A DNA stretch of 64,000 bases from Pseudomonadota bacterium (GTDB lineage: Bacteria > Pseudomonadota > Gammaproteobacteria > Xanthomonadales > Wenzhouxiangellaceae): positions 3,021,530 to 3,085,529 of the forward strand of contig CP053448.1 in NCBI GenBank assembly GCA_013285445.1. The letters run 5' to 3'. Position numbers and translations under genes: made by a program. Of this stretch, positions 1 to 64,000 are shown in pieces. The notes below the pieces were generated by a model. The model made no database searches. It was not told where the DNA came from and saw only the letters and a program-made list of their open reading frames with translations. Numbering within the stretch: position 1 is the first letter of the stretch; each line of letters begins with the position of its first letter.

Positions 1-321
1 GCCTTTTTTGGCATACGCCTGCTCGCGCTTGTCCGGCACCGAATCGGTGAAGGAGCGCCTGTGGCGCTGAAGTCCGGGCCAGTCGATGGAAAGCTTGCCC
101 TTCACCGTCTCGATACCGCTCATTCGCTCGTAGCTGTCGATCACCTCGGTGGCCGCGATCAGCATCTTCTTCGGGTCGCAGCCGCGCAACGCGCAGGTGC
201 CGCCAAACGGGCGATGGTCAGCAATCGCGACCGACCAGCCGGCCTTGCGACAGCCAAAGGCGGTGACGCTGGCGGCAGTGCCGGTGCCAATTACGATCAG
301 GTCATACGTTTTATCGGCCAT
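1..321 (-). CDS. FAD/NAD(P)-dependent disulfide oxidoreductase (partial, C-terminus beyond window)
   Basis: The first 107 residues of a flavoprotein of the glutathione reductase / mercuric reductase family are visible; the rest lies left of the window. Residues 8-18 form the FAD-binding GxGxxA-type loop (IGTGTAAS). C43 and C48 form the redox-active disulfide in GGTCALRGCDPKK. ATG at 321 follows a GAGGAG ribosome site with 7-nt spacing. It is the fourth gene of the mer run, 47 bp after merA, so it is probably co-transcribed from the mercury-inducible promoter. It is a second, distinct reductase rather than a merA copy: its active-site context differs (CALRGC against CVNVGC). The substrate cannot be told from this fragment; a role in thiol or mercury redox chemistry is inferred from position. 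Confidence 0.85.
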   Translation of the reverse strand, partial: MADKTYDLIVIGTGTAASVTAFGCRKAGWSVAIADHRPFGGTCALRGCDPKKMLIAATEVIDSYERMSGIETVKGKLSIDWPGLQRHRRSFTDSVPDKREQAYAKKG

Positions 322-368
322 CTGTTTTCTCCTCACTTGCGTTGCCCGCAGATCTCCCCGAAGTTATT

Positions 369-2175
<1,807 letters not shown>

Positions 2176-2210
2176 GGCTTCATATCTCCTTCGATACGGT
2201 TTGAATGCGT

Positions 2211-2609
2211 TTAGTTGAGGATGGCGCCAAGCAAGTAGGGGGCAACCGCCGACAGCGCGAGCAGGCCGGCAATGACCCAGAACAGCACCCGATAGACTCG
2301 CTTTACCGTGGGCACGGCACAGGCCTCGCCATCGGCGCACTCGGTCTGCGGCCGATATAACCGTCGCCAGGCAAAAAACAGGGCGACTGCCGCTGCACCG
2401 ATAAATAGCCAGCGATAGGGATAGAGCGCGTGCAGGTTGGCCAGCCAGGCCCCACCCAGGCCCAGGGTGACGAGGACAAAGGGGAGGATGCAGCAGGCCG
2501 AGGCGACCGCCGCGCCCAGCCCACCCAAGGCTAGAAGTCCCTTGTCGCCGCCGCTGGAACCGGATTCAGCCGAATCGGACTCAATGGAAGTGTCAATGGA
2601 GTCTCTCAT
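2211..2609 (-). CDS. merT: Mercuric ion transporter MerT
   Basis: Inner-membrane Hg(II) importer, 132 aa. A poly-acidic N-terminal tail of about 22 residues precedes TM1, which carries the family's Cys-Cys pair (SACCILPFVLV). TM2 follows (residues ~62-80), then a cytoplasmic loop with a second Cys pair (ECADGEACAVP), then TM3 near the C-terminus. This is the standard three-helix MerT layout. ATG 2609 has AAAGGAG about 10 nt upstream. It is the first gene after the MerR-type promoter. Confidence 0.93.
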   Translation of the reverse strand: MRDSIDTSIESDSAESGSSGGDKGLLALGGLGAAVASACCILPFVLVTLGLGGAWLANLHALYPYRWLFIGAAAVALFFAWRRLYRPQTECADGEACAVPTVKRVYRVLFWVIAGLLALSAVAPYLLGAILN

Positions 2610-2644
2610 TTTCTTAAAACTCCTTTAGGTCAATGTTAGTGACG

Positions 2645-2675
2645 AGCATAGACCCGTACCTTGGTACAGAATCAA
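2645..2675 (-). promoter_or_regulatory. MerR-type operator/promoter for merTPA
   Basis: Read on the minus strand: -35 TTGATT (2670-2675), then exactly 19 bp (2651-2669), then -10 TATGCT (2645-2650). The spacer is centred on the dyad GTACCTTGGTAC. The 19-bp spacing and central dyad match the distorted promoter geometry that MerR activates in Tn501/Tn21. It faces merT. Confidence 0.88.
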
Positions 2676-2740
2676 GACCTTTCCTCAGCGTAATCGGGAT
2701 CGTGTTCGGCAGCAGCTTGGGTGCCAGTGGTAATGTATAT

Positions 2741-2756
2741 CCGTACCGAACTACGG
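2741..2756. promoter_or_regulatory. Second mer-like dyad upstream of merR
   Basis: CCGTACCGAACTACGG resembles the dyad in classical mer operators (CCGTAC-N4-GTACGG) with one mismatched position. It lies 15 bp before the merR start and has no good -35 partner on either strand, so it is more plausibly an autoregulatory or accessory MerR site than an activated promoter. Confidence 0.4.
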
Positions 2757-2770
2757 GGTTTGGAGCTCCT

Positions 2771-3205
2771 ATGGGCGATAAGACCAAGCAACTCACGATC
2801 GGCGCGCTTGCTCAGGAAACCGGGGTCGGCGTCGAAACCGTTCGCTATTACCAGCGCCGCGGTCTGCTTCGCGAACCTGAACGCCCATATGGCCGTATCC
2901 GCCGTTATGGGCCGACCGACGTAGCGCGGCTCCACTTCATACGGACAGCAAAGGAACTGGGATTCAGTCTGGATGAGGTCGCAGAATTGTTGCGACTCGA
3001 TGACGGCACGGACTGTGACGAGGCACGTGGGCTAGCCGAGAAAAAGCTCGCTGACGTGCGGAAAAAAATCGTCGTGCTGGGAAGCATAGAGCGTGTTCTG
3101 ACTGAACTGGTTAGTGAATGCCAACAGCAGGAAGGTAGCATTCATTGCCCACTGATCGTGTCGTTACGCGAACGGTCAGCGGGGATCGTGCGGACGCAAC
3201 CATAA
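2771..3205 (+). CDS. merR: Mercury-responsive regulator MerR
   Basis: Hg(II)-sensing activator/repressor of the mer operon, divergent from merT. The N-terminal winged helix (residues 8-33, LTIGALAQETGVGVETVRYY) is typical of MerR. With ATG 2771 as residue 1, the three Hg(II) ligands fall at C82, C117 and C126, the same numbering as Tn501 MerR, which supports this start. GGAG lies 5 nt upstream. The open frame extends upstream to 2633, but those residues do not look like MerR. Length (144 aa) is normal. Confidence 0.95.
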   Translation: MGDKTKQLTIGALAQETGVGVETVRYYQRRGLLREPERPYGRIRRYGPTDVARLHFIRTAKELGFSLDEVAELLRLDDGTDCDEARGLAEKKLADVRKKIVVLGSIERVLTELVSECQQQEGSIHCPLIVSLRERSAGIVRTQP

Positions 3206-3330
3206 TAAAGCCGTATCGGCGACTCTCCCTTCCCAGAACCTGACATTCGGAAGGAACTTTGACACGCTATCGGTGCTCCAAAAATAGGCCGGCAATCGGC
3301 ATCTGTTTTCCGCATGTTAAGCTCTACGCG

Positions 3331-3645
3331 ATGCAGCAAGCGATCTGCAAATTATTGGCCTTGAGCGTGCTCCTCGCCGGACTCGGCTGGAGCATGGACG
3401 GCCATGCCGTGTCCGCCGAGCCGCATGAGGAAGGTTCGAGCCTGATCGAGCACGGCGATCAGCAGGGCGGTCAACAGGGCGGTGAGTTCTGTGACCACCA
3501 CTGCCACGCCAGCTCTCACCTGGTGGCCGTACCTGTTCTACCCAACTTGCTGCCCCCGAGAAAGCGCACTGCCTCGCTTGAAGGCATCATTCAATTACCG
3601 ACCTCCAGCGGTCGAGACTCCCCCTTCAGACCCCCTATTTCCTGA
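3331..3645 (+). CDS. Small exported His/Cys protein, CzcI-like
   Basis: 104-aa protein with a hydrophobic signal-like segment (residues 7-22) and a metal-ligand cluster, CDHHCH (C54, C58 and neighbouring His), followed by a Pro-rich tail ending RPPIS. Small genes of this build commonly precede czcCBA-type operons (CzcI and relatives). It lies 86 bp before czcC on the same strand. A role in metal sensing or periplasmic binding is inferred from position and composition. ATG 3331 was chosen because the signal segment begins immediately after it; the frame is open from 3259. Confidence 0.65.
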   Translation: MQQAICKLLALSVLLAGLGWSMDGHAVSAEPHEEGSSLIEHGDQQGGQQGGEFCDHHCHASSHLVAVPVLPNLLPPRKRTASLEGIIQLPTSSGRDSPFRPPIS

Positions 3646-3731
3646 GTTCCGCGTCAAACCTCTTGCGATGACCGCCTGCCCAGGGCCGTCATTGATCGCA
3701 ACTGTACGCTGAACAACAGGGAATCGAATCA

Positions 3732-5084
3732 ATGCAATCTGCAAACCGTGCCCGCTCGAGCGGGCGTGGAGTGATAGCCGCAATAGTCGCGGCCGTCGCT
3801 CTCGTGGCGCCGCTGTGGGTCGCGGCCCAATCTGAACAGCCGCCTTCTGCAAAGACACTGACCCTCGACGAGGCCGTTTCCACGGCCGTGCAACGCAATC
3901 TCGAGCTGCATGCCGCTCGGCAGGAAATCCTGTCCGCACGGGCCCGGCTTGAGCACGCCAGTCGATGGGTGCCTTCCAACCCCGAAATCTCGGTCCAGCA
4001 ACGCCGGCGCAACCCGCCCGGTCCGGGCAGAACCAGCACGGATTTCGGGGTCGAGATCTCCCAGGAATTGTGGATCGGCGGCCAGCGAGGTCTCAATCGC
4101 AGTGCCCGCCAATCGGAAGTCGAGAGCGCGCGGGCAATGATCCAGTTTTTGGAACTCACCGTCGCCGCGCGAACCCGCCGAGCCTTTCTCGACCTGCTCG
4201 TGGCGCGCGAATCCGTGGAAACCGCGCAGCGCGCGGTGGCCGTCACCGAGGAAATCCAGCAGGCCACTCAGTCGCGAAAGGAAGCGGGAGAGGCCAATCG
4301 CATCGAGGTCAATTCCGCCTCGATCGGCGTCGGCCGCGCAAAGTCAGCCCTGGCCGAAGCGCGGGCGAACGAGAACGCCGCTCGCGCGCGCTTGCGCGAG
4401 CTGATGGCCGACGAGGTGCCGGAAGAAGTAGAGGTCTCGGGCAACTTCAACCTGCGGGCACTGGACCTGCCGCCCCGAAGTCAGCTGCTCAATCGCGTCG
4501 TGGCCCATCGCGGCGATCTGGCGGCGGCCGCTGCCGATATTGCTGCTGCCGAGAGTGATTTGGCCCTGTCTCGTCGCCAGTTGATCCCCAACCTGACCGT
4601 CTTCGGTTTCTACGAGCAGGAAGAACAGGAGGACATCACGGGGGTGGGTGTATCGATGCCGCTGCCGGTACTGCATCGCTACGGCGGCGAGCGCAAGGAG
4701 GCGCAGGCCAATCTCAGGAAGGCCCAGATCGAGCGCGATGCCCTACTGCTGGAAGTCCGAGTCGGACTCGAGCGCGCCATCGCCGACTACCGGGTCGCCA
4801 AGACCCGGATCGAGGCCGTGTCGGGGCAGGTACTGGCCTCGGCCGAGGACAACGTTCGCCTGACGTATGAGGCCTTTCGCGCCGGCGAGGTCGGCATCAC
4901 GGCCGTTTCATCGGCGCAGGAATCCCTGCTGCAGGCTCGCCGCGCCTACCTCGAGGCCCGACGGGCCTTCATTCAGGCAGCTTCCGATCTCGAACGCACC
5001 AGTGGAGGCCTGCTGGTTGTTCACGGCCGTCCTGCTGAGCCGGCGCCGAGTTCGGAACCCGAAACCAATCAGAAGGAATCCTGA
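3732..5084 (+). CDS. czcC: Outer-membrane factor of metal efflux pump, CzcC-like (TolC family)
   Basis: 450-aa outer-membrane channel of a tripartite heavy-metal RND pump. The signal peptide (residues ~13-32, ending VAAQ) is followed by two OEP repeats rich in long amphipathic helices (e.g. LTLDEAVSTAVQRNLEL at ~42-58 and a matching second-half helix pair). The C-terminal tail is low complexity (Pro/Glu). The stop is 2 bp before the czcB start, so the two are one transcript. Which metal it exports cannot be read from this subunit. Confidence 0.9.
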   Translation: MQSANRARSSGRGVIAAIVAAVALVAPLWVAAQSEQPPSAKTLTLDEAVSTAVQRNLELHAARQEILSARARLEHASRWVPSNPEISVQQRRRNPPGPGRTSTDFGVEISQELWIGGQRGLNRSARQSEVESARAMIQFLELTVAARTRRAFLDLLVARESVETAQRAVAVTEEIQQATQSRKEAGEANRIEVNSASIGVGRAKSALAEARANENAARARLRELMADEVPEEVEVSGNFNLRALDLPPRSQLLNRVVAHRGDLAAAAADIAAAESDLALSRRQLIPNLTVFGFYEQEEQEDITGVGVSMPLPVLHRYGGERKEAQANLRKAQIERDALLLEVRVGLERAIADYRVAKTRIEAVSGQVLASAEDNVRLTYEAFRAGEVGITAVSSAQESLLQARRAYLEARRAFIQAASDLERTSGGLLVVHGRPAEPAPSSEPETNQKES

Positions 5085-5086
5085 TC

Positions 5087-6373
5087 ATGAACCGATTGAA
5101 TATTCTGTTGGGCCTCGTTCTCGTCGCAGTCCTGGTCGGCTGCGGCACGGACGAAGCGAGCCACGAAACCAACCACAACGCCGACAACTCATCGACCGCC
5201 CAATCCGCCGACAACCACGACGATCACGGCGGGGAAGAAGCCGGCCATGAGGGTGAGGAAGCAGGACACGAGGGCGAAGACGCACACGACGAGAGTGAGC
5301 AAACTCGTACCCTGGAGCTCACTGCTGCCCAGGAGCGACGCCTGTCGATCCAGATCGAGGACGCCACTTCGGGCTCTGCAAGCGACACAGTCTCTGCACC
5401 GGCGACCTTAACCTACGACAAGGACCGAATTGCACGGGTCGGCCCCCGCTTGGAGGCCAAAGTCGTGCGCGTCATTGCCGACCTCGGAGATCGTGTCGAG
5501 GCCGGCGACCCGCTGGTTGAACTCGACAGCGTAGCGCTGGGCAAGGCCAAGGCGCGGCACCTTACTACAAAGGCTCGACTCGATACGGTTCGCGCGCAGT
5601 ACGAGCGAGAGCACGAACTCAACGAGAAGGAGATCACCAGCGACGCTGAGCTCCAGGAGGCGCGCGCGCTGCTGGCCGAGGCTCGGGCCGAGCACGACTC
5701 CGCTGACGAGGAACTGCGCCTCTACGGCCTGTCGCCGCAGGAGATCGACTCAGTCGAGCCCGACGCCGACGTGCCCTTTTCCCGCTACATCCTGACCAGC
5801 CCCATCAACGGGACCGTCCAGCACCGCGACGTGGTGCCGGGGCAAACCGTCGGCGCCAACGAAACGCCCGTGACGATCGTCGACACCTCGACCCTGTGGC
5901 TGATGATTGAAGCGAGCGAGTCGGACGCCGGGCTTCTCCAAGCTGGGCAGTCGGTCGATCTGGTGGTGCGCAGCCTGCCGACTACGCGCTTTTCCGGCGA
6001 ACTGGACTGGATTTCCAGCAGCCTGGACCGCGAATCGCGCACGCTGACCGCACGCGCCGGCATCAACAATCCGGACGGGGTGCTGCGCGACGGCATGTTC
6101 GGCACGGCCCGAGTCCAGATCGGCGAGGCCGCCAATCGCACGCTGGTGCCGCTCGACGCGGTACAGGAGCTCGAAGGCCAGGACATCGTGTTCGTACCGG
6201 GTGAAGAAACCGGTCATTTCCGGGCTGTTCCCGTCACCTTGGGAGCGGAAAACGACCGCGTCGTCGAAATTCTCGCGGGTCTCGCGCCCGGGGACTCCGT
6301 GGTGGTCTCCGGTGCCTTCGACCTGAAGTCGGCGCTGACCGCCGCCACCCGCAGCGCGGCCCACTCGCACTAG
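5087..6373 (+). CDS. czcB: Periplasmic adaptor (membrane fusion) subunit, CzcB-like lipoprotein
   Basis: 428-aa adaptor linking CzcA to CzcC. It begins with a lipoprotein signal (VLVGC, Cys near residue 19). A His/Glu/Asp-rich linker (residues ~25-70, many His) follows and could buffer metal. Then come the barrel-sandwich hybrid, an alpha-helical hairpin (about residues 145-210) and beta-barrel/proximal domains (RVQIGEAANRTLVPLDAV, ~340-357). Its ATG is 2 bp after the czcC stop and its stop 9 bp before czcA, a tight operon. Metal specificity is not determined from sequence. Confidence 0.9.
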   Translation: MNRLNILLGLVLVAVLVGCGTDEASHETNHNADNSSTAQSADNHDDHGGEEAGHEGEEAGHEGEDAHDESEQTRTLELTAAQERRLSIQIEDATSGSASDTVSAPATLTYDKDRIARVGPRLEAKVVRVIADLGDRVEAGDPLVELDSVALGKAKARHLTTKARLDTVRAQYEREHELNEKEITSDAELQEARALLAEARAEHDSADEELRLYGLSPQEIDSVEPDADVPFSRYILTSPINGTVQHRDVVPGQTVGANETPVTIVDTSTLWLMIEASESDAGLLQAGQSVDLVVRSLPTTRFSGELDWISSSLDRESRTLTARAGINNPDGVLRDGMFGTARVQIGEAANRTLVPLDAVQELEGQDIVFVPGEETGHFRAVPVTLGAENDRVVEILAGLAPGDSVVVSGAFDLKSALTAATRSAAHSH

Positions 6374-6382
6374 GAGAGATTC

Positions 6383-9300
6383 ATGATCGATGCAATGATT
6401 CGAACGGCGCTCTCCAATCGGCTGCTGGTGTTGGTCTTCGCCGCGGCGTTGTTGATTGCCGGGATATTCGCCTTCCGCAGCGTCCCGATCGATTCCTTCC
6501 CGGACGTCACCCCCACCATGGTGCAGGTCTTTACCGCCAGCCCCGGGTTGTCACCGGAGGATGTGGAAACCCAGATCAGCTATCCGATCTCGATTGCCAT
6601 GTACGGCCTGCCGGGCCTCGAGCGCGTTCAGAGCACGTCCATCTTCGGGCTGTCGCGCGTCAATATCTATTTCAAGGACGGCACGGATATCTACTTTGCC
6701 CGCCGCCTGGTCAACGAGCGCCTGGCCCAGGCGCGCCAGGAAATTCCCGAGGGCATGGGCAATCCGCAACTCGGCCCGCTGACGACCGGCCTGGGCCGCG
6801 TATTCATGTACACGGTCGAGAATGCAGAAGGCGCCGACTATACGCCGACCGAACTGCGCGAGGCCCAGGACTGGATCGTGAAGCCGCAGCTCCGCACCGT
6901 TCCCGGTGTCACCGGCGTCCTGTCGATCGGCGGCTTCGAGAAGCAGTACCAGGTCAACCTCGACCCGCAGGCACTGGCGGCCCGCAACCTGACCGTGGGG
7001 GATATCCGTGCCGCCCTGGCCGCTAACAACCGGAACGTGGGGGCTTCCTTCATCCAGCGCAGCGGCGAGGAGTACATCGTCCGCGGCTACGGCTGGATCG
7101 ATTCCGGCGAGAAGGGGCTCGAGGATCTGCGCAGCATCATGATCAGCGAACAAGGAGGCACCCCCGTCTATCTCGGCGACATTGCCGATGTGGAATTCGG
7201 GCCGGCCATCCGTCGCGGGACCTTGATGAAGAATGGCGAAGAAGCCGTCGGCGGCTTCGTTCTCAAGCTGATCGGAACCAATACCCAGGATCTGCTCACG
7301 GCCATCGAAACCAAGGTTGCGACCATCAACGACGCCCTGCCCGAGGGCATGCGCATGGAGCCGTATTACTCGCAGGCTGAGCTGGTCGGCAAAGCCGTGG
7401 GCACGGTCGAGAAGGCCTTGCTCGAGGCGGCCGTGCTGGTGCTCGCCCTGCTATGGCTGTTCCTGGGCAACATACGATCGACCCTGATCGTGATCGTCAG
7501 CCTGCCCTTGTCGGCGCTGGTGGCCTTTATCGCCATGAGATACGTCGGCATGTCGGCCAACCTGATGAGTCTGGGAGGGCTGGCCATCGGCATCGGCATC
7601 ATGGTCGACGGTTCAGTCGTAATGATCGAAAACATCTTCCGGCACATGGAAGAGCGACAGGAAGAGGACATCTCACTTCCACGTCTGGTCGGTGAGGCTG
7701 CACGGGAGGTTGCCAAACCAATCGCTTTCGCCATCGCCATCATCATCATCGTCTTCCTTCCGCTGTTCACGCTCGAGGGCGTGGAAGGCAAGATGTTCTC
7801 GCCGATGGCCTATACCATCAGCTTCGCGCTGGCCGGCTCCCTGCTAATCGCCCTGGTACTGGTCCCGGTCCTGACGACGCTGTTGTTCAAGAAGGGCAGC
7901 GTGCACGGCGAGCCTCGCCTGGTCGGCTGGCTACGCAAAGGCTATCGGCCGCTGCTGGATGGCGTACTGGCGTATCCCAAGCGCACCGTGGCAGTAGCCC
8001 TGGTGCTGTTCGCCGGCGGGCTGGCGCTGTTCCCGATGCTGGGTACGGAATTCGTCCCGACCCTGAGGGAAGGCACCTTCCTGGTGCGATCGACCCTTCC
8101 GCCCGGCGCCAATCTCGACACCGCAAACGAGTATGCCGGCCGGGTCGCCAACGTCATACGTGAATATCCGGAAGTTACCGGCGTGTATGCACGCGTCGGC
8201 CGTGCAGAGGTCGGCGGCGATCCCGAACCCGTCAACGTGGTCGCCTCGCTGGTTGCGCTCAAATCGCTCGACGAATGGAAAAGCGGGCGCGACTACGAGG
8301 AGTTACAGACGGCCATGGCCGAGCGCCTGTCCGAAGAGGTGCCGGGCCTGGCCAACAACTTCTCGCAGCCGATCCAGCTTCGCACGGACGAGTTGCTGTC
8401 CGGGATCATGGCCGAAGTGGTCATCAGCATCTACGGCGAGGATCTCGACGAGCTGGCCCGAATCGGCGAAGAAGTAACCGCCATTGCCCGGGAGGTACAG
8501 GGCTCGGCCGACGTGCGGATGCAGCAGCAAGGCGGCAAACCGCAGATTGTCGTGCGGCCCGACCGGCAAGCGTTGGCGCGCCACGGCATCTCACTCGACG
8601 AAGTGCTCGGCGTGGTCGAGACCGGTATCGGCGGCGCAAAGGCCGGCCAGGTCTTCGAAGGCATTCGCCGGTTCGATATTTTCGTGCGCATGGAGGAGCC
8701 GGCGCGCGCCAGCGTGGATGATATCCGAAGCCTCAATTTCCGCACCTCGGCCGGGGCCCTCATCCCGCTGTCGCAGATTGCCGATATCGAGGTCTACCGC
8801 GGGCCCAAGAAGATCTCGCGCTCGAAGGCCAGTCGCCGACTGTTCGTGCAGCTCAACGTGCGCGGCCGCGACATGGGTAGCGTGGTCAACGACATCCGGC
8901 AGCGTATTTCCGAGGAAGTGGAGATGCCGGCCGGCTACTTCGTCGAGTACGGCGGCCAGTTTGAGAACCAGGAGCGCGCCATGGCCCGGCTCTACCTCGT
9001 CGTGCCCATCACGCTTGGACTTATCTTCCTGCTACTGTTCATGGCCTTTTCGAGCATGCGCTATGCCGCGCTGATTTTCCTCAACGTGCCCTTCGCGGTC
9101 ACCGGCGGCATCTTTTCGCTGTGGATCTCCGGACAGTACCTGTCGGTGCCCGGCGCGGTGGGGTTCATCGCTGTGTTCGGTGTGGCCGTACTCAACGGTG
9201 TGGTCATGGTGTCCTACATCAATGAACTACGCGAACGCGGTCGCTCGCTGGAAGAAGCCGTGCGTCTGGGTGCCGAACGCCGCCTCAGGCCCGTACTCAT

Positions 9301-9490
9301 GACCGCATCAGTGGCCATTCTGGGCCTGGTGCCCCTGCTGCTGGCGAACGGCATCGGTGCCAATGTCCAGCGCCCCCTGGCAACCGTGGTTGTCGGCGGT
9401 CTGGTTACATCGACAGCGCTGACGCTATTGGTGCTGCCGGCGGTTTATCGCTGGTTTGCCGAACCTCGCCGAGAAGTTGATTTTAGTTAA
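6383..9490 (+). CDS. czcA: Heavy-metal RND efflux transporter, CzcA-like
   Basis: 1035-aa inner-membrane proton/metal antiporter. TM1 lies at residues ~13-31. A periplasmic pore domain follows, then a block of TM helices around 340-540, a second periplasmic domain, and the final TM block from ~870. The TM4 signature GIMVDGSVVMIEN puts the key Asp near residue 408 followed by Gly, like divalent-metal (Co/Zn/Cd-type) HME-RND pumps and unlike the DA form of Cu/Ag pumps (CusA). The exact substrate is open. It is the last subunit of a czcCBA set; a PII-like gene follows 15 bp later. Confidence 0.92.
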   Translation: MIDAMIRTALSNRLLVLVFAAALLIAGIFAFRSVPIDSFPDVTPTMVQVFTASPGLSPEDVETQISYPISIAMYGLPGLERVQSTSIFGLSRVNIYFKDGTDIYFARRLVNERLAQARQEIPEGMGNPQLGPLTTGLGRVFMYTVENAEGADYTPTELREAQDWIVKPQLRTVPGVTGVLSIGGFEKQYQVNLDPQALAARNLTVGDIRAALAANNRNVGASFIQRSGEEYIVRGYGWIDSGEKGLEDLRSIMISEQGGTPVYLGDIADVEFGPAIRRGTLMKNGEEAVGGFVLKLIGTNTQDLLTAIETKVATINDALPEGMRMEPYYSQAELVGKAVGTVEKALLEAAVLVLALLWLFLGNIRSTLIVIVSLPLSALVAFIAMRYVGMSANLMSLGGLAIGIGIMVDGSVVMIENIFRHMEERQEEDISLPRLVGEAAREVAKPIAFAIAIIIIVFLPLFTLEGVEGKMFSPMAYTISFALAGSLLIALVLVPVLTTLLFKKGSVHGEPRLVGWLRKGYRPLLDGVLAYPKRTVAVALVLFAGGLALFPMLGTEFVPTLREGTFLVRSTLPPGANLDTANEYAGRVANVIREYPEVTGVYARVGRAEVGGDPEPVNVVASLVALKSLDEWKSGRDYEELQTAMAERLSEEVPGLANNFSQPIQLRTDELLSGIMAEVVISIYGEDLDELARIGEEVTAIAREVQGSADVRMQQQGGKPQIVVRPDRQALARHGISLDEVLGVVETGIGGAKAGQVFEGIRRFDIFVRMEEPARASVDDIRSLNFRTSAGALIPLSQIADIEVYRGPKKISRSKASRRLFVQLNVRGRDMGSVVNDIRQRISEEVEMPAGYFVEYGGQFENQERAMARLYLVVPITLGLIFLLLFMAFSSMRYAALIFLNVPFAVTGGIFSLWISGQYLSVPGAVGFIAVFGVAVLNGVVMVSYINELRERGRSLEEAVRLGAERRLRPVLMTASVAILGLVPLLLANGIGANVQRPLATVVVGGLVTSTALTLLVLPAVYRWFAEPRREVDFS

Positions 9491-9505
9491 CGGAGGAGTG
9501 AACTC

Positions 9506-9823
9506 ATGCTCGAAATAAAAGCCTATATCCGCCCCGCATTAGTCGATCACGTCATCGATGCGCTGGGCAGGGTTGGCGGGCACCACGGTATCGCCGTGGT
9601 GCCCGTCCAGGAGTACGGCCACGCTACTGACGACGGTAACGGTCTCGTGAGAACCGAAATGGTCAAGCTCGAAATCAACGCTGAAGCCGATCGCGTCGAC
9701 GACATCGTGGATCGCATTCTGTCCAGCGCCAGAAGCGGCGAGGGGCACCCCGGCGACGGGATCGTGACGGTAAGCGATCTGTCGACGGCCCGACGAATCG
9801 AGGACGGCCGAGCGATTGATTGA
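9506..9823 (+). CDS. PII-like protein of the metal-efflux-linked group
   Basis: 105-aa small alpha/beta protein starting MLEIKAYIRPALVDHVIDAL, the ferredoxin-like fold pattern of PII proteins, with a central loop and the C-terminal block GDGIVTVSDL resembling the PII C-loop region. It lies 15 bp after czcA with a GGAGG ribosome site. A branch of the PII superfamily (PII-NG) is known to sit beside RND metal efflux genes, and this fits. Its ligand and partner are unknown; regulation of CzcA or of CDF activity is inferred from linkage only. Confidence 0.8.
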   Translation: MLEIKAYIRPALVDHVIDALGRVGGHHGIAVVPVQEYGHATDDGNGLVRTEMVKLEINAEADRVDDIVDRILSSARSGEGHPGDGIVTVSDLSTARRIEDGRAID

Positions 9824-9916
9824 CCCGTGAAATGTCCAGCACCCCCGGCTCGAACTTCGAGCTGGGTGCGCTGGTGTCCATCGAACCGGATGACCTGAAA
9901 CACAGGAGATGCATCG

Positions 9917-10822
9917 ATGCACGACCACAGTCACGATCACGGCGCCAGCTCCAGACGGATTGGACTGGTCTTTTTCCTCAACCTGGGCTTTACCGTCATC
10001 GAATTTGTGGGCGGTCTGCTGACCAACAGCACCGCCATCATGGCCGATGCAGTGCACGACCTGGGGGACAGTTTGTCCCTCGGCAGCGCCTGGTTGCTGG
10101 ATCGGCAAGGACGAAAGTCCGCCAATAGTGAGTTCACTTACGGTTACCGCCGGTTGACGCTTTTCGGCGCATTCGTCAATAGTGTGGTGTTAATCGGTGG
10201 TTCGCTGTGGGTCCTGAGCGAAGCCATCCCTCGACTCACCGACCCGGTCATGCCAGTCACGGAGGGTATGTTTGCACTGGCCATCCTTGGGGTTACAGTC
10301 AACGGGGTCGCGGCTTATCGAATGAGCAAAGGCAGCACCCTGAACGAGAAAGTTCTAAACTGGCATTTGCTCGAGGACGTTCTGGGATGGGTGGCCGTAC
10401 TGGTGGTTTCCGTCGTACTGCAGTTCGCCGACTGGCCCATCCTCGACCCATTGCTGTCGATTGGCTTCACCCTTTTCATTCTTGTCAACGTGATCCGCAA
10501 TCTATGGGCTACCGGCAAGCTATTTCTCCAGGCGGCTCCCGACCGTGCACTTCATGAGCGAATCCGGCAAACACTTCTCGAAACGGATGGCGTCTGCGGA
10601 GTTCATCACCAACACCTGTGGTCCCTCGATGGCGAGCATCATGTGCTGACGGCCCACATTGTGGTGGATATCGATTTCAACGCAGAGCAGTACGGCACCG
10701 TCAAGGAATCAATAGGTGAGGCGCTTCTACCATTTGAGCTGACACATACGACAATTGAAATCGAAATGTCTCAGGAACCTTGCCGGGATGAGACCGAGGA
10801 TTGGACTTCCCCTACTTCTTAG
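9917..10822 (+). CDS. czcD: Cation diffusion facilitator, CzcD/ZitB-like
   Basis: 301-aa inner-membrane metal/proton antiporter. The His-rich N-terminus (HDHSHDHG) precedes six TM helices. The transport-site HxxxD pairs are visible in TM2 (H47/D51, AVHDLGD) and TM5 (H150/D154, HLLED), the His-containing form typical of Zn/Cd transporters. The C-terminal ~90 residues form the cytoplasmic ferredoxin-like domain (GVHHQHLWSLDGEHHVLTAH). It follows the PII-like gene by 93 bp with its own AGGAG site, so it is probably in the same operon. It would move metal from cytosol to periplasm, where CzcCBA exports it. Confidence 0.92.
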   Translation: MHDHSHDHGASSRRIGLVFFLNLGFTVIEFVGGLLTNSTAIMADAVHDLGDSLSLGSAWLLDRQGRKSANSEFTYGYRRLTLFGAFVNSVVLIGGSLWVLSEAIPRLTDPVMPVTEGMFALAILGVTVNGVAAYRMSKGSTLNEKVLNWHLLEDVLGWVAVLVVSVVLQFADWPILDPLLSIGFTLFILVNVIRNLWATGKLFLQAAPDRALHERIRQTLLETDGVCGVHHQHLWSLDGEHHVLTAHIVVDIDFNAEQYGTVKESIGEALLPFELTHTTIEIEMSQEPCRDETEDWTSPTS

Positions 10823-11434
10823 ACACCTCAGACTTTCACGATGAGGTCAGTTGGAACGCCTTGAGTCTTTCGAATTTCGCGATTTCATGCAGTTGGCCCG
10901 CTTGCCACGGCCACTGACAGCTTTCCACGGCGAACTGCACGGACAAGTCGCCCCCGGCTGTTGATCAGCCCTCGGGCTAGTGCTGCAGTCCAGATTCAAC
11001 GGGTGCAAACGGGCACCAGAGACGATCAACCGGGCACCCGCTGCGCGGGATTTCCGGTGTGCCAAGGCTCGAGCGCTGTGCAAGGGAACAACCTAAACCC
11101 ATGCAAAGCGCCCCTCGATGAACGGTAATGAGGGTCGCCACCCCCCGCCGTAACTTTGTGTTTAATAGGGGTAGAGCACCCTTAGTATTGCAGAAGCGCG
11201 ACACTGGAACTCGCCACGCATTTCGTCACTAAAGCGGTGAGAAACGACCACACGCGCTACGGTGGCGCCAAAGGCGAGGCTTTCATCTCCCAACAGTCTG
11301 TTTATAGGAGCGTCTCGGGGCAGGCCCGCCTCTCAACACAGTACTAGTTGTACTTCGCTACTCGATGAGCGAACTACAGCGACCCTCATTGGCGATTAGG
11401 CTCCGCCCGTCTATTCGGTTTTGCCGCGCCATAC
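10823..11434. other. 612-bp stretch without a convincing gene
   Basis: No reading frame here has recognisable protein features. The only structure I see is an imperfect hairpin: arms at 11350-11359 and 11368-11377 match at 9 of 10 positions around an 8-nt loop, with no following T-run. The stretch separates the metal operon from the IS-broken gene and may hold a junction between acquired segments. Confidence 0.5.
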
Positions 11435-11886
11435 TCACTGATCAGGCACTCTATATAAGAATTTCCGAAGTGATTCGGACCTTGTCGGATGACGAATCAT
11501 CCTAAGTGCTTTCTGGACCACCTCGACGTCAACACTTTCTTCAGGGTCAGGGTCCTCAAAGAAAAAGCCCATGATGGCCTCCCGCTTATCTTCCGAAAGC
11601 TTTGCTAGAACGCTTGCAACGGCTATTTGTACTTTTGAATTGTACTCTTTCGATGAGTCTCTAAACTGCGGGCGATCTAGTCCCTTGTCGCCAAAAATGC
11701 CAGAAAATAATCTCGAGCAGCCTGCAATATCGATTCGCGTGAGCACACTCATCACCTCTGACGTTAGTGCTTCGGGGCGTTGCAACTCCTCGTGCGATGA
11801 AGCCAACTGATTTTCTTTCTTCGCACTTCCAACGACCTTCTTCCCTTTGTCTTGGTCCTTAGAGGTCAATTCTGAAAGCAAGTTTA
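11435..11886 (-). pseudogene. 3' part of an unknown gene split by the IS1380 element
   Basis: C-terminal portion (149 codons plus stop counting the duplication) of an unrecognised protein. On the minus strand the frame enters from TSD copy TTTA (11883-11886) and reads LLSELTSKDQDKGKK and onward to the stop at 11435. Joined to the 5' part (13535-14031) with one TTTA removed, it gives a continuous 314-aa protein with no frame change. The TTG at 11881 could initiate, but that is an artefact of the break. The sequence is hydrophilic, without TM segments or known motifs. Function unknown. Confidence 0.85.
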
Positions 11887-13534
11887 CCCCAGTGTTGCAT
11901 AAATTCCGGCAGGTTTCCGGCCTAAGCGGCGTCTTTCAGAACATCGAGAATATGCAACATGTCCTCTTTGACGGCTGCATTGGCGCTCATTGACAGCACA
12001 AGCCTGCCCTGGGGACGGATCAGGCGACCGGCACGTTGAACAAACTGCCTCCTGACCGTGTTGATGTTCATGAACTTCCAAAGACTGGCACGCTTGGAGT
12101 TGGTTTGTCGGTGAGGTGCTTGGATGCGCATTTGCAACTCACGGGTCAGGTTGTGGGCCAGCAGTGCTGCGAGCATGTAGGTTTGATTGCCGGTCCAGGT
12201 CCGGGTCGGTACATAGCCCAGGGCGTTTTCCGATTTCAATTCACCAAAGATGCCCTCCTGGGATCCCCGGCCGTTGTGGAAATCGATCAGGCGGGGAACC
12301 GAAAGCGATTTGTTGCTGATGACCACCTTGAAATCGCATCCGGTCTTGAAAGGCTGGAACAAATCCAGCTGGACCGGTTCCTTGGACTGGATTTTGACCT
12401 CATTGCAAATCACCACAAAGCGATGGCGCCGCTGCCAGGATTTCGGCTTCCATTGGAGCTCGAAGTACTGCATGCCTGCACTACCGTGATACCACAGCTG
12501 CCGATTCTCGACGATCTCCTTGAGCGCTGGCAGTCGGGTGAACGGGACCGAGATGCTGTAGTCGACACCCAGTTGGTCGAGCAGGCTGACAATCTGGTCA
12601 CTGAAGAACGCCCCGTCCAGGCGGGTCTCGATGCGCGCCCCCGGCAAGGCCTGCCGGATATGGCCTACACAGCCGCGAATAAAGGCCGCGGCGCCATTGG
12701 AGTCGTGGACATTGCCAGAGCGATGAAGGACATCGAGCACCTGTCCGGTCTGGGCCACCGTGCAGAACAACGGGTAGTAGCTGCGCTGGCCTTTCTTCTT
12801 ACGATTGAACCCAACCGCGGTGCCCTCGGCAAATCGGCCGGTCGACAGTACCGAGCCATCGAAGTCCAGCGTCACGGTGGTCAATTGCAGGTCCAACAGG
12901 CGATCCAGCACCAGGTCAGTGAGCAGTTTCTGCAACTTGTTCACTGACTGGCGATCGGTACCGGCCAGGACGCGACTGACGGTGGCCACATCTGGCGTGC
13001 GTTTGAGACCGACAGTTCGCTGGACAATTGGGTCGCCGGCATGAAACCGCATCTCACGCAGATGACGAAAGCCCAGAACGAAATGCACAATCAACAGCAA
13101 CACAATGCGGCCATGGCCGAAGATCGATCCCACTTCCTGGTGCCGGAAGCACAAACGCAGACTTTCACGTAGATCGATGAGGTTGAACAGTTGCTGAAAA
13201 AGCAGCAATCCGGAAAACGAAGTGAGCTGCTGGTCCTCGAACTTCAGCGTGGGAAGATGATGGGTTTTCTGAACGGTATCAGCTTTGCTATACTTCATCT
13301 CAAGCGGCCCTCCGTGTGCGTTTTTTGGTAATGGTTTTGTCACCACCAATTATATCGCAACGGTCTGGCCGCTTCTTATTTTCAAGGGGTTATGCACGCT
13401 GATTCGGGCCTGAAATTCAGCGTCGCGTAACCTCACCAACGGTGAGTTTTGGCGACACCTATAAAAACGCTGTCAAATGCCCACGGTCATTGACTTTGAG
13501 CGCCTCAAAGTCCGGAATTTATGCAACAGTAGGG
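11887..13534 (-). mobile_element. IS1380-family insertion sequence, complete
   Basis: 1648-bp element. Terminal inverted repeats start CCC-A-TGTTGC (11887-11909 and 13512-13534) and match at 21 of 23 positions, including TGTTGCATAAATTCCGG. A 4-bp target duplication, TTTA, flanks it (11883-11886, 13535-13538). It contains one transposase gene. Length, CC-type ends and 4-bp duplication fit the IS1380 family. Confidence 0.93.
11922..13298 (-). CDS. IS1380-family transposase
   Basis: 458-aa DDE transposase occupying most of the IS. Visible family features: a predicted catalytic Asp in the strand VTLDFDGSVLST, a second acidic region around ETRLDGAFFSD, and the C-terminal ELKSENALGYVPTRTW block with HNLTRELQ typical of IS1380/IS4-like enzymes. 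ATG 13298 (MKYSKADTV) is the best start; the frame continues upstream to a TTG at 13349 with unconvincing residues. No internal stop or frameshift, so it is probably active. Confidence 0.93.
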   Translation of the reverse strand: MKYSKADTVQKTHHLPTLKFEDQQLTSFSGLLLFQQLFNLIDLRESLRLCFRHQEVGSIFGHGRIVLLLIVHFVLGFRHLREMRFHAGDPIVQRTVGLKRTPDVATVSRVLAGTDRQSVNKLQKLLTDLVLDRLLDLQLTTVTLDFDGSVLSTGRFAEGTAVGFNRKKKGQRSYYPLFCTVAQTGQVLDVLHRSGNVHDSNGAAAFIRGCVGHIRQALPGARIETRLDGAFFSDQIVSLLDQLGVDYSISVPFTRLPALKEIVENRQLWYHGSAGMQYFELQWKPKSWQRRHRFVVICNEVKIQSKEPVQLDLFQPFKTGCDFKVVISNKSLSVPRLIDFHNGRGSQEGIFGELKSENALGYVPTRTWTGNQTYMLAALLAHNLTRELQMRIQAPHRQTNSKRASLWKFMNINTVRRQFVQRAGRLIRPQGRLVLSMSANAAVKEDMLHILDVLKDAA

Positions 13535-14031
13535 TTTAAATAGAACCCATCATCACTGATCGCTCTCTTTCCTTCGGGAGGCAAGAGCCGCTTTCCTAGC
13601 TCTTGAAGTCGGGCTATGGCACCAACCAAGACGAGATTATGCGTCCTGGACGGTTCGCTGTCTGGTTGATGTTGATGATTATTGCGATAGACCAAAATCA
13701 GCGAACAGATGGAAAATATTTCGTCCCAAGCCGCAGCTGCCTCGCGATCTATCGATCTAAGCGGACGAACATACTGGCGAGGTCGAAGCAGTAAGGGTCG
13801 ACCGTCAGCTGAAACAAACCTTGCCACGATCAATCGGTTCAGACTCTCACCCAAATCTCCGGCTGGGACCTTATCGAGCTCACTCAGCATGAAGTGTAGA
13901 TCTTCAGGACTCTCAGCAAGCCGGTGCTCGATAAGCGTATGGAGTAAAAGCCGGAACAGATGATCGCAGAGCTCTGAGAGATGCTCACGACTCGACTGCT
14001 GAAAAATCACGTCAGCGGAATTAGATTCCAT
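13535..14031 (-). pseudogene. 5' part of the unknown gene split by the IS1380 element
   Basis: N-terminal half of an unrecognised protein, from ATG 14031 (MESNSADVIFQQSS) through FYLN at the target site. After the IS boundary the frame runs a few codons into the element and stops at 13519. The first 100 residues are mainly helical and hydrophilic with Leu heptads (LCDHLFRLLLHTLIEHRL). No signal peptide, TM helix or catalytic motif is apparent. With the downstream part it was a 314-aa cytosolic protein of unknown role. Confidence 0.85.
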
Positions 14032-14363
14032 GCATACATCCTCAAAATGGCGTTATTTCAAGCTTACTACCGTAAGTCGGCATAGGGCTAGGGGTGCTCT
14101 GAAGCGTCCGGGGTGGAAAAGGCATGTTCTGGCAAGTCATGGCTAAGATCCAGAGCGAGGCATTGGCTAGCCACCCAGCTAGCCCTTCATATTGGCACCC
14201 ACATTAAGACAGATCGGCACGGAGTGGCCTGCTGACCCTTTGTCAGGGCCCACGGAATTTTTTGCAAGGGTCTACCAACAACCCTTGCGCAAGGGTCACT
14301 AGCAGGCTCCGCCCTGCAGCTGATCAAATTCGGCCCGCGGATTTCGAATAATTGCGGGACAAT
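14032..14363. other. 332-bp intergenic stretch with alternating inverted 8-mers
   Basis: No gene seen. It holds three copies of an 8-mer in alternating orientation: GCAAGGGT at 14264-14271, ACCCTTGC at 14281-14288 and GCAAGGGT at 14289-14296. The first two could form a hairpin with a 9-nt loop, and the last two a 16-bp perfect palindrome. An outer imperfect inverted repeat (GCCTGCT...AGCAGGC) encloses them. No T-run follows on either strand, so this is not a simple terminator. Confidence 0.55.
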
Positions 14364-14809
14364 TCACTTCACAGCTTTCTGGATGTGAAAGGTAGCCAAT
14401 TCCTTTAAATTAAAGGAGCTATTACCTTTTAATGTGTTCTCTAGCTCCGAATGCCTTTGAAACCAACTGTCATCAAGGGGATAAAACGTCTTAACATACT
14501 CTGTGCCTACTTCTATCACCGCTCTAGCCTTGCGGTCCCTAAATTCGGTCAAAAGCACGTTATACAAATCTTTGCCAACACGTTCCGTTTTTTGCAACCT
14601 GATGGTTTTGGCGGGCTCGTAGAAGACACTGTCTCTTTCAGGGTTTCTCTTACGTTCACCACCCTTTGCAAAGTACCAGTATTCCTTGACCTTTTTTTCC
14701 TGGTTGGCGATGCCATACCGGATGGCAAGAGATTCATTTCCATGCCTTCCAATCTCATAGGTGTACGGGGTTTCCTGTTGGTCAGCGTCTCTATGCTCCT
14801 CCTTCTTTC
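14364..14809 (-). pseudogene. 3' part of a membrane/coiled-coil gene split by the IS66 element
   Basis: C-terminal 145 codons plus stop of an unrecognised protein; the frame enters from the TSD at 14802-14809 and reads EEHRDADQQETPYTYEIG onward. Joined to 17138-17533 with one 8-bp duplication removed, it restores a 277-aa frame exactly (132 + 145 codons). This half is a mixed alpha/beta, charged domain with no known motif (TEYVKTFYPLDDSWFQRH). The apparent start at 14855 lies inside the IS and is an artefact. Confidence 0.85.
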
Positions 14810-14893
14810 GTAAGCGCCTACGAACCGACACTCTTCTCAACGACGCATAGATCACTATGCTGATTCCATCGATTTTCAGGATGGAGCAAGCAA

Positions 14894-15205
14894 GTGAGCA
14901 GACGTTACCTCAAAGCCGATCAGTGGCGAGAGCTGATCGCGCAGCAGGCTGCCGGCGCAGAGTCGGTGGCTGAGTTCTGTCAGCGCCATGGCCTGACACC
15001 GAAGTCCTTCTACCGGCGCCGCAAGGCGCTGCGCGAGGCGGATACGCATCAGGGCCTGGTCGCGGTCGCGCCGCCGATGCCGTCTCAGCTCACCGGCCAG
15101 ATAGCGGTGTCGTGGCGCGGTGTCGCGCTGGAGCTTCCAAGCTCGGCTTGTCCGGCCTGGGTCGCCCAACTGATGCGGGAGCTGGCCGATGCGTCTGTTT
15201 CGTGA
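14894..15205 (+). CDS. tnpA: IS66 accessory protein TnpA
   Basis: 103-aa first gene of the IS66 set. The N-terminal helix-turn-helix is visible (SVAEFCQRHGLTPKSFYRRRKAL, residues ~25-47), suggesting DNA binding at the IS ends. It starts at GTG 14894 and overlaps tnpB by 17 nt, suggesting coupled translation. TnpA is needed with TnpB for IS66 transposition, but its precise role is not settled. Confidence 0.9.
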   Translation: MSRRYLKADQWRELIAQQAAGAESVAEFCQRHGLTPKSFYRRRKALREADTHQGLVAVAPPMPSQLTGQIAVSWRGVALELPSSACPAWVAQLMRELADASVS

Positions 15206-15572
15206 CCTGCCCAAGGTTTACCTGCACCGCGACGTGGTGGACTTTCGCAAGTCCATTGACGGCCTGGCGGCCATCGTCGAGCAGCAGATGGCCCTGGATC
15301 CGTTCGCCGATGCGCTGTACGTGTTCTGCAACCGCCACCGCGACCGGCTCAAGGTGCTCTACTGGGACCAGACCGGCTTTTGCCTCTGGTACAAGCGCCT
15401 GGAGAAGGCGAAGTTCCAGTGGCCGCGCAAGCATGCCGACGGCGTGATCCGCTGGGGCGAGCGTGAGTTCAACTGGCTGCTCGAGGGTTTTGATGTGATG
15501 CGCATGCAGGGCCATCAACAACTGCACTTTTCGGCCACTAATTCGTTGATTGGTGGTGCTTCATGCTATTGA
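15189..15572 (+). CDS. tnpB: IS66 accessory protein TnpB
   Basis: 127-aa protein with the conserved IS66 Orf2 core: VDFRKSIDGLAAIVEQQM near residues 17-34, LYVFCNRHRDRLKVLYWDQTG around 43-63, and FCLWYKRLEKAKFQWP. It overlaps tnpA. The C-terminal tail (SATNSLIGGASCY) is slightly longer than usual. This is unrelated to the RNA-guided TnpB nucleases of IS200/IS605, despite the shared name. Confidence 0.93.
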   Translation: MRLFRDLPKVYLHRDVVDFRKSIDGLAAIVEQQMALDPFADALYVFCNRHRDRLKVLYWDQTGFCLWYKRLEKAKFQWPRKHADGVIRWGEREFNWLLEGFDVMRMQGHQQLHFSATNSLIGGASCY

Positions 15573-15590
15573 TTATGCTATACTTTCTGC

Positions 15591-17129
15591 ATGTCGTCGG
15601 CCGTCAACAAAGCCTCTGTTGCAGATCCCTCAACGGCCGATCAGATCGCCGCTCTCCAGGCGCAGCTGGCCAGCCAGCAGGCAACCCTCGAGGCGCGCGA
15701 AGCGCGCATTCATCAGCTCGAAGAGATCATCCGCACTTTCCAGCGCAAGACCTTTGCCGGCACCAGCGAGCAGGCCAGTGCAGATCAGCTGGGCCTGTTC
15801 AACGAAGCCGAGGAGATCGCGGCAAGCGAGCCCCCCGAGGTCGCTGTCAAGCCGCACTCTCGCCAGCGTCGGGGCCGGCCGGCCCTGCCGCCGGAGCTGC
15901 CGCGCGAGGAAGTCATTCACGACCTGCCCGAGGCCGACAAGGTCTGTCCGCACGATGGTGCGGTTCTGGAGCGCATCGGCGAGGAGACCTCCGAGCAGCT
16001 CGATATCATTCCGGCGAGCGTCAAGGTCATCCGCCACGTCCGGCTGAAGTACGCCTGCCCCTGCTGCGAAGGGCATGTGGCCACCGCCACCAAGCCCGCC
16101 CAGCCGCTGGGCAAGTCGATGGCCGCACCGGGCCTGCTGGCCTACATCGCCACGGCCAAGTACGTCGACGCCCTGCCGCTGTACCGACAGATTCAGCAGT
16201 TCGCGCGGCTGGGCGTCGAGCTCGACCGCACCACCCTGGCCAACTGGATGATCCGCTGCGGCAAGCTGGTCCAGCCCCTGATCAATCGTCTGACCGAGCA
16301 GATCCTCGAAGCCCCGGTCATCGGCATGGACGAGACCACCGTCCAGGTCCTCGACGAACCCGGCAAGCCGGCACGAAGCAACAGCTACATGTGGGTCATG
16401 GGATCTGGCCCACCAGGGCAGCGGCTGCGGGTCTATCACTACGAAGCCAGTCGTGCCGGCGATGTGCCCGTGGCGCGCCTGGAAGGCTTCTCCGGTGCCC
16501 TGATGGCCGACGCCTATTCCGGCTATGGCGCGGCCTGTCGAGACCATGGCATCACCCGTCTGGGCTGCTGGGCCCATGCCCGGCGCAAGTTCTTCGATGC
16601 CGCCAAGCTCCAGCCAAAGGGCAAGATCGGACGCCCGGATCAGGCCCTGGCGCTGATCGGCAAGCTCTACCGGATCGAGCGCGAAGCCCAGGCGCTGAAC
16701 CCGACCGAGCGCCACCGCTTGCGCCAGGACAAGTCACAGCCCGTCATCGACCAGCTGAACGCCTGGTTGACCACGACACTGCCGCGTGTCGCCCCAAAGA
16801 CCAAGCTGGGCGAAGCGCTTCAGTACCTGCACAACCAATGGCCAGCGCTGGTGCGCTACCTCGACGATGGCCGCTACCCGATCGACAACAACGCCATCGA
16901 AAACGCCATCCGGCCGTTCGCCATCGGCCGCAAGAACTGGCTGTTCTCCAAGTCACCAGCGGGCGCTCGCGCCAGCGCCAACCTCTACAGCCTGATCGAA
17001 ACCGCCAAGGGCCACGCCATCGAGCCCTATGCCTACCTGCGTCAGGTTTTTCAAGAGCTGCCACTGGCCGAAACCATCGACGATATTGACGCATTACTGC
17101 CGGGCAACGTCAAGGGTGGGGATTTGTAG
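15591..17129 (+). CDS. tnpC: IS66 transposase TnpC
   Basis: 512-aa DDE transposase. The N-terminal leucine-rich coiled coil (residues ~17-50) is followed by a zinc-finger-like segment (CPHDGAVL...CPCCEGH, ~118-163). Catalytic acidic residues are in GMDETTVQV (~D250), LMADAYSGYG (~D305) and the Glu of NNAIENAIRP (~E435). The frame is intact, ending 8 bp before the right IS end. It starts 18 bp after tnpB. Confidence 0.95.
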   Translation: MSSAVNKASVADPSTADQIAALQAQLASQQATLEAREARIHQLEEIIRTFQRKTFAGTSEQASADQLGLFNEAEEIAASEPPEVAVKPHSRQRRGRPALPPELPREEVIHDLPEADKVCPHDGAVLERIGEETSEQLDIIPASVKVIRHVRLKYACPCCEGHVATATKPAQPLGKSMAAPGLLAYIATAKYVDALPLYRQIQQFARLGVELDRTTLANWMIRCGKLVQPLINRLTEQILEAPVIGMDETTVQVLDEPGKPARSNSYMWVMGSGPPGQRLRVYHYEASRAGDVPVARLEGFSGALMADAYSGYGAACRDHGITRLGCWAHARRKFFDAAKLQPKGKIGRPDQALALIGKLYRIEREAQALNPTERHRLRQDKSQPVIDQLNAWLTTTLPRVAPKTKLGEALQYLHNQWPALVRYLDDGRYPIDNNAIENAIRPFAIGRKNWLFSKSPAGARASANLYSLIETAKGHAIEPYAYLRQVFQELPLAETIDDIDALLPGNVKGGDL

Positions 17130-17137
17130 GCGCTTAC

Positions 17138-17533
17138 CTTCTTTCTTCGCGCGTACTCTCTCTGCTCGATTAATGCACGAACTTCACGTTCTTTTCGCTT
17201 CGCCCGAGCAGACGCCTTAGCTTTGTTACGGGCGACTTGAGCACGATGCCTGGCCTCTTCCCTTTCCTTTCGCTTCGCTTTTTGGGCTTTCTCTCTAGCC
17301 TTGCGTTCCAAATACTCTCGCTTCGCATTAGGGTTTACCGCATGATACACACGAAGTCCGAGCCAATAGCATGACCAAAAAATTAAGAATAGTGCCGCGC
17401 CGGGTAAAACTACATATTTAGCTAATAAAAAAAGAATCCCAAAGATCCACTTAAGACCTTCAACTAGAATGGCAACAGCCAGAACTGCGAGGATGATAAA
17501 CCCTGCTGCAGAGTCGGTACCTTTATTGCTCAT
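17138..17533 (-). pseudogene. 5' part of the membrane/coiled-coil gene split by the IS66 element
   Basis: First 132 residues of an unrecognised membrane protein, from ATG 17533 (MSNKGTDSAAGF). Two or three hydrophobic segments lie between residues 10 and 62, followed by a very basic, Ala/Lys/Arg/Glu-rich coiled coil (residues ~68-132). The frame reaches the target site at codon AAG ending at 17138 and then runs into the IS. Combined with 14364-14801 the parent was a 277-aa inner-membrane protein with a cytosolic helical stalk. Function unknown. Confidence 0.85.
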
Positions 17534-17629
17534 ACGCCCGCCCAGTAACTTTCAAATCTAGTTGCCTACCTGCTGCAATAGTGCCTAAATCATTATCCGT
17601 GGCGCATCATGCTCCAACATTAAAAGCAT

Positions 17630-18190
17630 CTAGCATGCAGGTGAGAGGCTTAGGGCTTGGCTGAGCTCCAACCACTCCTGCGCATGCCTTTGCGCTTCAG
17701 CAACCTGTGCCGGAATCATCTTTTGGGAGACCGTACATCGATTCTCGGCCGCGTTTTGATGGCCTTGTGACGCAGACAGATTGAACCATTTGTGCGCTTG
17801 TATGTAATCTCGAAGGACGTCCCGCCTAACCCAATATATAGGTCCGAGCAATCTTGCCCCGTTGCGTCGCCTTCTTCAGCAGCTCGTCGAGACCACTTCA
17901 CGGCTTCGATTCTGTCTTTGGAAGTTCTCCCCGCACTCTCATATAGAGATCCTAGCTCGACCTGGGCCGAGGCATGCCCTTGTTCGGCGGTCCGCCGATG
18001 ATAATTCCCCGCTTCGACATAGTCTTGCTCTACTCCCCGACTGTGGAGGCACGAGCGGGCAAGCTGGTATTGACGTTCCCGATGGCCCTGCTCGGCGGCC
18101 CTTTGATGCCAGTTATCTGCCTCGGCATGATCTTGCGCCACGCCGTAGTCTGCCTGGCACCAACTCTGACGGAATACTATTTCGAACTTT
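17630..18190 (-). pseudogene. Sel1-repeat protein remnant (5' truncated, frameshifted)
   Basis: Three to four Sel1/TPR-like repeats are readable: DYGVAQDHAEADNWHQRAAEQGH, then GVEQDYVEAGNYHRRTAEQGH, then DRIEAVKWSRRAAEEGDATGQ. The frame then shifts near 17854; one added base would continue it as RLLGPIYWVRRDVLRDYIQAHKWFNLSASQGH to the natural stop at 17630, ending in the usual MIPAQVAEAQRHAQEW tail. Upstream, the frame hits a TGA near 18188 just before the first repeat, so the start and signal region are missing. Sel1 proteins normally scaffold protein contacts. The truncated end faces the recombinase gene 60 bp away, suggesting the 5' part was lost to integration. Confidence 0.85.
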
Positions 18191-18252
18191 CAGTCAGATT
18201 GCAACCGTAAACCAATACCGACTAAGGTCTGATTCTTCCGGTGGCCGATTGA

Positions 18253-19449
18253 TCAGGCCTTGGTCATCAGGCGGTAGAGCGTTTCTAGCGCTGACCGCTT
18301 TTCGTCGAAGTAGGTGTGGTGATCGTAGTGGCGGGCCTGGATTCCGTCTAAACCGTGACTCTGGAGGTGTCCGCGGACGATTGCCGTCACAGCTGTAGCG
18401 GCCAACTGCGTCTCAATCGTGCGGCGAATTGCGGCGAAATTGATTCCTCCTCGGGCCATTCCCTCATCCTCAAGGCCCTTGGCAACGGACTGGAGGTGAC
18501 GATACAAGGTAGCGTGGTGCGGTGCTGCCTCGCCACTCCTGAGTTTAAGGAGATACGACCCACCGACTGGGACTTCCTCCAGAGCGCGGCGGGCAGGTTC
18601 AATGATCGGCACCAGGTGCGGACGAGGGACGGCCCGACGGCCCTTTCGGTCGTAGAGCATCACGCCACCTTCGACTAGGTCCTCTCGGCCGGCGCGTAGC
18701 AGTTGGGTAACCCGCTGTCCGCCCGTAAGCATGTAGAAGCGCAGTATGGCCCCCGCAGGGGTTCGTAGGCCTTGTAGGGCATCCCAAAGCTGACGGAGCT
18801 CGCTGATCGTCAGAACTCGGTCTGGCGTCTTCCGACTGAGCGATATTGGCGCGATCAGCGCTACGGGATTGTGGTTGAGGTCAAATCCGCGCATCAATGG
18901 GGACTGGGCGCATAGGTCAGCCCTGAGAGCCCGATTGAACGCTGCACTCAGGCTAAATCGGAGCTTCGTAGCTGTCCCAAGGTTTTGCTCCGCGACTAGC
19001 GGGTCAAGGACACTGACGAGCTGCTGAGCGGTGATGGATCCAGCGGATTGCTCCCACAACCGCGGGTGAGGGTCGCGCACGTGCCTGCGCAGGAGTGCCC
19101 GGGTACTTCCATGGCTACTCTTGCCTTCCTGAGCGAGAGTTTCGCAGTACGCCGACAGCAACCCGCCCAGTGTCTTTTGATGGGCGGGCCCATGGCGCCC
19201 AGCGGCTGAAGCTTCCCAGGCACGCTGCCTTGCCTCGTCGAGGGTGAGGCGCCCCTGGCCCTTCGCGACGCCGAGGGGGATGCGTGCACTGCCTCCGCCA
19301 ATGCGGAGGTAATACCGTCCTCCGGTCCTTGTCCCGCGCACCTGTAATGAACCATGACCGTAGCCGAGATTCTCGGACAGCCACTGGCCCGGCTGGATGC
19401 GGTTTACCGTGCGTTGGCTGAGGCTTCTGGGAGCGGTGTTCTTGTTCAT
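18253..19449 (-). CDS. Tyrosine recombinase / integrase
   Basis: 398-aa site-specific recombinase. An N-terminal arm-binding domain (residues ~20-90, GSLQVRGTRTGGRYYLRIG) and a core-binding domain (~95-200) precede the catalytic domain. The first Arg is in GGQRVTQLLR (~246), an AxR-type box follows at INFAAIRRTIET (~335), and the distal His and likely nucleophile Tyr are in RHYDHHTYFDEKRSA (~375-390). The catalytic boxes are a little atypical (AIRR in place of HxLR). It lies next to a truncated Sel1 gene and is probably the integrase of a mobile segment reaching rightward. Confidence 0.85.
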   Translation of the reverse strand: MNKNTAPRSLSQRTVNRIQPGQWLSENLGYGHGSLQVRGTRTGGRYYLRIGGGSARIPLGVAKGQGRLTLDEARQRAWEASAAGRHGPAHQKTLGGLLSAYCETLAQEGKSSHGSTRALLRRHVRDPHPRLWEQSAGSITAQQLVSVLDPLVAEQNLGTATKLRFSLSAAFNRALRADLCAQSPLMRGFDLNHNPVALIAPISLSRKTPDRVLTISELRQLWDALQGLRTPAGAILRFYMLTGGQRVTQLLRAGREDLVEGGVMLYDRKGRRAVPRPHLVPIIEPARRALEEVPVGGSYLLKLRSGEAAPHHATLYRHLQSVAKGLEDEGMARGGINFAAIRRTIETQLAATAVTAIVRGHLQSHGLDGIQARHYDHHTYFDEKRSALETLYRLMTKA

Positions 19450-19483
19450 GGCGCGGGAACTTTGCGGATCTAGCCCCAGAGTC

Positions 19484-19930
19484 CTACGGGCTGGTCACTC
19501 CGCAAGGGCTTCGCGTCGCGTGGATCGGGACAACCTCGGCCGAGCGTCCGATATTGGGCCCAACGCGAGAAATTGAGCCCGAAGCCCGTCGCGTCAGCGT
19601 TTGCTCACGATGGATGCGAGCAGGCCGACGCCAGGCGTCAAAGTATTCCAGAATGCGCTGGACGAGCCGGCGATAGAGGCGAACCCAGTCCACCATGCTG
19701 GCCGGAAGTTCTCCGGAGTGCCCCAGCACCTGGCGGATCAGCGGAACCAGAATCCGTTGCCCCTGCGCAGTGGGCCGGGCCGTGGCCAGCCACGGGTCAA
19801 CATCGAGCAATTCCCAGAACTCGCAGCTCAGAAATGCCCGGTAGCGGGTCTCCCGCCGAGTCAGCGGGCCATGGGCCAGCCGGGCGGCAAAGATACCCTC
19901 AGAAATCTCAAACCTTCGATTCGGGTGCAT
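19484..19930 (-). CDS. Hypothetical protein (148 aa) next to an integrase
   Basis: Not recognised. ATG 19930 (MHPNRRFEISEG) follows a GGAG-like site. The first ~95 residues look structured (LTRRETRYRAFLSCEFWELL; VDWVRLYRRLVQRILEYFDAW); the last ~45 are low-conservation-looking, Ser/Arg/Thr-rich and could be non-native or frame-drifted. It lies between the recombinase and the DUF3883-like gene on the same strand, so it belongs to the integrative segment. No TM helix or catalytic motif. Confidence 0.5.
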   Translation of the reverse strand: MHPNRRFEISEGIFAARLAHGPLTRRETRYRAFLSCEFWELLDVDPWLATARPTAQGQRILVPLIRQVLGHSGELPASMVDWVRLYRRLVQRILEYFDAWRRPARIHREQTLTRRASGSISRVGPNIGRSAEVVPIHATRSPCGVTSP

Positions 19931-20031
19931 GACAGTCTCCTGGATTTAGTTGTTAGTGGTCAGATGTGGGACCGGGAGGCTCGGCCCCGGGCTTGCCGTT
20001 TCAGGCTCACCCGGGGCTGGTAGTGCGCAAC

Positions 20032-21639
20032 TCATTCCTCCTCTGAGTTGTCAGCGGCCTCCTCCAGATCGTCGCTTTCGAGGCGCCAGCTGATGCTCTG
20101 CACGGGCTTTTGCCGCTTGGGCTTGAGCTTCGCAAAGGGATTGCGGATGACCATCGCATTCGGGCGGTCGCTCTGGATGCCCCGGATGATGATCAGGAAG
20201 TAGTTCTCGCCCTCGAGCTGGGCCCGCTCCCACTGGCGGTTGGTCAGGCTGACCGCTCCGCCTTTGGAGAGGCTCTTGAGCTCAACGCGCCAGGGCCCCT
20301 CCTGTTTCGGCTTGAGCTTGAAGTCATACCCAGACCGGCGCTCTCGGCAGTCCACCAGGGGAACCCCACGAAACTCCGGGTACACGGACTGGTAGTTGTT
20401 CAGAAACCACTGCTCGGCCGCTTCTCCGGTTTCCAGGCGCTTTCGGGCCGTATCCGGGTCGGGCTTCTTCCGGCTGGCTGCTCCGTTGCCGCCCTCCCCG
20501 CCGGATTCATCGTCATCGGGATCCAGCATCAGCGCAGGGCGCTCGCACTCGAAGATGACCTGCGGGGCGAAGTTGACGTTGAGATCGGCCCAGAGATCGT
20601 CCAGCGGCCGCTCCTTTGGGGCGCGGGGCAGCGCCACGCGCCACTGATCCGGATCCTCGAGCCACAGGTCGACGAGAACCCGGGCGCGGCCATAGAGCGC
20701 GGTTGCGGCCCGCTCCGGGTCATTGCTGCGGTTGGCCAGCCGGATGCAGTCGATCAGGCAGGCCGACAGATCCGAATACGGCTTACGGCCGTTGTTGGGC
20801 TTGCGGCAGCCGAGAAACCCGAACACCCGGTTCCACAAATCCCGGCTTTCGGGTGCCTGGGCGATGGTGACCACCGTGGCAGCAAGCACGGCCGGATGGC
20901 GAAATTCCAGCGGCGGGTGGGGCTGAGCCACCCACGCCAGCGCTTCCTCAAGGGCGTCTGCGCTCGGCGGGGTCTCTTCCAGGGTTGCGGCCCACTGGGC
21001 CAGCTGCAAGACCTGCTCGTAATCGGGTTCGTGGACGACCTGGGGCATTTGCAGCTCGACCCAGTGGTCCCGGGTCACCCGGGGCGGGCGAAAGCCCGTC
21101 AGTGAGTGTCGCTCGTTGCAGAGCGTGCGGACTTCGGCAATCAGCTCGGCTGCATCCGGCACCGGTGGCAGGAACTGGTAGCGCAGATCCGGGTTGCCGT
21201 GGTGTGTCCAGGCCCGCGCCATCGCCAGTGCGGCCTGAAAGAGGAACATCTGGTAGTACTGGCTGCGGGTCAGACGCCGGTCGTTCTGGTGGCGCTCGAC
21301 CAGGTCACGCAGGAATCCCGGTGCGTCCGAGCCGATCTCGTCTCGGTATACCTCATGCTGCGCGAATCGGCGCCACAGCTCCTGCGTCTGGGGGCACAGC
21401 TTTAGGCTGATCAGCGCCGCGCCCAGCACCCCGGAGGAAAACCACTTGGGGTGAATGTTGAAGTCATCGAGCTGCCGAATTTCGCGCTCGTAGATGCCGA
21501 ACGCCCAGTCGGGGTCGACGAACTGCTCACCGCGCAGCATGTGGCGCGGAAGGCCGCGCACGGCGAAGTCGAACGTGCGCTTGAGGTTGCCGCCCCTGAA
21601 GGCCTTGGAGCGGAAGTCGATGTCGCGGAATTCACTCAT
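20032..21639 (-). CDS. DUF3883-like (PD-(D/E)XK-fold) protein
   Basis: 535-aa protein. The C-terminal ~100 residues (about 425-515) carry a DUF3883-like nuclease-fold module: a helix (GEAAEQWFLNNYQSV), then SGYDFKLKP and WRVELKSLSKGG, giving the acidic D...E-x-K arrangement, then YFLIIIRGI. The N-terminal ~400 residues are helical and unrecognised. An acidic linker (DPDDDESGGEGG) sits before the nuclease module. ATG 21639 overlaps the preceding 137-aa gene by 8 nt, so they are probably co-translated with xis and int upstream. DUF3883 modules recur in DNA-restriction and defence proteins; a nuclease role here is inference. Confidence 0.65.
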   Translation of the reverse strand: MSEFRDIDFRSKAFRGGNLKRTFDFAVRGLPRHMLRGEQFVDPDWAFGIYEREIRQLDDFNIHPKWFSSGVLGAALISLKLCPQTQELWRRFAQHEVYRDEIGSDAPGFLRDLVERHQNDRRLTRSQYYQMFLFQAALAMARAWTHHGNPDLRYQFLPPVPDAAELIAEVRTLCNERHSLTGFRPPRVTRDHWVELQMPQVVHEPDYEQVLQLAQWAATLEETPPSADALEEALAWVAQPHPPLEFRHPAVLAATVVTIAQAPESRDLWNRVFGFLGCRKPNNGRKPYSDLSACLIDCIRLANRSNDPERAATALYGRARVLVDLWLEDPDQWRVALPRAPKERPLDDLWADLNVNFAPQVIFECERPALMLDPDDDESGGEGGNGAASRKKPDPDTARKRLETGEAAEQWFLNNYQSVYPEFRGVPLVDCRERRSGYDFKLKPKQEGPWRVELKSLSKGGAVSLTNRQWERAQLEGENYFLIIIRGIQSDRPNAMVIRNPFAKLKPKRQKPVQSISWRLESDDLEEAADNSEEE

Positions 21640-22045
21640 GGCGCGTCCTCCCGGCAAAGTCGATGATGTTGTTCGCGGGGTTGTGCGAGGCCGGCTTCCT
21701 GGCACGGATGCCGACCCGCTCGGCCTGCCGGCGGTCCAGCGGGCCAAACAGGCGGCTGCTCACCGGCTCGGGAACCGGCTGCATTTCAACCATGCCGCCG
21801 GCCAGACCGGCGTCGAACATCTGCTCGAACAGGTCGCCCTCGATCAGGTTGACCAGGTCTTCCGGGCCCTGGATGCGATAGCGCTCGATGGCCTCGCGCG
21901 CCCAGGCGACCAGCGCCTCGTAGTTGTCGCGGGTGTCGGGCTGGCCCAGGGCCAGGCACATGGCCTGCCCGGGCCTAATCTGGAAGCGGTGCCAGAGGTA
22001 GTCCGCAAGCGCCTGCGGACGGAGACGGGGAATGGACTCGTTCAT
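21632..22045 (-). CDS. Hypothetical protein (137 aa) between integrase and DUF3883-like gene
   Basis: Unrecognised small helical protein (LADYLWHRFQIRPGQAMCLALGQ; YEALVAWAREAIERYRI). ATG 22045 shares one base with the integrase stop and its stop overlaps the next gene by 8 nt, which is strong evidence that int, this gene and the DUF3883-like gene are translated as a unit. No motif indicates an enzyme. It may be a partner or inhibitor of the nuclease-fold protein, but that rests on position alone. Confidence 0.65.
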   Translation of the reverse strand: MNESIPRLRPQALADYLWHRFQIRPGQAMCLALGQPDTRDNYEALVAWAREAIERYRIQGPEDLVNLIEGDLFEQMFDAGLAGGMVEMQPVPEPVSSRLFGPLDRRQAERVGIRARKPASHNPANNIIDFAGRTRHE

Positions 22046-23274
22046 CAGTCGTCCTCCTGGTTGTTGTCGTTGTAGTTGAGTGCGCCGGCCTGGGAGGCCA
22101 GCAGGCGCGCCATCGCCGAGCCGTCCTGACGGGTCAGGTTGGGCACGTAACGGCTGTAAACCCGAAAGAGCATTTCGGTGGTGGTGTGGCCCAGCACCCG
22201 GGCAATCCACTCTGGTGCTTCACCGGCGCCGAGCATCAGCGTCGCGGCCGTGTGGCGGGTCTGGTAGGGCCGACGGTACTTGAGGCCGAGTTCGGCCAGC
22301 AGAGGCGCCCAGACGCGCTTGGTGAAGTTCTGGTTGTCGATCGGCGAGCCGCGGCGGGTACAGAACACCCAGTCCACGCCCTTGGGCACGCGCCGGCGCT
22401 GGTCGAGCAGCGCGTCACGTACCGGCGGGAGCATCGGCACATCCCGGGCGGAGTCGTAGGTCTTGGTGTCGCTCTGCAGCCGCCCGCGTACCAGGGTGTC
22501 GCGGACCAGGATCACGTTGTTGTCGAAATCGATCCGGTCCCAGCGCAGGGCGTTGGCCTCACCGGTCCGGAGTCCCGTCCAGAAGCGCACGGCCAGGTAG
22601 TTGCGATAGTCCGACCGCACGGTCTGGAGAATCCGGTTGACCTCCTCGAGCGTGAATGGGTGGATATCCGGCTTTTTCTGCTTGAGCGGCTTAATGCCCT
22701 GGAACGAGCGCCGGAACTCGTAGCGGTCGGCCGCCTCATTCAGGATCTGCCGGGCAAACCCCATGATCTTGTTGATCCGGGTGTTGCTCAGCGGCTTGCC
22801 GCGCACACTGACCGTCTTGCTCAAATCCGCCCGGAACGCCAGCAGCTCGGCGCGCGTGATCGAGCCGACCGTCCGGTTGCCGAACCTCGGCAGCAAGTAC
22901 TGGTTCAGGGTGCCGATCACCGTTTCCTCGTAGGAGCGGCGCCAGGCGGGGCGGTTCTCGTCGACCCAGGTTTCGGCGAAGGCTCGGAAGCGGGGGGTGT
23001 GGTCTACTCCCCCTGCCCCGGCACGGCCAGCAGCCGATCCTCCGCCAGCTTCCAGCCCCACGAAACGGTCGGCGAGCTTGCTGCCCGGAAAGGTGCTTCC
23101 GTAATTGAAGGTTCCGAGGGCAATCTCACGCTCAATCCTATCCAGCAGCTTCTGGACGGATCGCCGGTTCGCGGGCTTGTCGGAAAGCGCCGTGTACTCT
23201 CGGCACCGAACGCCGTGGTAGGTGAAATCCAGGTACAAACGGCCAGTTTCAGGGCGGACGCGCACCTTACCCAT
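22045..23274 (-). CDS. Tyrosine recombinase / phage-type integrase
   Basis: 409-aa integrase. Residues 1-40 (GKVRVRPETGRLYLDFTYHG) match the arm-type DNA-binding module typical of DUF3596 integrases. The core-binding domain spans ~95-190. Catalytic residues: Arg in TGLRTGEANAL (~234), His-x-x-Arg-region in YQTRHTAATLML (~340), His in LGHTTTEMLF (~365), and Tyr in RVYSRYV. It overlaps the xis gene by 8 nt upstream. A disordered Gly/Ala-rich insert at ~75-90 (GGGSAAGRAGAGG) is odd. It is the likely integrase for the island reaching toward tRNA-Arg. Confidence 0.93.
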   Translation of the reverse strand: MGKVRVRPETGRLYLDFTYHGVRCREYTALSDKPANRRSVQKLLDRIEREIALGTFNYGSTFPGSKLADRFVGLEAGGGSAAGRAGAGGVDHTPRFRAFAETWVDENRPAWRRSYEETVIGTLNQYLLPRFGNRTVGSITRAELLAFRADLSKTVSVRGKPLSNTRINKIMGFARQILNEAADRYEFRRSFQGIKPLKQKKPDIHPFTLEEVNRILQTVRSDYRNYLAVRFWTGLRTGEANALRWDRIDFDNNVILVRDTLVRGRLQSDTKTYDSARDVPMLPPVRDALLDQRRRVPKGVDWVFCTRRGSPIDNQNFTKRVWAPLLAELGLKYRRPYQTRHTAATLMLGAGEAPEWIARVLGHTTTEMLFRVYSRYVPNLTRQDGSAMARLLASQAGALNYNDNNQEDD

Positions 23275-23506
23275 GGCTGGCCACCCGGCCCTTGGCCATC
23301 GGAATGACCGGGGCGCGAGACTGCGAAAAGTCTGCCATGTCTCGCTCGATCGCGTCCCACAGCCAAAGGATCTTCCGGCGTCCGAAGGGTCGGATGTAGT
23401 GAACGCCCTCTTTCATCACCTCATCCTTCAGACGCGTCAGGATGGTGCGGGGCTCGTACTGAATTCGCTCAGCGAGCTGCTCAGTCGTCAGATACTCAGT
23501 AGTCAT
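23267..23506 (-). CDS. Excisionase-like DNA-binding protein
   Basis: 79-aa winged-helix protein of the AlpA/Xis type: TTEQLAERIQYEPRTILTRLKD (residues ~7-28) forms the helix-turn-helix, followed by the beta wing GVHYIRPFGRRKILWLWDAIE. GGAGAA precedes ATG 23506. It overlaps the integrase by 8 nt, the usual xis-int pairing, and reads out of the phased operator region, so its expression is probably set by the divergent regulator. Confidence 0.82.
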   Translation of the reverse strand: MTTEYLTTEQLAERIQYEPRTILTRLKDEVMKEGVHYIRPFGRRKILWLWDAIERDMADFSQSRAPVIPMAKGRVASHG

Positions 23507-23538
23507 CGACTTCTCCAGGTTGTGAGTGGTAAGCTGGA

Positions 23539-23660
23539 GCAGGTCGTTTTGCTTTCTTGCGGGTTAAAATGACCTGCTGTAGGTCATATTATGCACAACG
23601 ATGACCTTTTGCAAGTTATTTTGCCCTTCTGTGGGTTATTTTTTATTTCTGCAGGTTATT
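23539..23660. promoter_or_regulatory. Phased operator array between xis and the Cro/CI-type regulator
   Basis: Six half-sites of the form GYRGGTYATT, at 23539, 23559, 23579, then 23611, 23631, 23651: exactly 20 bp apart within each triplet. The inner two belong to 19-bp dyads of identical 7-5-7 layout, ATGACCT-N5-AGGTCAT (23569-23587) and ATGACCT-N5-AAGTTAT (23601-23619), whose starts are 32 bp apart. Such phasing would let dimers line up on one DNA face. It covers the divergent promoter region. Confidence 0.75.
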
Positions 23661-23681
23661 TCTGCCGCCTGGGAGGTCAGA

Positions 23682-23900
23682 ATGATTAAGTGCCACCTAT
23701 CCTCACTGATGGGTGAGAAAAAGCTCCGTATCGCCGACGTAGCAAGGGAAACGGGGCTGAACCGAAACACTGTCACTCGCCTCTACCACGAGACCGCGAC
23801 GCGGGTAGAGTTGGATCAGATTGACGCCCTTTGCGAGTTTCTCGATTGCGGGGTGGGTGAGCTCTTCGAGTACGTTTCTCCGACGGCCGAGAGCGAATGA
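23682..23900 (+). CDS. Small Cro/CI-type regulator
   Basis: 72-aa DNA-binding protein consisting almost wholly of one HTH domain: MGEKKLRIADVARETGLNRNTVTRLYHE (residues ~10-37), then a helix (IDALCEFLDCGVGELFEYV) typical of the single-domain Cro/CI_26 group. ATG 23682 has GGGAGG 5-6 nt upstream. The frame continues upstream to 23601 but through the operator repeats, so that extension is unlikely. It is divergent from xis-int and is the natural candidate to bind the phased array. Confidence 0.8.
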   Translation: MIKCHLSSLMGEKKLRIADVARETGLNRNTVTRLYHETATRVELDQIDALCEFLDCGVGELFEYVSPTAESE

Positions 23901-23970
23901 ACTCGAGAAATCAGGCGTCTTCTAGAATCTGAGCATCAACCGTTGCGTCCTGTTACCGAGCCTTTTTGAC

Positions 23971-26109
23971 TCAGGAAGCATTCTGAGTCAGGAACGCGCT
24001 TGGCTCTGAGGAACTGCTGACCCAGAGACGGCGTATTGCGCGACTCGCGGCGACGTGGAACAGCGCCCGCTCGTTGAGTTCACTGGAGCGTCGCTCAGTC
24101 GGGTCCTCGGTATTGCCAACGGCTGCCTCCAACGGACAAATCCCGGCATTGATGCAAGCCAGGAAGACGTAGCTGAACTCCAGCCCCTTGACCCGATGCA
24201 TCGTGGCAAGGCGCACGCCCTCCTGGTTGCGATCATCACCGGCATCCCGGCTCAGTCGTCGGGTGGCCAGTTCCCGCTGCTTCAGGCCCTCCTCCAGCTG
24301 CGCTACCAAACGGTTGGTGCGAGCCACCACGCAGATATCGGCACCCGCAATACCACGCTCTAGCAATTCTTCAATGCGCTCGGAAATCCAGTCGAGTTCG
24401 GTCTTCTGATCGTCCAGCAAGCCGATTTCCGGCGGCCTGCCGTGCATCAGGGATCGATAGTCCATGCTGGTATCAAGACCCTCATCCAGGTCATCGATCT
24501 CCTGGCCTTCCAGAACGGCAACGGCAAAACATCGCGTCTCTTCCGTGGTCCGATAGTTAATTCTCAGCTTTCGGCTGCGCCCGCGAATATTGATGCCACA
24601 GTGACTCAGCGCAAAGCGGTTGCGGTAGATGCGCTGGTGACCGTCGCCGACAATGAACAGGTCGTTGGGACGTTCTTCCGGGATCATGGCTCGGATCAGC
24701 TTCATTGCATCCGGCCCCATATCCTGAGCTTCGTCGACAATGACCGAGGCGTAAGGGCGGAAACTCTGCCCTTCGTTCATCAGTTCGACGACGTCCTGCT
24801 TGGCCATTTCAGCCGGCCGCAAGCCTTGCTGCTGGAGCCGCATGTGCATTTCCTCGAACACCGGCCAGATCTGTGCCCGTTGGCGACGGTTCAGTGCCAC
24901 GCCTCGACCGATGCGCCGGGCCCGGAAGTAGTCAGTCTTGCTGGTGACCCGCTGCGGCAGGATCACGCGGTCCCACTCTTCGAAGTAAAAACTTTCAGGC
25001 AGGTCTAGCTCGGCCGGCGCATTATCGAGCGCCAGTTGCCAGAGCTTGCGCATGGCCGGCTGACCGGAGTAGACCACTCGATGCGGGTATTTGCTGGCGC
25101 GCAGAAACCGCGACACCCAGGCATCGACGTGGATAACCTCGATGCGATCCAGCTCCTCGGGCTGGCAAATCTTCTTCAGGTTTTCGCGAATATCGGTCGC
25201 GAGATTGGCGGTGAACGTGGTCAGCAGGATGCGCTGATCGCGCCCGGCGAACACATTGCGCGCCAGCCAGCGCGCCCGGTGCATGGCGACCACGGTCTTG
25301 CCGGTTCCGGCGCCGCCAAGAACCCGAATCGGGCCATTGCATTCCCATTCGACGATTCGACGCTGCGAGGGGTGCAGAAAAACCCGCCATTTCTCCAGCG
25401 GCGCATCGAGAATCCGCTCCAGCTCGACGTCATCGTCCACGACGACAAAGCGCCTCCTGGAATGATCCCGCTCCAGCGCGGATGCAAAGTCCGTAGTGTC
25501 AACCGGGCCGGCCGGCAGCGCATACTCGCGCATGACCTCATCCAGATCAGTGCCAGCGGCCAGCAGGTAAAGCGCCTCGAAGGCCTCGCGCGGTAGCCGC
25601 TCTTCCAGGGCTTCGAGCTCCTCTTCGGTATGGATTTCACGTACCAGGTCGAGCCGCTCTTCGGGTACACCCAGGCGCAGCAGTTCCCGATCACGCCGTT
25701 CATGAAACAACGGCGGCACTTCCGGCCGTTGCGGCCTGGCCTCAGGCTGTTCAACAGGCTCGACATGCGTGGCATCGAACACCTGAATACTGCCGGTTTC
25801 CGGATGGATGTTGCAGCGATTCCGGCGGGCCCAGTCATAGGCGTCGTCATGCTTGGCAACCCAGAGGAGAATGTAGACATTGCCCGTGTCCGGCTTGAGC
25901 ACGATGCCGCGGTAGTTGTCGCCCATGCGCACCGACCGATAGTTCGGATCAGCGGCATCATTGATTTTTTCGTAGTTGATCCCCGAACTGAACGGATCCT
26001 GGCGGAATTTGGTAATGAAGTTGCGAACCCGCTTGTTCTCCTGCTTGGGGATATTGGCCAGGCAGTCGAGAATATCGACTGAAAAACTGATGACTGGTTG
26101 CATGCTCAT
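23971..26109 (-). CDS. UvrD/Rep-type superfamily 1 helicase with RelE-like N-terminal domain
   Basis: 712-aa protein. Residues ~5-110 look like a RelE/HigB-type toxin fold (FITKFRQDPFSSGINYE; RSVRMGDNYRGIVL; NVYILLWVAKHDDAY). A linker of about 100 residues follows, then an SF1 helicase: Walker A GGAGTGKTVVAMHR (~262-275), Walker B VIVDEAQDMGPDA (~456), KLRINYRTTEE (motif IV), and RLATMHRVKGLEFSYVFL with HVAASRAIRRLWV near the end. ATG 26109 is 13 bp after the giant helicase stop, so the pair is an operon. The frame is open further upstream, but only as a shadow of that gene. Whether the RelE-like part still cleaves RNA is unknown. Confidence 0.88.
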   Translation of the reverse strand: MSMQPVISFSVDILDCLANIPKQENKRVRNFITKFRQDPFSSGINYEKINDAADPNYRSVRMGDNYRGIVLKPDTGNVYILLWVAKHDDAYDWARRNRCNIHPETGSIQVFDATHVEPVEQPEARPQRPEVPPLFHERRDRELLRLGVPEERLDLVREIHTEEELEALEERLPREAFEALYLLAAGTDLDEVMREYALPAGPVDTTDFASALERDHSRRRFVVVDDDVELERILDAPLEKWRVFLHPSQRRIVEWECNGPIRVLGGAGTGKTVVAMHRARWLARNVFAGRDQRILLTTFTANLATDIRENLKKICQPEELDRIEVIHVDAWVSRFLRASKYPHRVVYSGQPAMRKLWQLALDNAPAELDLPESFYFEEWDRVILPQRVTSKTDYFRARRIGRGVALNRRQRAQIWPVFEEMHMRLQQQGLRPAEMAKQDVVELMNEGQSFRPYASVIVDEAQDMGPDAMKLIRAMIPEERPNDLFIVGDGHQRIYRNRFALSHCGINIRGRSRKLRINYRTTEETRCFAVAVLEGQEIDDLDEGLDTSMDYRSLMHGRPPEIGLLDDQKTELDWISERIEELLERGIAGADICVVARTNRLVAQLEEGLKQRELATRRLSRDAGDDRNQEGVRLATMHRVKGLEFSYVFLACINAGICPLEAAVGNTEDPTERRSSELNERALFHVAASRAIRRLWVSSSSEPSAFLTQNAS

Positions 26110-26122
26110 GGGCTTCTTTCCG

Positions 26123-29100
26123 TCATTCGACCAGCCAGCGCTCGAGCCGGGTGAGTGAGTTTGCGTCAAGGTTGTCCAGAACATTCCATCCCTGCTTGCT
26201 CGCCGTTTCCCGGTCATCGGCCTCGAGCACCACAGCGACCTTCTGGTCCGGCCAGGCCAGCTCCAGCTCGGCGATGACAGCCCCGGAAGCATCCCGGATT
26301 TCCAGACCGGATTCCGGCACCGGAAAGCCGGCGCGCTCCAGGGCCTCGATTTCATCGCCAGGCAGCAGGCTGAGCTCCGCCAGGTCGCTCCAGGCCGAAG
26401 ACACGGGCCGTTCGGCAAGCCCCAGCCCCATCGGAGCAGTGTACAAACCACGATCGACGCCGTCGGCACTGAGCAGGCTGAAGTGATCCAGAAACTGCAG
26501 CAAATTCGACGCGCCCCAGAACCCGGCCCAAGCTGCCTCGAACCGCTCATCCATGGCCGCGCTCCGATCATCCAGCATCCACAGCAGGTGCAGTTGCCGG
26601 GAAAGCGCTTCGATCTCGCCGCCCATCGCACGGCGCATGGCGTCCTGCGGCAAAGCCGCCACCGCAGCCACATGATCGGCCGCCGTACCCAGACTCTCCA
26701 GCAGCCCGCCAAAAACCCGGTCGCTCCCGTCCCCGTCAGCGCCCACCGCTTCGGCAAGGTGCCAGGGGGTGCGACGAACCACTTCCTCACAAACCATCCG
26801 ACGAAGCTCACGCTGACGCACGCTGTCCTGGCGCAGCCAGCCGAAGGCACGCGAGAATGCGGCCTGCCTCAGTCGGTCCAGAGCCTCGGCCCTGCCGGAG
26901 AGGTAGAGCAGCAACCAGGCAAACGGGCCCTCTCCGATCAGGCCGTTGTGGTGCAGATAGGGTTCGAAATCACCGCTGCGGGCCAGACGATCGAGCAGCG
27001 CGATCATCCCGCTGTCCTGTCCACGCCCGAGCAAGGGCCCGGCCGGGTTGCGGATTCTCGCCCCATCGAGCGGCAAGTCGTGCCAGTTCAACGACCAGAC
27101 ACGGAAATTTCCGCTGTCCAGGATGGCCTGACGCTTGAGCACATCGTCGGCATTGCGGTCATGGTGATGGCGAAATCCATCGAGGTACACCGCCACAGGA
27201 AGAAAGCCCGGACGCTCCCGGGCCGGCCAGAGCACGAAGTCGGCATCCGTGCCGACGGCCACATCGTGATCCCGTCCCAGGCGAACCTGCAACTCCAGGT
27301 TCCAGCCCATGGGCGATTCACCTTCCGGCGCTGGTACGGTGATGAATGCACCGGCTGTTTCGTTGACACGCTGACGCTTGAAGCTCAGACCGCTGTCATG
27401 CGCCAACACATCGTGGAAGCGCTGTTCCAGCTCACTTTCGAGAAGGGCGTTGATCGGCACCTTGTTGAGGTGCTCGATGGCCTCGAGCCGATCGCGCGCC
27501 TCGACGATCTTGCCTAGCAGATCCTCGGCCACAGAGCGCGAGATCTCTTTCATGTGGCGGCTTTCGCGCCAAGCCAGAATGCAGCGATAGCAGCCATCCA
27601 GATCAGGATTCTCGCGGCAGGCGCAATCGCGCAACACTTCCAAAGCCTGTTCGAGCACGCGCATCAGCTTCTCGCCGTAGCTCAACAATTCCTTGAGATA
27701 GCCGGTCCCACCGGGAACGCTGTCGTAGAGCACCAGGTACTGCCGGTGACCGGCTCCTCCGGTGACCGGCTCGGCATAGCTGGTCACGCGGATATGGTCG
27801 ACCTTTCCGCGGTAGTAACGGCGCAAGCCCAGCTGAAGTGCGGCAATCAGCGAGCGCCGGCGCACATCGGACGAACCGATCTCACTCATCGGCAGCAGGA
27901 TGCGCACCGCCTCGGACTTCAGTTCGCGATACAGGTACAACGCTTCGAAGTAGTCGTCGTCGCTCTCGACTGCCCCAGGCCGGCGCAACTTGCAGTCGAA
28001 GGCATGTTCGAACCTGCGCTGCTGGCGCGGATCAGGGGAGCGTACCTTTCCGCAATGCCGACAGACCTTGAAACCCGGGCGCGAGGACAGCTCGCCGGCC
28101 ACGGCAATTTCCCGCTCCTGGCCACGTTGTTCCCCGAAATTGACCTCCCTGAGCGTGGCCAGCGGCACATACTCGAATCCGAACGGCAGACTTTCCTGCT
28201 TGATGTGCCAGGCCGGACCAGTTTGGCTCGAATCGATATCGACCAACATCTGCTGGTTATAGAACTTCGGCGTACGCTGATCGCTGTCGTCGCCGATGCG
28301 GCTGGCGCGATCGTCGGCCGTCGCATAAACCTGGCGCAGCTTGAGCAGGGACTGACGCTGGCCGGTATCTGCCCACTGGCTGCTGCCACAGCGCGGACAG
28401 GCAGCGTGGCGATCGCCATTGGCGTCGATGTTTTCCATGAACTGGCATTGGTTGCACAGGCGCCAGCTCTGCGGGCTGGCATTGCCGGCAGAAAGGTCGA
28501 CCTGATCGATCTGCACCGCCCTGCCGACGGCGTAGAAGTGGTTCAGTGGCGCCAGCTCACTCAGCGCCGATTGGGCGGGCCGCTGCATTTCGTAGCTGAT
28601 CTTCTGGTAGGACCTGGTATGACCGTCCTCTTCTCGCTCGGCCTTGCTCAAGCGCCTGATCACGACCGACTGCAGCGTCACACCCTCCTCGGGAAAAGCG
28701 TAGTTGGGCAAAAGCCCTTCGTCGGTGAAGAAATTGAAAGTATGGCGGTCATTCGTTCGTCGCCGCAGCGCCATCAGCGCACTGCGCTCGGATCGAACCC
28801 GCTCGAGCTCTTCGAGCACACGCTCGTCTTCAGGCTCTTTTTCAAGCGCCTGCAGGCGCTTCTTCAGCGCCTCGATACGCCGCGACCATTCCCGGCGTGT
28901 AGCGGCAAGCTCCTTGAGGCGATTGTCCAGCCGCCAGCTCAGGCTGGGCTGCTGCTGGCTGCCGTCGCCCCCAAGATAGGCTTTCAGATGCCGCTGGCCG
29001 GCTTCGTCCAGATCGGGGAACAGCGCGCGGAACTGCTCGAACAACTCTGCTTCATTTCGCTCGACAAAATCGAGAAAATTGACCGGGAAATCCTCGTTTC

Positions 29101-32100
29101 CGCGGACCTCCACGCGGTTGAGCACCTGTCCGAGCCGCATCGGTATCTTCGCGTCTTCGGGCTCTTCTGCCACCCATCGGTCAAAGCACCAGGCCATGAG
29201 CTGACGCTCCAGCACCGCCGTGGCGCGCAGGAATACCCCGGGCGGTTCCACCTGGCCGGCAATCATCCGCTCCGGCTCGGCATGGAAGTACAAGTCGTGC
29301 GGGTGGCCGTTGGCCACCGTCAGGGCCAGGCTGTTGCCATCGCGGCGCCCGGCGCGGCCGATGCGCTGCAGATAGTTCGCCTGCCCGGGTGGCACCGAGC
29401 ACAAAAGCACCGTCGACAGATCACCGATATCGATACCCATCTCAAGTGTGGGCGTCGCAGAGAGCAGGTTGATATGCCAGGGGCGCTCGCCCTGCATGAA
29501 TGACCGCTCCACGATCATGCGGGTATCGGCGTCGAGCAGACCGGTATGCTCGGCAGGCACCAGCCGCCGCGGCAAGCCCCTGGACGGGGGTCGCTGCCCC
29601 TGTCTTTCTTCCGGAATTCCGTAGCACCCGGCGCAGTCATTGCGCAGGCAGGGCAGCTCGTTCCAGCGCGCCAAGTCGCCGGCCGGAACCTGAATTCGAT
29701 GCCCGCAAGCGCTGCATCCCAGGGTCTGGACCTGGCGAGTCACCAGCCAGTCCTCTGCGCTCAATCCCCACACCGACTGCCCGCCGACCGAGCGCTCCAG
29801 CAGCAGCTTCGACTGCGAAAGCACCTTGACGAGCAGCGTCATGGCCTGGCGATACTCGGCAGTGGCCAGTACCGCCTCGCCACTGGCGATCAGGCGAGAA
29901 AACCATTGATAGAACCAGCTGCCCTTTTCGCGATGCAGCGCGGAAAAGTAGTGGCTGACCGGCTCGAGCGTAAGCAGCGCAGGCGGACGCACGCCCATGC
30001 CGTAATGCGGCATGAAGTTCGAGCGGGTCAGCACGAACGGCTTGCCCTTGTTTTCGATCAGGCCGTCGAGAAAGTGGTGATAGAAGGCGCCCTGAGTGCG
30101 CAGTCGCCAGAGAAAGCCGGCCAGAAAGCGGCGCACCTGACGCAGCTCCAGATCGGTCAGTTGCCCGATTTCCTCGCGCCAGACCACATGCAGCCGCTCC
30201 GCCACTTCATCGAGCCGCCGAGCCTCCAGCCCGACAGCGGCACGGCCCTGTCGTTCCAGCGTGCGGCCGATGCGGGCGCGCAGGCCGAAGCTCTGATAGA
30301 CCTCCCACTCAAGGCGCCTCTCGACCAGCTCCGGCAAGTTGGAAGCACGGGGCAGCTTGCCATCCTCCGAAGACTTCAGCGCATCGTAGTCGCGCAGCCA
30401 GGTCATGTTGGGGGCAATGAAGGTGCCGACAAAGTCGGCATCGCTACGCAAGCGTTCCCGCCAGTAGCGCGGGGCCCGTTCGGCCAGCAGGCTCAGGGGC
30501 TGGCCCTCGCCCTCGACCTCGATCAGCTCCGCCAGCGCGGCCCGAACGGTATCGTTGTAGGTGCGCGCACCGAAAAACCCGGCGCGGTGCGCGGCGTCCT
30601 GAACCGAGTCAGAAAACGCGATCAACTTATGGTGATCGTTGAAGCGCGAAGCGTACAGGCGACCGATCCAGACGCTGGCCAGGGAAGCGGCCCGCGAGCC
30701 CATCAGGCTCAGACTGTCTCGGGAATCACACGACGGACAGCGATTGTCGAACAGCAACGAGCGCGCTTCATCGCTGGCGGCTTCCCGGGTCATGATCGGC
30801 AGCCAGACCCTGATCAACGCATCGCTCGCGCAATCGGGACAACATTCGGCCCTGGCCGAGACCAGTTTGCGGCAGGCTGGGCAGAGATGGCTGATTCGCT
30901 GCAGATCAGCAGACCGGTCGGCCGGAATCATGAGACAGACATCGGGGTGACGGCCAAACCATGCCCGGTAGATCTTCTGTAGGTCATGGCCCAGTTCGTC
31001 CGCATCTGGCTTGCGCGTCCCAACCCAGCCGCTGGTGTGGCATTCCCGACAATGCGCTACCGGCAGGCTGAATGGCACATCCTCGCCACTGAGGTCGTCG
31101 CTGAACAGCAGTTCCGGTTTGGCATCGACTCGGGCAGTCAGACGATTGAGTTCACGCAGCCACAGCTGGAGTCGAACCTGAAGGAAAGGCGCTGCTTGCC
31201 CGGCCTCACCGCCGCCGGCACGCGCCCAGGAGATCAGGGCCAGCAGGCTGTCGAGCATGGCTCGGGCCCGTTCCTCGTCAACGTCCAGCCGATGTTGCCA
31301 GGCCCTCACTAGGTCAGCCATCGAGGCGACGCCCTGACAGCGCTCGAGCAAATCGCGAACCGCCTCATGGCGGCGCAATTGTTCGCCAAGCTCAATCCGC
31401 GAAGCAATTCCTTCATCGCCATCAATCAGACGAGGGGCTGCCTCACCCAGCCAGAGCGCAGCCTGGCGCTGCAGAAAGTCCAGCGGGCTGGTCGCAAACT
31501 CGGGAGAAAGCCGGTGCAGGGTCGCAGTAGTCGGCCACTCTCGCAGCTCCGCACTCTGCGATCCGGCAAACTCAACCGGGCTTTGCCGGTCCTCGAGTAT
31601 CAGCGAGTCATCATCGAAATCGGCCGCAAAGATCTCTCCGGCATAATCCAGCAATGCCCGAGCGTTTTCGGCCCCGCCAATGGTGGCCGAAGTTCCGACG
31701 CAGGCCAGATCACCGGTTGGCGCCAGTCGCGTTCTCAAACGACGAATCAGGCAAGCCAGATCGGTGCCCTGCGCGCCATCGAAGGTGTGTAGCTCATCGA
31801 CAACCAGAAACCGTAATTGATCACCATCGTTGTGCTTCCACAGTTCCTGATCACCGGGGCGCATCAGCAGGAAATCCAGCATGCGGTAGTTTGTCAGCAG
31901 AATATCGGGCGGGCTGTCCCGCAGGGTTTCCTTGCAGGTAATCACCGAGTCCTTGCTCATCTGGCGCTGCAGGGAGCTTTCGCTGTCACCCGTATACAGT
32001 CCTACGCGGATGCGCCCTCGGGTCTGGGGATATCGAAAGACTGCTTTAGCCAGACGCTGGGCCTGGTCGCCGGCCAGCGCGTTCATCGGGTAGATGATGA

Positions 32101-32491
32101 TCGCCTTGATGCCCTTGCCCTGATTCCCGGCGCAATGATCCAGGATCGGCAGGGTGAAGCATTCAGTCTTGCCCGAACCGGTGCCGGTGGCGACCAGTGT
32201 GGACCGGGGCGGGCTGGCACACAGCCGGCGAAATGCACTGACCTGATGACGATAAGGATTGAACTCCGGCGCAATCCGGCTGAATGGCAGCTCGGCACCT
32301 TCACCTGTTCGGAATGGCAACCCGAGGCTGACATACGGACCCTTGAACAACACGCCTTGCTGATCGAGAAAATCGTCGATCATCGTGCGCCCGTCATCCC
32401 GCCGAAAGCCGGGGGTTGTCATCGGGAAGGTGGCGTGCAGGAAGCCATGGATGGCTTGCTGCAATTCGCTGGCAACTATCGACGGGAACAC
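26123..32491 (-). CDS. Giant DEAD/DEAH superfamily II helicase with DUF1998 and nuclease-like C-terminus
   Basis: 2122 aa. Motif I ATGTGSGKTE (~101-110), motif II VVDELHTFDGAQ (~231-242), motif III GTSATIG, and motif VI RIGRAGRRDGNS (~1045) mark the helicase. A DUF1998-type block contains YDSVPGGTGYLKEL and four Cys in CACRENPDLDGCYRC (~1630). Further on, DADFVLWP and VAVYLDGFRHHHDRNADDVL (~1745-1785) resemble a Vsr/DUF559 nuclease fold, and ELAWPDQKVAVVLEADDRE near the C-terminus repeats that style. GTG 32491 is the start, close to a GGGAGGGG site. Size and architecture recall DruE of Druantia and DpdJ of the Dpd system, but their partner genes are not here. Confidence 0.85.
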   Translation of the reverse strand: MFPSIVASELQQAIHGFLHATFPMTTPGFRRDDGRTMIDDFLDQQGVLFKGPYVSLGLPFRTGEGAELPFSRIAPEFNPYRHQVSAFRRLCASPPRSTLVATGTGSGKTECFTLPILDHCAGNQGKGIKAIIIYPMNALAGDQAQRLAKAVFRYPQTRGRIRVGLYTGDSESSLQRQMSKDSVITCKETLRDSPPDILLTNYRMLDFLLMRPGDQELWKHNDGDQLRFLVVDELHTFDGAQGTDLACLIRRLRTRLAPTGDLACVGTSATIGGAENARALLDYAGEIFAADFDDDSLILEDRQSPVEFAGSQSAELREWPTTATLHRLSPEFATSPLDFLQRQAALWLGEAAPRLIDGDEGIASRIELGEQLRRHEAVRDLLERCQGVASMADLVRAWQHRLDVDEERARAMLDSLLALISWARAGGGEAGQAAPFLQVRLQLWLRELNRLTARVDAKPELLFSDDLSGEDVPFSLPVAHCRECHTSGWVGTRKPDADELGHDLQKIYRAWFGRHPDVCLMIPADRSADLQRISHLCPACRKLVSARAECCPDCASDALIRVWLPIMTREAASDEARSLLFDNRCPSCDSRDSLSLMGSRAASLASVWIGRLYASRFNDHHKLIAFSDSVQDAAHRAGFFGARTYNDTVRAALAELIEVEGEGQPLSLLAERAPRYWRERLRSDADFVGTFIAPNMTWLRDYDALKSSEDGKLPRASNLPELVERRLEWEVYQSFGLRARIGRTLERQGRAAVGLEARRLDEVAERLHVVWREEIGQLTDLELRQVRRFLAGFLWRLRTQGAFYHHFLDGLIENKGKPFVLTRSNFMPHYGMGVRPPALLTLEPVSHYFSALHREKGSWFYQWFSRLIASGEAVLATAEYRQAMTLLVKVLSQSKLLLERSVGGQSVWGLSAEDWLVTRQVQTLGCSACGHRIQVPAGDLARWNELPCLRNDCAGCYGIPEERQGQRPPSRGLPRRLVPAEHTGLLDADTRMIVERSFMQGERPWHINLLSATPTLEMGIDIGDLSTVLLCSVPPGQANYLQRIGRAGRRDGNSLALTVANGHPHDLYFHAEPERMIAGQVEPPGVFLRATAVLERQLMAWCFDRWVAEEPEDAKIPMRLGQVLNRVEVRGNEDFPVNFLDFVERNEAELFEQFRALFPDLDEAGQRHLKAYLGGDGSQQQPSLSWRLDNRLKELAATRREWSRRIEALKKRLQALEKEPEDERVLEELERVRSERSALMALRRRTNDRHTFNFFTDEGLLPNYAFPEEGVTLQSVVIRRLSKAEREEDGHTRSYQKISYEMQRPAQSALSELAPLNHFYAVGRAVQIDQVDLSAGNASPQSWRLCNQCQFMENIDANGDRHAACPRCGSSQWADTGQRQSLLKLRQVYATADDRASRIGDDSDQRTPKFYNQQMLVDIDSSQTGPAWHIKQESLPFGFEYVPLATLREVNFGEQRGQEREIAVAGELSSRPGFKVCRHCGKVRSPDPRQQRRFEHAFDCKLRRPGAVESDDDYFEALYLYRELKSEAVRILLPMSEIGSSDVRRRSLIAALQLGLRRYYRGKVDHIRVTSYAEPVTGGAGHRQYLVLYDSVPGGTGYLKELLSYGEKLMRVLEQALEVLRDCACRENPDLDGCYRCILAWRESRHMKEISRSVAEDLLGKIVEARDRLEAIEHLNKVPINALLESELEQRFHDVLAHDSGLSFKRQRVNETAGAFITVPAPEGESPMGWNLELQVRLGRDHDVAVGTDADFVLWPARERPGFLPVAVYLDGFRHHHDRNADDVLKRQAILDSGNFRVWSLNWHDLPLDGARIRNPAGPLLGRGQDSGMIALLDRLARSGDFEPYLHHNGLIGEGPFAWLLLYLSGRAEALDRLRQAAFSRAFGWLRQDSVRQRELRRMVCEEVVRRTPWHLAEAVGADGDGSDRVFGGLLESLGTAADHVAAVAALPQDAMRRAMGGEIEALSRQLHLLWMLDDRSAAMDERFEAAWAGFWGASNLLQFLDHFSLLSADGVDRGLYTAPMGLGLAERPVSSAWSDLAELSLLPGDEIEALERAGFPVPESGLEIRDASGAVIAELELAWPDQKVAVVLEADDRETASKQGWNVLDNLDANSLTRLERWLVE

Positions 32492-32714
32492 ACCCCTCCC
32501 CTCACTATGACCTCCCCTGAATCCGGCACATACAAGCCATGTTACACAATCGCGGACTGCTTTATCCTTTGGGCCTGATCGCGCTCCAGGGCCGCTGGCC
32601 CGACATCGCTCTCATCAGGAAGATGGCGCGCTGGTGTTCCCGAACGAACCGCACACAGACTTCGTTGTCCACACTCACACCAAATGTGTACTTTTGTGTA
32701 TACTCCAGGCAGCC
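32492..32714. promoter_or_regulatory. Divergent intergenic region with 10-bp direct repeat
   Basis: 223 bp between the giant helicase and the TIGR04255-family gene. TGTGTA occurs at 32685 and 32695, exactly 10 bp apart, the second running into a -10-like TATACT (32699-32704). No good -35 lies 16-18 bp upstream. The repeat could be an operator for the XRE-like protein of the downstream trio. Confidence 0.35.
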
Positions 32715-33530
32715 ATGGAGCATCAGGTGAGCCAAACAGAGGGGTATCCGAAGCTTGGGAAACAGCCACTTACACTGGTTGTGGCTGAATTTCGCTTTGC
32801 CCCGCTCAACCTCGATAGCGAGGAATTGTGGTCCTTCCGAGAGCAACTGGACGCCCGAATGGGCGGTCGAGCGATGCAGAACACCGTTCAGAATGCCCGC
32901 TTCGAGGTCGACGGACTTCGCATCACCGCCAGCCCGCTGCTGCGCTGGCATGCAGATGAGGCTGGTGAATCTGTTCAGCTGGAGGCCAACCGGCTGATAT
33001 TCTCAACAACCCGGTACCCGCGCTTCTCCGGTTTTTCCAGGAAGGTCAGGGAACTGCTTGCTGCACTTCGGGCGGCCATGCCATTGAAGGACCTGAAAAG
33101 AGTTGGACTACGCTTCAACGACGCAGTCGTGCCGGAAGCAGACGAGGATTTGTCCGATTACCTGCAGGCCACGTTCCTGCCATGGCCATCGTTTGGCGAA
33201 AAGCCGCTGCCAGTGGCCCGACATACAACCGAGACCGTATTCAGCACACCGTCCGGAACACTTGCAATTCGAGCGCTACTGGGCTGCCATGGCCAAAGTT
33301 TCATGCCTGATGTAAGAGACCTTTTTGGACTCAAGTCGCCGATTGAGGTCCCGGACGATCGTGCCACCGCAGTCCTGGATTTTGATCACTATTGGCAGGA
33401 TGCAAACCAGGCAACTAGCGAGTTCAACGTAGATCAGGCGATCAAGCGTCTTGATATGCTCCACGAACCTGCCCGAGAAGCATTCTGGAACGTCACCACG
33501 GATTTTGCGAGGAATGAAAAATGGCGCTAA
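32715..33530 (+). CDS. TIGR04255-family protein
   Basis: 271-aa member of the sporadically distributed TIGR04255 group, whose function is not established. Typical signs: an N-terminal YPKLGKQPLTLVVAEFRFAP, a mid-region beta pattern (LIFSTTRYPRFSGFSRKV), the LKRVGLRFNDAVV segment, and a closing LDMLHEPAREAFWNVTTDFA (partner family members end alike). ATG 32715 was chosen; the frame opens at 32634 but the extra residues are not family-like. It overlaps the next gene by 10 nt, so it is the first of three co-transcribed genes. Confidence 0.75.
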   Translation: MEHQVSQTEGYPKLGKQPLTLVVAEFRFAPLNLDSEELWSFREQLDARMGGRAMQNTVQNARFEVDGLRITASPLLRWHADEAGESVQLEANRLIFSTTRYPRFSGFSRKVRELLAALRAAMPLKDLKRVGLRFNDAVVPEADEDLSDYLQATFLPWPSFGEKPLPVARHTTETVFSTPSGTLAIRALLGCHGQSFMPDVRDLFGLKSPIEVPDDRATAVLDFDHYWQDANQATSEFNVDQAIKRLDMLHEPAREAFWNVTTDFARNEKWR

Positions 33531-34081
33531 GCCACTGCAAACCGCAAACGAAACGCATGGCGCGATTCATGGCGGCCAGCGCCTGCATGTCCGGGGTGTC
33601 GCCGTTTACCTGGGACAGCACAGGTGGACCTCACGCAGAAATGCCGAGCTTCGATGCAACCGGATGTCAACTGCGGGTTCTGGTCCACACCCAGACGCGA
33701 AGCGAATCAACCCGGGCCAACCCGATCACGGAAGCCCTGCAGTCGATTCGAACGACGTTTGGGCTGACCATGGAAATGCTTGCGGATGCATGCGGTGTCA
33801 CTCGAAAGGCAGTTTACAAATGGCTCGATGATGGCGTTGTACCAAACCGTCAACACCAAAGGCGGATCTTCAGGCTCCGCGAGGCCGCATTGAACTGGCG
33901 ACGCGAAGCCTATCCATACCCAAAGAGTCACCTGCACGAACCCATCATGCGGAAAAAGACGCTGCTCGACCTGCTGAATGAAGACCCAGTGGATGTTGAG
34001 CGAATTCTTTTTGCCGGACAACGCCTGAAGCTGGCAGACCTGGATGAAACCGCCGAGGTGATTCCGGATCCTTTCGAGTAG
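33521..34081 (+). CDS. XRE-like helix-turn-helix protein
   Basis: 186 aa. A single HTH is at ~72-100 (TFGLTMEMLADACGVTRKAVYKWLDDGVVPN), the pattern of XRE-type regulators with KW recognition helix. The first ~65 residues and the last ~60 (RKKTLLDLLNEDPVDVERILFAG) are unrecognised. ATG 33521 overlaps the TIGR04255 gene and has AGGA upstream. It is probably the regulator or antitoxin-like member of the trio; the divergent repeat at 32685-32704 may be its target (inference). Confidence 0.75.
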   Translation: MALSHCKPQTKRMARFMAASACMSGVSPFTWDSTGGPHAEMPSFDATGCQLRVLVHTQTRSESTRANPITEALQSIRTTFGLTMEMLADACGVTRKAVYKWLDDGVVPNRQHQRRIFRLREAALNWRREAYPYPKSHLHEPIMRKKTLLDLLNEDPVDVERILFAGQRLKLADLDETAEVIPDPFE

Positions 34082-34090
34082 AAACCATCA

Positions 34091-34906
34091 GTGTCGAATG
34101 TAGGGGCGACAATCAAGGAAAGCGGTTGGCTGCAGGGAAGGGTTCTGTGTGACGAGGACCTGTCAGCACTCGTACCCCGGAAGAACTCGGTACCGGCACC
34201 ACGAATAGGCATCGTGGTAACCCAATCCTGTGACCTCACCCACCCCAGCATCGAAGCCGAACCCCATGTCGAACTCATCGTGGGCTACATGACTGAACGG
34301 GCAAATGATCAGGCACAAAGGGGAAATTTCACCCACGGCAAGAGCGCGCGCCGACTCTGCCTGGAAATCCAGTCCAATCTCGAAGACAGCGCCTGGTACG
34401 AATTTTGCTGTCATGAGCGGGTCTGGATAAACCGTAGCGAGCTGGCGCACAGACAGCCTCATCCAGACCGATTCTTGCTGGACGGCGACATCGAGACTGT
34501 TGCAACCTGGCTAAGCCAGCGCTACCGGCGAGCCGCGCTGCCAGATGATTTCAACAAGCTGATCCCGCCATCAGACAAAAAGGTCAGGAAAGATCAGAAA
34601 AACCTATCTCCCCATATCTCCGCTATTTACTTCAGCCTTGTTCCGGATCGAGATCTGGAGGCCCGCGAAAAGTATCAGATCAATCTCCTGGCGACGATAC
34701 CGGCGGACAAATTGAGCCATTTGGAATCCGCAAGGAAATCCCTTGACTCACTGATCACAAGATTCGAACAGGCAGATATTGATGTCAATGCTCGCCTTCT
34801 CAGGGAAAGGGAAGTGAGCGTTCATGCCGTGAGAGGAATGAAAAGGTTTCCGCTGGATCACTTCTCGCCAGCAGGCGATGAGCACCCGGCTCCGTTTGAC
34901 CAGTAG
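34091..34906 (+). CDS. Hypothetical protein (271 aa), last of the TIGR04255 trio
   Basis: Unrecognised. It starts at GTG 34091, 9 bp after the XRE-like gene. An N-terminal patch (APRIGIVVTQSCDLTHPSIEAEP) is a hydrophobic strand followed by a Cys-Asp-x-x-His motif that could bind metal. The mid region is charged and the C-terminus helical (LESARKSLDSLITRFEQADIDVN). No TM segment. It is convergent with the DprA-like gene, 56 bp apart. Confidence 0.65.
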   Translation: MSNVGATIKESGWLQGRVLCDEDLSALVPRKNSVPAPRIGIVVTQSCDLTHPSIEAEPHVELIVGYMTERANDQAQRGNFTHGKSARRLCLEIQSNLEDSAWYEFCCHERVWINRSELAHRQPHPDRFLLDGDIETVATWLSQRYRRAALPDDFNKLIPPSDKKVRKDQKNLSPHISAIYFSLVPDRDLEAREKYQINLLATIPADKLSHLESARKSLDSLITRFEQADIDVNARLLREREVSVHAVRGMKRFPLDHFSPAGDEHPAPFDQ

Positions 34907-34962
34907 CCACCGCAGCAAACGAGAGTGCAAGGGTCCCGTCGGGGCGGAGAACGTGAATCAAC

Positions 34963-36237
34963 TCAGTCACCTAGCGTCAACCTGCCTTGCGATACCCACG
35001 AATAGGCCAATGGCTTTTTGCTGACTCGATCAACCAACCCCGCGTCTTCGGCCTGCTGCAGCCAGTCCCTGGCCTGGGCCGGTTTGATCTCGAATCGCTC
35101 TGCGATCTCATCCGGCTTCAGGGGTTCAGACTGGATCATCGGCTGAAGCTTCTGTAGAAAAGCCTGGAACAGCGCTTCGGCTGGGGCCTCTGGCTCTTCC
35201 TTGGGGGATGCCGCGTAGAGCACCGGTTCCTCCGACTCGACGTGGACCTGCTCCGGCGCCGACGCAGCCGACTCCTCGGGGCTGTCAGTTGGGGCGACTT
35301 CCGGCGCGAGTGGCTTCTGTTCGAAAAGGGATTCAATCCGGAACTCGGACCCAGGCAAGCGGGCCGCTCCCAGCGCTTCCAACGCGGCCATGCCCTCGGC
35401 CGCAGATGCGGTGCGATGCGTCCAGACTGGGACCCAGGCATGCTTCAGGGCCTCTTTGGCGCCGGCATAGGTGCCGCCGGACTCCTTCTCACAGGTCACG
35501 ATCAGTCCTGCATTGGCGAGGCAGTAGATGTACTTGTTGCGGCCCATTGCGTTGTCAACGAGAAAACGAGCTTCCGGCTGATAGGGCGAAACCAGCACCA
35601 GGTCGCCCGAGCGCAGACCTCCGCGGTAGCGCTGACTGGTGACGGCCCGCATCAGGCTGTCGGCAAGTACACCGATAACCGTGCCTTCATGGTCGAGTGC
35701 CGCCAGCATGGCCGTCTCATCCACACCCCGCGCCCCACCGGACACGATCGAATAACCCTCGGCCGCGGCTTTGGCGCCGATCTGGCGGCAGAAAGCCAAG
35801 TCAGCTTCACCGGCCTTGCGGGAACCGACCACGGCCAGGCCGCCGTTCTGCAACAAGGCACGATTGCCGCAGCCGAAAAACACCGGCGGGGCGGATTTTC
35901 CGAGACGTTTCTTGAGTAGCGTCGGGTACTGTTTGTCGGCCCGTGTCAAAATCCAGATACCGGCCCGCTCCCACTTCTCCAGCGCCAGGGCAAGGGCATT
36001 GCCGCGTTGCAGCAACTTGTCCAGCCGTTCGCGAGGAATTTTCGGGTGGCGCCACTCGGCCAGCAGGCTTGCCGCCTGCCCATTGACCAGCTCTCCGGGT
36101 CGACACCCTCGATGCTTCAACCATTCGGCGAAGTCACCCCACTCAGTCGGCCCCAATGGCTTGGCATCCTTAGGGTCTTGCGCACCAAGACGGGCAGTGA
36201 GCAAGAGAACTGCTTGTGTTTCGTCACCCAGTCGCAT
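34963..36237 (-). CDS. DprA/Smf-like DNA-processing protein
   Basis: 424 aa. The extended Rossmann domain (~100-270) shows VVGSRKAGEADLAF (~134-147) and SGGARGVDETAMLAAL in place of the usual SGxARGID of housekeeping DprA, then GLIVTCEKESGGTYAGAKEAL. An acidic/Pro linker (~290-345) leads to a winged-helix C-terminus (LKPDEIAERFEIKPAQARDWLQQAEDAGLV). Classical DprA binds ssDNA and loads RecA. The variant signature and the operon setting suggest a defence-associated paralogue acting with the SSB and helicases upstream; that role is inferred. Last gene of the minus-strand run, 24 bp after the membrane protein. Confidence 0.85.
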   Translation of the reverse strand: MRLGDETQAVLLLTARLGAQDPKDAKPLGPTEWGDFAEWLKHRGCRPGELVNGQAASLLAEWRHPKIPRERLDKLLQRGNALALALEKWERAGIWILTRADKQYPTLLKKRLGKSAPPVFFGCGNRALLQNGGLAVVGSRKAGEADLAFCRQIGAKAAAEGYSIVSGGARGVDETAMLAALDHEGTVIGVLADSLMRAVTSQRYRGGLRSGDLVLVSPYQPEARFLVDNAMGRNKYIYCLANAGLIVTCEKESGGTYAGAKEALKHAWVPVWTHRTASAAEGMAALEALGAARLPGSEFRIESLFEQKPLAPEVAPTDSPEESAASAPEQVHVESEEPVLYAASPKEEPEAPAEALFQAFLQKLQPMIQSEPLKPDEIAERFEIKPAQARDWLQQAEDAGLVDRVSKKPLAYSWVSQGRLTLGD

Positions 36238-36261
36238 GATGGGTTCAGTTTCCGATCAAGT

Positions 36262-36606
36262 CTACGAAGAGCTCTGGTTCCCGTAACCGATGAAAAACCC
36301 GATCACTCCACACAAGATCAACATTCCGACAGGCCAGCCGATCAATAATCCCAGAAAAGCTCCAATCGCCGCACCGATCAGGCCAGGCTTCGCGGCCCGG
36401 CGATTGGTTTCGTCAGATCCTTTGAGTAAGGCCGTGACGATCAGCACGGTGGCCAGCACAGCAAGAACAGCTGTAACCGGCCCCAGCCCTCCGCCGCCTG
36501 TATCAAGCAATTCATCGGTGAAGCGACCATGCTGGGCCTGTGCCGCTTCGATTGGGCAGAGCAGGACGGCCGCCAAGAACAGGAGCCTTCTTCCAATTTT
36601 CTGCAT
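36262..36606 (-). CDS. Small membrane protein
   Basis: 114 aa. A cleavable signal is likely (residues 6-24, ending AAQAQ), then a TM at ~42-62 (GPVTAVLAVLATVLIVTALL) and a Gly-rich double TM at ~74-110 (PGLIGAAIGAFLGLLIGWPVG; LILCGVIGFFIGYG). Family not recognised. It lies 6 bp after ssb and 24 bp before the DprA-like gene. Its presence is odd in an otherwise cytosolic DNA-handling set; it might anchor the complex or be an effector. Confidence 0.7.
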   Translation of the reverse strand: MQKIGRRLLFLAAVLLCPIEAAQAQHGRFTDELLDTGGGGLGPVTAVLAVLATVLIVTALLKGSDETNRRAAKPGLIGAAIGAFLGLLIGWPVGMLILCGVIGFFIGYGNQSSS

Positions 36607-36612
36607 CAGATG

Positions 36613-37043
36613 TCAGAACGGAATGTCATTGGGGTCGTGTTCACTCAAACTCCTCGCCTCTCTAGTTGCGCCGGTCCGCGCAGATTCGGGTTGATCACCC
36701 TGCACACCTCCGGCAGTATCCAGCATCTGAAGATTCTGCGCTACGATTTCGGTGGTATAGCGATCACGCCCTTCCTGATCCTGCCATTTGCGTGTTTGAA
36801 TTCTCCCGTCGATATACACCTTGCTGCCTTTTCGAAGGTATTCGTTAGCGATCCCGGCAAGGCGGCCGAACAGGACAACGTCATGCCACTCGGTATTTTC
36901 CTGGCGTTCCCCCGTGTTACTATCACGCCAACTTTCGCTGGTAGCCAATCGAAGATTGGTCACCATGGGGTTTGATTGCGTCGTCCTCGTCTCAGGATCA
37001 GTCCCAAGATTTCCAATCAGAAATGCTCTGTTTCCCCGGCCAT
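36613..37043 (-). CDS. ssb: Single-stranded DNA-binding protein with apparent 1-nt frameshift near the start
   Basis: The main frame (36613-36966 from its first ATG) gives an OB-fold [56 protein letters not shown] and the acidic tail tip DPNDIPF. It lacks strand 1, but the same frame upstream reads [17 protein letters not shown] without any start codon. At 37043 an ATG with AAGGAG 6 nt upstream opens in another frame as MAGETEHF-stop. Adding one C in the run at about 37034-37040 joins them as [14 protein letters not shown], the canonical SSB beginning (143 aa). So there is either a real frameshift or a sequencing error. It lies 43 bp after the NERD-UvrD gene. Confidence 0.85.
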
Positions 37044-37086
37044 CTTTTTCTCCTTCCCCTGATGAGCTTACTAGCCACTTGGCCTA

Positions 37087-38679
37087 CTAGTCAGTTCCAT
37101 GGTAAATCACTGATAGTACAGCCTTCGCTCGGCTCATCGCCACATAATGGGTCGCAATATCTTGCTTGTTCTTCGGATTCGGCTCTGGCAGGTCAATCAC
37201 AACGATCGCGTCATTTTCCAGACCCTTGAAATCAGCCACTCGGGCGAAAGTCATGGTGCTTGGCGGAAAGTTGGCCAGTGAATATTCATCGACCTGCTTG
37301 ATCTGTTGGCGCCAGTGTTCCGGTAAAGCCGAGACGACCGAATGGCGGAACTCCTGACCTGAAAGAATGGTAATTTGAGCGGGCGCCAATCCACCTTCTT
37401 CGACAAGAAACTCCAGCTCCGCCTCCAGCTCAGCAACCGTCTGCTCGATGCCATCAACCAGTTTTTTCCGTACTGCCGGACCCTCGCCGGCCCCCTGAAC
37501 TCCCATGTCGGCACCGAGAGCTGACTTGACCTCTTCCAGGATGAGCCGTGTATTTCGACAATTCTTCGTCAATGTCGCCAGAGCCGCGCCGTATGTTCTG
37601 AGGATTTCAAAAGCCTCAGGCTCTGCTTCACCAAAAAAGCCACTTTGGTTATTGATGTCATAAAAGAAACACCAGCGACCATCACTCAAGCCACCCTTCA
37701 GACTCCTGTCGAGCAGGTCAAGGCTGGCCATTTGCAGCATGTCCTGCCCCTCATCTACAATGATGGCATCAAAAGCATCCAGATTTTTTCGGCGCAGCAT
37801 TACCTCAAGGCCAGAGAGTCGGCAAACTTCAAGATTCGGCATGCTGAAATGCATGCGCAGATAGCTTTGCAACCAGGGAGACTTGCAAACCAGAGCAACC
37901 TGTTTACCAGAACCGGTCCAGCGACGCGCAAACTCCAGTGCCATCAGAGTTTTCCCAGTTCCTGCGCCGCCTGAGCAAAGCACCCTGCGGTTCTCGGAAT
38001 AACAGTCAACAAGCGCAAGCTGGCTTTGGGTGAGCAGAATTACCTGGTCGGCCGCCTGGCTGGCCTGAACATGCAACGGAACGATAGCCTCAACCTCGGG
38101 CCGAATAACAGAACCGAGTTCCTGAAGAGCGGAACTGTCGATTTTTCTCGCCTGAACGCCAGGTTTTTTTTCCCAATAAGCGAAGAGACTCCGCAACCAT
38201 CTATCCAGATCCTTGACGATCCGACTGTCGGCTACCATTGCCCGATCCCATTCCACGCCTGAATCTCGCCAGTCCGTATCCGGAAAGACAACCCCATAGC
38301 CAAAAACAAGCTTTGCAAATACCGGGGCAGAAAGCGTCTCCTTGAGTCTCTTGATCAAGCCGTGCAAGCCCGTTTCAGCCTGGCGAAAAGGGCTTTCTGA
38401 AAGGCGGTGCTCAGTGCCGCTCGCGTCCGTCGAATACCAGACACCCTGCCGACAGGCAATACCTCCGCCTTTTACCTCCAGGACATAAATGCCCCTTGGG
38501 CAACAAATGACGAAATCAAGCTCTCCGAAGCGCTTGCGTGCGTGCCGGGTCAGATTCAGGGAGTGGTAGGCAACGTACTCGTTCCGAGTATCCTGCGGCA
38601 CGCTGCGCTTCAGGGCATCGAATACGCGCAACTCTGCACGGCTCTTTCGATTATAGGGCGAAGCCGGGATCATTCTCAT
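37087..38679 (-). CDS. NERD-domain UvrD-like helicase/ATPase
   Basis: 530 aa. The N-terminal NERD nuclease-related domain is seen in SRAELRVFDAL, FGELDFVICCPRGIYVLEVKGG (~51-72), with the E...D...E-V-K pattern of this PD-(D/E)XK-like fold. The C-terminal part is a UvrD-like SF1 module: Walker A GGAGTGKTLMALE (~236-248), VDEGQDMLQMA (~306), KNCRNTRLILEE, and VADFKGLENDAIVVID with HYVAMSRAKAVLSVI at the end. The NERD signature residues look intact, so it may cut DNA. It follows the 510-aa gene by 5 bp. Confidence 0.88.
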   Translation of the reverse strand: MRMIPASPYNRKSRAELRVFDALKRSVPQDTRNEYVAYHSLNLTRHARKRFGELDFVICCPRGIYVLEVKGGGIACRQGVWYSTDASGTEHRLSESPFRQAETGLHGLIKRLKETLSAPVFAKLVFGYGVVFPDTDWRDSGVEWDRAMVADSRIVKDLDRWLRSLFAYWEKKPGVQARKIDSSALQELGSVIRPEVEAIVPLHVQASQAADQVILLTQSQLALVDCYSENRRVLCSGGAGTGKTLMALEFARRWTGSGKQVALVCKSPWLQSYLRMHFSMPNLEVCRLSGLEVMLRRKNLDAFDAIIVDEGQDMLQMASLDLLDRSLKGGLSDGRWCFFYDINNQSGFFGEAEPEAFEILRTYGAALATLTKNCRNTRLILEEVKSALGADMGVQGAGEGPAVRKKLVDGIEQTVAELEAELEFLVEEGGLAPAQITILSGQEFRHSVVSALPEHWRQQIKQVDEYSLANFPPSTMTFARVADFKGLENDAIVVIDLPEPNPKNKQDIATHYVAMSRAKAVLSVIYHGTD

Positions 38680-38684
38680 GATTG

Positions 38685-40217
38685 TCAGGCACCCAGTTTC
38701 GAACGGGAATCAGCTTCCAGAGAGCTCGGCAGGACTGTACTCCCAAGCCTTTCAATAAGCTCGTCTCCGTCAACCACCAACTCAACTACGTCAGCTTCTC
38801 CAGGGATGCTTAGATGAAGTCCACTTGGCGTGACCTGCAGGTCGTAGCTGCCCTTTGGCAATCGGATATGGGTCTGAATAATCTCCCAGTTCATTTCCTT
38901 GGCAATCTTGATAGCAGCCTGTCTTTGAGACTTTGAAAGTCCTGACTTGCCAGGCTCGAACAGCTTGCGAAGCCCCCGGGGGAAAGCAGGCGCCGGGCCC
39001 AATTCCAGGCCGGAGCCCAGCTTTAGATGGGCAATCTTGGCCATCCTGCCGGAGATTGCCGGTTGCAATCCCGGAATGTTTCGCAATTGTTCTGGCACTT
39101 GAATCCACCCCTGGTTGGAGGCCAGCAGAAACGCAGCAATCACGAACTCCTCATCACCCAAAGAAACTTTGTTGAACTCCAGAAAATCAATGAAATCCGT
39201 ATGCAGGAAGGCCAGGATCAAGGCTCGAGAAAGAGGCTTGTTATGGGCAGCAAGCAGCTCCTGCTCGGTTTTATCGGTCAATCGTTCGATACCGCGAAGA
39301 TCATCAACAAGAGACTGGGTTGCGACCTGTGCTATTCCGTCCATACCGGGAACGAGCCTCTCAAGATAGGTCACCACGGCACCATTCAAGGAATCATCTT
39401 CATCTCCCTGAATGGCACTGTGTAGATCCCATAGCAATTTGGCTGACTGGCTCAGATCCTCCCCCGGTGAACCGCAATGGAGCCAATTTCCGATAACAGA
39501 CAGCAATGGAGCGATTTCAGCTTTAAACTCCCCGCCGACAAAACAATCATATATGTAGGAAAGATTCTCAGAGCGATCGGCTAGCTTTGCACACAACGCC
39601 AGAAAGGCTCCAACAGCACCCAGCTCCGACATGTTCAGCTCTACGCGTTCCAGATCAGTAGGGTCTTCCGACCAAACTCTCTCTCTGCTTGGGGAAAAGG
39701 ATGGTTTTCTGGCTCGTATGTCAAAAACGCCTAAATTTACATTTCGCAGATCCTTCGCCGAGTCCAACAACGCCTTTTTTGCAGCCATGTCTCTGACCTC
39801 GATTCTTTCTATGCAGCCTAAAGGCAGCGGCGCTTTCAGCATGAGCCAATCAGAATCGTCAAATTCTGCAGATTCGAACATCTCCGACTGAACTGATCCG
39901 TCAGCAGCCCAGCGGTGAACCGGGCCGGAGAGCGAAGAAAGATCAAGCACAACGATGCAAGGAATCAGATGAGACGCTTCGCTGCAGCAGTGCTCTATAA
40001 GGCCATCCGCAGGCTTTGCAGTAAACAGGGGCAGCCACCCGGGTGCCACTGAGAGCGAGTCGCTGTAATACTTGTCGCCAAAAGCGTTCGATGGAAGAAT
40101 CAGACCCGCCCCCAGCATGAAGAACAGGTTGAGGTGATTGGTGGCCAATCGCCATTCTGTAATTTTCTGCGACGATTCCTCGTCGCCGGCCTTGTCGAAT
40201 AAATCACTGCTTTTCAT
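38685..40217 (-). CDS. Unrecognised 510-aa protein in the extended DISARM operon
   Basis: No family recognised. ATG 40217 overlaps the preceding UvrD-like stop by 4 nt (ATGA) and the gene ends 5 bp before the NERD-UvrD start, so it is tightly built into the operon. Mixed content: an N-terminal alpha/beta region (NHLNLFFMLGAGLILPSNAFGDKYY), a Leu-rich helical middle, and a C-terminal beta-rich part (IRLPKGSYDLQVTPSGLHLSIPGE). The beginning recalls proteins that sense or bracket ATPase partners but no motif is diagnostic. No signal peptide or clear TM helix. It is the main novel component of this cluster. Confidence 0.75.
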   Translation of the reverse strand: MKSSDLFDKAGDEESSQKITEWRLATNHLNLFFMLGAGLILPSNAFGDKYYSDSLSVAPGWLPLFTAKPADGLIEHCCSEASHLIPCIVVLDLSSLSGPVHRWAADGSVQSEMFESAEFDDSDWLMLKAPLPLGCIERIEVRDMAAKKALLDSAKDLRNVNLGVFDIRARKPSFSPSRERVWSEDPTDLERVELNMSELGAVGAFLALCAKLADRSENLSYIYDCFVGGEFKAEIAPLLSVIGNWLHCGSPGEDLSQSAKLLWDLHSAIQGDEDDSLNGAVVTYLERLVPGMDGIAQVATQSLVDDLRGIERLTDKTEQELLAAHNKPLSRALILAFLHTDFIDFLEFNKVSLGDEEFVIAAFLLASNQGWIQVPEQLRNIPGLQPAISGRMAKIAHLKLGSGLELGPAPAFPRGLRKLFEPGKSGLSKSQRQAAIKIAKEMNWEIIQTHIRLPKGSYDLQVTPSGLHLSIPGEADVVELVVDGDELIERLGSTVLPSSLEADSRSKLGA

Positions 40218-41386
40218 GGGAGTCTCTCCAGAATCTCAGGGTCGTCCGGCAGGATCACCTCAATGGGGCATTTTTGATCGGCTTTTCTCAGCATGAAGAC
40301 CTGATGAATTGCACGTGCTGTCATGACATAGAAAAGCATCTTCTTTTCATCCACAATAGATCGCCAACAAGGAAACTCGTTGATGTCAGCAATAAAAACC
40401 ACATCGAACTCTAGACCTTTGCAACTCTGAGCGTTGATGACGATGAATCCCCCTTCGCTGAAATCCAATTGATTTCTTTCTTCGGTTGAATAGGTCGATA
40501 TGGGGCAGGCGAGATCTTCAATATTGTTTCCTGCCGCTCTCAGCTTAGCAAGGAACCTTTCTCGAACCTTGTTGTTGGGAGCAATTACGCCTATCAAGAA
40601 CCGCGGATTCCGGCCAGCATAGAGAAGCAAGCGACGAAAAATCCGGCCTTCATGGTCTTTGGTATAGGTGAAAAGCACAGGCTGTCGAGTTGAACCTTTG
40701 CCCCGGGTCGGAAGCAACGGCGGATTAGTCCCAGGCGTTCCAGAACAGAAATCTCGCGCCAGACGGGCAACTCCATATTTGTTCCGGTAGTTACTCTTCA
40801 ACTCATGCTCAGAATCAGGAATGATCTCACCATGAATTTCGTCAAACTTACTATTTTCGTGACCAATAGCTTGATTGAAATCCGCTGCAACAAAAACATT
40901 TTCGAAGGGAATCGCGTTCAAAAACTGATAGAAGCCGGGAGGCATATCCTGACCTTCGTCAATAATCAGATATTGGTCTTTGTATCGCTTCTCCAAGGCG
41001 TCAGCAGATTGCTCGCCAACCAGGTCAAGACAGGTATTCCAATCAACAGGCCGCCAACTCTCTCCCGTGCCTACATCGAGATATGGGACCTTTCGGCCGG
41101 TAATTTCCTCAAAAACCTTGTAAAACCACGCCTGCCACTGAACAGCCTGTAGATCAATTCCAAATAGCTGGTGGCTGGCAAATCGCAACAAGTGATTGAA
41201 GACCAGGAAACAGTATTTCTTGTTCGCTTCATGAAGCCGACGAGCCCGCAGCAGGCACATGACCGACTTGCCAGTTCCGGGGCCACCAGTGAGGAAAAAG
41301 CGACCCTCCAGCGGCCAGGCCCGCACCAACTCCTGCTCCTTGCTGAGCTCGTGAATCCCTGGTAATTGAAATCGCCGCTTAGCCAC
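40214..41386 (-). CDS. Compact UvrD-like superfamily 1 ATPase
   Basis: 390 aa, far shorter than full UvrD (~720), with all main motifs: Walker A TGGPGTGKSVMCLL (~33-46), IIDEGQDMPPGFYQF (~141), LKSNYRNKYGVARLA (motif IV), NAQSCKGLEFDVVFIADI (motif V) and LFYVMTARAIHQVFML (motif VI). The 1B/2B insertions are small, so it may be an ATP-driven switch or translocase rather than a processive helicase. GTG 41386 follows an AGGGTG site. The drmB stop is only 14 bp upstream and the next gene overlaps by 4 nt, so it bridges DISARM and the accessory genes. Confidence 0.85.
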   Translation of the reverse strand: MAKRRFQLPGIHELSKEQELVRAWPLEGRFFLTGGPGTGKSVMCLLRARRLHEANKKYCFLVFNHLLRFASHQLFGIDLQAVQWQAWFYKVFEEITGRKVPYLDVGTGESWRPVDWNTCLDLVGEQSADALEKRYKDQYLIIDEGQDMPPGFYQFLNAIPFENVFVAADFNQAIGHENSKFDEIHGEIIPDSEHELKSNYRNKYGVARLARDFCSGTPGTNPPLLPTRGKGSTRQPVLFTYTKDHEGRIFRRLLLYAGRNPRFLIGVIAPNNKVRERFLAKLRAAGNNIEDLACPISTYSTEERNQLDFSEGGFIVINAQSCKGLEFDVVFIADINEFPCWRSIVDEKKMLFYVMTARAIHQVFMLRKADQKCPIEVILPDDPEILERLP

Positions 41387-41400
41387 TTTTCACCCTGGCA

Positions 41401-43218
41401 CTAGTATTCGAGAAATCCTTTGAAGCCGTGGGCATCGCTGCCGATTAGCATGGTCCGGTCAAGCAATACATTGCCGTAGGCACACGACGGATCTGGAACC
41501 AGGCAACAAGCATGGCAGGCAGCACGATTGAGCAGTCCGGGCCCCTGGCCCTCGTGTTCTGAGCAAACCGGATCCAACGAGCACCATTTAGACCTCCTAG
41601 CGGCAGCCGCCATCAACTTCACGAACTTCTCTGGCTCCGCCATCCTGGACAATCCACCTAGCGTACCAACCTGATCGGGCACGGCAATATAGATCAGGAT
41701 TCCAGCCATAGGCCGGTCGAGTTGGACTGTTGTATAGATCCGCTCCTGAAACGAAGCGGCTGGATACCCCACGCTGGACTCAAGCTGCCGCATGAGCAGG
41801 TGGGCGAGAGTATGCAGAAGCAGGAATCTTGGTGTCTGGACGGGTTCAAGCTCCAAGTTGAATTTCATGTTTCCATAGCGGCGCTTGACCACATCGACAT
41901 ACTTCTGCAACACGGGTTGACTTTCCCAGCGCCGAAGAGATGCTTCGGCAAGCGAAAAGAATACCCCTTCACCAAAAAGTTCGATCGCCGGCAGCCAGTC
42001 CAGTTGACCATCGAGATCAGGGGGTATAGGATCCGGATGCGAGGGTTCAGCGCGGAAAAAGCCTCGTAGCACCTCGATCTTCCTCAGTCGCTGGACAGAA
42101 ACAAGGCGAATATGATTTAGCAACGGATATTTGACGGCAAGCTCATACTTTCGATTAAGCAGCTCTTTTAACTCTTGAGTCTTTTCTCGGGGGACAAAAT
42201 CTTCATCCTCATCGAGATTGGGGATTTCATTCTGAAAAGCCTGCCATTCACGCACAACCAAGTCGTCCGAAGTTACCTCTCCGTAGAGGGGATATCCGTT
42301 CTCGAGCGCCTTGAAACAGTTTTCCAACTCTTCCGTTGTACACTGAAGCTCACGCGCTGCTCTGGCTTCTACGCTCCTTCGTTGAAAGGAGTTTCTTGCA
42401 GCTTCCAAATCCCTCAGCAAGCGCGTGTTCTGATACAGACGGTCGAGAACCCCGCCGCGGATAGCGCGTGATTCTGGTGGCACCACCAGCCCGGACTTCG
42501 TGACTGGCATGTGCACGCCAGGATCATTGACCAGTACGGCCAAGGCTGGGTCTTGTGGCGTGACAGAATCCCGCAGCCAGGGCTGCTTGTTGTTTCGTCC
42601 AAAAGAAATCGGGACGCGTTCCTCAAGCATGCCTCGTGCGCCGCAGCCCTTACTACCACAAGTCACGAAGGTTCCTTCTGGAAGCACCTTCAGGCTCAAA
42701 TTATCGCGATCTTCGCACTTCTTTCCTCGCTGGTCTCGGTGGGCAAGGAAATGAAAGTCCAGATCCGCCAGATAGCCCTCTGAATGCACCATGACCCAGG
42801 ACACCTGCTCCAGCAATGGCGCTTTTTTTAAGTCCGAGTAGCGGTCACAAGTGCAGCGGGGCTTATTGTGGTCATCCGGTTTCCGGAACAACCGCACGAG
42901 CCGACCACAGCGTTGGTCGGTGCATACATACCAGGTGGGAAAACATTGACCTGGCACACAAACCCCTTGAATCTGGCCATTGTCAAGTTGCCTTGCGACC
43001 GGCGGTGCGATGAGTTTCTTGTGCTTATCAATCTGTAACGCCGATTTCACCGCTTCGGCATACGGTATGAATTGACCGGCAGGATTGCCGTACTTGTCAG
43101 TCCAGAAACAAATGTCCTTGACCACCACAAGCTCGTCGTCGGTTCGGACAATGGCCCCTGGCGAGCAATGACGCAGCAAATGGTGCAGGCGGACCGGAAA
43201 GTAGACTTGCTTGGTCAT
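41401..43218 (-). CDS. drmB: DISARM protein DrmB (DUF1998)
   Basis: 605 aa. The C-terminal DUF1998 region is clear: LLHTLAHLLMRQLESSVGYP, GILIYIAVPDQVGTLGGLSR, and the Cys cluster CHACCLVPDPSCAYGN. Two further Cys pairs (CTDQRCGRLVRLF...CTC; CGSKGCGARG) suggest zinc sites in the N-terminal half. DrmB works with DrmA to bind incoming DNA in DISARM. ATG 43218 overlaps the drmA stop by 4 nt (ATGA), which decides against the upstream in-frame ATG at 43275. Confidence 0.9.
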   Translation of the reverse strand: MTKQVYFPVRLHHLLRHCSPGAIVRTDDELVVVKDICFWTDKYGNPAGQFIPYAEAVKSALQIDKHKKLIAPPVARQLDNGQIQGVCVPGQCFPTWYVCTDQRCGRLVRLFRKPDDHNKPRCTCDRYSDLKKAPLLEQVSWVMVHSEGYLADLDFHFLAHRDQRGKKCEDRDNLSLKVLPEGTFVTCGSKGCGARGMLEERVPISFGRNNKQPWLRDSVTPQDPALAVLVNDPGVHMPVTKSGLVVPPESRAIRGGVLDRLYQNTRLLRDLEAARNSFQRRSVEARAARELQCTTEELENCFKALENGYPLYGEVTSDDLVVREWQAFQNEIPNLDEDEDFVPREKTQELKELLNRKYELAVKYPLLNHIRLVSVQRLRKIEVLRGFFRAEPSHPDPIPPDLDGQLDWLPAIELFGEGVFFSLAEASLRRWESQPVLQKYVDVVKRRYGNMKFNLELEPVQTPRFLLLHTLAHLLMRQLESSVGYPAASFQERIYTTVQLDRPMAGILIYIAVPDQVGTLGGLSRMAEPEKFVKLMAAAARRSKWCSLDPVCSEHEGQGPGLLNRAACHACCLVPDPSCAYGNVLLDRTMLIGSDAHGFKGFLEY

Positions 43219-46200
43219 AGCACTTTCAGAAGCCCTGATTGCTGGACTTGGCGCATTGAATTCAGGGTCGGCCATAAGCCACGAATTCGTGCTTCGTGCG
43301 TAAACAGAAGGCGCTCCGAATTTTTGCGGTCATCTCTTTCCTCGTAGCAGAGGCGCTGCCGATTGCTTTGGCAAATCTCAGCAAATCGTTTCCATTCAGC
43401 TGCCAGGCCATCCAATTGCAATTGAACGGTCTCAGCCATTTCCCCGCTGGCTTTTCCGCAACGCTCGGAAAGGGTTTCAATCACCTTTGCGATGGCTGGA
43501 TTCTCAGGGTCGAATGTACCGGCCTTGTCATTGGCGGCCATCGTCGACAGGGAATGGCGCACTGCAATGACCAGCGCTGCGTGCAGTGCCCTTTTCCGGG
43601 CTTGATGCGTGAACGGGGTAATGCTGCCAGGTTCGACGAATCGGTAGAAAGACTCGTGATAGGCACGGAAATTCTCGTAGTGGGATAGGCTCCGGGCCTG
43701 GTCACGGTAATAGTTGACGAAAACAATGCCTGGGACTTCAGACCGGCCCACGCGACTACTGGCCTGGATGTATTCCGCCGTGGTCAGGGGCTGGCCATTG
43801 ATGATCATCAAAGCCAGACGGGCGACATCGAGGCCCACCGAGATCATGTTGGTCGCCAGTACTGCATCCAGGCATTCAGGTTGGCCTTTTGGTTGTTCGA
43901 GTCGGCCGAACGTGGCAGCGTTTTCCGCGGCACTCATCAGACTCGTGAGTTGGCCGGTGGACGGCCTTTGCCTGGATATAATCCTTTCGTCACGTGGCTC
44001 GCCTGTATCGTCCAGCTGCGGTTTTTCTTGCTCTTCGCTTAGTCGCGACAGAAAGTCTCGAACATGGTTGTAGAAGGCATTCTTACTGTTGCCAACACCA
44101 CGTAGGCTGCCGTGGTAGACCACCATCGTCCACCAGGCATCCAGCAAATCCTCGCGGTTCTCATACCCCGATCTGAATACACTTTCCGGCGCTGCTGCCA
44201 GAGTCGCAGCCAACGGCCCCATGCAGCGGGCGCGATCAAGCGCTGGTGCCAGGTAACCGAGATAAAAACGGCCGGGGCGTTTATCTAGGGGCACGACACG
44301 AGAAAAATAGGAGTTATCCGCGTCCAGTCCTGGTGGCGGGAACACCGACAACTCGCGCCCGTACATTTTCTTTACCTGGGCCTTGGCGTTGCGAATTGTC
44401 GCGGTGGAGGCAATATATTTGGGATACTGCCCCTTACTCCTTAGCACCGCATCCAAGGCAGCCTCGTACACTCCAGCGATAGAGCCAAGATCGCTGGATA
44501 ACAGGTGTAGTTCGTCCTGAATTATCAGTGACGGTGGAAGCATACCGTCGCTGCCCAGAAATGCACCCGGACGCTCATCCCAGGCCAGGCGAGCGTATTT
44601 GTCTATGGTTGAAAACAGCAGGGTTGGTGGGTTCTGATACAAGCTCTCGTCAACGACATCGGCCGGGAGGGCGTCGGCATTCCCTCCGCCAAAGTCACAT
44701 TGTTCGTTGCGACATTTGAAAGTGAATCTTGTGCTCGTGAGTTCATATCCCCGAGCTGGATCCAGCGGGGTCGCGCACCAGGGGCACTGGTGCAGCACAA
44801 GAGCTTGCTTGGCCTCTTCAATTCCGCCACGCATACGGCCAAGGACCTTTTCAGCCTGGTCGAGCGTGTTCGGGCTCAATGCGCCACCGGCCCAAAGTCC
44901 GACAGTGAAGGGTTCCTGGCCCAGTTCGGCTGGGGATTTGCGGCGGAGCAGTTCCATGGCAAATATCATGCGTGCGGCGCGAACGAACTGCTGAGTAGTC
45001 AACAAGCGCAGGGTATAGCGCATCAGGACCACTGTTCCTGCTCCGTTTGTCGGATAGCGTAAACGACGATAGAAAGCGAGGAAGGCGATCAACCCGAGAT
45101 AGGCTTCGGTTTTGCCGCCGCCGGTAGGAAACCAGATCAGATCAACGGTATCCCGAAACGGGTCTTGTTCATCGATTGCAGAATGGATCGTGGTCAACAA
45201 GAAGCCCAACTGGAAGGGGCGCCAGCAGTAGTGGGCAGGCTCCTTCGCAGCTTGGTTGATCCGTCCACTCTGCATCATCTGGTCCAGCATGGCCTGGTTG
45301 GCCAGGGCAAATGCCCGGCGTGCTGTCTCGTCTGAGTCGAGCAGGGCAATACCGCCACGCATCCGACTGACGGCGAGATCGATGCGGGTAGCGATACGCT
45401 CCGCGGCCTGCCTTTCTTCTCCTTGCAATTGGCTGCAGTCTTTAGTTTGCTGTCGGCTCCAGTCTCCATAGCCATCGACAAATCGGGTGAGATGATCCAT
45501 CGCTTGCTGCTTGTGGTCATCGATAGTCGCCAAATGCTCGATTGACAAAGCTTGCTCAGAACCGCTACCCACATCGGCAGTCATTTGCGGGACTTCGGTG
45601 CGAGGGATAAAATCGGTGAAGATGGACTTTACCTTGCCGTTTTCTCCCTTCCAATCCACGGCAGCCCCATGCCCTACTGCATAGATGCGGCGGTTCCTGT
45701 AACGAAGCTCCAGCTCTTGCTCTTCCTCGTCAAGCAGGCTGTATTCGACCCGCGGGTAGTCACCGATAGTGCCGGCGTCGAAGGTGCACTTCAACTTCAC
45801 CTCGAACAATGACATCGATGCACGTTGCTCGAGCACTCTGTTCCGGTCGATATCTCGTGGCAAACGTTCCGTATTGAACAGGGTCACAGTGACGATCCAA
45901 CCTCTTGTATGCTCGCCTTTTCGGTGCTCGCGCCAGCGCACATCAAGACCGCCTCTCGGGGTCTGAATACCATTATGTCCAGTTTCCTGGGCAAGGAAAT
46001 CCGGGAATCTAACTGGCCCTGTGATACGTCTTGCGGACTGCTCGCCACCAATGGTGGTTTTTATCCATGTCTTTCCGCGACCGGGTTTTTCATAGATTTT
46101 CGCAGATGCCTGGACCTGGAAGCTCAGGTCCGGGCCCGTTGCATAGAAGGAAAATCCGACCGATGAAGGTGGGATGTACCGTCTGCGAATGGCGGCAGGT

Positions 46201-46430
46201 TTGACTTCGGAGGGGGCGTGATCCGGTCCGCCAATATCCGGCAGTTCATCTTCTGCCTCGTCTTCGGAGGCTGGATCGATACCCTCATCGAGCTCGGAGA
46301 CAGGGAAAAGGATAGCTGTCGGAAAGCGCTCCAGGGGATTGATGCCAACCAGCTCAACCGGCAAACCCTCGCCGGTCAGATTCTGTCGGACCCATTCGAC
46401 TAGCCTTTTGCGCTCCTTTGCATAATCCAT
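43215..46430 (-). CDS. drmA: DISARM helicase DrmA
   Basis: 1071-aa SF2 helicase, the DISARM core. Motif I WFPTGGGKTEAYLG (~433-446), motif II QDELHLLSSDLGS (~637), IASTATIRNA (motif III), and in the second RecA domain NMISVGLDVARLAL and SSRVGRSEVPGIVFVNYYR (~893). A Cys cluster CPWCATPLD...CRNEQCDFG (zinc finger) lies between I and II. The N-terminus is acidic (EDEAEDELPD). ATG 46430 (MDYAKERKRL) has AAGGGG ~10 nt upstream. It follows drmMI by 100 bp and overlaps drmB by 4 nt. Confidence 0.92.
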   Translation of the reverse strand: MDYAKERKRLVEWVRQNLTGEGLPVELVGINPLERFPTAILFPVSELDEGIDPASEDEAEDELPDIGGPDHAPSEVKPAAIRRRYIPPSSVGFSFYATGPDLSFQVQASAKIYEKPGRGKTWIKTTIGGEQSARRITGPVRFPDFLAQETGHNGIQTPRGGLDVRWREHRKGEHTRGWIVTVTLFNTERLPRDIDRNRVLEQRASMSLFEVKLKCTFDAGTIGDYPRVEYSLLDEEEQELELRYRNRRIYAVGHGAAVDWKGENGKVKSIFTDFIPRTEVPQMTADVGSGSEQALSIEHLATIDDHKQQAMDHLTRFVDGYGDWSRQQTKDCSQLQGEERQAAERIATRIDLAVSRMRGGIALLDSDETARRAFALANQAMLDQMMQSGRINQAAKEPAHYCWRPFQLGFLLTTIHSAIDEQDPFRDTVDLIWFPTGGGKTEAYLGLIAFLAFYRRLRYPTNGAGTVVLMRYTLRLLTTQQFVRAARMIFAMELLRRKSPAELGQEPFTVGLWAGGALSPNTLDQAEKVLGRMRGGIEEAKQALVLHQCPWCATPLDPARGYELTSTRFTFKCRNEQCDFGGGNADALPADVVDESLYQNPPTLLFSTIDKYARLAWDERPGAFLGSDGMLPPSLIIQDELHLLSSDLGSIAGVYEAALDAVLRSKGQYPKYIASTATIRNAKAQVKKMYGRELSVFPPPGLDADNSYFSRVVPLDKRPGRFYLGYLAPALDRARCMGPLAATLAAAPESVFRSGYENREDLLDAWWTMVVYHGSLRGVGNSKNAFYNHVRDFLSRLSEEQEKPQLDDTGEPRDERIISRQRPSTGQLTSLMSAAENAATFGRLEQPKGQPECLDAVLATNMISVGLDVARLALMIINGQPLTTAEYIQASSRVGRSEVPGIVFVNYYRDQARSLSHYENFRAYHESFYRFVEPGSITPFTHQARKRALHAALVIAVRHSLSTMAANDKAGTFDPENPAIAKVIETLSERCGKASGEMAETVQLQLDGLAAEWKRFAEICQSNRQRLCYEERDDRKNSERLLFTHEARIRGLWPTLNSMRQVQQSGLLKVL

Positions 46431-46530
46431 TCCGGTTACCCCTTGCCCTCTCTCTTTATCTGCCCACTCGCGAATTGCACACTGGCCAGCGCAGAATAGC
46501 TGAGCGGCAGTCGTGCGACAAACCCTGGAA

Positions 46531-49500
46531 TCATGACTGAAACACCCTCCAGGCGACTCGGTAGTCTTCTTCACGGTCGGGGCGGAAGAAGGGGGCGTGG
46601 TATTCGATGGTCTGGCGCCAGGGGCCGGTGGGGAGGGTGTGGTTCCAGAAGGTCTTGGTGACTTTTCCTTCCTCCAGGTGCTGGATGTCTTCCCAGCCCA
46701 GGGCGATGCCGGTTTCTTGACGGCCCGGGGTGTGGATGGCGTATTCGATTTCGTTGTCGAGGTCGGCCTTGCGGGCTTTTCGGGGCAGGCCGACGCCGCT
46801 GAGGCCCTTGCTGGGGGTGAAGACGATGCGGCCATTCTGGTCGTAGTGGGTTTCGGCTTCGTACTGGCGCATGACGGGGAACTGGACGCGGTAGAGGGTG
46901 AGCAGTTCTTCCAGGGTGAGCCCCAGGGCCTGGGCGACGAGGACGTCGATTTCAAGCAGGGCCTGGCGGCGGGCGTAGTCGGTTCTGAGGGCGCAGTGGC
47001 GCTGCCAGTCGGGAGTGAGCCGCTGGAAGAACTCCTGCGGTACGGCGTTGGCGCCGGTGCGCTTACTGTCGGAGGTGATCGTCCAGTGCTGCTTGCGGAA
47101 ATCGTCTTGCCAGGACTGTTGCCAGAGTTCGGCGTAGTGGCTGGTAATGCCTACCAGCGCCAACCCACGAGCTCGCATCTGCGGTGTTTCAATCAGGGGC
47201 AGCAAACGAAGTAGGGATTCATATAGATCACCCTTACCGGTGGTCTTGATCCAGAAATCGAAGACCAGCGACATGCAAGCCGTCGCAAAATCCAGAAGCT
47301 GGTTGGGGTCTCTGAAAGTCGTAGATATGACTGGATGGATATGCGCCACATCTTTTGGGGCGATCGAGGCCAATAGGGTGCGCTCTCCGGACTGGCTCAA
47401 CTGCCGCCGACAGAAAAGCCTGTAGTAGTCGGTGACCCTAGAATCAGTTTCAGTCGCTTGATCTGCCCAAGGCACCTTCGGTGTGCGCCCGAGGTAGGTG
47501 TCGCGGTCGCATGCGGGGAGGTAGTTGCTGCGCGGCAGGTAGTCGTCGGGCAGGGTTTCGAGGTCGAGGTTGTCGTAGTGGCTGTTCTGGGTGCACTCGG
47601 CGCGCGGGGTCTTGTAGAGCGGCGTGCCGACGAAGAAGTGGGGGCCGGAGAGGATCCACTCCTCCGCGCTTTCCGGGAAGCGAGTTTCGCGGCGGATGGT
47701 GCCGTCTTTCTGGGCGTTGGTCTCGTGCCACATTTCCAGTGAGAGATACTCGCCCTTGAGATCGCCGAGGCGGCGCGGCTGGGCAGCGAATTTCTTGAGC
47801 ACGGCGACCAATCGACGATCATGCAAGGCGGGCAAGCGAGCTTCTACTGGCCTCGTACCCTTGGCATCGTAAAGCTCGGCAAAGAGCTTCAGATCATCTA
47901 TATCAATCCGAAGAATCCGCTCCGGTTGCTTTAAGTACGCCTGGTCTAGATGAGATGGGTGCTTTAAGTAGCTAACAGCATCGAACCGAACTTCATCCCG
48001 GGCATGACCGTAAACAGAACAGTGAAAGTCGGTCTTGTTGTTGCCCTTGATGTTGAAGAGGCTCATTGCCCTGAAGTAGGTGTAATGTCGCCTCAAGTGC
48101 TGATAACAGAGCGCCCTGAAAGCCTTACCCTTTGCATCATTATATACGCCTGATTCATATAAGAATGAAGAAATCCCCTTTGAGTTGCTAATGGCCCAGG
48201 CGCGCGGCAGGAAACACTTGTAAAGGTTGGTCTGCACGCCCTTGAGTTCCGGGTAATTGACCGGAGCGTTGAGAAAGGCCTGGGTGCCCTCGGCTTCTTC
48301 CAGCTCGGCTTTCCAGGCGCCGATCAGCTCGGGATTTTCGTGGAAGGTCTGTTCGCGCAGTTGGTCGAGCCTGCTGGCCGAAAACTTGCGCAGCGCGAAC
48401 AAGGGCTGGTGGTCGCCCATGACGCCGCCTTCCTGCCACTCGACTTTCAGCCAGGGCGGGTTGCCGAGGATGAGGTCGAAGCCGCCGTTTTCCATGAACA
48501 GGTCGGCAAACTCCAGCTCCCAATGGAAGAAGCGGCGGGATTCGGCCAACACGTGGGCCCGCTTCATGCGCGGGAAGGCGCGGAAGAGCTGGTTGAAATC
48601 GACCACGCCGAAGCGGTTGATAAAGGACTTGCCGGCCTGCTCATCCTGGGTGGGGGCGAACAGGTCCTGGATTCGGTTGGCCGAGCCGGTTGGGATGGTA
48701 TCTCCCAGCAGTAGGGCTTCGAGCTCGAATAGATAGTCGTCGCGCTCGGGCAGGTCCTCGTGTGCGTCCATCGGCCAGAACCACAACGCGCACCAGTAGT
48801 CCATGGCCAGCTTCAGGCGGCGGTAGGCCGGCGCGTTCTTCTGGTCGCGGGCGTGGAGCTCGCCGGCTAGCACCTGGTCCTTGTAGTCAAGGCTGGTGGC
48901 CTTGCCGTCGTCATCGTGGCCGTAGACCGGATAGGGATCGGTGGTACGAGCCCGCATGCGGGAAAGATCCCGGGCGTGCTGCTGCCAGAGTTCGTCGAGC
49001 CGGGCCGAGAGGCGTTCGAGGCGATCGATCTCTTCCTGGTCGAAGGGCTTGATGAAGGCCTTGCGCCATTCGGTAATCGCCTTGATCTGGTCGGGGTAGA
49101 GCTTTTTGGCGACCTTGTCGCTGTAGCTGGCCATGCCCTTGTCCGGCAGCAGGAAGTGCCAGATGCGGCCGGCGGGGCGTTCCTGGCCGAGCGGAATCTT
49201 CTCGGGTGCGGACTTGAGCCAGCTCTTGTCGTCACCGGATTTGAGCTTGAGCTGGCTGGCCGCGAAGGCCTCTCGGCGGGCACCGATGAGCGAATTGCCG
49301 TTCTTGAGCTGCAGGCCGAACCAGGGCACGTGGCGGTCGTCGGACAGGGCGTTGAGCCACAGCGAGACTTCGGCCAGCTCGACAGCGACGGGGTTGAGGT
49401 CCACGCCGAAGACGTTGTGGTCGGCGATGTACATCATCACCCGCTGCTTCTCAGCCGCGTAGTCGGCCTGGGGGATGCGCTCATCTTTGGCCGACTGGGC

Positions 49501-51351
49501 CAGCTCCAGGTACTTGTCGGCGAGCTGGCTGATGGCCTCATTCAGAAAGGCGGCCGAGCCCATGGCCGGCTCGCAGATGCTGATCTCGAGCACGCGTCGT
49601 GCACGGGCAGCATCGTCGGCCAGATCGTCGAGCTGTTCGGCAAACAGTTCCTTCAGCGCGTACTTGACCAGCGAGCGGGTGAGCACTTCGGGGGTGTAGT
49701 AGCTGGCCGATTTCTGCCGGTCGCGGCCGGCCAGGCGGTAGAGGAAACTACCTTTGGGGTGTTTTCTCAAGACCTTGCGGCCAGCCTCGTCGCGGTCGTA
49801 GACGCGCTCTGAATCCTTGTAATGTTCGAGCTGTTCGGCGGTGACGAAGTAGCCGGTGTCCAGCGGGTCGGGGTTGTTGCTGCCGGCCGGCTTGACCTCG
49901 TAGAGATCGGTCCGGGCGAAGAAGCCGCGGTAGGACAGCAGGGCCTCGTAGACGGCGCCGAGCTGATTGATGCCGAGCCGCGCGTAGGAAATGCGCCCGC
50001 GCCGGCGCTGTCCTTTCGCCGGGCGCGAGAGCGACATCAGGCGGATCACCTTCTGCAGGGTGGCGTTGGTGAAGACCACCTTGTTGAGATTGGGCGTACG
50101 GGCCGGGTCGAACAGATGGGACGGCAGCGGCGCCATGGTAAAGGCGTCGGCGTCCGAGCGGCTGGCCAGCAGGCTGCCCTCGTCGCGGCAGCCTTCGAAG
50201 ACCAGGCCGAAGAGCTGCTGCAGGCTGTCGTGGATGTAGCGGCCCTGCTGCTCGGCCGGACTGGTCAGTTCGACCATTTCGAGCTCGCGCAGGTGTTCCA
50301 GGCTGTAGCTGGCCAGATAGGCGCGGTTGCCGACCGGGGCATAGCCCAGTTCGGGCCGGGCCTCGATGTAGAACAGGAACAACAGGCGGTACATGTAGCG
50401 CAGGGCTTCGAGCGAGATCTGCTGGCCGTCGAGCTGGCCTGAGAAGGCGCCTTCCTTGCGCTCGCGGGCGCGCTCGATGAGGTATTGCGCGGCCTCGTTG
50501 CCGATCAGCTCGATGCACTCGCGCAGGGCGTATTTGAGATCTTCGGAGACGGCATAGGCATGCTTGTGGGCGTTTTCTTCGAGCTGATCGAGGAAACTGC
50601 CGCCGTCGGCGTCGGTCAGCGAACGGCTGTGCAGCAGCGCGCAGGCGGCCTTGAGGGTGTCGGCTTCGCGGCGCGAGAACAGCTCGACCCAGTCGAAGCG
50701 CAGCACCCGCCCCTGGGCGAACTTGGTTCGATCAATCAGCAGCCACTGGCGGGTGGAGACCAGCAGCAGCCAGCGCGGCGGATTGGGCTGGGCGAAGACG
50801 AAACGGCTGATGGCGCTCTGCCAGTCGATCAGGCCGGACTGTTCGGCAGCCTGCATGGCCTTCGGCGGTGGGGCGGCATGCAGGCTGGTGAGCTGTTCGG
50901 CCAGTATCGGGCTGGCCAGGGGATCGGTCTTGGGGTCGTCGATGTTGACCGCCTGCACCACCCAGAGCAAGGGATGACCATAGCTGGCGCGGTATTCGGC
51001 CAGCACCGGGAATTCGGCGTCGGGGCCCGCCGGCAAGCGGCGCGGCTGGTGGTCATAACCGAACACGGCCAGCAGCTCGGCCACCAGATCGCGCTGACCC
51101 TCGACCCTTGCTTGGGGGTCGCGCTGACGTTCGACGATGGCCAGCTGCTGGTTGTAGGCATGGCCTAAGCGCCTGAGACGATTCCAGGGGGCAAGCTGGT
51201 CGTCGGGCAGCGGCCCGTCGGTCTGTTCGCGGGCCCGGGTCTCGGCCTGCTGCCACTCCTCGAGTAGCTCGCCGATATCGCGCTGGAAGATATCGGCCAG
51301 GTAATGTTCGGAGTAGAACTCGTTTTCGTTGGTGATGCCGGCGAAGGTCAT
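46531..51351 (-). CDS. drmMI: DISARM class 1 DNA methyltransferase DrmMI
   Basis: 1606-aa adenine-type DNA methylase. SAM motif I appears as CEPAMGSAAFLNEAI (~593-607) and catalytic motif IV as ILGNPPWLK (~961-969), the NPPW form of N6-adenine enzymes; the ~360 residues between contain a long insertion. A ~580-residue N-terminal part and a ~600-residue C-terminal part, probably target recognition, flank the core. In class 1 DISARM this enzyme marks host DNA as self. ATG 51351 overlaps the NYN gene stop by 4 nt (ATGA). The frame is open to 51465, which I reject for that reason. No frame breaks. Confidence 0.9.
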   Translation of the reverse strand: MTFAGITNENEFYSEHYLADIFQRDIGELLEEWQQAETRAREQTDGPLPDDQLAPWNRLRRLGHAYNQQLAIVERQRDPQARVEGQRDLVAELLAVFGYDHQPRRLPAGPDAEFPVLAEYRASYGHPLLWVVQAVNIDDPKTDPLASPILAEQLTSLHAAPPPKAMQAAEQSGLIDWQSAISRFVFAQPNPPRWLLLVSTRQWLLIDRTKFAQGRVLRFDWVELFSRREADTLKAACALLHSRSLTDADGGSFLDQLEENAHKHAYAVSEDLKYALRECIELIGNEAAQYLIERARERKEGAFSGQLDGQQISLEALRYMYRLLFLFYIEARPELGYAPVGNRAYLASYSLEHLRELEMVELTSPAEQQGRYIHDSLQQLFGLVFEGCRDEGSLLASRSDADAFTMAPLPSHLFDPARTPNLNKVVFTNATLQKVIRLMSLSRPAKGQRRRGRISYARLGINQLGAVYEALLSYRGFFARTDLYEVKPAGSNNPDPLDTGYFVTAEQLEHYKDSERVYDRDEAGRKVLRKHPKGSFLYRLAGRDRQKSASYYTPEVLTRSLVKYALKELFAEQLDDLADDAARARRVLEISICEPAMGSAAFLNEAISQLADKYLELAQSAKDERIPQADYAAEKQRVMMYIADHNVFGVDLNPVAVELAEVSLWLNALSDDRHVPWFGLQLKNGNSLIGARREAFAASQLKLKSGDDKSWLKSAPEKIPLGQERPAGRIWHFLLPDKGMASYSDKVAKKLYPDQIKAITEWRKAFIKPFDQEEIDRLERLSARLDELWQQHARDLSRMRARTTDPYPVYGHDDDGKATSLDYKDQVLAGELHARDQKNAPAYRRLKLAMDYWCALWFWPMDAHEDLPERDDYLFELEALLLGDTIPTGSANRIQDLFAPTQDEQAGKSFINRFGVVDFNQLFRAFPRMKRAHVLAESRRFFHWELEFADLFMENGGFDLILGNPPWLKVEWQEGGVMGDHQPLFALRKFSASRLDQLREQTFHENPELIGAWKAELEEAEGTQAFLNAPVNYPELKGVQTNLYKCFLPRAWAISNSKGISSFLYESGVYNDAKGKAFRALCYQHLRRHYTYFRAMSLFNIKGNNKTDFHCSVYGHARDEVRFDAVSYLKHPSHLDQAYLKQPERILRIDIDDLKLFAELYDAKGTRPVEARLPALHDRRLVAVLKKFAAQPRRLGDLKGEYLSLEMWHETNAQKDGTIRRETRFPESAEEWILSGPHFFVGTPLYKTPRAECTQNSHYDNLDLETLPDDYLPRSNYLPACDRDTYLGRTPKVPWADQATETDSRVTDYYRLFCRRQLSQSGERTLLASIAPKDVAHIHPVISTTFRDPNQLLDFATACMSLVFDFWIKTTGKGDLYESLLRLLPLIETPQMRARGLALVGITSHYAELWQQSWQDDFRKQHWTITSDSKRTGANAVPQEFFQRLTPDWQRHCALRTDYARRQALLEIDVLVAQALGLTLEELLTLYRVQFPVMRQYEAETHYDQNGRIVFTPSKGLSGVGLPRKARKADLDNEIEYAIHTPGRQETGIALGWEDIQHLEEGKVTKTFWNHTLPTGPWRQTIEYHAPFFRPDREEDYRVAWRVFQS

Positions 51352-52070
51352 CGCTGTTGATCCAGGTCCGTCTCTTCCTCCCGGCCTTCCGCCAGGTCGG
51401 GGTTGTTGAAGCCGCTTCGGAGGCCGTCGATATGCTCGAAGAGTTCCGGTGCGACATTGCGCCACAATGGATCGAGCACGATCTTGACCCCCTCGCGCCG
51501 GGCCAGCTTGGCTGCGGGAACGAAATCGGAATCTCCAGCGACCAGCACGATGGTGTCGACCTGATGCTTCAACGCCAGCGAGGCGATGTCGATTCCGATT
51601 CGCATGTCCACCGCCTTCTGTCGAAAGCCGGGCGTGAAATCCGAGTCGGTCAGATCAGGCACCGATCTTTTACCTGCCAGAAGCGCCTTCTGCGCAGGCT
51701 CGTTGAGCACCCACCCGCGCTCGCGTCGTACCTCGCCCAGGCGGACCGCGAAGTTGGGCCGGCGGCGGAGTCGATCGAACAGATCGAGGCGAAAACGTGC
51801 TTCGTCGGAGCGGGCGTAGTCGATCGAGCGTCTGCTGACCGGCAGATGACCCTTCTCCATGTACGGCCTGGCGTCATAGAAGAAGCATCGATAGAGCAGC
51901 GCATTCTGATTCGGAGCCTGCGCCGTCTTGTTGAGCTTGTAGAGATGGCGGCTGACGAGCTGGCCGACGGCCTGGTTGACGGCTTCGGGGTCCTTGGGAT
52001 CGAGATCCTTGCGGACGGATGGCAGGCGTCTGAGCAGATAGCCCCCGTCGATCAGAATCGCCGCCTTCAT
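51348..52070 (-). CDS. NYN-domain (PIN-like) predicted RNase
   Basis: 240 aa. The NYN/DUF88 (LabA-like) fold is clear: AAILIDGGYLLRRL (~3-16, first Asp), FYDARPYMEKGHLP, KAVDMRIGIDIASLALKH (acidic helix) and TIVLVAGDSDFVPAAKLARREG (Asp pair), followed by KIVLDPLWRN. NYN domains are metal-dependent nucleases, usually RNA-directed. ATG 52070 follows a GGGGGGAGGGGG site. An in-frame ATG at 52220 overlaps the drmD stop by 4 nt, but its extra 50 residues do not look like NYN. It sits between drmD and drmMI. Confidence 0.88.
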   Translation of the reverse strand: MKAAILIDGGYLLRRLPSVRKDLDPKDPEAVNQAVGQLVSRHLYKLNKTAQAPNQNALLYRCFFYDARPYMEKGHLPVSRRSIDYARSDEARFRLDLFDRLRRRPNFAVRLGEVRRERGWVLNEPAQKALLAGKRSVPDLTDSDFTPGFRQKAVDMRIGIDIASLALKHQVDTIVLVAGDSDFVPAAKLARREGVKIVLDPLWRNVAPELFEHIDGLRSGFNNPDLAEGREEETDLDQQR

Positions 52071-52216
52071 TCCCCCTCCCCCCCGGAAAAGAAAAAGCCC
52101 CAGGGGGTCGGCCAACCCATGATCGCGATGGGGTTCGGCGTACTGCCAAGGGGCGGATGTAATACCAGTATTGCGACGAAGCCTTTGCATGTCAAGCGCC
52201 GCTGAAAAGCGGAATT

Positions 52217-55093
52217 TCATTGGTTGCCCTCCTGACCGGTGAAAGCCGCAGCCACCTGGATGTAGGGCTGGTCGTCAAGGGTGTGGGTGTCGCGCAGCCA
52301 GTTGTCGTAGTCGTCGAACACGCGCTGGATGTGGCCCAGGCGGTCATCGCGGCGGCGCTGCTTGAAATGCTCGGGCTGGTCGCTGCGATCGAACTCCAGC
52401 TCGAGTTGCTGCAGGTGACGGGTTTTGAGATCGTCCATGGCCTGGAGCTGTTCGAGCAACTGGTCTTCGATGGCGGCTTCCTCAGACCTGCGATGCTCGG
52501 CCAGACGCTGCTCGGCGCGCCGGACGACGCCCGGCAATCGGGCCGCAACCGCATCTGTCGGGCCGCCCCGGTTGCGGTTGGGTACCTGGCCGGGGCGCAG
52601 ATCCAGCCGGTGGATGAATCCGGCCAGATCCAGTTCTTCCGTGATGTTGCCGTCTTCGAGGACAAATCCCAGCCAGGCCTGAATGAGCGTGTGGCCGCGG
52701 CGGTTGGGGTAGCCCCCGACCAGCAGGAAGGCCGTCTGATTGGGCTCAAGACGCCCCGGAATGCGGAATAGCGGTGCGGTGTGCCTGCCGAAAGTGCCCA
52801 GGGCCCGATCACCCAGCCATTCCATCACCGGGTGCAGCGGCCACAGATACTGGCGCTGGGCCCAGTTGCTGTCCTCATCGCGGCGGATCTTCAGATCCTC
52901 GGCAATGAGCTTGCGATCAGGCGTGAGAATGAAACGGTCGGCTTCCGGGCGAGCCTCCTTCGGCAGAAAGCGCAGGCGATTCTGCAAGTCGGGCGGTGCG
53001 GTGAGCACCAGACGCTGGTTCTGGCGGTCGATTTCTTCCTGGATGCGCACCCCCTCGCTGCGCAGCCAGCTCAGCGCCGCCGCGGCGTAGTCGAAGTCGG
53101 TCTCGTATAGCGTCGGGCGATCGGCGGTGATGTCATCCAGAATCTTGCTCGGGGCGTTGGTCGGCAGAAAGTTCTCGAGAGGCTGTTCGCTGTCGCTGAC
53201 GTTCTCGTCCAGGAAGCCGGCAAACAGAGCTGCCAGGTCATCGCCTTCTCGCTCCATGAAATCGGCAACCAGCTGCTCCTCCTGATCGACCGAGTGCAGG
53301 CCCATGAATTCGGACGGGTCGCCGATGTTCTTTGATGCCTGATGGTCCTTTTCGATGAGGACTTCGAGCACTCGCCGCTCGTCGGTGATGCGGGCATTGT
53401 CCGACTGGGTGATCAGGTAGCGAATCTGCGGCGTGCGCGTCTGCCCGTAGCGATCGATGCGGCCGTTGCGCTGCTGGAAGGTCATCAGCGACCAGGGCAC
53501 ATCGAAATGGATCAGGCGGTGCGAGAGGTGGTGCAGGTTGATGCCCTCGGCGGCAACATCGGAACAGATCAGCACGCGGGTCTTGCTGTCGCGCTGGCCG
53601 AAACCCTCGACGGCGGCCATCAGCTCCTTGTCCGACATGCGGCCCGACAGGGTGCTGACCTGTGATTTGCTCAGCCCGCGCAGATCAGCCGGCAATCGCT
53701 CGACAAGGAATTCCAGGGTGGGAATCGATTCGGTGAAGATGACCAAGCGGTCTTCCGGGTCCTTCGGGTTCCAGCCAAGACTGTGCTCGCACGTACCCAG
53801 CAGCTCGAGCAGCAGCTGATATTTGCTGAACTGCTCGGCCGTAATCTGAGCAATGGCGTTCCTGAGATCGCTCAGGACCGCCATGTCGGCCTGGACCTCC
53901 TTGCTGGAGTCGCGGCGTTTGAGCCGGGCGATGCGGTTATCAATGGTCGACTGGCAGGCCGCCGGGCTGGAGTAAAGCGCTTTCTTGAGCGTGGTGCGAA
54001 ACAGGTGTCCGCCGCTGCGGGTCTTGCGATCGAGCGCCTGGAAGCGAAGGTTGGCCATTTGTTCAAACACCGCCTCTTCTGGCGATGAAGCACCGGCACG
54101 CATGATGTCGATTTCTCGCTCGGGCAGATTGCCGCCAAGCTGATCCTGCACGTGCCGTTTCAGGCGTCGGATGACCAGGCCCTTGTCGCGGAAATCCTCG
54201 TGCGCGTAGTCGGACGGGTTGGCGATTGCCGTGGGGTCGAGCATATTCATCAGGCTGGCGAAACTCTCGGCCTTGCCGTCATGCGGGGTCGCGGAGAGCA
54301 TGATCAGCGCATCCGATCTCGTGGCCAGGCGTCGGGCCAGACGGGCCCGCTGAGAGCTGCCGCTGCGCTCGGCGACGTTGTGCGCCTCGTCGATGACGAT
54401 AATGTCCCACCAGGCATTCTCAAGGTAATGGCCGTACTCGATGTCCTGCTTGAGCGTGTCGATGGAAATGATTGCCCGATCGAAATAGTGGAACGGATTG
54501 TGATTAGCCGGCAGGCGGTTGCGCACGCGCTGCAACCCGGTGGAATCAAGGCGTACCAGTGGAATGGTGAAACGGTTCCAGAATTCCTGCTGAAACTGCG
54601 CCAGCATGGATTTGACGGCCAGCACCAGAATGCGCTTGCCGCGGCCGCGGGCGATCAGTTCTGAGACCAGAATGCCGGCCTCGAGCGTCTTGCCCAGGCC
54701 GACAGCATCGGCGATGAGAATCCGTGGCCGCGGTTGGGACAGGGCCTGGCGAGCCGGATCAAGCTGGAACGGCAATGGATCGAGTGCCGCGCGATGGCCG
54801 AGCTGAATGGCGGGCCCTGTGGCCGGAGCCTTTCGAATCATCGAGTCGAGGTAGAGAAAGCCGGCGCGGAATCCCTCGGATGAATCATCAACCAGGTGAG
54901 TGTCTTCAGGACTGAGTACGCGAATACCTTCTTCCAGCCGGGTGAGAAAGCGCCCCTCGCGCCCTCTCACCAATTCCGACAGACCTTCGCAGACCAATTG
55001 ATGGCCACCGTCGGAACTGTGATCGACCCGACGAATCCGCCATTCAGCGTCGCGAATCTCCACGCGCATGCCGGGTGCCAACTGTTGCTCCAC
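52217..55093 (-). CDS. drmD: DISARM class 1 SNF2-type helicase DrmD
   Basis: 958 aa. SNF2/RapA-like SF2 ATPase: ADAVGLGKTLEAG (motif I, ~128-140), VIDEAHNVAERSG (motif II, ~233-245), MLSATPHDGKAESF (motif III), and the C-terminal RecA domain with LICSDVAAEGINLHHLSHRL and QRNGRIDRYGQTR. The C-terminal ~200 residues are charged and helical, probably dimerisation or DNA contact. DrmD defines class 1 together with DrmMI. First gene of the run; its start is 378 bp from the tRNA-Arg gene, with no gene between. Confidence 0.92.
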   Translation of the reverse strand: MEQQLAPGMRVEIRDAEWRIRRVDHSSDGGHQLVCEGLSELVRGREGRFLTRLEEGIRVLSPEDTHLVDDSSEGFRAGFLYLDSMIRKAPATGPAIQLGHRAALDPLPFQLDPARQALSQPRPRILIADAVGLGKTLEAGILVSELIARGRGKRILVLAVKSMLAQFQQEFWNRFTIPLVRLDSTGLQRVRNRLPANHNPFHYFDRAIISIDTLKQDIEYGHYLENAWWDIIVIDEAHNVAERSGSSQRARLARRLATRSDALIMLSATPHDGKAESFASLMNMLDPTAIANPSDYAHEDFRDKGLVIRRLKRHVQDQLGGNLPEREIDIMRAGASSPEEAVFEQMANLRFQALDRKTRSGGHLFRTTLKKALYSSPAACQSTIDNRIARLKRRDSSKEVQADMAVLSDLRNAIAQITAEQFSKYQLLLELLGTCEHSLGWNPKDPEDRLVIFTESIPTLEFLVERLPADLRGLSKSQVSTLSGRMSDKELMAAVEGFGQRDSKTRVLICSDVAAEGINLHHLSHRLIHFDVPWSLMTFQQRNGRIDRYGQTRTPQIRYLITQSDNARITDERRVLEVLIEKDHQASKNIGDPSEFMGLHSVDQEEQLVADFMEREGDDLAALFAGFLDENVSDSEQPLENFLPTNAPSKILDDITADRPTLYETDFDYAAAALSWLRSEGVRIQEEIDRQNQRLVLTAPPDLQNRLRFLPKEARPEADRFILTPDRKLIAEDLKIRRDEDSNWAQRQYLWPLHPVMEWLGDRALGTFGRHTAPLFRIPGRLEPNQTAFLLVGGYPNRRGHTLIQAWLGFVLEDGNITEELDLAGFIHRLDLRPGQVPNRNRGGPTDAVAARLPGVVRRAEQRLAEHRRSEEAAIEDQLLEQLQAMDDLKTRHLQQLELEFDRSDQPEHFKQRRRDDRLGHIQRVFDDYDNWLRDTHTLDDQPYIQVAAAFTGQEGNQ

Positions 55094-55470
55094 TCGCCCG
55101 TCTCCCTCAGTTAACCCAGAACACTCCAGAGCCCCGGCTAGGATAGCGGGTGTAAGCCGATCAGATCAAAGCAATAGGCGCCGACACTCTGGGCTGGTAG
55201 TACCGGCAACTAAATGGTTGACGAGCAGGTCCTGCTAAGGCGAGCTGAGACAAACGCAGGGCTGTGGTCAATTGCTCGTAAGCGCCGGCCACTGGGCCGC
55301 CCGATTACGTCCCAGATACGTCCCAGGCATTGATTCTCGATGATCAAGAGACAGGACTGGATCGGACGCCCGGTTTTTCACAACGACTTCCGAACCGGCC
55401 GTGGGACGGCGATGAGACAATGAGAGGCTTGCTCGGCAGGATCGGTAAGCGATTGATTTACAGGGATATT
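55094..55470. other. 377-bp non-coding stretch between drmD and tRNA-Arg, with 11-bp tandem repeat
   Basis: No gene. It must contain the drmD promoter. TACGTCCCAG occurs at 55306-55315 and again at 55317-55326, one helical turn apart (11-bp period), 145 bp from the tRNA. Tyrosine recombinase arm sites are often short direct repeats, so this may be an attachment-site arm left at the island edge. Confidence 0.5.
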
Positions 55471-55547
55471 TGGCGCGCCCGGCAGGATTCGAACCTGCGA
55501 CCCCCGCCTTCGGAGGGCGGTACTCTATCCAGCTGAGCTACGGGCGC
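55471..55547 (-). tRNA. tRNA-Arg (anticodon CCG)
   Basis: 77 nt including an encoded 3' CCA. The acceptor stem is GCGCCCG paired with CGGGCGC (7 bp), the discriminator is G, the anticodon stem is CCGCC/GGCGG around loop CTCCGAA (anticodon CCG), and the T arm is GCAGG-TTCGAAT-CCTGC. A normal, intact tRNA. It marks the right edge of the accessory region and is a common integration target. Confidence 0.97.
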
Positions 55548-55590
55548 ACTGGGGGAACTGATTGTAACGGTTTTCGGCCCTGACCTCAGT

Positions 55591-55630
55591 CTTCGGAGGG
55601 CGGTACTCTATCCAGCTGAGCTACGGGCGC
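55591..55630 (-). repeat. 40-bp exact copy of the 5' half of tRNA-Arg
   Basis: 55591-55630 is identical to 55508-55547, i.e. tRNA positions 1-40 through the anticodon loop. It lies 43 bp beyond the tRNA's 5' end. Its 3' half is absent. The flanks after both copies share ATTGTAA at nearly the same distance, so this may be the remnant of a tandem tRNA duplication or a displaced half from recombination at the anticodon loop. Confidence 0.9.
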
Positions 55631-55665
55631 TTGAAATCGTATTGTAAGCTGCGCGTGGCCTTCGA

Positions 55666-57963
55666 TTATACCAGCCCGGATCCGGCTTCCACAGCCTCGG
55701 CGATTTCGCGCCATTGCCGGGGCTCCCCAATCATGGCAGCCACGCTGTCGGCCTCGACCGGACGCGAGAACAGGAAACCCTGGGCAAACGAGCAGCGATA
55801 GTTGCGCAGCAAATGGAGCTGGTCAACGCTTTCAACGCCTTCGGCAACGGTCAACATGCCAAGGTCGGAAGCCAGGCTGCAAATGGTGCGGGTGATGGCC
55901 TGATCCTCCGGGTCGAATGACAGATCACGAATGAACCCGCGATCGATCTTGACCACCGAGATGGGGAAGTTCTTCAGATAGCTCAGTGATGAATAACCAA
56001 CGCCGAAATCATCAACAACGATGCGCATGCCGATTTCATCAAGACGGTGCAACATGCGCCGGTTGCGCATCAGGTTTTCGATCAGAATTTCTTCGGTGAT
56101 CTCGAGATGCAGCAGCTGCGGATCGATGCGGTACTGGTGCAGCAGTACGCTGAGCTGCTCGGCGAAGCTGTGCTCCTGAATTTGCGCGCCCGACACGTTG
56201 ACTGCCAGCCACGGCAGCTTGCCGGGCAGTTTTGACCAGGCGGCCAGATCGGCCAGCGCCTGATCCAGCACAAAGGCGCCGAGGCGGCCGATGATGCCGG
56301 TTTCCTCGGCCACCCGAATGAACTCCTGCGGCGGCACCATGTAGCCCTTTTCATGCTGCCAGCGAAGCAGTGCTTCAACCCCGCAAAGCGACAGATTGCG
56401 CAGGTTGATGATCGGTTGGTAGACGACACGAAACTCCTCTCGCTCGAGGGCATGCCGTATATCGCGACTGAGATTGAGCCTGTGCTGGGCCTGGGCAAAC
56501 ATCTCGCGAGTGAATACGGCGAACTGGTTGCGCCCGGCGTTCTTGGCCTTGAACAGGGCCGTATCGGCATTCTGGATGAGTTCGCTGACGGTATGTCCGG
56601 ACTCGGGATAATAGGCAATCCCGATGCTGGCCGAGACGAACAGCCGATGCTCGCCGATGGCAAAGCCGGAATCCATGGAACGCAGGATATTACCGGCGAG
56701 CTGCTCGACCTGTTGCCGGTTGTCCCGTTCGACGGCGATCAGGAACTCGTCACCACCGTGGCGACCGACGAAATCACGCTCCTTGAGCACGCCCTTGAGC
56801 CGCTGCGGCACCTCACACAGCAGTTCGTCACCGAGCTGATGACCGAGCGAATCGTTGATGTCCTTGAACTGGTCGAGGTCCAGGAAAAGCAGCGCCAACT
56901 GCGTCTCGCCTCCGCCCTGGTCACGGATCACGTCTTCCAGATACAGCGTAATGCCGGCCCGGTTCGGTATGCCGGTGAGTGCGTCGTTGTGAACCAGAAA
57001 CGCCAGCTCGCGCTCGGCGGCCTGGCGCTCCCCAACCTCCTGCTCCAGCCGCCGATTGGATGCCGTGAGCACGCGCGCCTGGCCGACGGCGTTCATGCCC
57101 AGCAGCGCGATGGCAGCCAGCAGCAGCGAGACTACGATTCCGCTACCGAGCACGACCTCGGGCAGCCCGGTGGTCAACTGCGAGCGAAGCGCATCGCTGA
57201 CGGCAAAGTTGAACAGAAATCCCTCGCCGTCGCCGTCAACGTCAACCGTGAAGCTTGCGTCCCAGGATGGTTGCGCGCCGTCGCCCGAGGACGCGGCCGA
57301 ACCGAATAGCGGCTCGCCACGGCCCTCGACCCGCAGCACGATCTCGTCGCGGAACATGGCCGGGATCATGGCGTCCACCGCCTCGGGAATCACCAGCACC
57401 GCGGCCAGGTACCCGAAATGCGCCTGACCGTCGCCGATCGGGGTCAGAAAGGTAACGGCCGGGCGCTGATCGGACAGCTGGAACGGCTGCGTGACGCCCA
57501 GCCTCGCGCCCCTGTTTACCGCATCGAGCGTGCCGGTCGGAATGGCACCGACCGGAAACAGCGCATCGCGCTGCACCAGCGGCTGGTGCCGATTACGGAC
57601 CCGGCTCACCCGCAGATCCCGATCAAGCACGGCCAGCGCTTCGTAGTAGCTGTAGTGAGACAGGTAAAGATCGGCGTTGACGCGCCAGCCGCTATCGCCC
57701 TCGAAGCCGTAGTGGGCCAGCCGCACGCTCATGCGCTGCAGCGCGTTGATCTGCTCCTGCAGGTTCCCGAGCATGTCGGCTTTCATGTAGCGCGCCATGT
57801 TCTCGATATAGCGCGCCTGGGCCTGCTGCTCGGCTTGCTGCAAGCCCTGGTAAAGCACCATGGACCCGCTGATACCCGCCAGCAGAAGCGCGGCTGCCAG
57901 CAGCATGCGCCGCTGCGATGCCGTCCGGCGAACACCTGTCATGAACAACCCACCAAAACTCAT
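55666..57963 (-). CDS. GGDEF-EAL cyclic-di-GMP protein with periplasmic sensor
   Basis: 765 aa, inner membrane. TM1 at ~21-40, a periplasmic sensor domain of about 240 residues, TM2 at ~275-297, a short coiled coil, then GGDEF with intact site GRHGGDEFLI (~398-407) and EAL with GVEALLRWQ (~530), ITEEIL, DDFGVGYSS and EGVES. Both catalytic motifs look complete, so it could make and/or break c-di-GMP; which dominates cannot be read. Either Met1 or Met8 may be the start. First chromosomal gene beyond the tRNA. Confidence 0.92.
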   Translation of the reverse strand: MSFGGLFMTGVRRTASQRRMLLAAALLLAGISGSMVLYQGLQQAEQQAQARYIENMARYMKADMLGNLQEQINALQRMSVRLAHYGFEGDSGWRVNADLYLSHYSYYEALAVLDRDLRVSRVRNRHQPLVQRDALFPVGAIPTGTLDAVNRGARLGVTQPFQLSDQRPAVTFLTPIGDGQAHFGYLAAVLVIPEAVDAMIPAMFRDEIVLRVEGRGEPLFGSAASSGDGAQPSWDASFTVDVDGDGEGFLFNFAVSDALRSQLTTGLPEVVLGSGIVVSLLLAAIALLGMNAVGQARVLTASNRRLEQEVGERQAAERELAFLVHNDALTGIPNRAGITLYLEDVIRDQGGGETQLALLFLDLDQFKDINDSLGHQLGDELLCEVPQRLKGVLKERDFVGRHGGDEFLIAVERDNRQQVEQLAGNILRSMDSGFAIGEHRLFVSASIGIAYYPESGHTVSELIQNADTALFKAKNAGRNQFAVFTREMFAQAQHRLNLSRDIRHALEREEFRVVYQPIINLRNLSLCGVEALLRWQHEKGYMVPPQEFIRVAEETGIIGRLGAFVLDQALADLAAWSKLPGKLPWLAVNVSGAQIQEHSFAEQLSVLLHQYRIDPQLLHLEITEEILIENLMRNRRMLHRLDEIGMRIVVDDFGVGYSSLSYLKNFPISVVKIDRGFIRDLSFDPEDQAITRTICSLASDLGMLTVAEGVESVDQLHLLRNYRCSFAQGFLFSRPVEADSVAAMIGEPRQWREIAEAVEAGSGLV

Positions 57964-58158
57964 CGAACCGCACGGCCTGGCCTGACCGGTAGACGCGACA
58001 CGCTAAGAGGCACAGTCAGTTTCACGTTTGGCGGTAATGACCGGATCGGCCGGTGCTTGCAACCGCGCCAGTATAGCGCAGGGGCCGGCCGGGTGCGCCC
58101 CGGCCCCGCGGTTGCTACACTGCCTGCAACTGCCTTTGCCCGACCGGGTCAATCGACC

Positions 58159-58563
58159 ATGCGAACACTCGGCGCGCTTGCTGCCGGCCTGCTCATCGGA
58201 ATCGTCACGATTGAAGCGGTCTGCGCCATGATCACGCTGCTGCTTGACCCGGCGGCACCCCAACCGCTGATCAGCCGGTTGCCACTCGATGCGGTTTCGG
58301 CACTCGCAGTCGCAGCTGCCTGGTTCGGCGGTGGCCTGCTGGCCGGATGCATGGCCAGCGCCGTGACAGGCCGGCGTCTGCCGGGCTGGCTGTGCGGCAC
58401 CCTGCTCGGCCTGTCGATGCTGCTGGTCGTCAATCTCAACGATCCCGGCAGCGTGCTTGCGCTGATCGCGCCGGCATGGCCGCTCAGCGGCGCACTGGTT
58501 GGTTCCGGTCTGGCGCGGCGCTGCGAAGACTGCAACGGCGCGGACAACAGGCACACGGTATAA
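58159..58563 (+). CDS. Small integral membrane protein (134 aa)
   Basis: Four hydrophobic segments (about residues 4-30, 42-68, 76-96, 100-118), giving an all-helical inner-membrane protein; a Cys-rich tail (RCEDCNG) follows. No family recognised. ATG 58159. It lies 62 bp before the cytochrome c5 gene on the same strand and may be co-transcribed. Confidence 0.75.
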   Translation: MRTLGALAAGLLIGIVTIEAVCAMITLLLDPAAPQPLISRLPLDAVSALAVAAAWFGGGLLAGCMASAVTGRRLPGWLCGTLLGLSMLLVVNLNDPGSVLALIAPAWPLSGALVGSGLARRCEDCNGADNRHTV

Positions 58564-58625
58564 TCGGTCGCTTTGAAGCCCGTCGTCGGGCGTCATTGCC
58601 CCAATTGATACGAGGTCTGCGCGGC

Positions 58626-59135
58626 ATGTCCGAAGAACACGATCGACAATTCATCCACACGTTCAGCATGGTGCTGGTCGGGCTGGTTGCCTTCGCCATC
58701 ATCATCATCGGCCTGTCGCTGGTCATTCACAATCGTCACCAGGACATCGAGCCCAGCGCGGCACGCGAGGCCGCCAAGGTCGAGCGGCTCAGACCGGTCG
58801 CCGGCGTCTACACCGAAGCGTCGCAGGCCGCTGCCGCGCAGGAAGAACAGGTCGAAGAAGATGCCGATGACGGCCCGGCGCTGGCCTTTGACGGCTCCAT
58901 GGATGGCGAGATGATTTACGCCCGGGTCTGCGCAGTATGCCACGATGCCGGCGTGGCCGGCGCACCGCGCCTGGTCGCCGCCGACTGGGAGGCACGACTC
59001 GACAAGGGACGCGAAAAGCTGATCGCCAACGCCATCAACGGCATCAACGCCATGCCCGCACGCGGCGGTCGCGCCGATCTAGGTGACGAACAGGTTGCCG
59101 CCTCGGTCGACTACATGCTCGATCAGCTCGACTGA
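58626..59135 (+). CDS. Membrane-anchored cytochrome c5-type protein
   Basis: 169 aa. An N-terminal TM anchor (residues ~14-36) and an acidic linker precede a single monohaem domain: CAVCH (C102, C105, H106), and downstream INAMPARGGRADL supplying the Met axial ligand. The haem faces the periplasm and probably carries electrons to a terminal oxidase. ATG 58626. Its end overlaps the convergent ACP phosphodiesterase gene by 13 nt. Confidence 0.9.
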   Translation: MSEEHDRQFIHTFSMVLVGLVAFAIIIIGLSLVIHNRHQDIEPSAAREAAKVERLRPVAGVYTEASQAAAAQEEQVEEDADDGPALAFDGSMDGEMIYARVCAVCHDAGVAGAPRLVAADWEARLDKGREKLIANAINGINAMPARGGRADLGDEQVAASVDYMLDQLD

Positions 59136-59719
59136 GCGGCATCGCGCCAATCGGCGGTTTCGGCGAGCAGATCGGGAAACAGCCCGAGAAAGGCCGACTC
59201 GATCTCGCCATCCAGTTCATCGAGCAGCCGCCGGCCTTCAGCCAGTGGCCAGGGATGGCCGTGGCGCTGCGCCATTCGCTGGAAGATCTCCTCGAGCATG
59301 GCCCGTTCGCCGTAGCGCAACCACAAACGCTGCGCCGCCGCCCAGCGACTGAATAGCGCCAGCCGCGGCGGCAGGCAGTGGCGATGACGTGCCAGCAAAG
59401 CGTCGATGGCGTCTGCCAGCCGATCGAGCCGCTGCGGCCCGAAATCCGCCCAGTGGCGTGAGAGCATGTGATCAAACAGGACATCCAGAATCACGCCGCC
59501 ATAGCGTCGCCAGGGCGGGTCAAGCCGCTTGCGCAGCGCGATAACCGCCGGGTGAGCGTCACTGAGCACGTCGATGCGCCGATGCAGGCGGATTCCGGCA
59601 GCCCAGGCATCGGGCCAGTCGGCCAGCGCTGACTGGCCCTTGACGTGATCACCCAAAAAGGCGCCCAGGCGGAGCCCCTCGTCGGTTCCGGCAAGTACGA
59701 TATGGGCCAGATGATTCAT
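59123..59719 (-). CDS. acpH: Acyl carrier protein phosphodiesterase, AcpH-like
   Basis: 198 aa, cytosolic. AcpH removes 4'-phosphopantetheine from acyl carrier protein. The HD-like helical fold is seen in MNHLAHIVLA (His near 6), GDHVKGQ, RLHRRIDVLSDAHP and DVLFDHMLSRHW, with several conserved His/Asp. ATG 59719 matches the family start; a longer frame reaches 59776. Convergent with the cytochrome gene. Confidence 0.88.
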   Translation of the reverse strand: MNHLAHIVLAGTDEGLRLGAFLGDHVKGQSALADWPDAWAAGIRLHRRIDVLSDAHPAVIALRKRLDPPWRRYGGVILDVLFDHMLSRHWADFGPQRLDRLADAIDALLARHRHCLPPRLALFSRWAAAQRLWLRYGERAMLEEIFQRMAQRHGHPWPLAEGRRLLDELDGEIESAFLGLFPDLLAETADWRDAAQSS

Positions 59720-59805
59720 CGCAACAGCTCTGTGCATCGGGTACGGGGGCTGAGTTATGATGATGCGCTCGCCCACTGGGTGCTGGCAACCGCCGAGGAA
59801 GACTC

Positions 59806-60465
59806 ATGCAGCTGGATCCCGGCCAATTTCCCGACGAGTCGACCGAAATCTTCATCTCGGGGCCCGCCGGCCGGCTTGAGTGCCTGGTTGACGGCCCTGA
59901 AGCCAATGCCGAGCGCCCGGCCACGGCAGTCCTGTGCCATCCGCATCCGCAGCACGGCGGCACCCTGCGCAACAAGGTCGTCACGATCATGGAGCGCAGC
60001 CTGCGGGAGCTCGGCCTGCGGACCGTGCGTTTCAACTTCCGCGGTGTCGGCGACAGCGAGGGTACGTTCGACGACGGCAACGGAGAGATCGAGGATCTGA
60101 GGGCCATCGTCGACTGGGTGCGCCAGGTCCGGCCCGACGACGATCTCTGGCTGGGCGGGTTTTCGTTCGGTGCCTACATTGCGCTCAAGGCGGCCCAGGA
60201 CCTGCCGATTCGACAGCTGATCACGATCGCGCCACCGGTCGAGCGCTACGGCTTTGATCAACTGCAGCCGCCGAACTGCCCGTGGCTGGTCGTTCAGGGC
60301 GACGAAGACGAAGTCGTCTCGCCCGAGGCCGTGCTCGCGTGGGCCGAGACCCTGGGCCAGGACGCTGACCTGGTGGTCATGGAAGGCACCGGCCACTTCT
60401 TCCACCGCCGCCTGATGGATCTGCGCGGCCTGATCAAGAACCACGTCCAGCCCAACCTGCCTTGA
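59806..60465 (+). CDS. Alpha/beta hydrolase
   Basis: 219 aa. The nucleophile is S120 in GGFSFGAY (GxSxG). Earlier HPHPQHGGT and FNFRGVGDSEG match the YsaB/CocE-like small hydrolase group, and late GDEDEVVSPE and GTGHFFHRRL supply likely Asp and His. Cytosolic; substrate unknown. Its stop overlaps the zapE start. Confidence 0.88.
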   Translation: MQLDPGQFPDESTEIFISGPAGRLECLVDGPEANAERPATAVLCHPHPQHGGTLRNKVVTIMERSLRELGLRTVRFNFRGVGDSEGTFDDGNGEIEDLRAIVDWVRQVRPDDDLWLGGFSFGAYIALKAAQDLPIRQLITIAPPVERYGFDQLQPPNCPWLVVQGDEDEVVSPEAVLAWAETLGQDADLVVMEGTGHFFHRRLMDLRGLIKNHVQPNLP

Positions 60466-61556
60466 GCGCGGAGACGCCAGCCGGGCCGGGTTCACGCTAC
60501 TCCGACCTGCTGGCGGCAGGTCAGCTGATTCCGGACCCTGAACAGCGAGCGATTGCCGATCGCATGCAGGCGCTGTTCGAGCGCATCGATCGCCGGCCGA
60601 CCGGCTGGATCGACCGCCTGCGCAAGCGCCATCCACCGGTCCGCGGCCTGTACCTGCACGGGGGCGTCGGCCGCGGCAAGACTCTGTTGATGGATCTGCT
60701 GGCGCAAAGCCTGTCCGATCCCCGCAGCAAGGGCTGGCGCATTCACTTTCACCGTTTCATGGCCTTCGTGCACGACGGGCTGCGGCACCATCATGGCGAG
60801 GATCCGCTCTCGCCAATTGCGCGCCGGATCGGGGGCCGGGCCCGGGTGCTGTGCTTCGACGAGTTTCATGTCAGCGACATCGCCGACGCGATGATTCTCG
60901 GCGGCCTGCTGCAACGCCTGTTTGCTCGCGGCGTCACGCTGGTGGCCACCAGCAATACCGCACCGGATGATCTATATGCCGACGGCCTGCAGCGAGAGCG
61001 ATTCCTGCCGGCAATCGAGGCGATCAAACAACACTGCGACGTGGTCCGGTTTGGCGACGGCGAGGATTTTCGCTTGCGCGAACTCAGCCGCCATCGCGTC
61101 TACCGCCACCCGGTCAACACCGAAAACCGCTCGGAGCTGGAGGCTGAATTCCGCGCCCTGGCGGCCGGCGAGGACCGCTCGAGCGAACCACTGAACGTGC
61201 GCCAGCGCCGTATCCGGCCCTTGTATCGGGCCGGTTCGGTGGTCTGGTTCGATTTCGACACCCTGTGCCGGGGTCCGCGGGCCAGCGAGGACTACATCGA
61301 GCTGGCACGGCGCTTCGGCACCCTGATTGTCAGCGATGTCCCGCAACTCGACGCCAGCGACGACAATGCGGCTCGACGATTCATTCATCTGGTCGACGAG
61401 TGCTACGACCGTGCCGTCAAGCTGATCGTGCTGGCCGCCGCCCCGCCGCAATCGCTGTATTGCGGTACGCGGCTTTCTGCATCGTTCGAACGCACGACCT
61501 CACGCCTGATCGAGATGCAGAGCCACGATTATCTCGCCCGCCCCCACCGGCCCTAG
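60462..61556 (+). CDS. zapE: Cell division ATPase ZapE (AFG1-like)
   Basis: 364-aa AAA-type ATPase that acts at the Z ring in gammaproteobacteria. Walker A GGVGRGKTLLMD (~67-78), Walker B VLCFDEFHVSD (~128-138), sensor ATSNTAPDDLY, the GLQRERFLPAIEAIKQHCD block shared with E. coli ZapE, and the C-terminal RLIEMQSHDYL. It starts at TTG 60462, overlapping the hydrolase stop (TTGA) by 4 nt; the next ATG (60564) would remove conserved residues. The stop codon lies inside the palindromic repeat that follows. Confidence 0.92.
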   Translation: MSAETPAGPGSRYSDLLAAGQLIPDPEQRAIADRMQALFERIDRRPTGWIDRLRKRHPPVRGLYLHGGVGRGKTLLMDLLAQSLSDPRSKGWRIHFHRFMAFVHDGLRHHHGEDPLSPIARRIGGRARVLCFDEFHVSDIADAMILGGLLQRLFARGVTLVATSNTAPDDLYADGLQRERFLPAIEAIKQHCDVVRFGDGEDFRLRELSRHRVYRHPVNTENRSELEAEFRALAAGEDRSSEPLNVRQRRIRPLYRAGSVVWFDFDTLCRGPRASEDYIELARRFGTLIVSDVPQLDASDDNAARRFIHLVDECYDRAVKLIVLAAAPPQSLYCGTRLSASFERTTSRLIEMQSHDYLARPHRP

Positions 61557-61721
61557 CCCGCATTATTCATGAATCGCCGCGATGATTGCGCAGGGGATTG
61601 TTCGCACAGCGGATTTTCCGACCGAGCGGAATACCAGGCTGTATTTCCGAGGGAGGAAAATCCGCTGTGCGGACAAGGCGCAAGCAAGGGCGCGAGTGAA
61701 TTCATGAATAATGCGGGCTAG
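61553..61721. repeat. 169-bp palindromic (MITE-like) element at the end of zapE
   Basis: Outer arms of 22 bp are perfect inverted repeats (61553-61574 and 61700-61721, beginning CTAGCCCGCATTATTC). Inner arms also pair (about GTTCGCACAGCGGATTTTCC with its complement near 61656-61675). No coding capacity. The left arm supplies the zapE TAG. It could be a non-autonomous mobile element or a terminator-like hairpin for both convergent genes. Confidence 0.85.
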
Positions 61722-61753
61722 TGGGCCGCTCTCAGTCCAGGCGTCGGCGTTGA

Positions 61754-64000
61754 TCAGTCGGCCGGATCGGACAACAAGCGGATGGATGCTTCCTCACGCA
61801 GCCACTCGCCGCCTTCCGGGCCCTGGTATTCCACATCCACGCTGACTCGATTACTGGCCTCCGTCTGGCTTGGCTCGACAAATGTCAGCGTGAGCGTGCC
61901 CGCGTCAGTCCCCTCAAAGGCGGTCGGGCAGTCACGACAATAGCCGCTAATCTGGTCCATAGTCAGCGTATCACCGTTGGTAAACGACTGCGTGGAGCCG
62001 ATCAGCCATCGCGGCTTGCCCGTCGCATCGTAGAAATACAACACTGCAAACAGCACATCCCCCTGCTGGTAGACCGTCAGACCCCAGCCTTCATCGGCAG
62101 GACCTGCGAACCAATGGCCGGTGAAGTCGGGACTCGGCGGTGCACCGCCCACAATCAGGGGTTCCACGCACCAGTCGCCGGACTCGCCGTCGATTTCCCA
62201 GCCGAACCGGGCCAGCGATAGCGCAGTCGAGCGATCGGTGCCGTCGGCGCAGGCAGCAGAGTCCTCCTCCACACCAAACTCCAGCTCGACCCTGCCGACA
62301 CCTGTTGCGGTCTGAGGCGGCGAATCGGCAGCATCGTAGCTGACCCGCAGCAACTCGCCGCTGAATACGTCACCCACGACCTTGCCAATGGCAATGAACC
62401 ACTCTGGCGTGCCGTCGTCACCGTAGGAATAGAAGGTCAGGAAATAGAGCTCGCCGGAGCGCTGGAAATCCATGCCGTGACCATTTCTGGAGCGATCGAA
62501 CAGCATGCCTAGCACCGGCTCATCGGCGCTCGAACTGGCATCGTTGTCTGCCAGGATCTGACCACGCAGCTCACCGTCGGGATGTGCGTTGGTGCGAACC
62601 AGCAGATAAAGCGTGCTGTCGAGCAGCCGCCCGACCAGCGAAGGCGTCAGCGGCGCCTCGTCCGAGCCGGTCCAGCTCCCGATCAGGGTATGGTGCCCGG
62701 CATTGACGGACAGATCAGGCGCGGTGCCGCTTTCGTCCATGATGGTCCATGCCACCGAGCCATTGTCCAGATAGGAACCGCGGCGAATCTCGATACCGAT
62801 CACATCATCTTCGCTGTCTGCCGGGGTTTGGGTGCCGTCGAGATCAAGACCGGGCAGCTTGATGACATAGTCCAGCACACGACCGTCCACATCCAGACCA
62901 AACCACGCCTTGCCGATATTCTGCGAAACGACTCCCGGCACCACCTGCTGTCCACTGGGCACCGCGGCAAGCCCACAAGCCGGCACCGCGCCGCTACCGA
63001 CCAACGGCCCCCGGATTACGGCATCGCAGACATTAAATACACGACCCGCGTTGTCCACCTCGCTGTCGAGCTCACCGTAGTTATCCAGGCGACCACCCTC
63101 TTTGACTTCGGTCTGCCCCGGACCGTCGAGCAGACCGCGATTGGACAGCCGGCCAAAAAGGTTCAACGTGGCGTTGTTGCGCAATGAACCGGCATTCGCC
63201 AGGCCAGCACTGTCGGCGATGTTCCAGGTGCCGCTATTCGTGGTGGCTGAAGACTGATGGAGGTGGATCGCGCCGGTCTGCTCGATCACGCCGTCGTTGG
63301 TGATCTGCCCCTTGCTCTCCACAGCACCCCCTCCTTCGAGCCGGCCCTGAATCGAAATGCTGCCGCGGTTGTCGATCAAACCGGTGTTGCGCAGCACGGC
63401 ATTGGTGGAGATCACGATGCTGCCCTCGTTGTAGAGGAGCCCGTTGACAAGCAGCCTGTTTCCGGAATCAACCGTTAGCGTTTCGCCTTCGTTGACCCTC
63501 AATAAATCGCCCTGGCTGGCGGCGGCAGACTTCAACCCCCCGATCCTGGCCTGATCCGCTGCCTCACCAATGTCGAGGATATAGGTGATGGGCGTTCCGA
63601 ACAACTCGCCAAACACGCCGATGGTGAGCTCAACACCCTGCGCGCTGCCGTCGGTGCTGAAGCGACCCTGAATCGTCGAGTAAACAGCCGGAAAGCCGGC
63701 AACCGGTGTAATGCTGGTGGCAAAAAAATCCCCGTTTGATTCCACCCAGCCGCGCAGCGGGAATCCATCGCCACTGCCTTCGATCAGCAAATCGGAACCG
63801 TCACGAGTGATGGTCATACCGAATCCGGGCGGCTGGACACAGCAACTGTGGCCGGCAGGATCATCAATCTCAACGACCGTAACCGGCTCAGTGACTGTCT
63901 GCGGAGGTGTGCCTACATATTTCTGGCAATACGCGGTCACGAGTTCACGTCCGTCGGGGAACTCGAGAAAACCGTCACCGTCCTTGTCCGACATCAGGCT
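61754..64000 (-). CDS. Secreted/surface CHRD-domain protein (5' end beyond window)
   Basis: At least 748 codons; the frame is open to the right edge. The apparent start at 63994 sits inside a calcium-loop-like segment (DKDGDGFLEF), so the N-terminus lies beyond the window. Layout: an acidic loop, a region of tandem right-handed-beta-like repeats (LRNTGLIDNRGSISIQGRLE), a CHRD-type domain (KAWFGLDVDGRVLDYVIKLP; TNAHPDGELRGQIL), and two C-terminal modules of ~130 residues each (HWFAGPADEGWGLTVYQQGD) of the kind common in Xanthomonadales-like genomes. Probably an exported adhesin-like protein. Convergent with zapE across the palindrome. Confidence 0.85.
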   Translation of the reverse strand, partial: SLMSDKDGDGFLEFPDGRELVTAYCQKYVGTPPQTVTEPVTVVEIDDPAGHSCCVQPPGFGMTITRDGSDLLIEGSGDGFPLRGWVESNGDFFATSITPVAGFPAVYSTIQGRFSTDGSAQGVELTIGVFGELFGTPITYILDIGEAADQARIGGLKSAAASQGDLLRVNEGETLTVDSGNRLLVNGLLYNEGSIVISTNAVLRNTGLIDNRGSISIQGRLEGGGAVESKGQITNDGVIEQTGAIHLHQSSATTNSGTWNIADSAGLANAGSLRNNATLNLFGRLSNRGLLDGPGQTEVKEGGRLDNYGELDSEVDNAGRVFNVCDAVIRGPLVGSGAVPACGLAAVPSGQQVVPGVVSQNIGKAWFGLDVDGRVLDYVIKLPGLDLDGTQTPADSEDDVIGIEIRRGSYLDNGSVAWTIMDESGTAPDLSVNAGHHTLIGSWTGSDEAPLTPSLVGRLLDSTLYLLVRTNAHPDGELRGQILADNDASSSADEPVLGMLFDRSRNGHGMDFQRSGELYFLTFYSYGDDGTPEWFIAIGKVVGDVFSGELLRVSYDAADSPPQTATGVGRVELEFGVEEDSAACADGTDRSTALSLARFGWEIDGESGDWCVEPLIVGGAPPSPDFTGHWFAGPADEGWGLTVYQQGDVLFAVLYFYDATGKPRWLIGSTQSFTNGDTLTMDQISGYCRDCPTAFEGTDAGTLTLTFVEPSQTEASNRVSVDVEYQGPEGGEWLREEASIRLLSDPAD

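Follow-up and report, generated by a model that had tools for sequence, protein, structure and literature searches.

An armC-armD gene pair as the probable effector half of a cargo-split ARMADA type II operon

Does a giant DUF1998-type helicase gene, followed at 13 bp by a gene for a RelE-like domain fused to an SF1 helicase, make up a defence system of its own, or does the pair belong to something larger? The two genes lie on one strand of the 64,000-nucleotide stretch of DNA analysed here (the window, to which all coordinates refer), where both open reading frames are present as a first-pass annotation had described them. Here we report that they are, with a probability of roughly 0.93 judged from sequence, the downstream (effector) half of an ARMADA type II operon whose copy in the window is split by cargo. 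ARMADA type II, an antiphage system of four genes that was described in bacteria only recently, is represented by E. coli NCTC 12900 and ATCC 8739 (Bell et al. 2025, PMC12458937). The published system is present in 518 of 5,426 complete E. coli genomes. The pair reads as follows.

26123 to 32491, minus strand: armC, 2122 aa; YprA-family SF2 helicase with an MrfA Zn-binding domain and a C-terminal Vsr-like nuclease domain; 41-42% identity to E. coli ArmC
23971 to 26109, minus strand: armD, 712 aa; RelE-fold domain (about residues 1-98) fused to a UvrD/GajB-like SF1 helicase; 51-52% identity to E. coli ArmD

The armD reading frame is mechanically 959 aa long; its start was set at ATG 26109, preceded by a ribosome-binding-like stretch (GGAAAG), which gives the 712-aa protein and the 13-bp spacing. 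Pfam and PADLOC profiles identified DEAD, Helicase_C and MrfA Zn-binding (DUF1998-type) domains in ArmC, and domain profiles identified UvrD N-terminal and C-terminal domains in ArmD. The earlier likening of the giant to DruE and DpdJ held for DruE, whose models are its best PADLOC matches, while the DpdJ matches are weaker (89 bits or less); likewise borne out was the lack of partners, as neither DruH nor the Dpd set for 7-deazaguanine DNA modification was found by Pfam and PADLOC in the neighbouring genes that were scanned. Druantia and Dpd were rejected because no partner genes were found: ArmC and DruE come from a common YprA lineage, but the window has armA, armB and armD where Druantia has DruH, and DpdJ is a distant helicase homologue. 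The giant and the RelE-UvrD gene do not co-occur by chance, armC being directly followed by armD in 72 of the 74 loci surveyed, with armA-armB upstream; the pair is conserved and made up of defence genes.

The remaining ARMADA genes lie upstream on the same strand, 14 kb away.

52217 to 55093, minus strand: armA, 958 aa; SNF2/BrxHII/DrmD-like helicase; 52% identity to E. coli ArmA
51348 to 52220, minus strand: NYN-domain protein gene, accessory, between armA and armB with a 4-bp overlap with each
46531 to 51351, minus strand: armB, 1606 aa, single copy in the genome; PglX-like N6-adenine DNA methyltransferase with NPPW and GxG motifs kept; 50-51% identity to E. coli ArmB

Compared with the E. 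coli operon, ArmA, ArmB, ArmC and ArmD of the window show 52, 51, 42 and 52% identity, with ArmC aligning over its full length. The methyltransferase scores 768 bits against a model to which E. coli ArmB itself scores 925 bits, versus 191 bits against DrmMI. All eight catalytic residues required for defence (ArmA K136/D236, ArmB G605/N971, ArmC K110/D234, ArmD K266/D454) are the same in the window alignment, and in the E. coli copy used as reference every residue mutated by Bell et al. stands at exactly the published number. The likeness extends to the gene order A-B-C-D, the domain make-up including the RelE-fused GajB-like helicase, and an island with an integrase in both; the window differs in the NYN gene between armA and armB and in the 14.0 kb of cargo that separates armB from armC, so that the four genes do not form a contiguous operon. 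Strict contiguity is no defining feature of ARMADA II, since more than 500 bp lies at this junction in 32 of the 58 loci measured; the text of Bell et al. describes a strict gene order and does not mention nested or intervening genes (PMC12458937). Across loci, the identity of ArmB to the window's copy rises and falls with that of ArmC (rho 0.85) and of ArmD (rho 0.90), indicating that armAB and armCD evolved together; in G316, the best relative found, the full set of four is present, ArmA to ArmD being 67, 64, 55 and 62% identical.

In the division of labour that we infer for the Arm proteins, ArmB most likely works with ArmA to methylate adenines in host DNA as a self-mark, and ArmC and ArmD would unwind and destroy unmarked phage DNA. 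The host would not be killed, a non-abortive outcome known from the E. coli system (PMC12458937). The putative Vsr-type nuclease of the ArmC C-terminus is called from Bell et al. and from nuclease-core residues that are invariant across the aligned sequences, window included; its structural model matched Vsr-like folds only weakly (I-Bth0305I, Z 5.2), with no Foldseek match at E <= 0.001.

The N-terminus of ArmD invites a different reading, namely that its RelE domain acts as a ribosome-dependent RNase and brings the infected cell to a halt as an abortive arm. The RelE-like/SF1-helicase fusion seen at first pass is supported by a confident predicted structure (pLDDT 91.8) that matches RelE, YafQ and YoeB, best of all YafQ (Z 9.7, rmsd 2.5, 87 residues aligned), and also CARF-RelE Cami1, a precedent for RelE in immunity; no RelE model in Pfam was matched by sequence. 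Across 54 sequences R67, H87, D88 and Y91 are near-invariant and W93 is invariant, and in a profile alignment R67 and Y91 fall on equivalent residues of archaeal RelE. Conservation of R67, H87 and Y91 is compatible with a predicted RNase activity; within the available part of Bell et al., the ArmD mutations are confined to the Walker motifs and do not include the RelE site (PMC12458937). Against a shutdown role, no antitoxin gene was seen beside armD, and E. coli ARMADA blocks phage without host shutdown, expressing cells remaining intact and metabolically undisturbed (PMC12458937), so a suicide toxin is not favoured as the main mode of action. We regard an abortive RNase as possible, though doubtful. 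ArmD resembles both Gabija GajB, in its UvrD helicase, and the RelE/YafQ toxins, in its fold, but fuses the two and has neither an antitoxin partner nor a GajA nuclease.

Between the two halves of the ARMADA operon lies the largest of the pockets measured.

32492 to 46530, no strand: armB-armC cargo pocket, 14.0 kb
43215 to 46430, minus strand: drmA-like helicase; PADLOC DrmA 648 bits, NCBIfam DrmA 799 bits, below its cut-off of 950
41401 to 43275, minus strand: drmB-like, with an MrfA Zn-binding domain
40214 to 41386, minus strand: h390, drmAB module; small helicase of the UvrD family
38685 to 40217, minus strand: p510, uncharacterised, drmAB module; no family match in a PADLOC/Pfam scan, homologue in the same position in locus L118
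37087 to 38679, minus strand: NERD nuclease-helicase, drmAB module
34963 to 36237, minus strand: PsyrA-like DprA/SLOG protein, 469 bits to PsyrA
34091 to 34906, plus strand: uncharacterised 271-aa ORF
33521 to 34081, plus strand: HTH protein
32634 to 33530, plus strand: TIGR04255 family protein, 113 bits against a cut-off of 30

The cargo consists of a DISARM-like module of five genes that includes drmA-drmB, an orphan gene resembling PsyrA, and three genes on the opposite strand. For drmA, starts at 46706 and at the ATG overlapping the armB stop (46534, out of frame) were discarded and ATG 46430 was taken. No PsyrT partner was found among the pocket genes scanned; PsyrA homologues also occur inside the pockets of two other loci (L020 and L091). 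GC3 is 0.71-0.81 in the arm genes versus 0.52-0.60 in the drm block, each gene being nearer its own group by codon usage, and the five-gene block was found standing alone in another genome (G142); together these observations point to a split by insertion. The arrangement is rare: among 370 genomes of the class, armC occurs in 10 and drmA in 10, and both together only in the genome of the window. No drmA scored above threshold within the 10-kb flank of 80 genome ARMADA loci. What weighs against the ARMADA reading is the 14-kb distance, over which co-expression of armAB and armCD is only putative, and the three pocket genes that run the opposite way.

The drm genes raise the question of whether armA and armB serve drmA and drmB in place of DrmD and DrmMI, as a hybrid DISARM in which armC-armD is a second effector arm on the same mark, or a leftover. 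The genes armA-NYN-armB-drmA-drmB-h390-p510-NERD do indeed all point the same way; armB and drmA are 100 bp apart, and the other neighbours overlap or leave only short gaps; helicase and methyltransferase genes are common to ARMADA and DISARM class I (PMC12458937), and a drmA-drmB pair likewise adjoins armA in Tsukamurella. A typical class I DISARM (DrmD, DrmMI, DrmA, DrmB, DrmC) was rejected: DrmA and DrmB are present in the pocket and the helicase and methyltransferase are homologous, but the latter two are ARMADA-type and no DrmC match was found among the pocket genes. The drm block of the window differs further in its five genes, with the small UvrD helicase, p510 and the NERD helicase. 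In G142, Photobacterium, Deinococcus and Streptomyces, no methyltransferase of this type adjoins the block or its drmA-drmB-helicase core. The block of the window also departs from armAB in base composition, and armC and armD are intact with their catalytic motifs kept. A hybrid of this kind is unlikely.

We show that ARMADA II operons repeatedly carry cargo at the armB-armC junction, a layout that appears to be new. Across 85 ARMADA loci, gaps above 500 bp, found at more than half of armB-armC junctions, occur at only 2/43 armA-armB and 2/74 armC-armD junctions. The pocket survey covered 80 loci chosen for their high similarity to the query, which ranked above all others and are no random sample. 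The pockets hold 87 ORFs of at least 140 aa, and 77 of these point the same way as the operon. Cargo across loci includes Mokosh, Hachiman, Gabija, PsyrTA, GmrSD-like, PifA and PDC-S68, several ORFs match nothing, and filled and empty pockets can be paired (L029/L030, L010/L073). ARMADA sits in defence islands, where systems pile up anyway, and the gap could be read as ordinary clutter with no specific cargo site; the near-closure of the other two junctions and the shared direction of the pocket ORFs make this quite improbable. Extra effector genes inside a methylation-based operon are likewise found in BREX, where some loci embed auxiliary nuclease effectors (PMC12839542), but in ARMADA II the additional genes are concentrated at a single junction and often resemble complete systems in their own right; a literature search on nesting with BREX and type I RM yielded nothing usable.

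Very improbable is the first-pass proposal of a separate, compact two-gene module, which would here merely lie near a DISARM locus; we reject it because of the conserved armA-armB partners: the halves do lie 14 kb apart and armC-armD is nearly always tightly joined, but the upstream genes are 50-52% identical to their E. coli ARMADA counterparts, the methyltransferase far prefers the ArmB-matching model to DrmMI, the identities of the halves correlate across loci, and in E. coli protection disappears whichever of the four genes is deleted (PMC12458937).

In layout, ARMADA II consists of two tightly kept gene pairs with a slot between them that houses other defence systems, and this slot is a place to look for new defence genes. 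Split systems are common, which matters for annotation tools: armC-armD here looked like an orphan pair. The split layout also lets one ask whether a nested system depends on the host methylation mark.

Cargo and target recognition may be linked. Sharp identity drops occur in the 3' third of armB, and relics of armB were found in 3 of about 37 pockets tested (one only 27 aa long); in locus L046 a relic armB 3' end is followed by sequence colinear with the pocket of L088. A match in L054 was not counted, since it arose at the edge of an armB match that is itself broken, and no relic was found in the window's own pocket. The relic ends and identity drops suggest occasional joint exchange of the target-recognition segment and the cargo, recombination in the 3' part of armB being a likely route for at least some cargo. 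Whether armB-armC is a dedicated cargo site, at which exchange of target recognition and gain of whole defence systems occur in one recombination step, is in our view evenly balanced; the window would then be the extreme case, a complete drmAB module missing its own methyltransferase and docked in ARMADA II. If so, a new ARMADA self-mark can arrive together with new backup weapons.

As a candidate island end marked by a direct repeat, the tRNA-Arg gene (55471-55547) was rejected, sharing no 14-mer with the rest of the window. At the other side, a further feature adjoins armD and suggests a mobile island, presumably related to ARMADA.

22045 to 23274, minus strand: phage-type tyrosine integrase

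While the first-pass annotation suggested that armC and armD could be a separate compact defence module, their relatives show the pair to be the 3' half of a four-gene operon, and both partner genes lie in the window:

52217-55093, minus strand: armA, 52% identical to the E. coli gene
46531-51351, minus strand: armB, 50% identical to the E. coli gene
26123-32491, minus strand: armC, the DUF1998 giant
23971-26109, minus strand: armD, the RelE-UvrD gene

By tblastn against plasmids, armC and armD were found as neighbours in E. coli and Klebsiella plasmids, in cyanobacteria, and in Microvirga and other alphaproteobacteria, and in those records the operon opens with an SNF2-type helicase followed by a ~1,640-aa methyltransferase. 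A full-text literature search identified this operon as ARMADA type II, in which, in E. coli, all four genes are singly required and protection is harmless to the cells (Bell et al. 2025, PMC12458937). The E. coli copy L007 stands for the tested system, as each residue mutated by Bell et al. is present in it at exactly the published number, and the window genes retain 8/8 of these residues. L007 armC occurs in 518 of 5,426 complete E. coli genomes; armB is single copy in the window's genome. Both ORFs were confirmed at the coordinates first given, and armD starts with an ATG at 26109 (712 aa), 13 bp beyond the armC stop. In the giant, DEAD, Helicase_C and MrfA Zn-binding domains were identified, and its best PADLOC matches are DruE models; UvrD domains were found in the second gene. 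The observation holds, and the system it describes is known, though split here in an unusual way.

The armC-armD pair alone adds little; the interest lies in the stretch between armB and armC, which behaves as a cargo site, and we found no mention of such a pattern in the text of Bell et al. (PMC12458937). Across 80 GTDB loci and five plasmid loci, gaps >500 bp occurred at 32/58 armB-armC junctions, against 2/43 for armA-armB and 2/74 for armC-armD (Fisher p 3e-8 and 2e-12, respectively, with related loci counted separately), and 77 of 87 pocket ORFs of at least 140 aa are co-directional. Individual pockets contain MkoA (1,627 aa; L036), HamB (L060), an OLD/TOPRIM ATPase with UvrD as in Gabija (L074), a PsyrT-type helicase with PsyrA (L020, also L091), GmrSD-like proteins (L029, L076, L087), PDC-S68 (L031), or PifA adjoining an AlbA-type protein (L126). 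The system nearest to the window's, in genome G316, has different cargo of its own (137 and 892 aa). A ~900-aa protein in the pockets of L086 (6910-9633) and L119 (15716-18391) weakly matches PDC-M28B and PDC-M28C.

In the window, armB and armC stand 14.0 kb apart, and between them, at 37087-46430, lies the drm block (drmA-drmB-h390-p510-NERD). This block is best read as cargo because it differs in GC3 (0.52-0.60, versus 0.71-0.81 for the arm genes) and in codon usage, every gene falling with its own group in leave-one-out comparison, and because it occurs apart from arm genes. In genome G142 the five genes stand alone in the same order (L118; contig C17, 6423-15673), and shorter versions, homology checked, occur in Photobacterium, Deinococcus and Streptomyces with no arm genes beside them. 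In Tsukamurella an ARMADA II operon is immediately preceded by a UvrD-drmA-drmB set. Both five-gene copies are without a methyltransferase of their own, and may represent an MTase-less DISARM relative.

Exchange of cargo may involve armB itself. L029 and L030 are 96% identical in armC and ~94% in armA, with a GmrSD-like gene in one pocket and 115 bp in the other; in their armB genes identity is 86-96% up to ~2.7 kb and 52-60% beyond that point. The drop recurs in L010/L073, L018/L049, L007/L014 and L070/L081, including pairs with unchanged pockets; in the five pairs, otherwise ~80-96% identical, identity falls sharply to ~50% at about nt 3000-4500. This 3' third of armB is presumably the target-recognition region, and the drop suggests exchange of target recognition. 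In the L046 pocket lies the relic of an armB 3' end. It shares 81% identity with the end of armB in L088, a near relative of L046, and the 2.3 kb after it align colinearly with the L088 pocket (80.6%); such an arrangement would result if a new armB end and a new gene were inserted upstream of the old end. A relic is present in L119 as well, and a weaker one of 27 aa in L021, and none was seen in the window's own pocket, so that coupled exchange of armB end and cargo is only suggested by these few cases.

The RelE-like fold proposed for the second gene is supported by its predicted structure (pLDDT 91.8 over the N-terminal 239 aa), whose first ~98 residues match the RelE superfamily (YafQ, Z 9.7; CARF-RelE Cami1, Z 8.2; ribosome-bound RelE, Z 8.0). 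Among 54 ArmD sequences W93 never varies, and R67, H87, D88 and Y91 are almost invariant; in profile alignment R67 and Y91 pair with the corresponding Arg and Tyr of an archaeal RelE, and a His replaces a catalytic-type Arg. The catalytic reading follows from RelE and YafQ, and the conserved residues would suit a candidate active site. In the ArmC C-terminal fragment (residue 1 = ArmC residue 1640), E50, D112, D132, H137, D144 and R148 are invariant, in line with the Vsr-type nuclease predicted there by Bell et al. (PMC12458937); the modelled structure gives a weak match (I-Bth0305I, Z 5.2).

Distant ArmD relatives (30-35% identity, including the RelE part where read) adjoin BPTD_3080-type restriction genes and methyltransferases (L012, L113), BREX brxL (L013, L114) or a DUF4011 protein (L116), or follow a methyltransferase and helicase (L115). 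RelE-UvrD therefore seems to be a part common to several methylation-linked systems, most tightly associated with ARMADA II.

Other features of the window include an orphan PsyrA-like (DprA/SLOG) gene (34963-36237) without PsyrT, the complete PsyrTA pair being in the L020 pocket, and an NYN-domain protein (51348-52220) inserted at the armA-armB junction, elsewhere nearly always closed. Directly upstream of armC, three opposite-strand genes (32634-34906; TIGR04255 family, HTH, unknown) may form a further small module. Island ends were not found, no 14-mer being common with the tRNA-Arg at 55471. At 22045-23506, next to armD, lie an integrase of phage type and a small HTH/AlpA-like gene, and three consecutive ORFs at 14894-17129 have the look of an IS66-type transposon.
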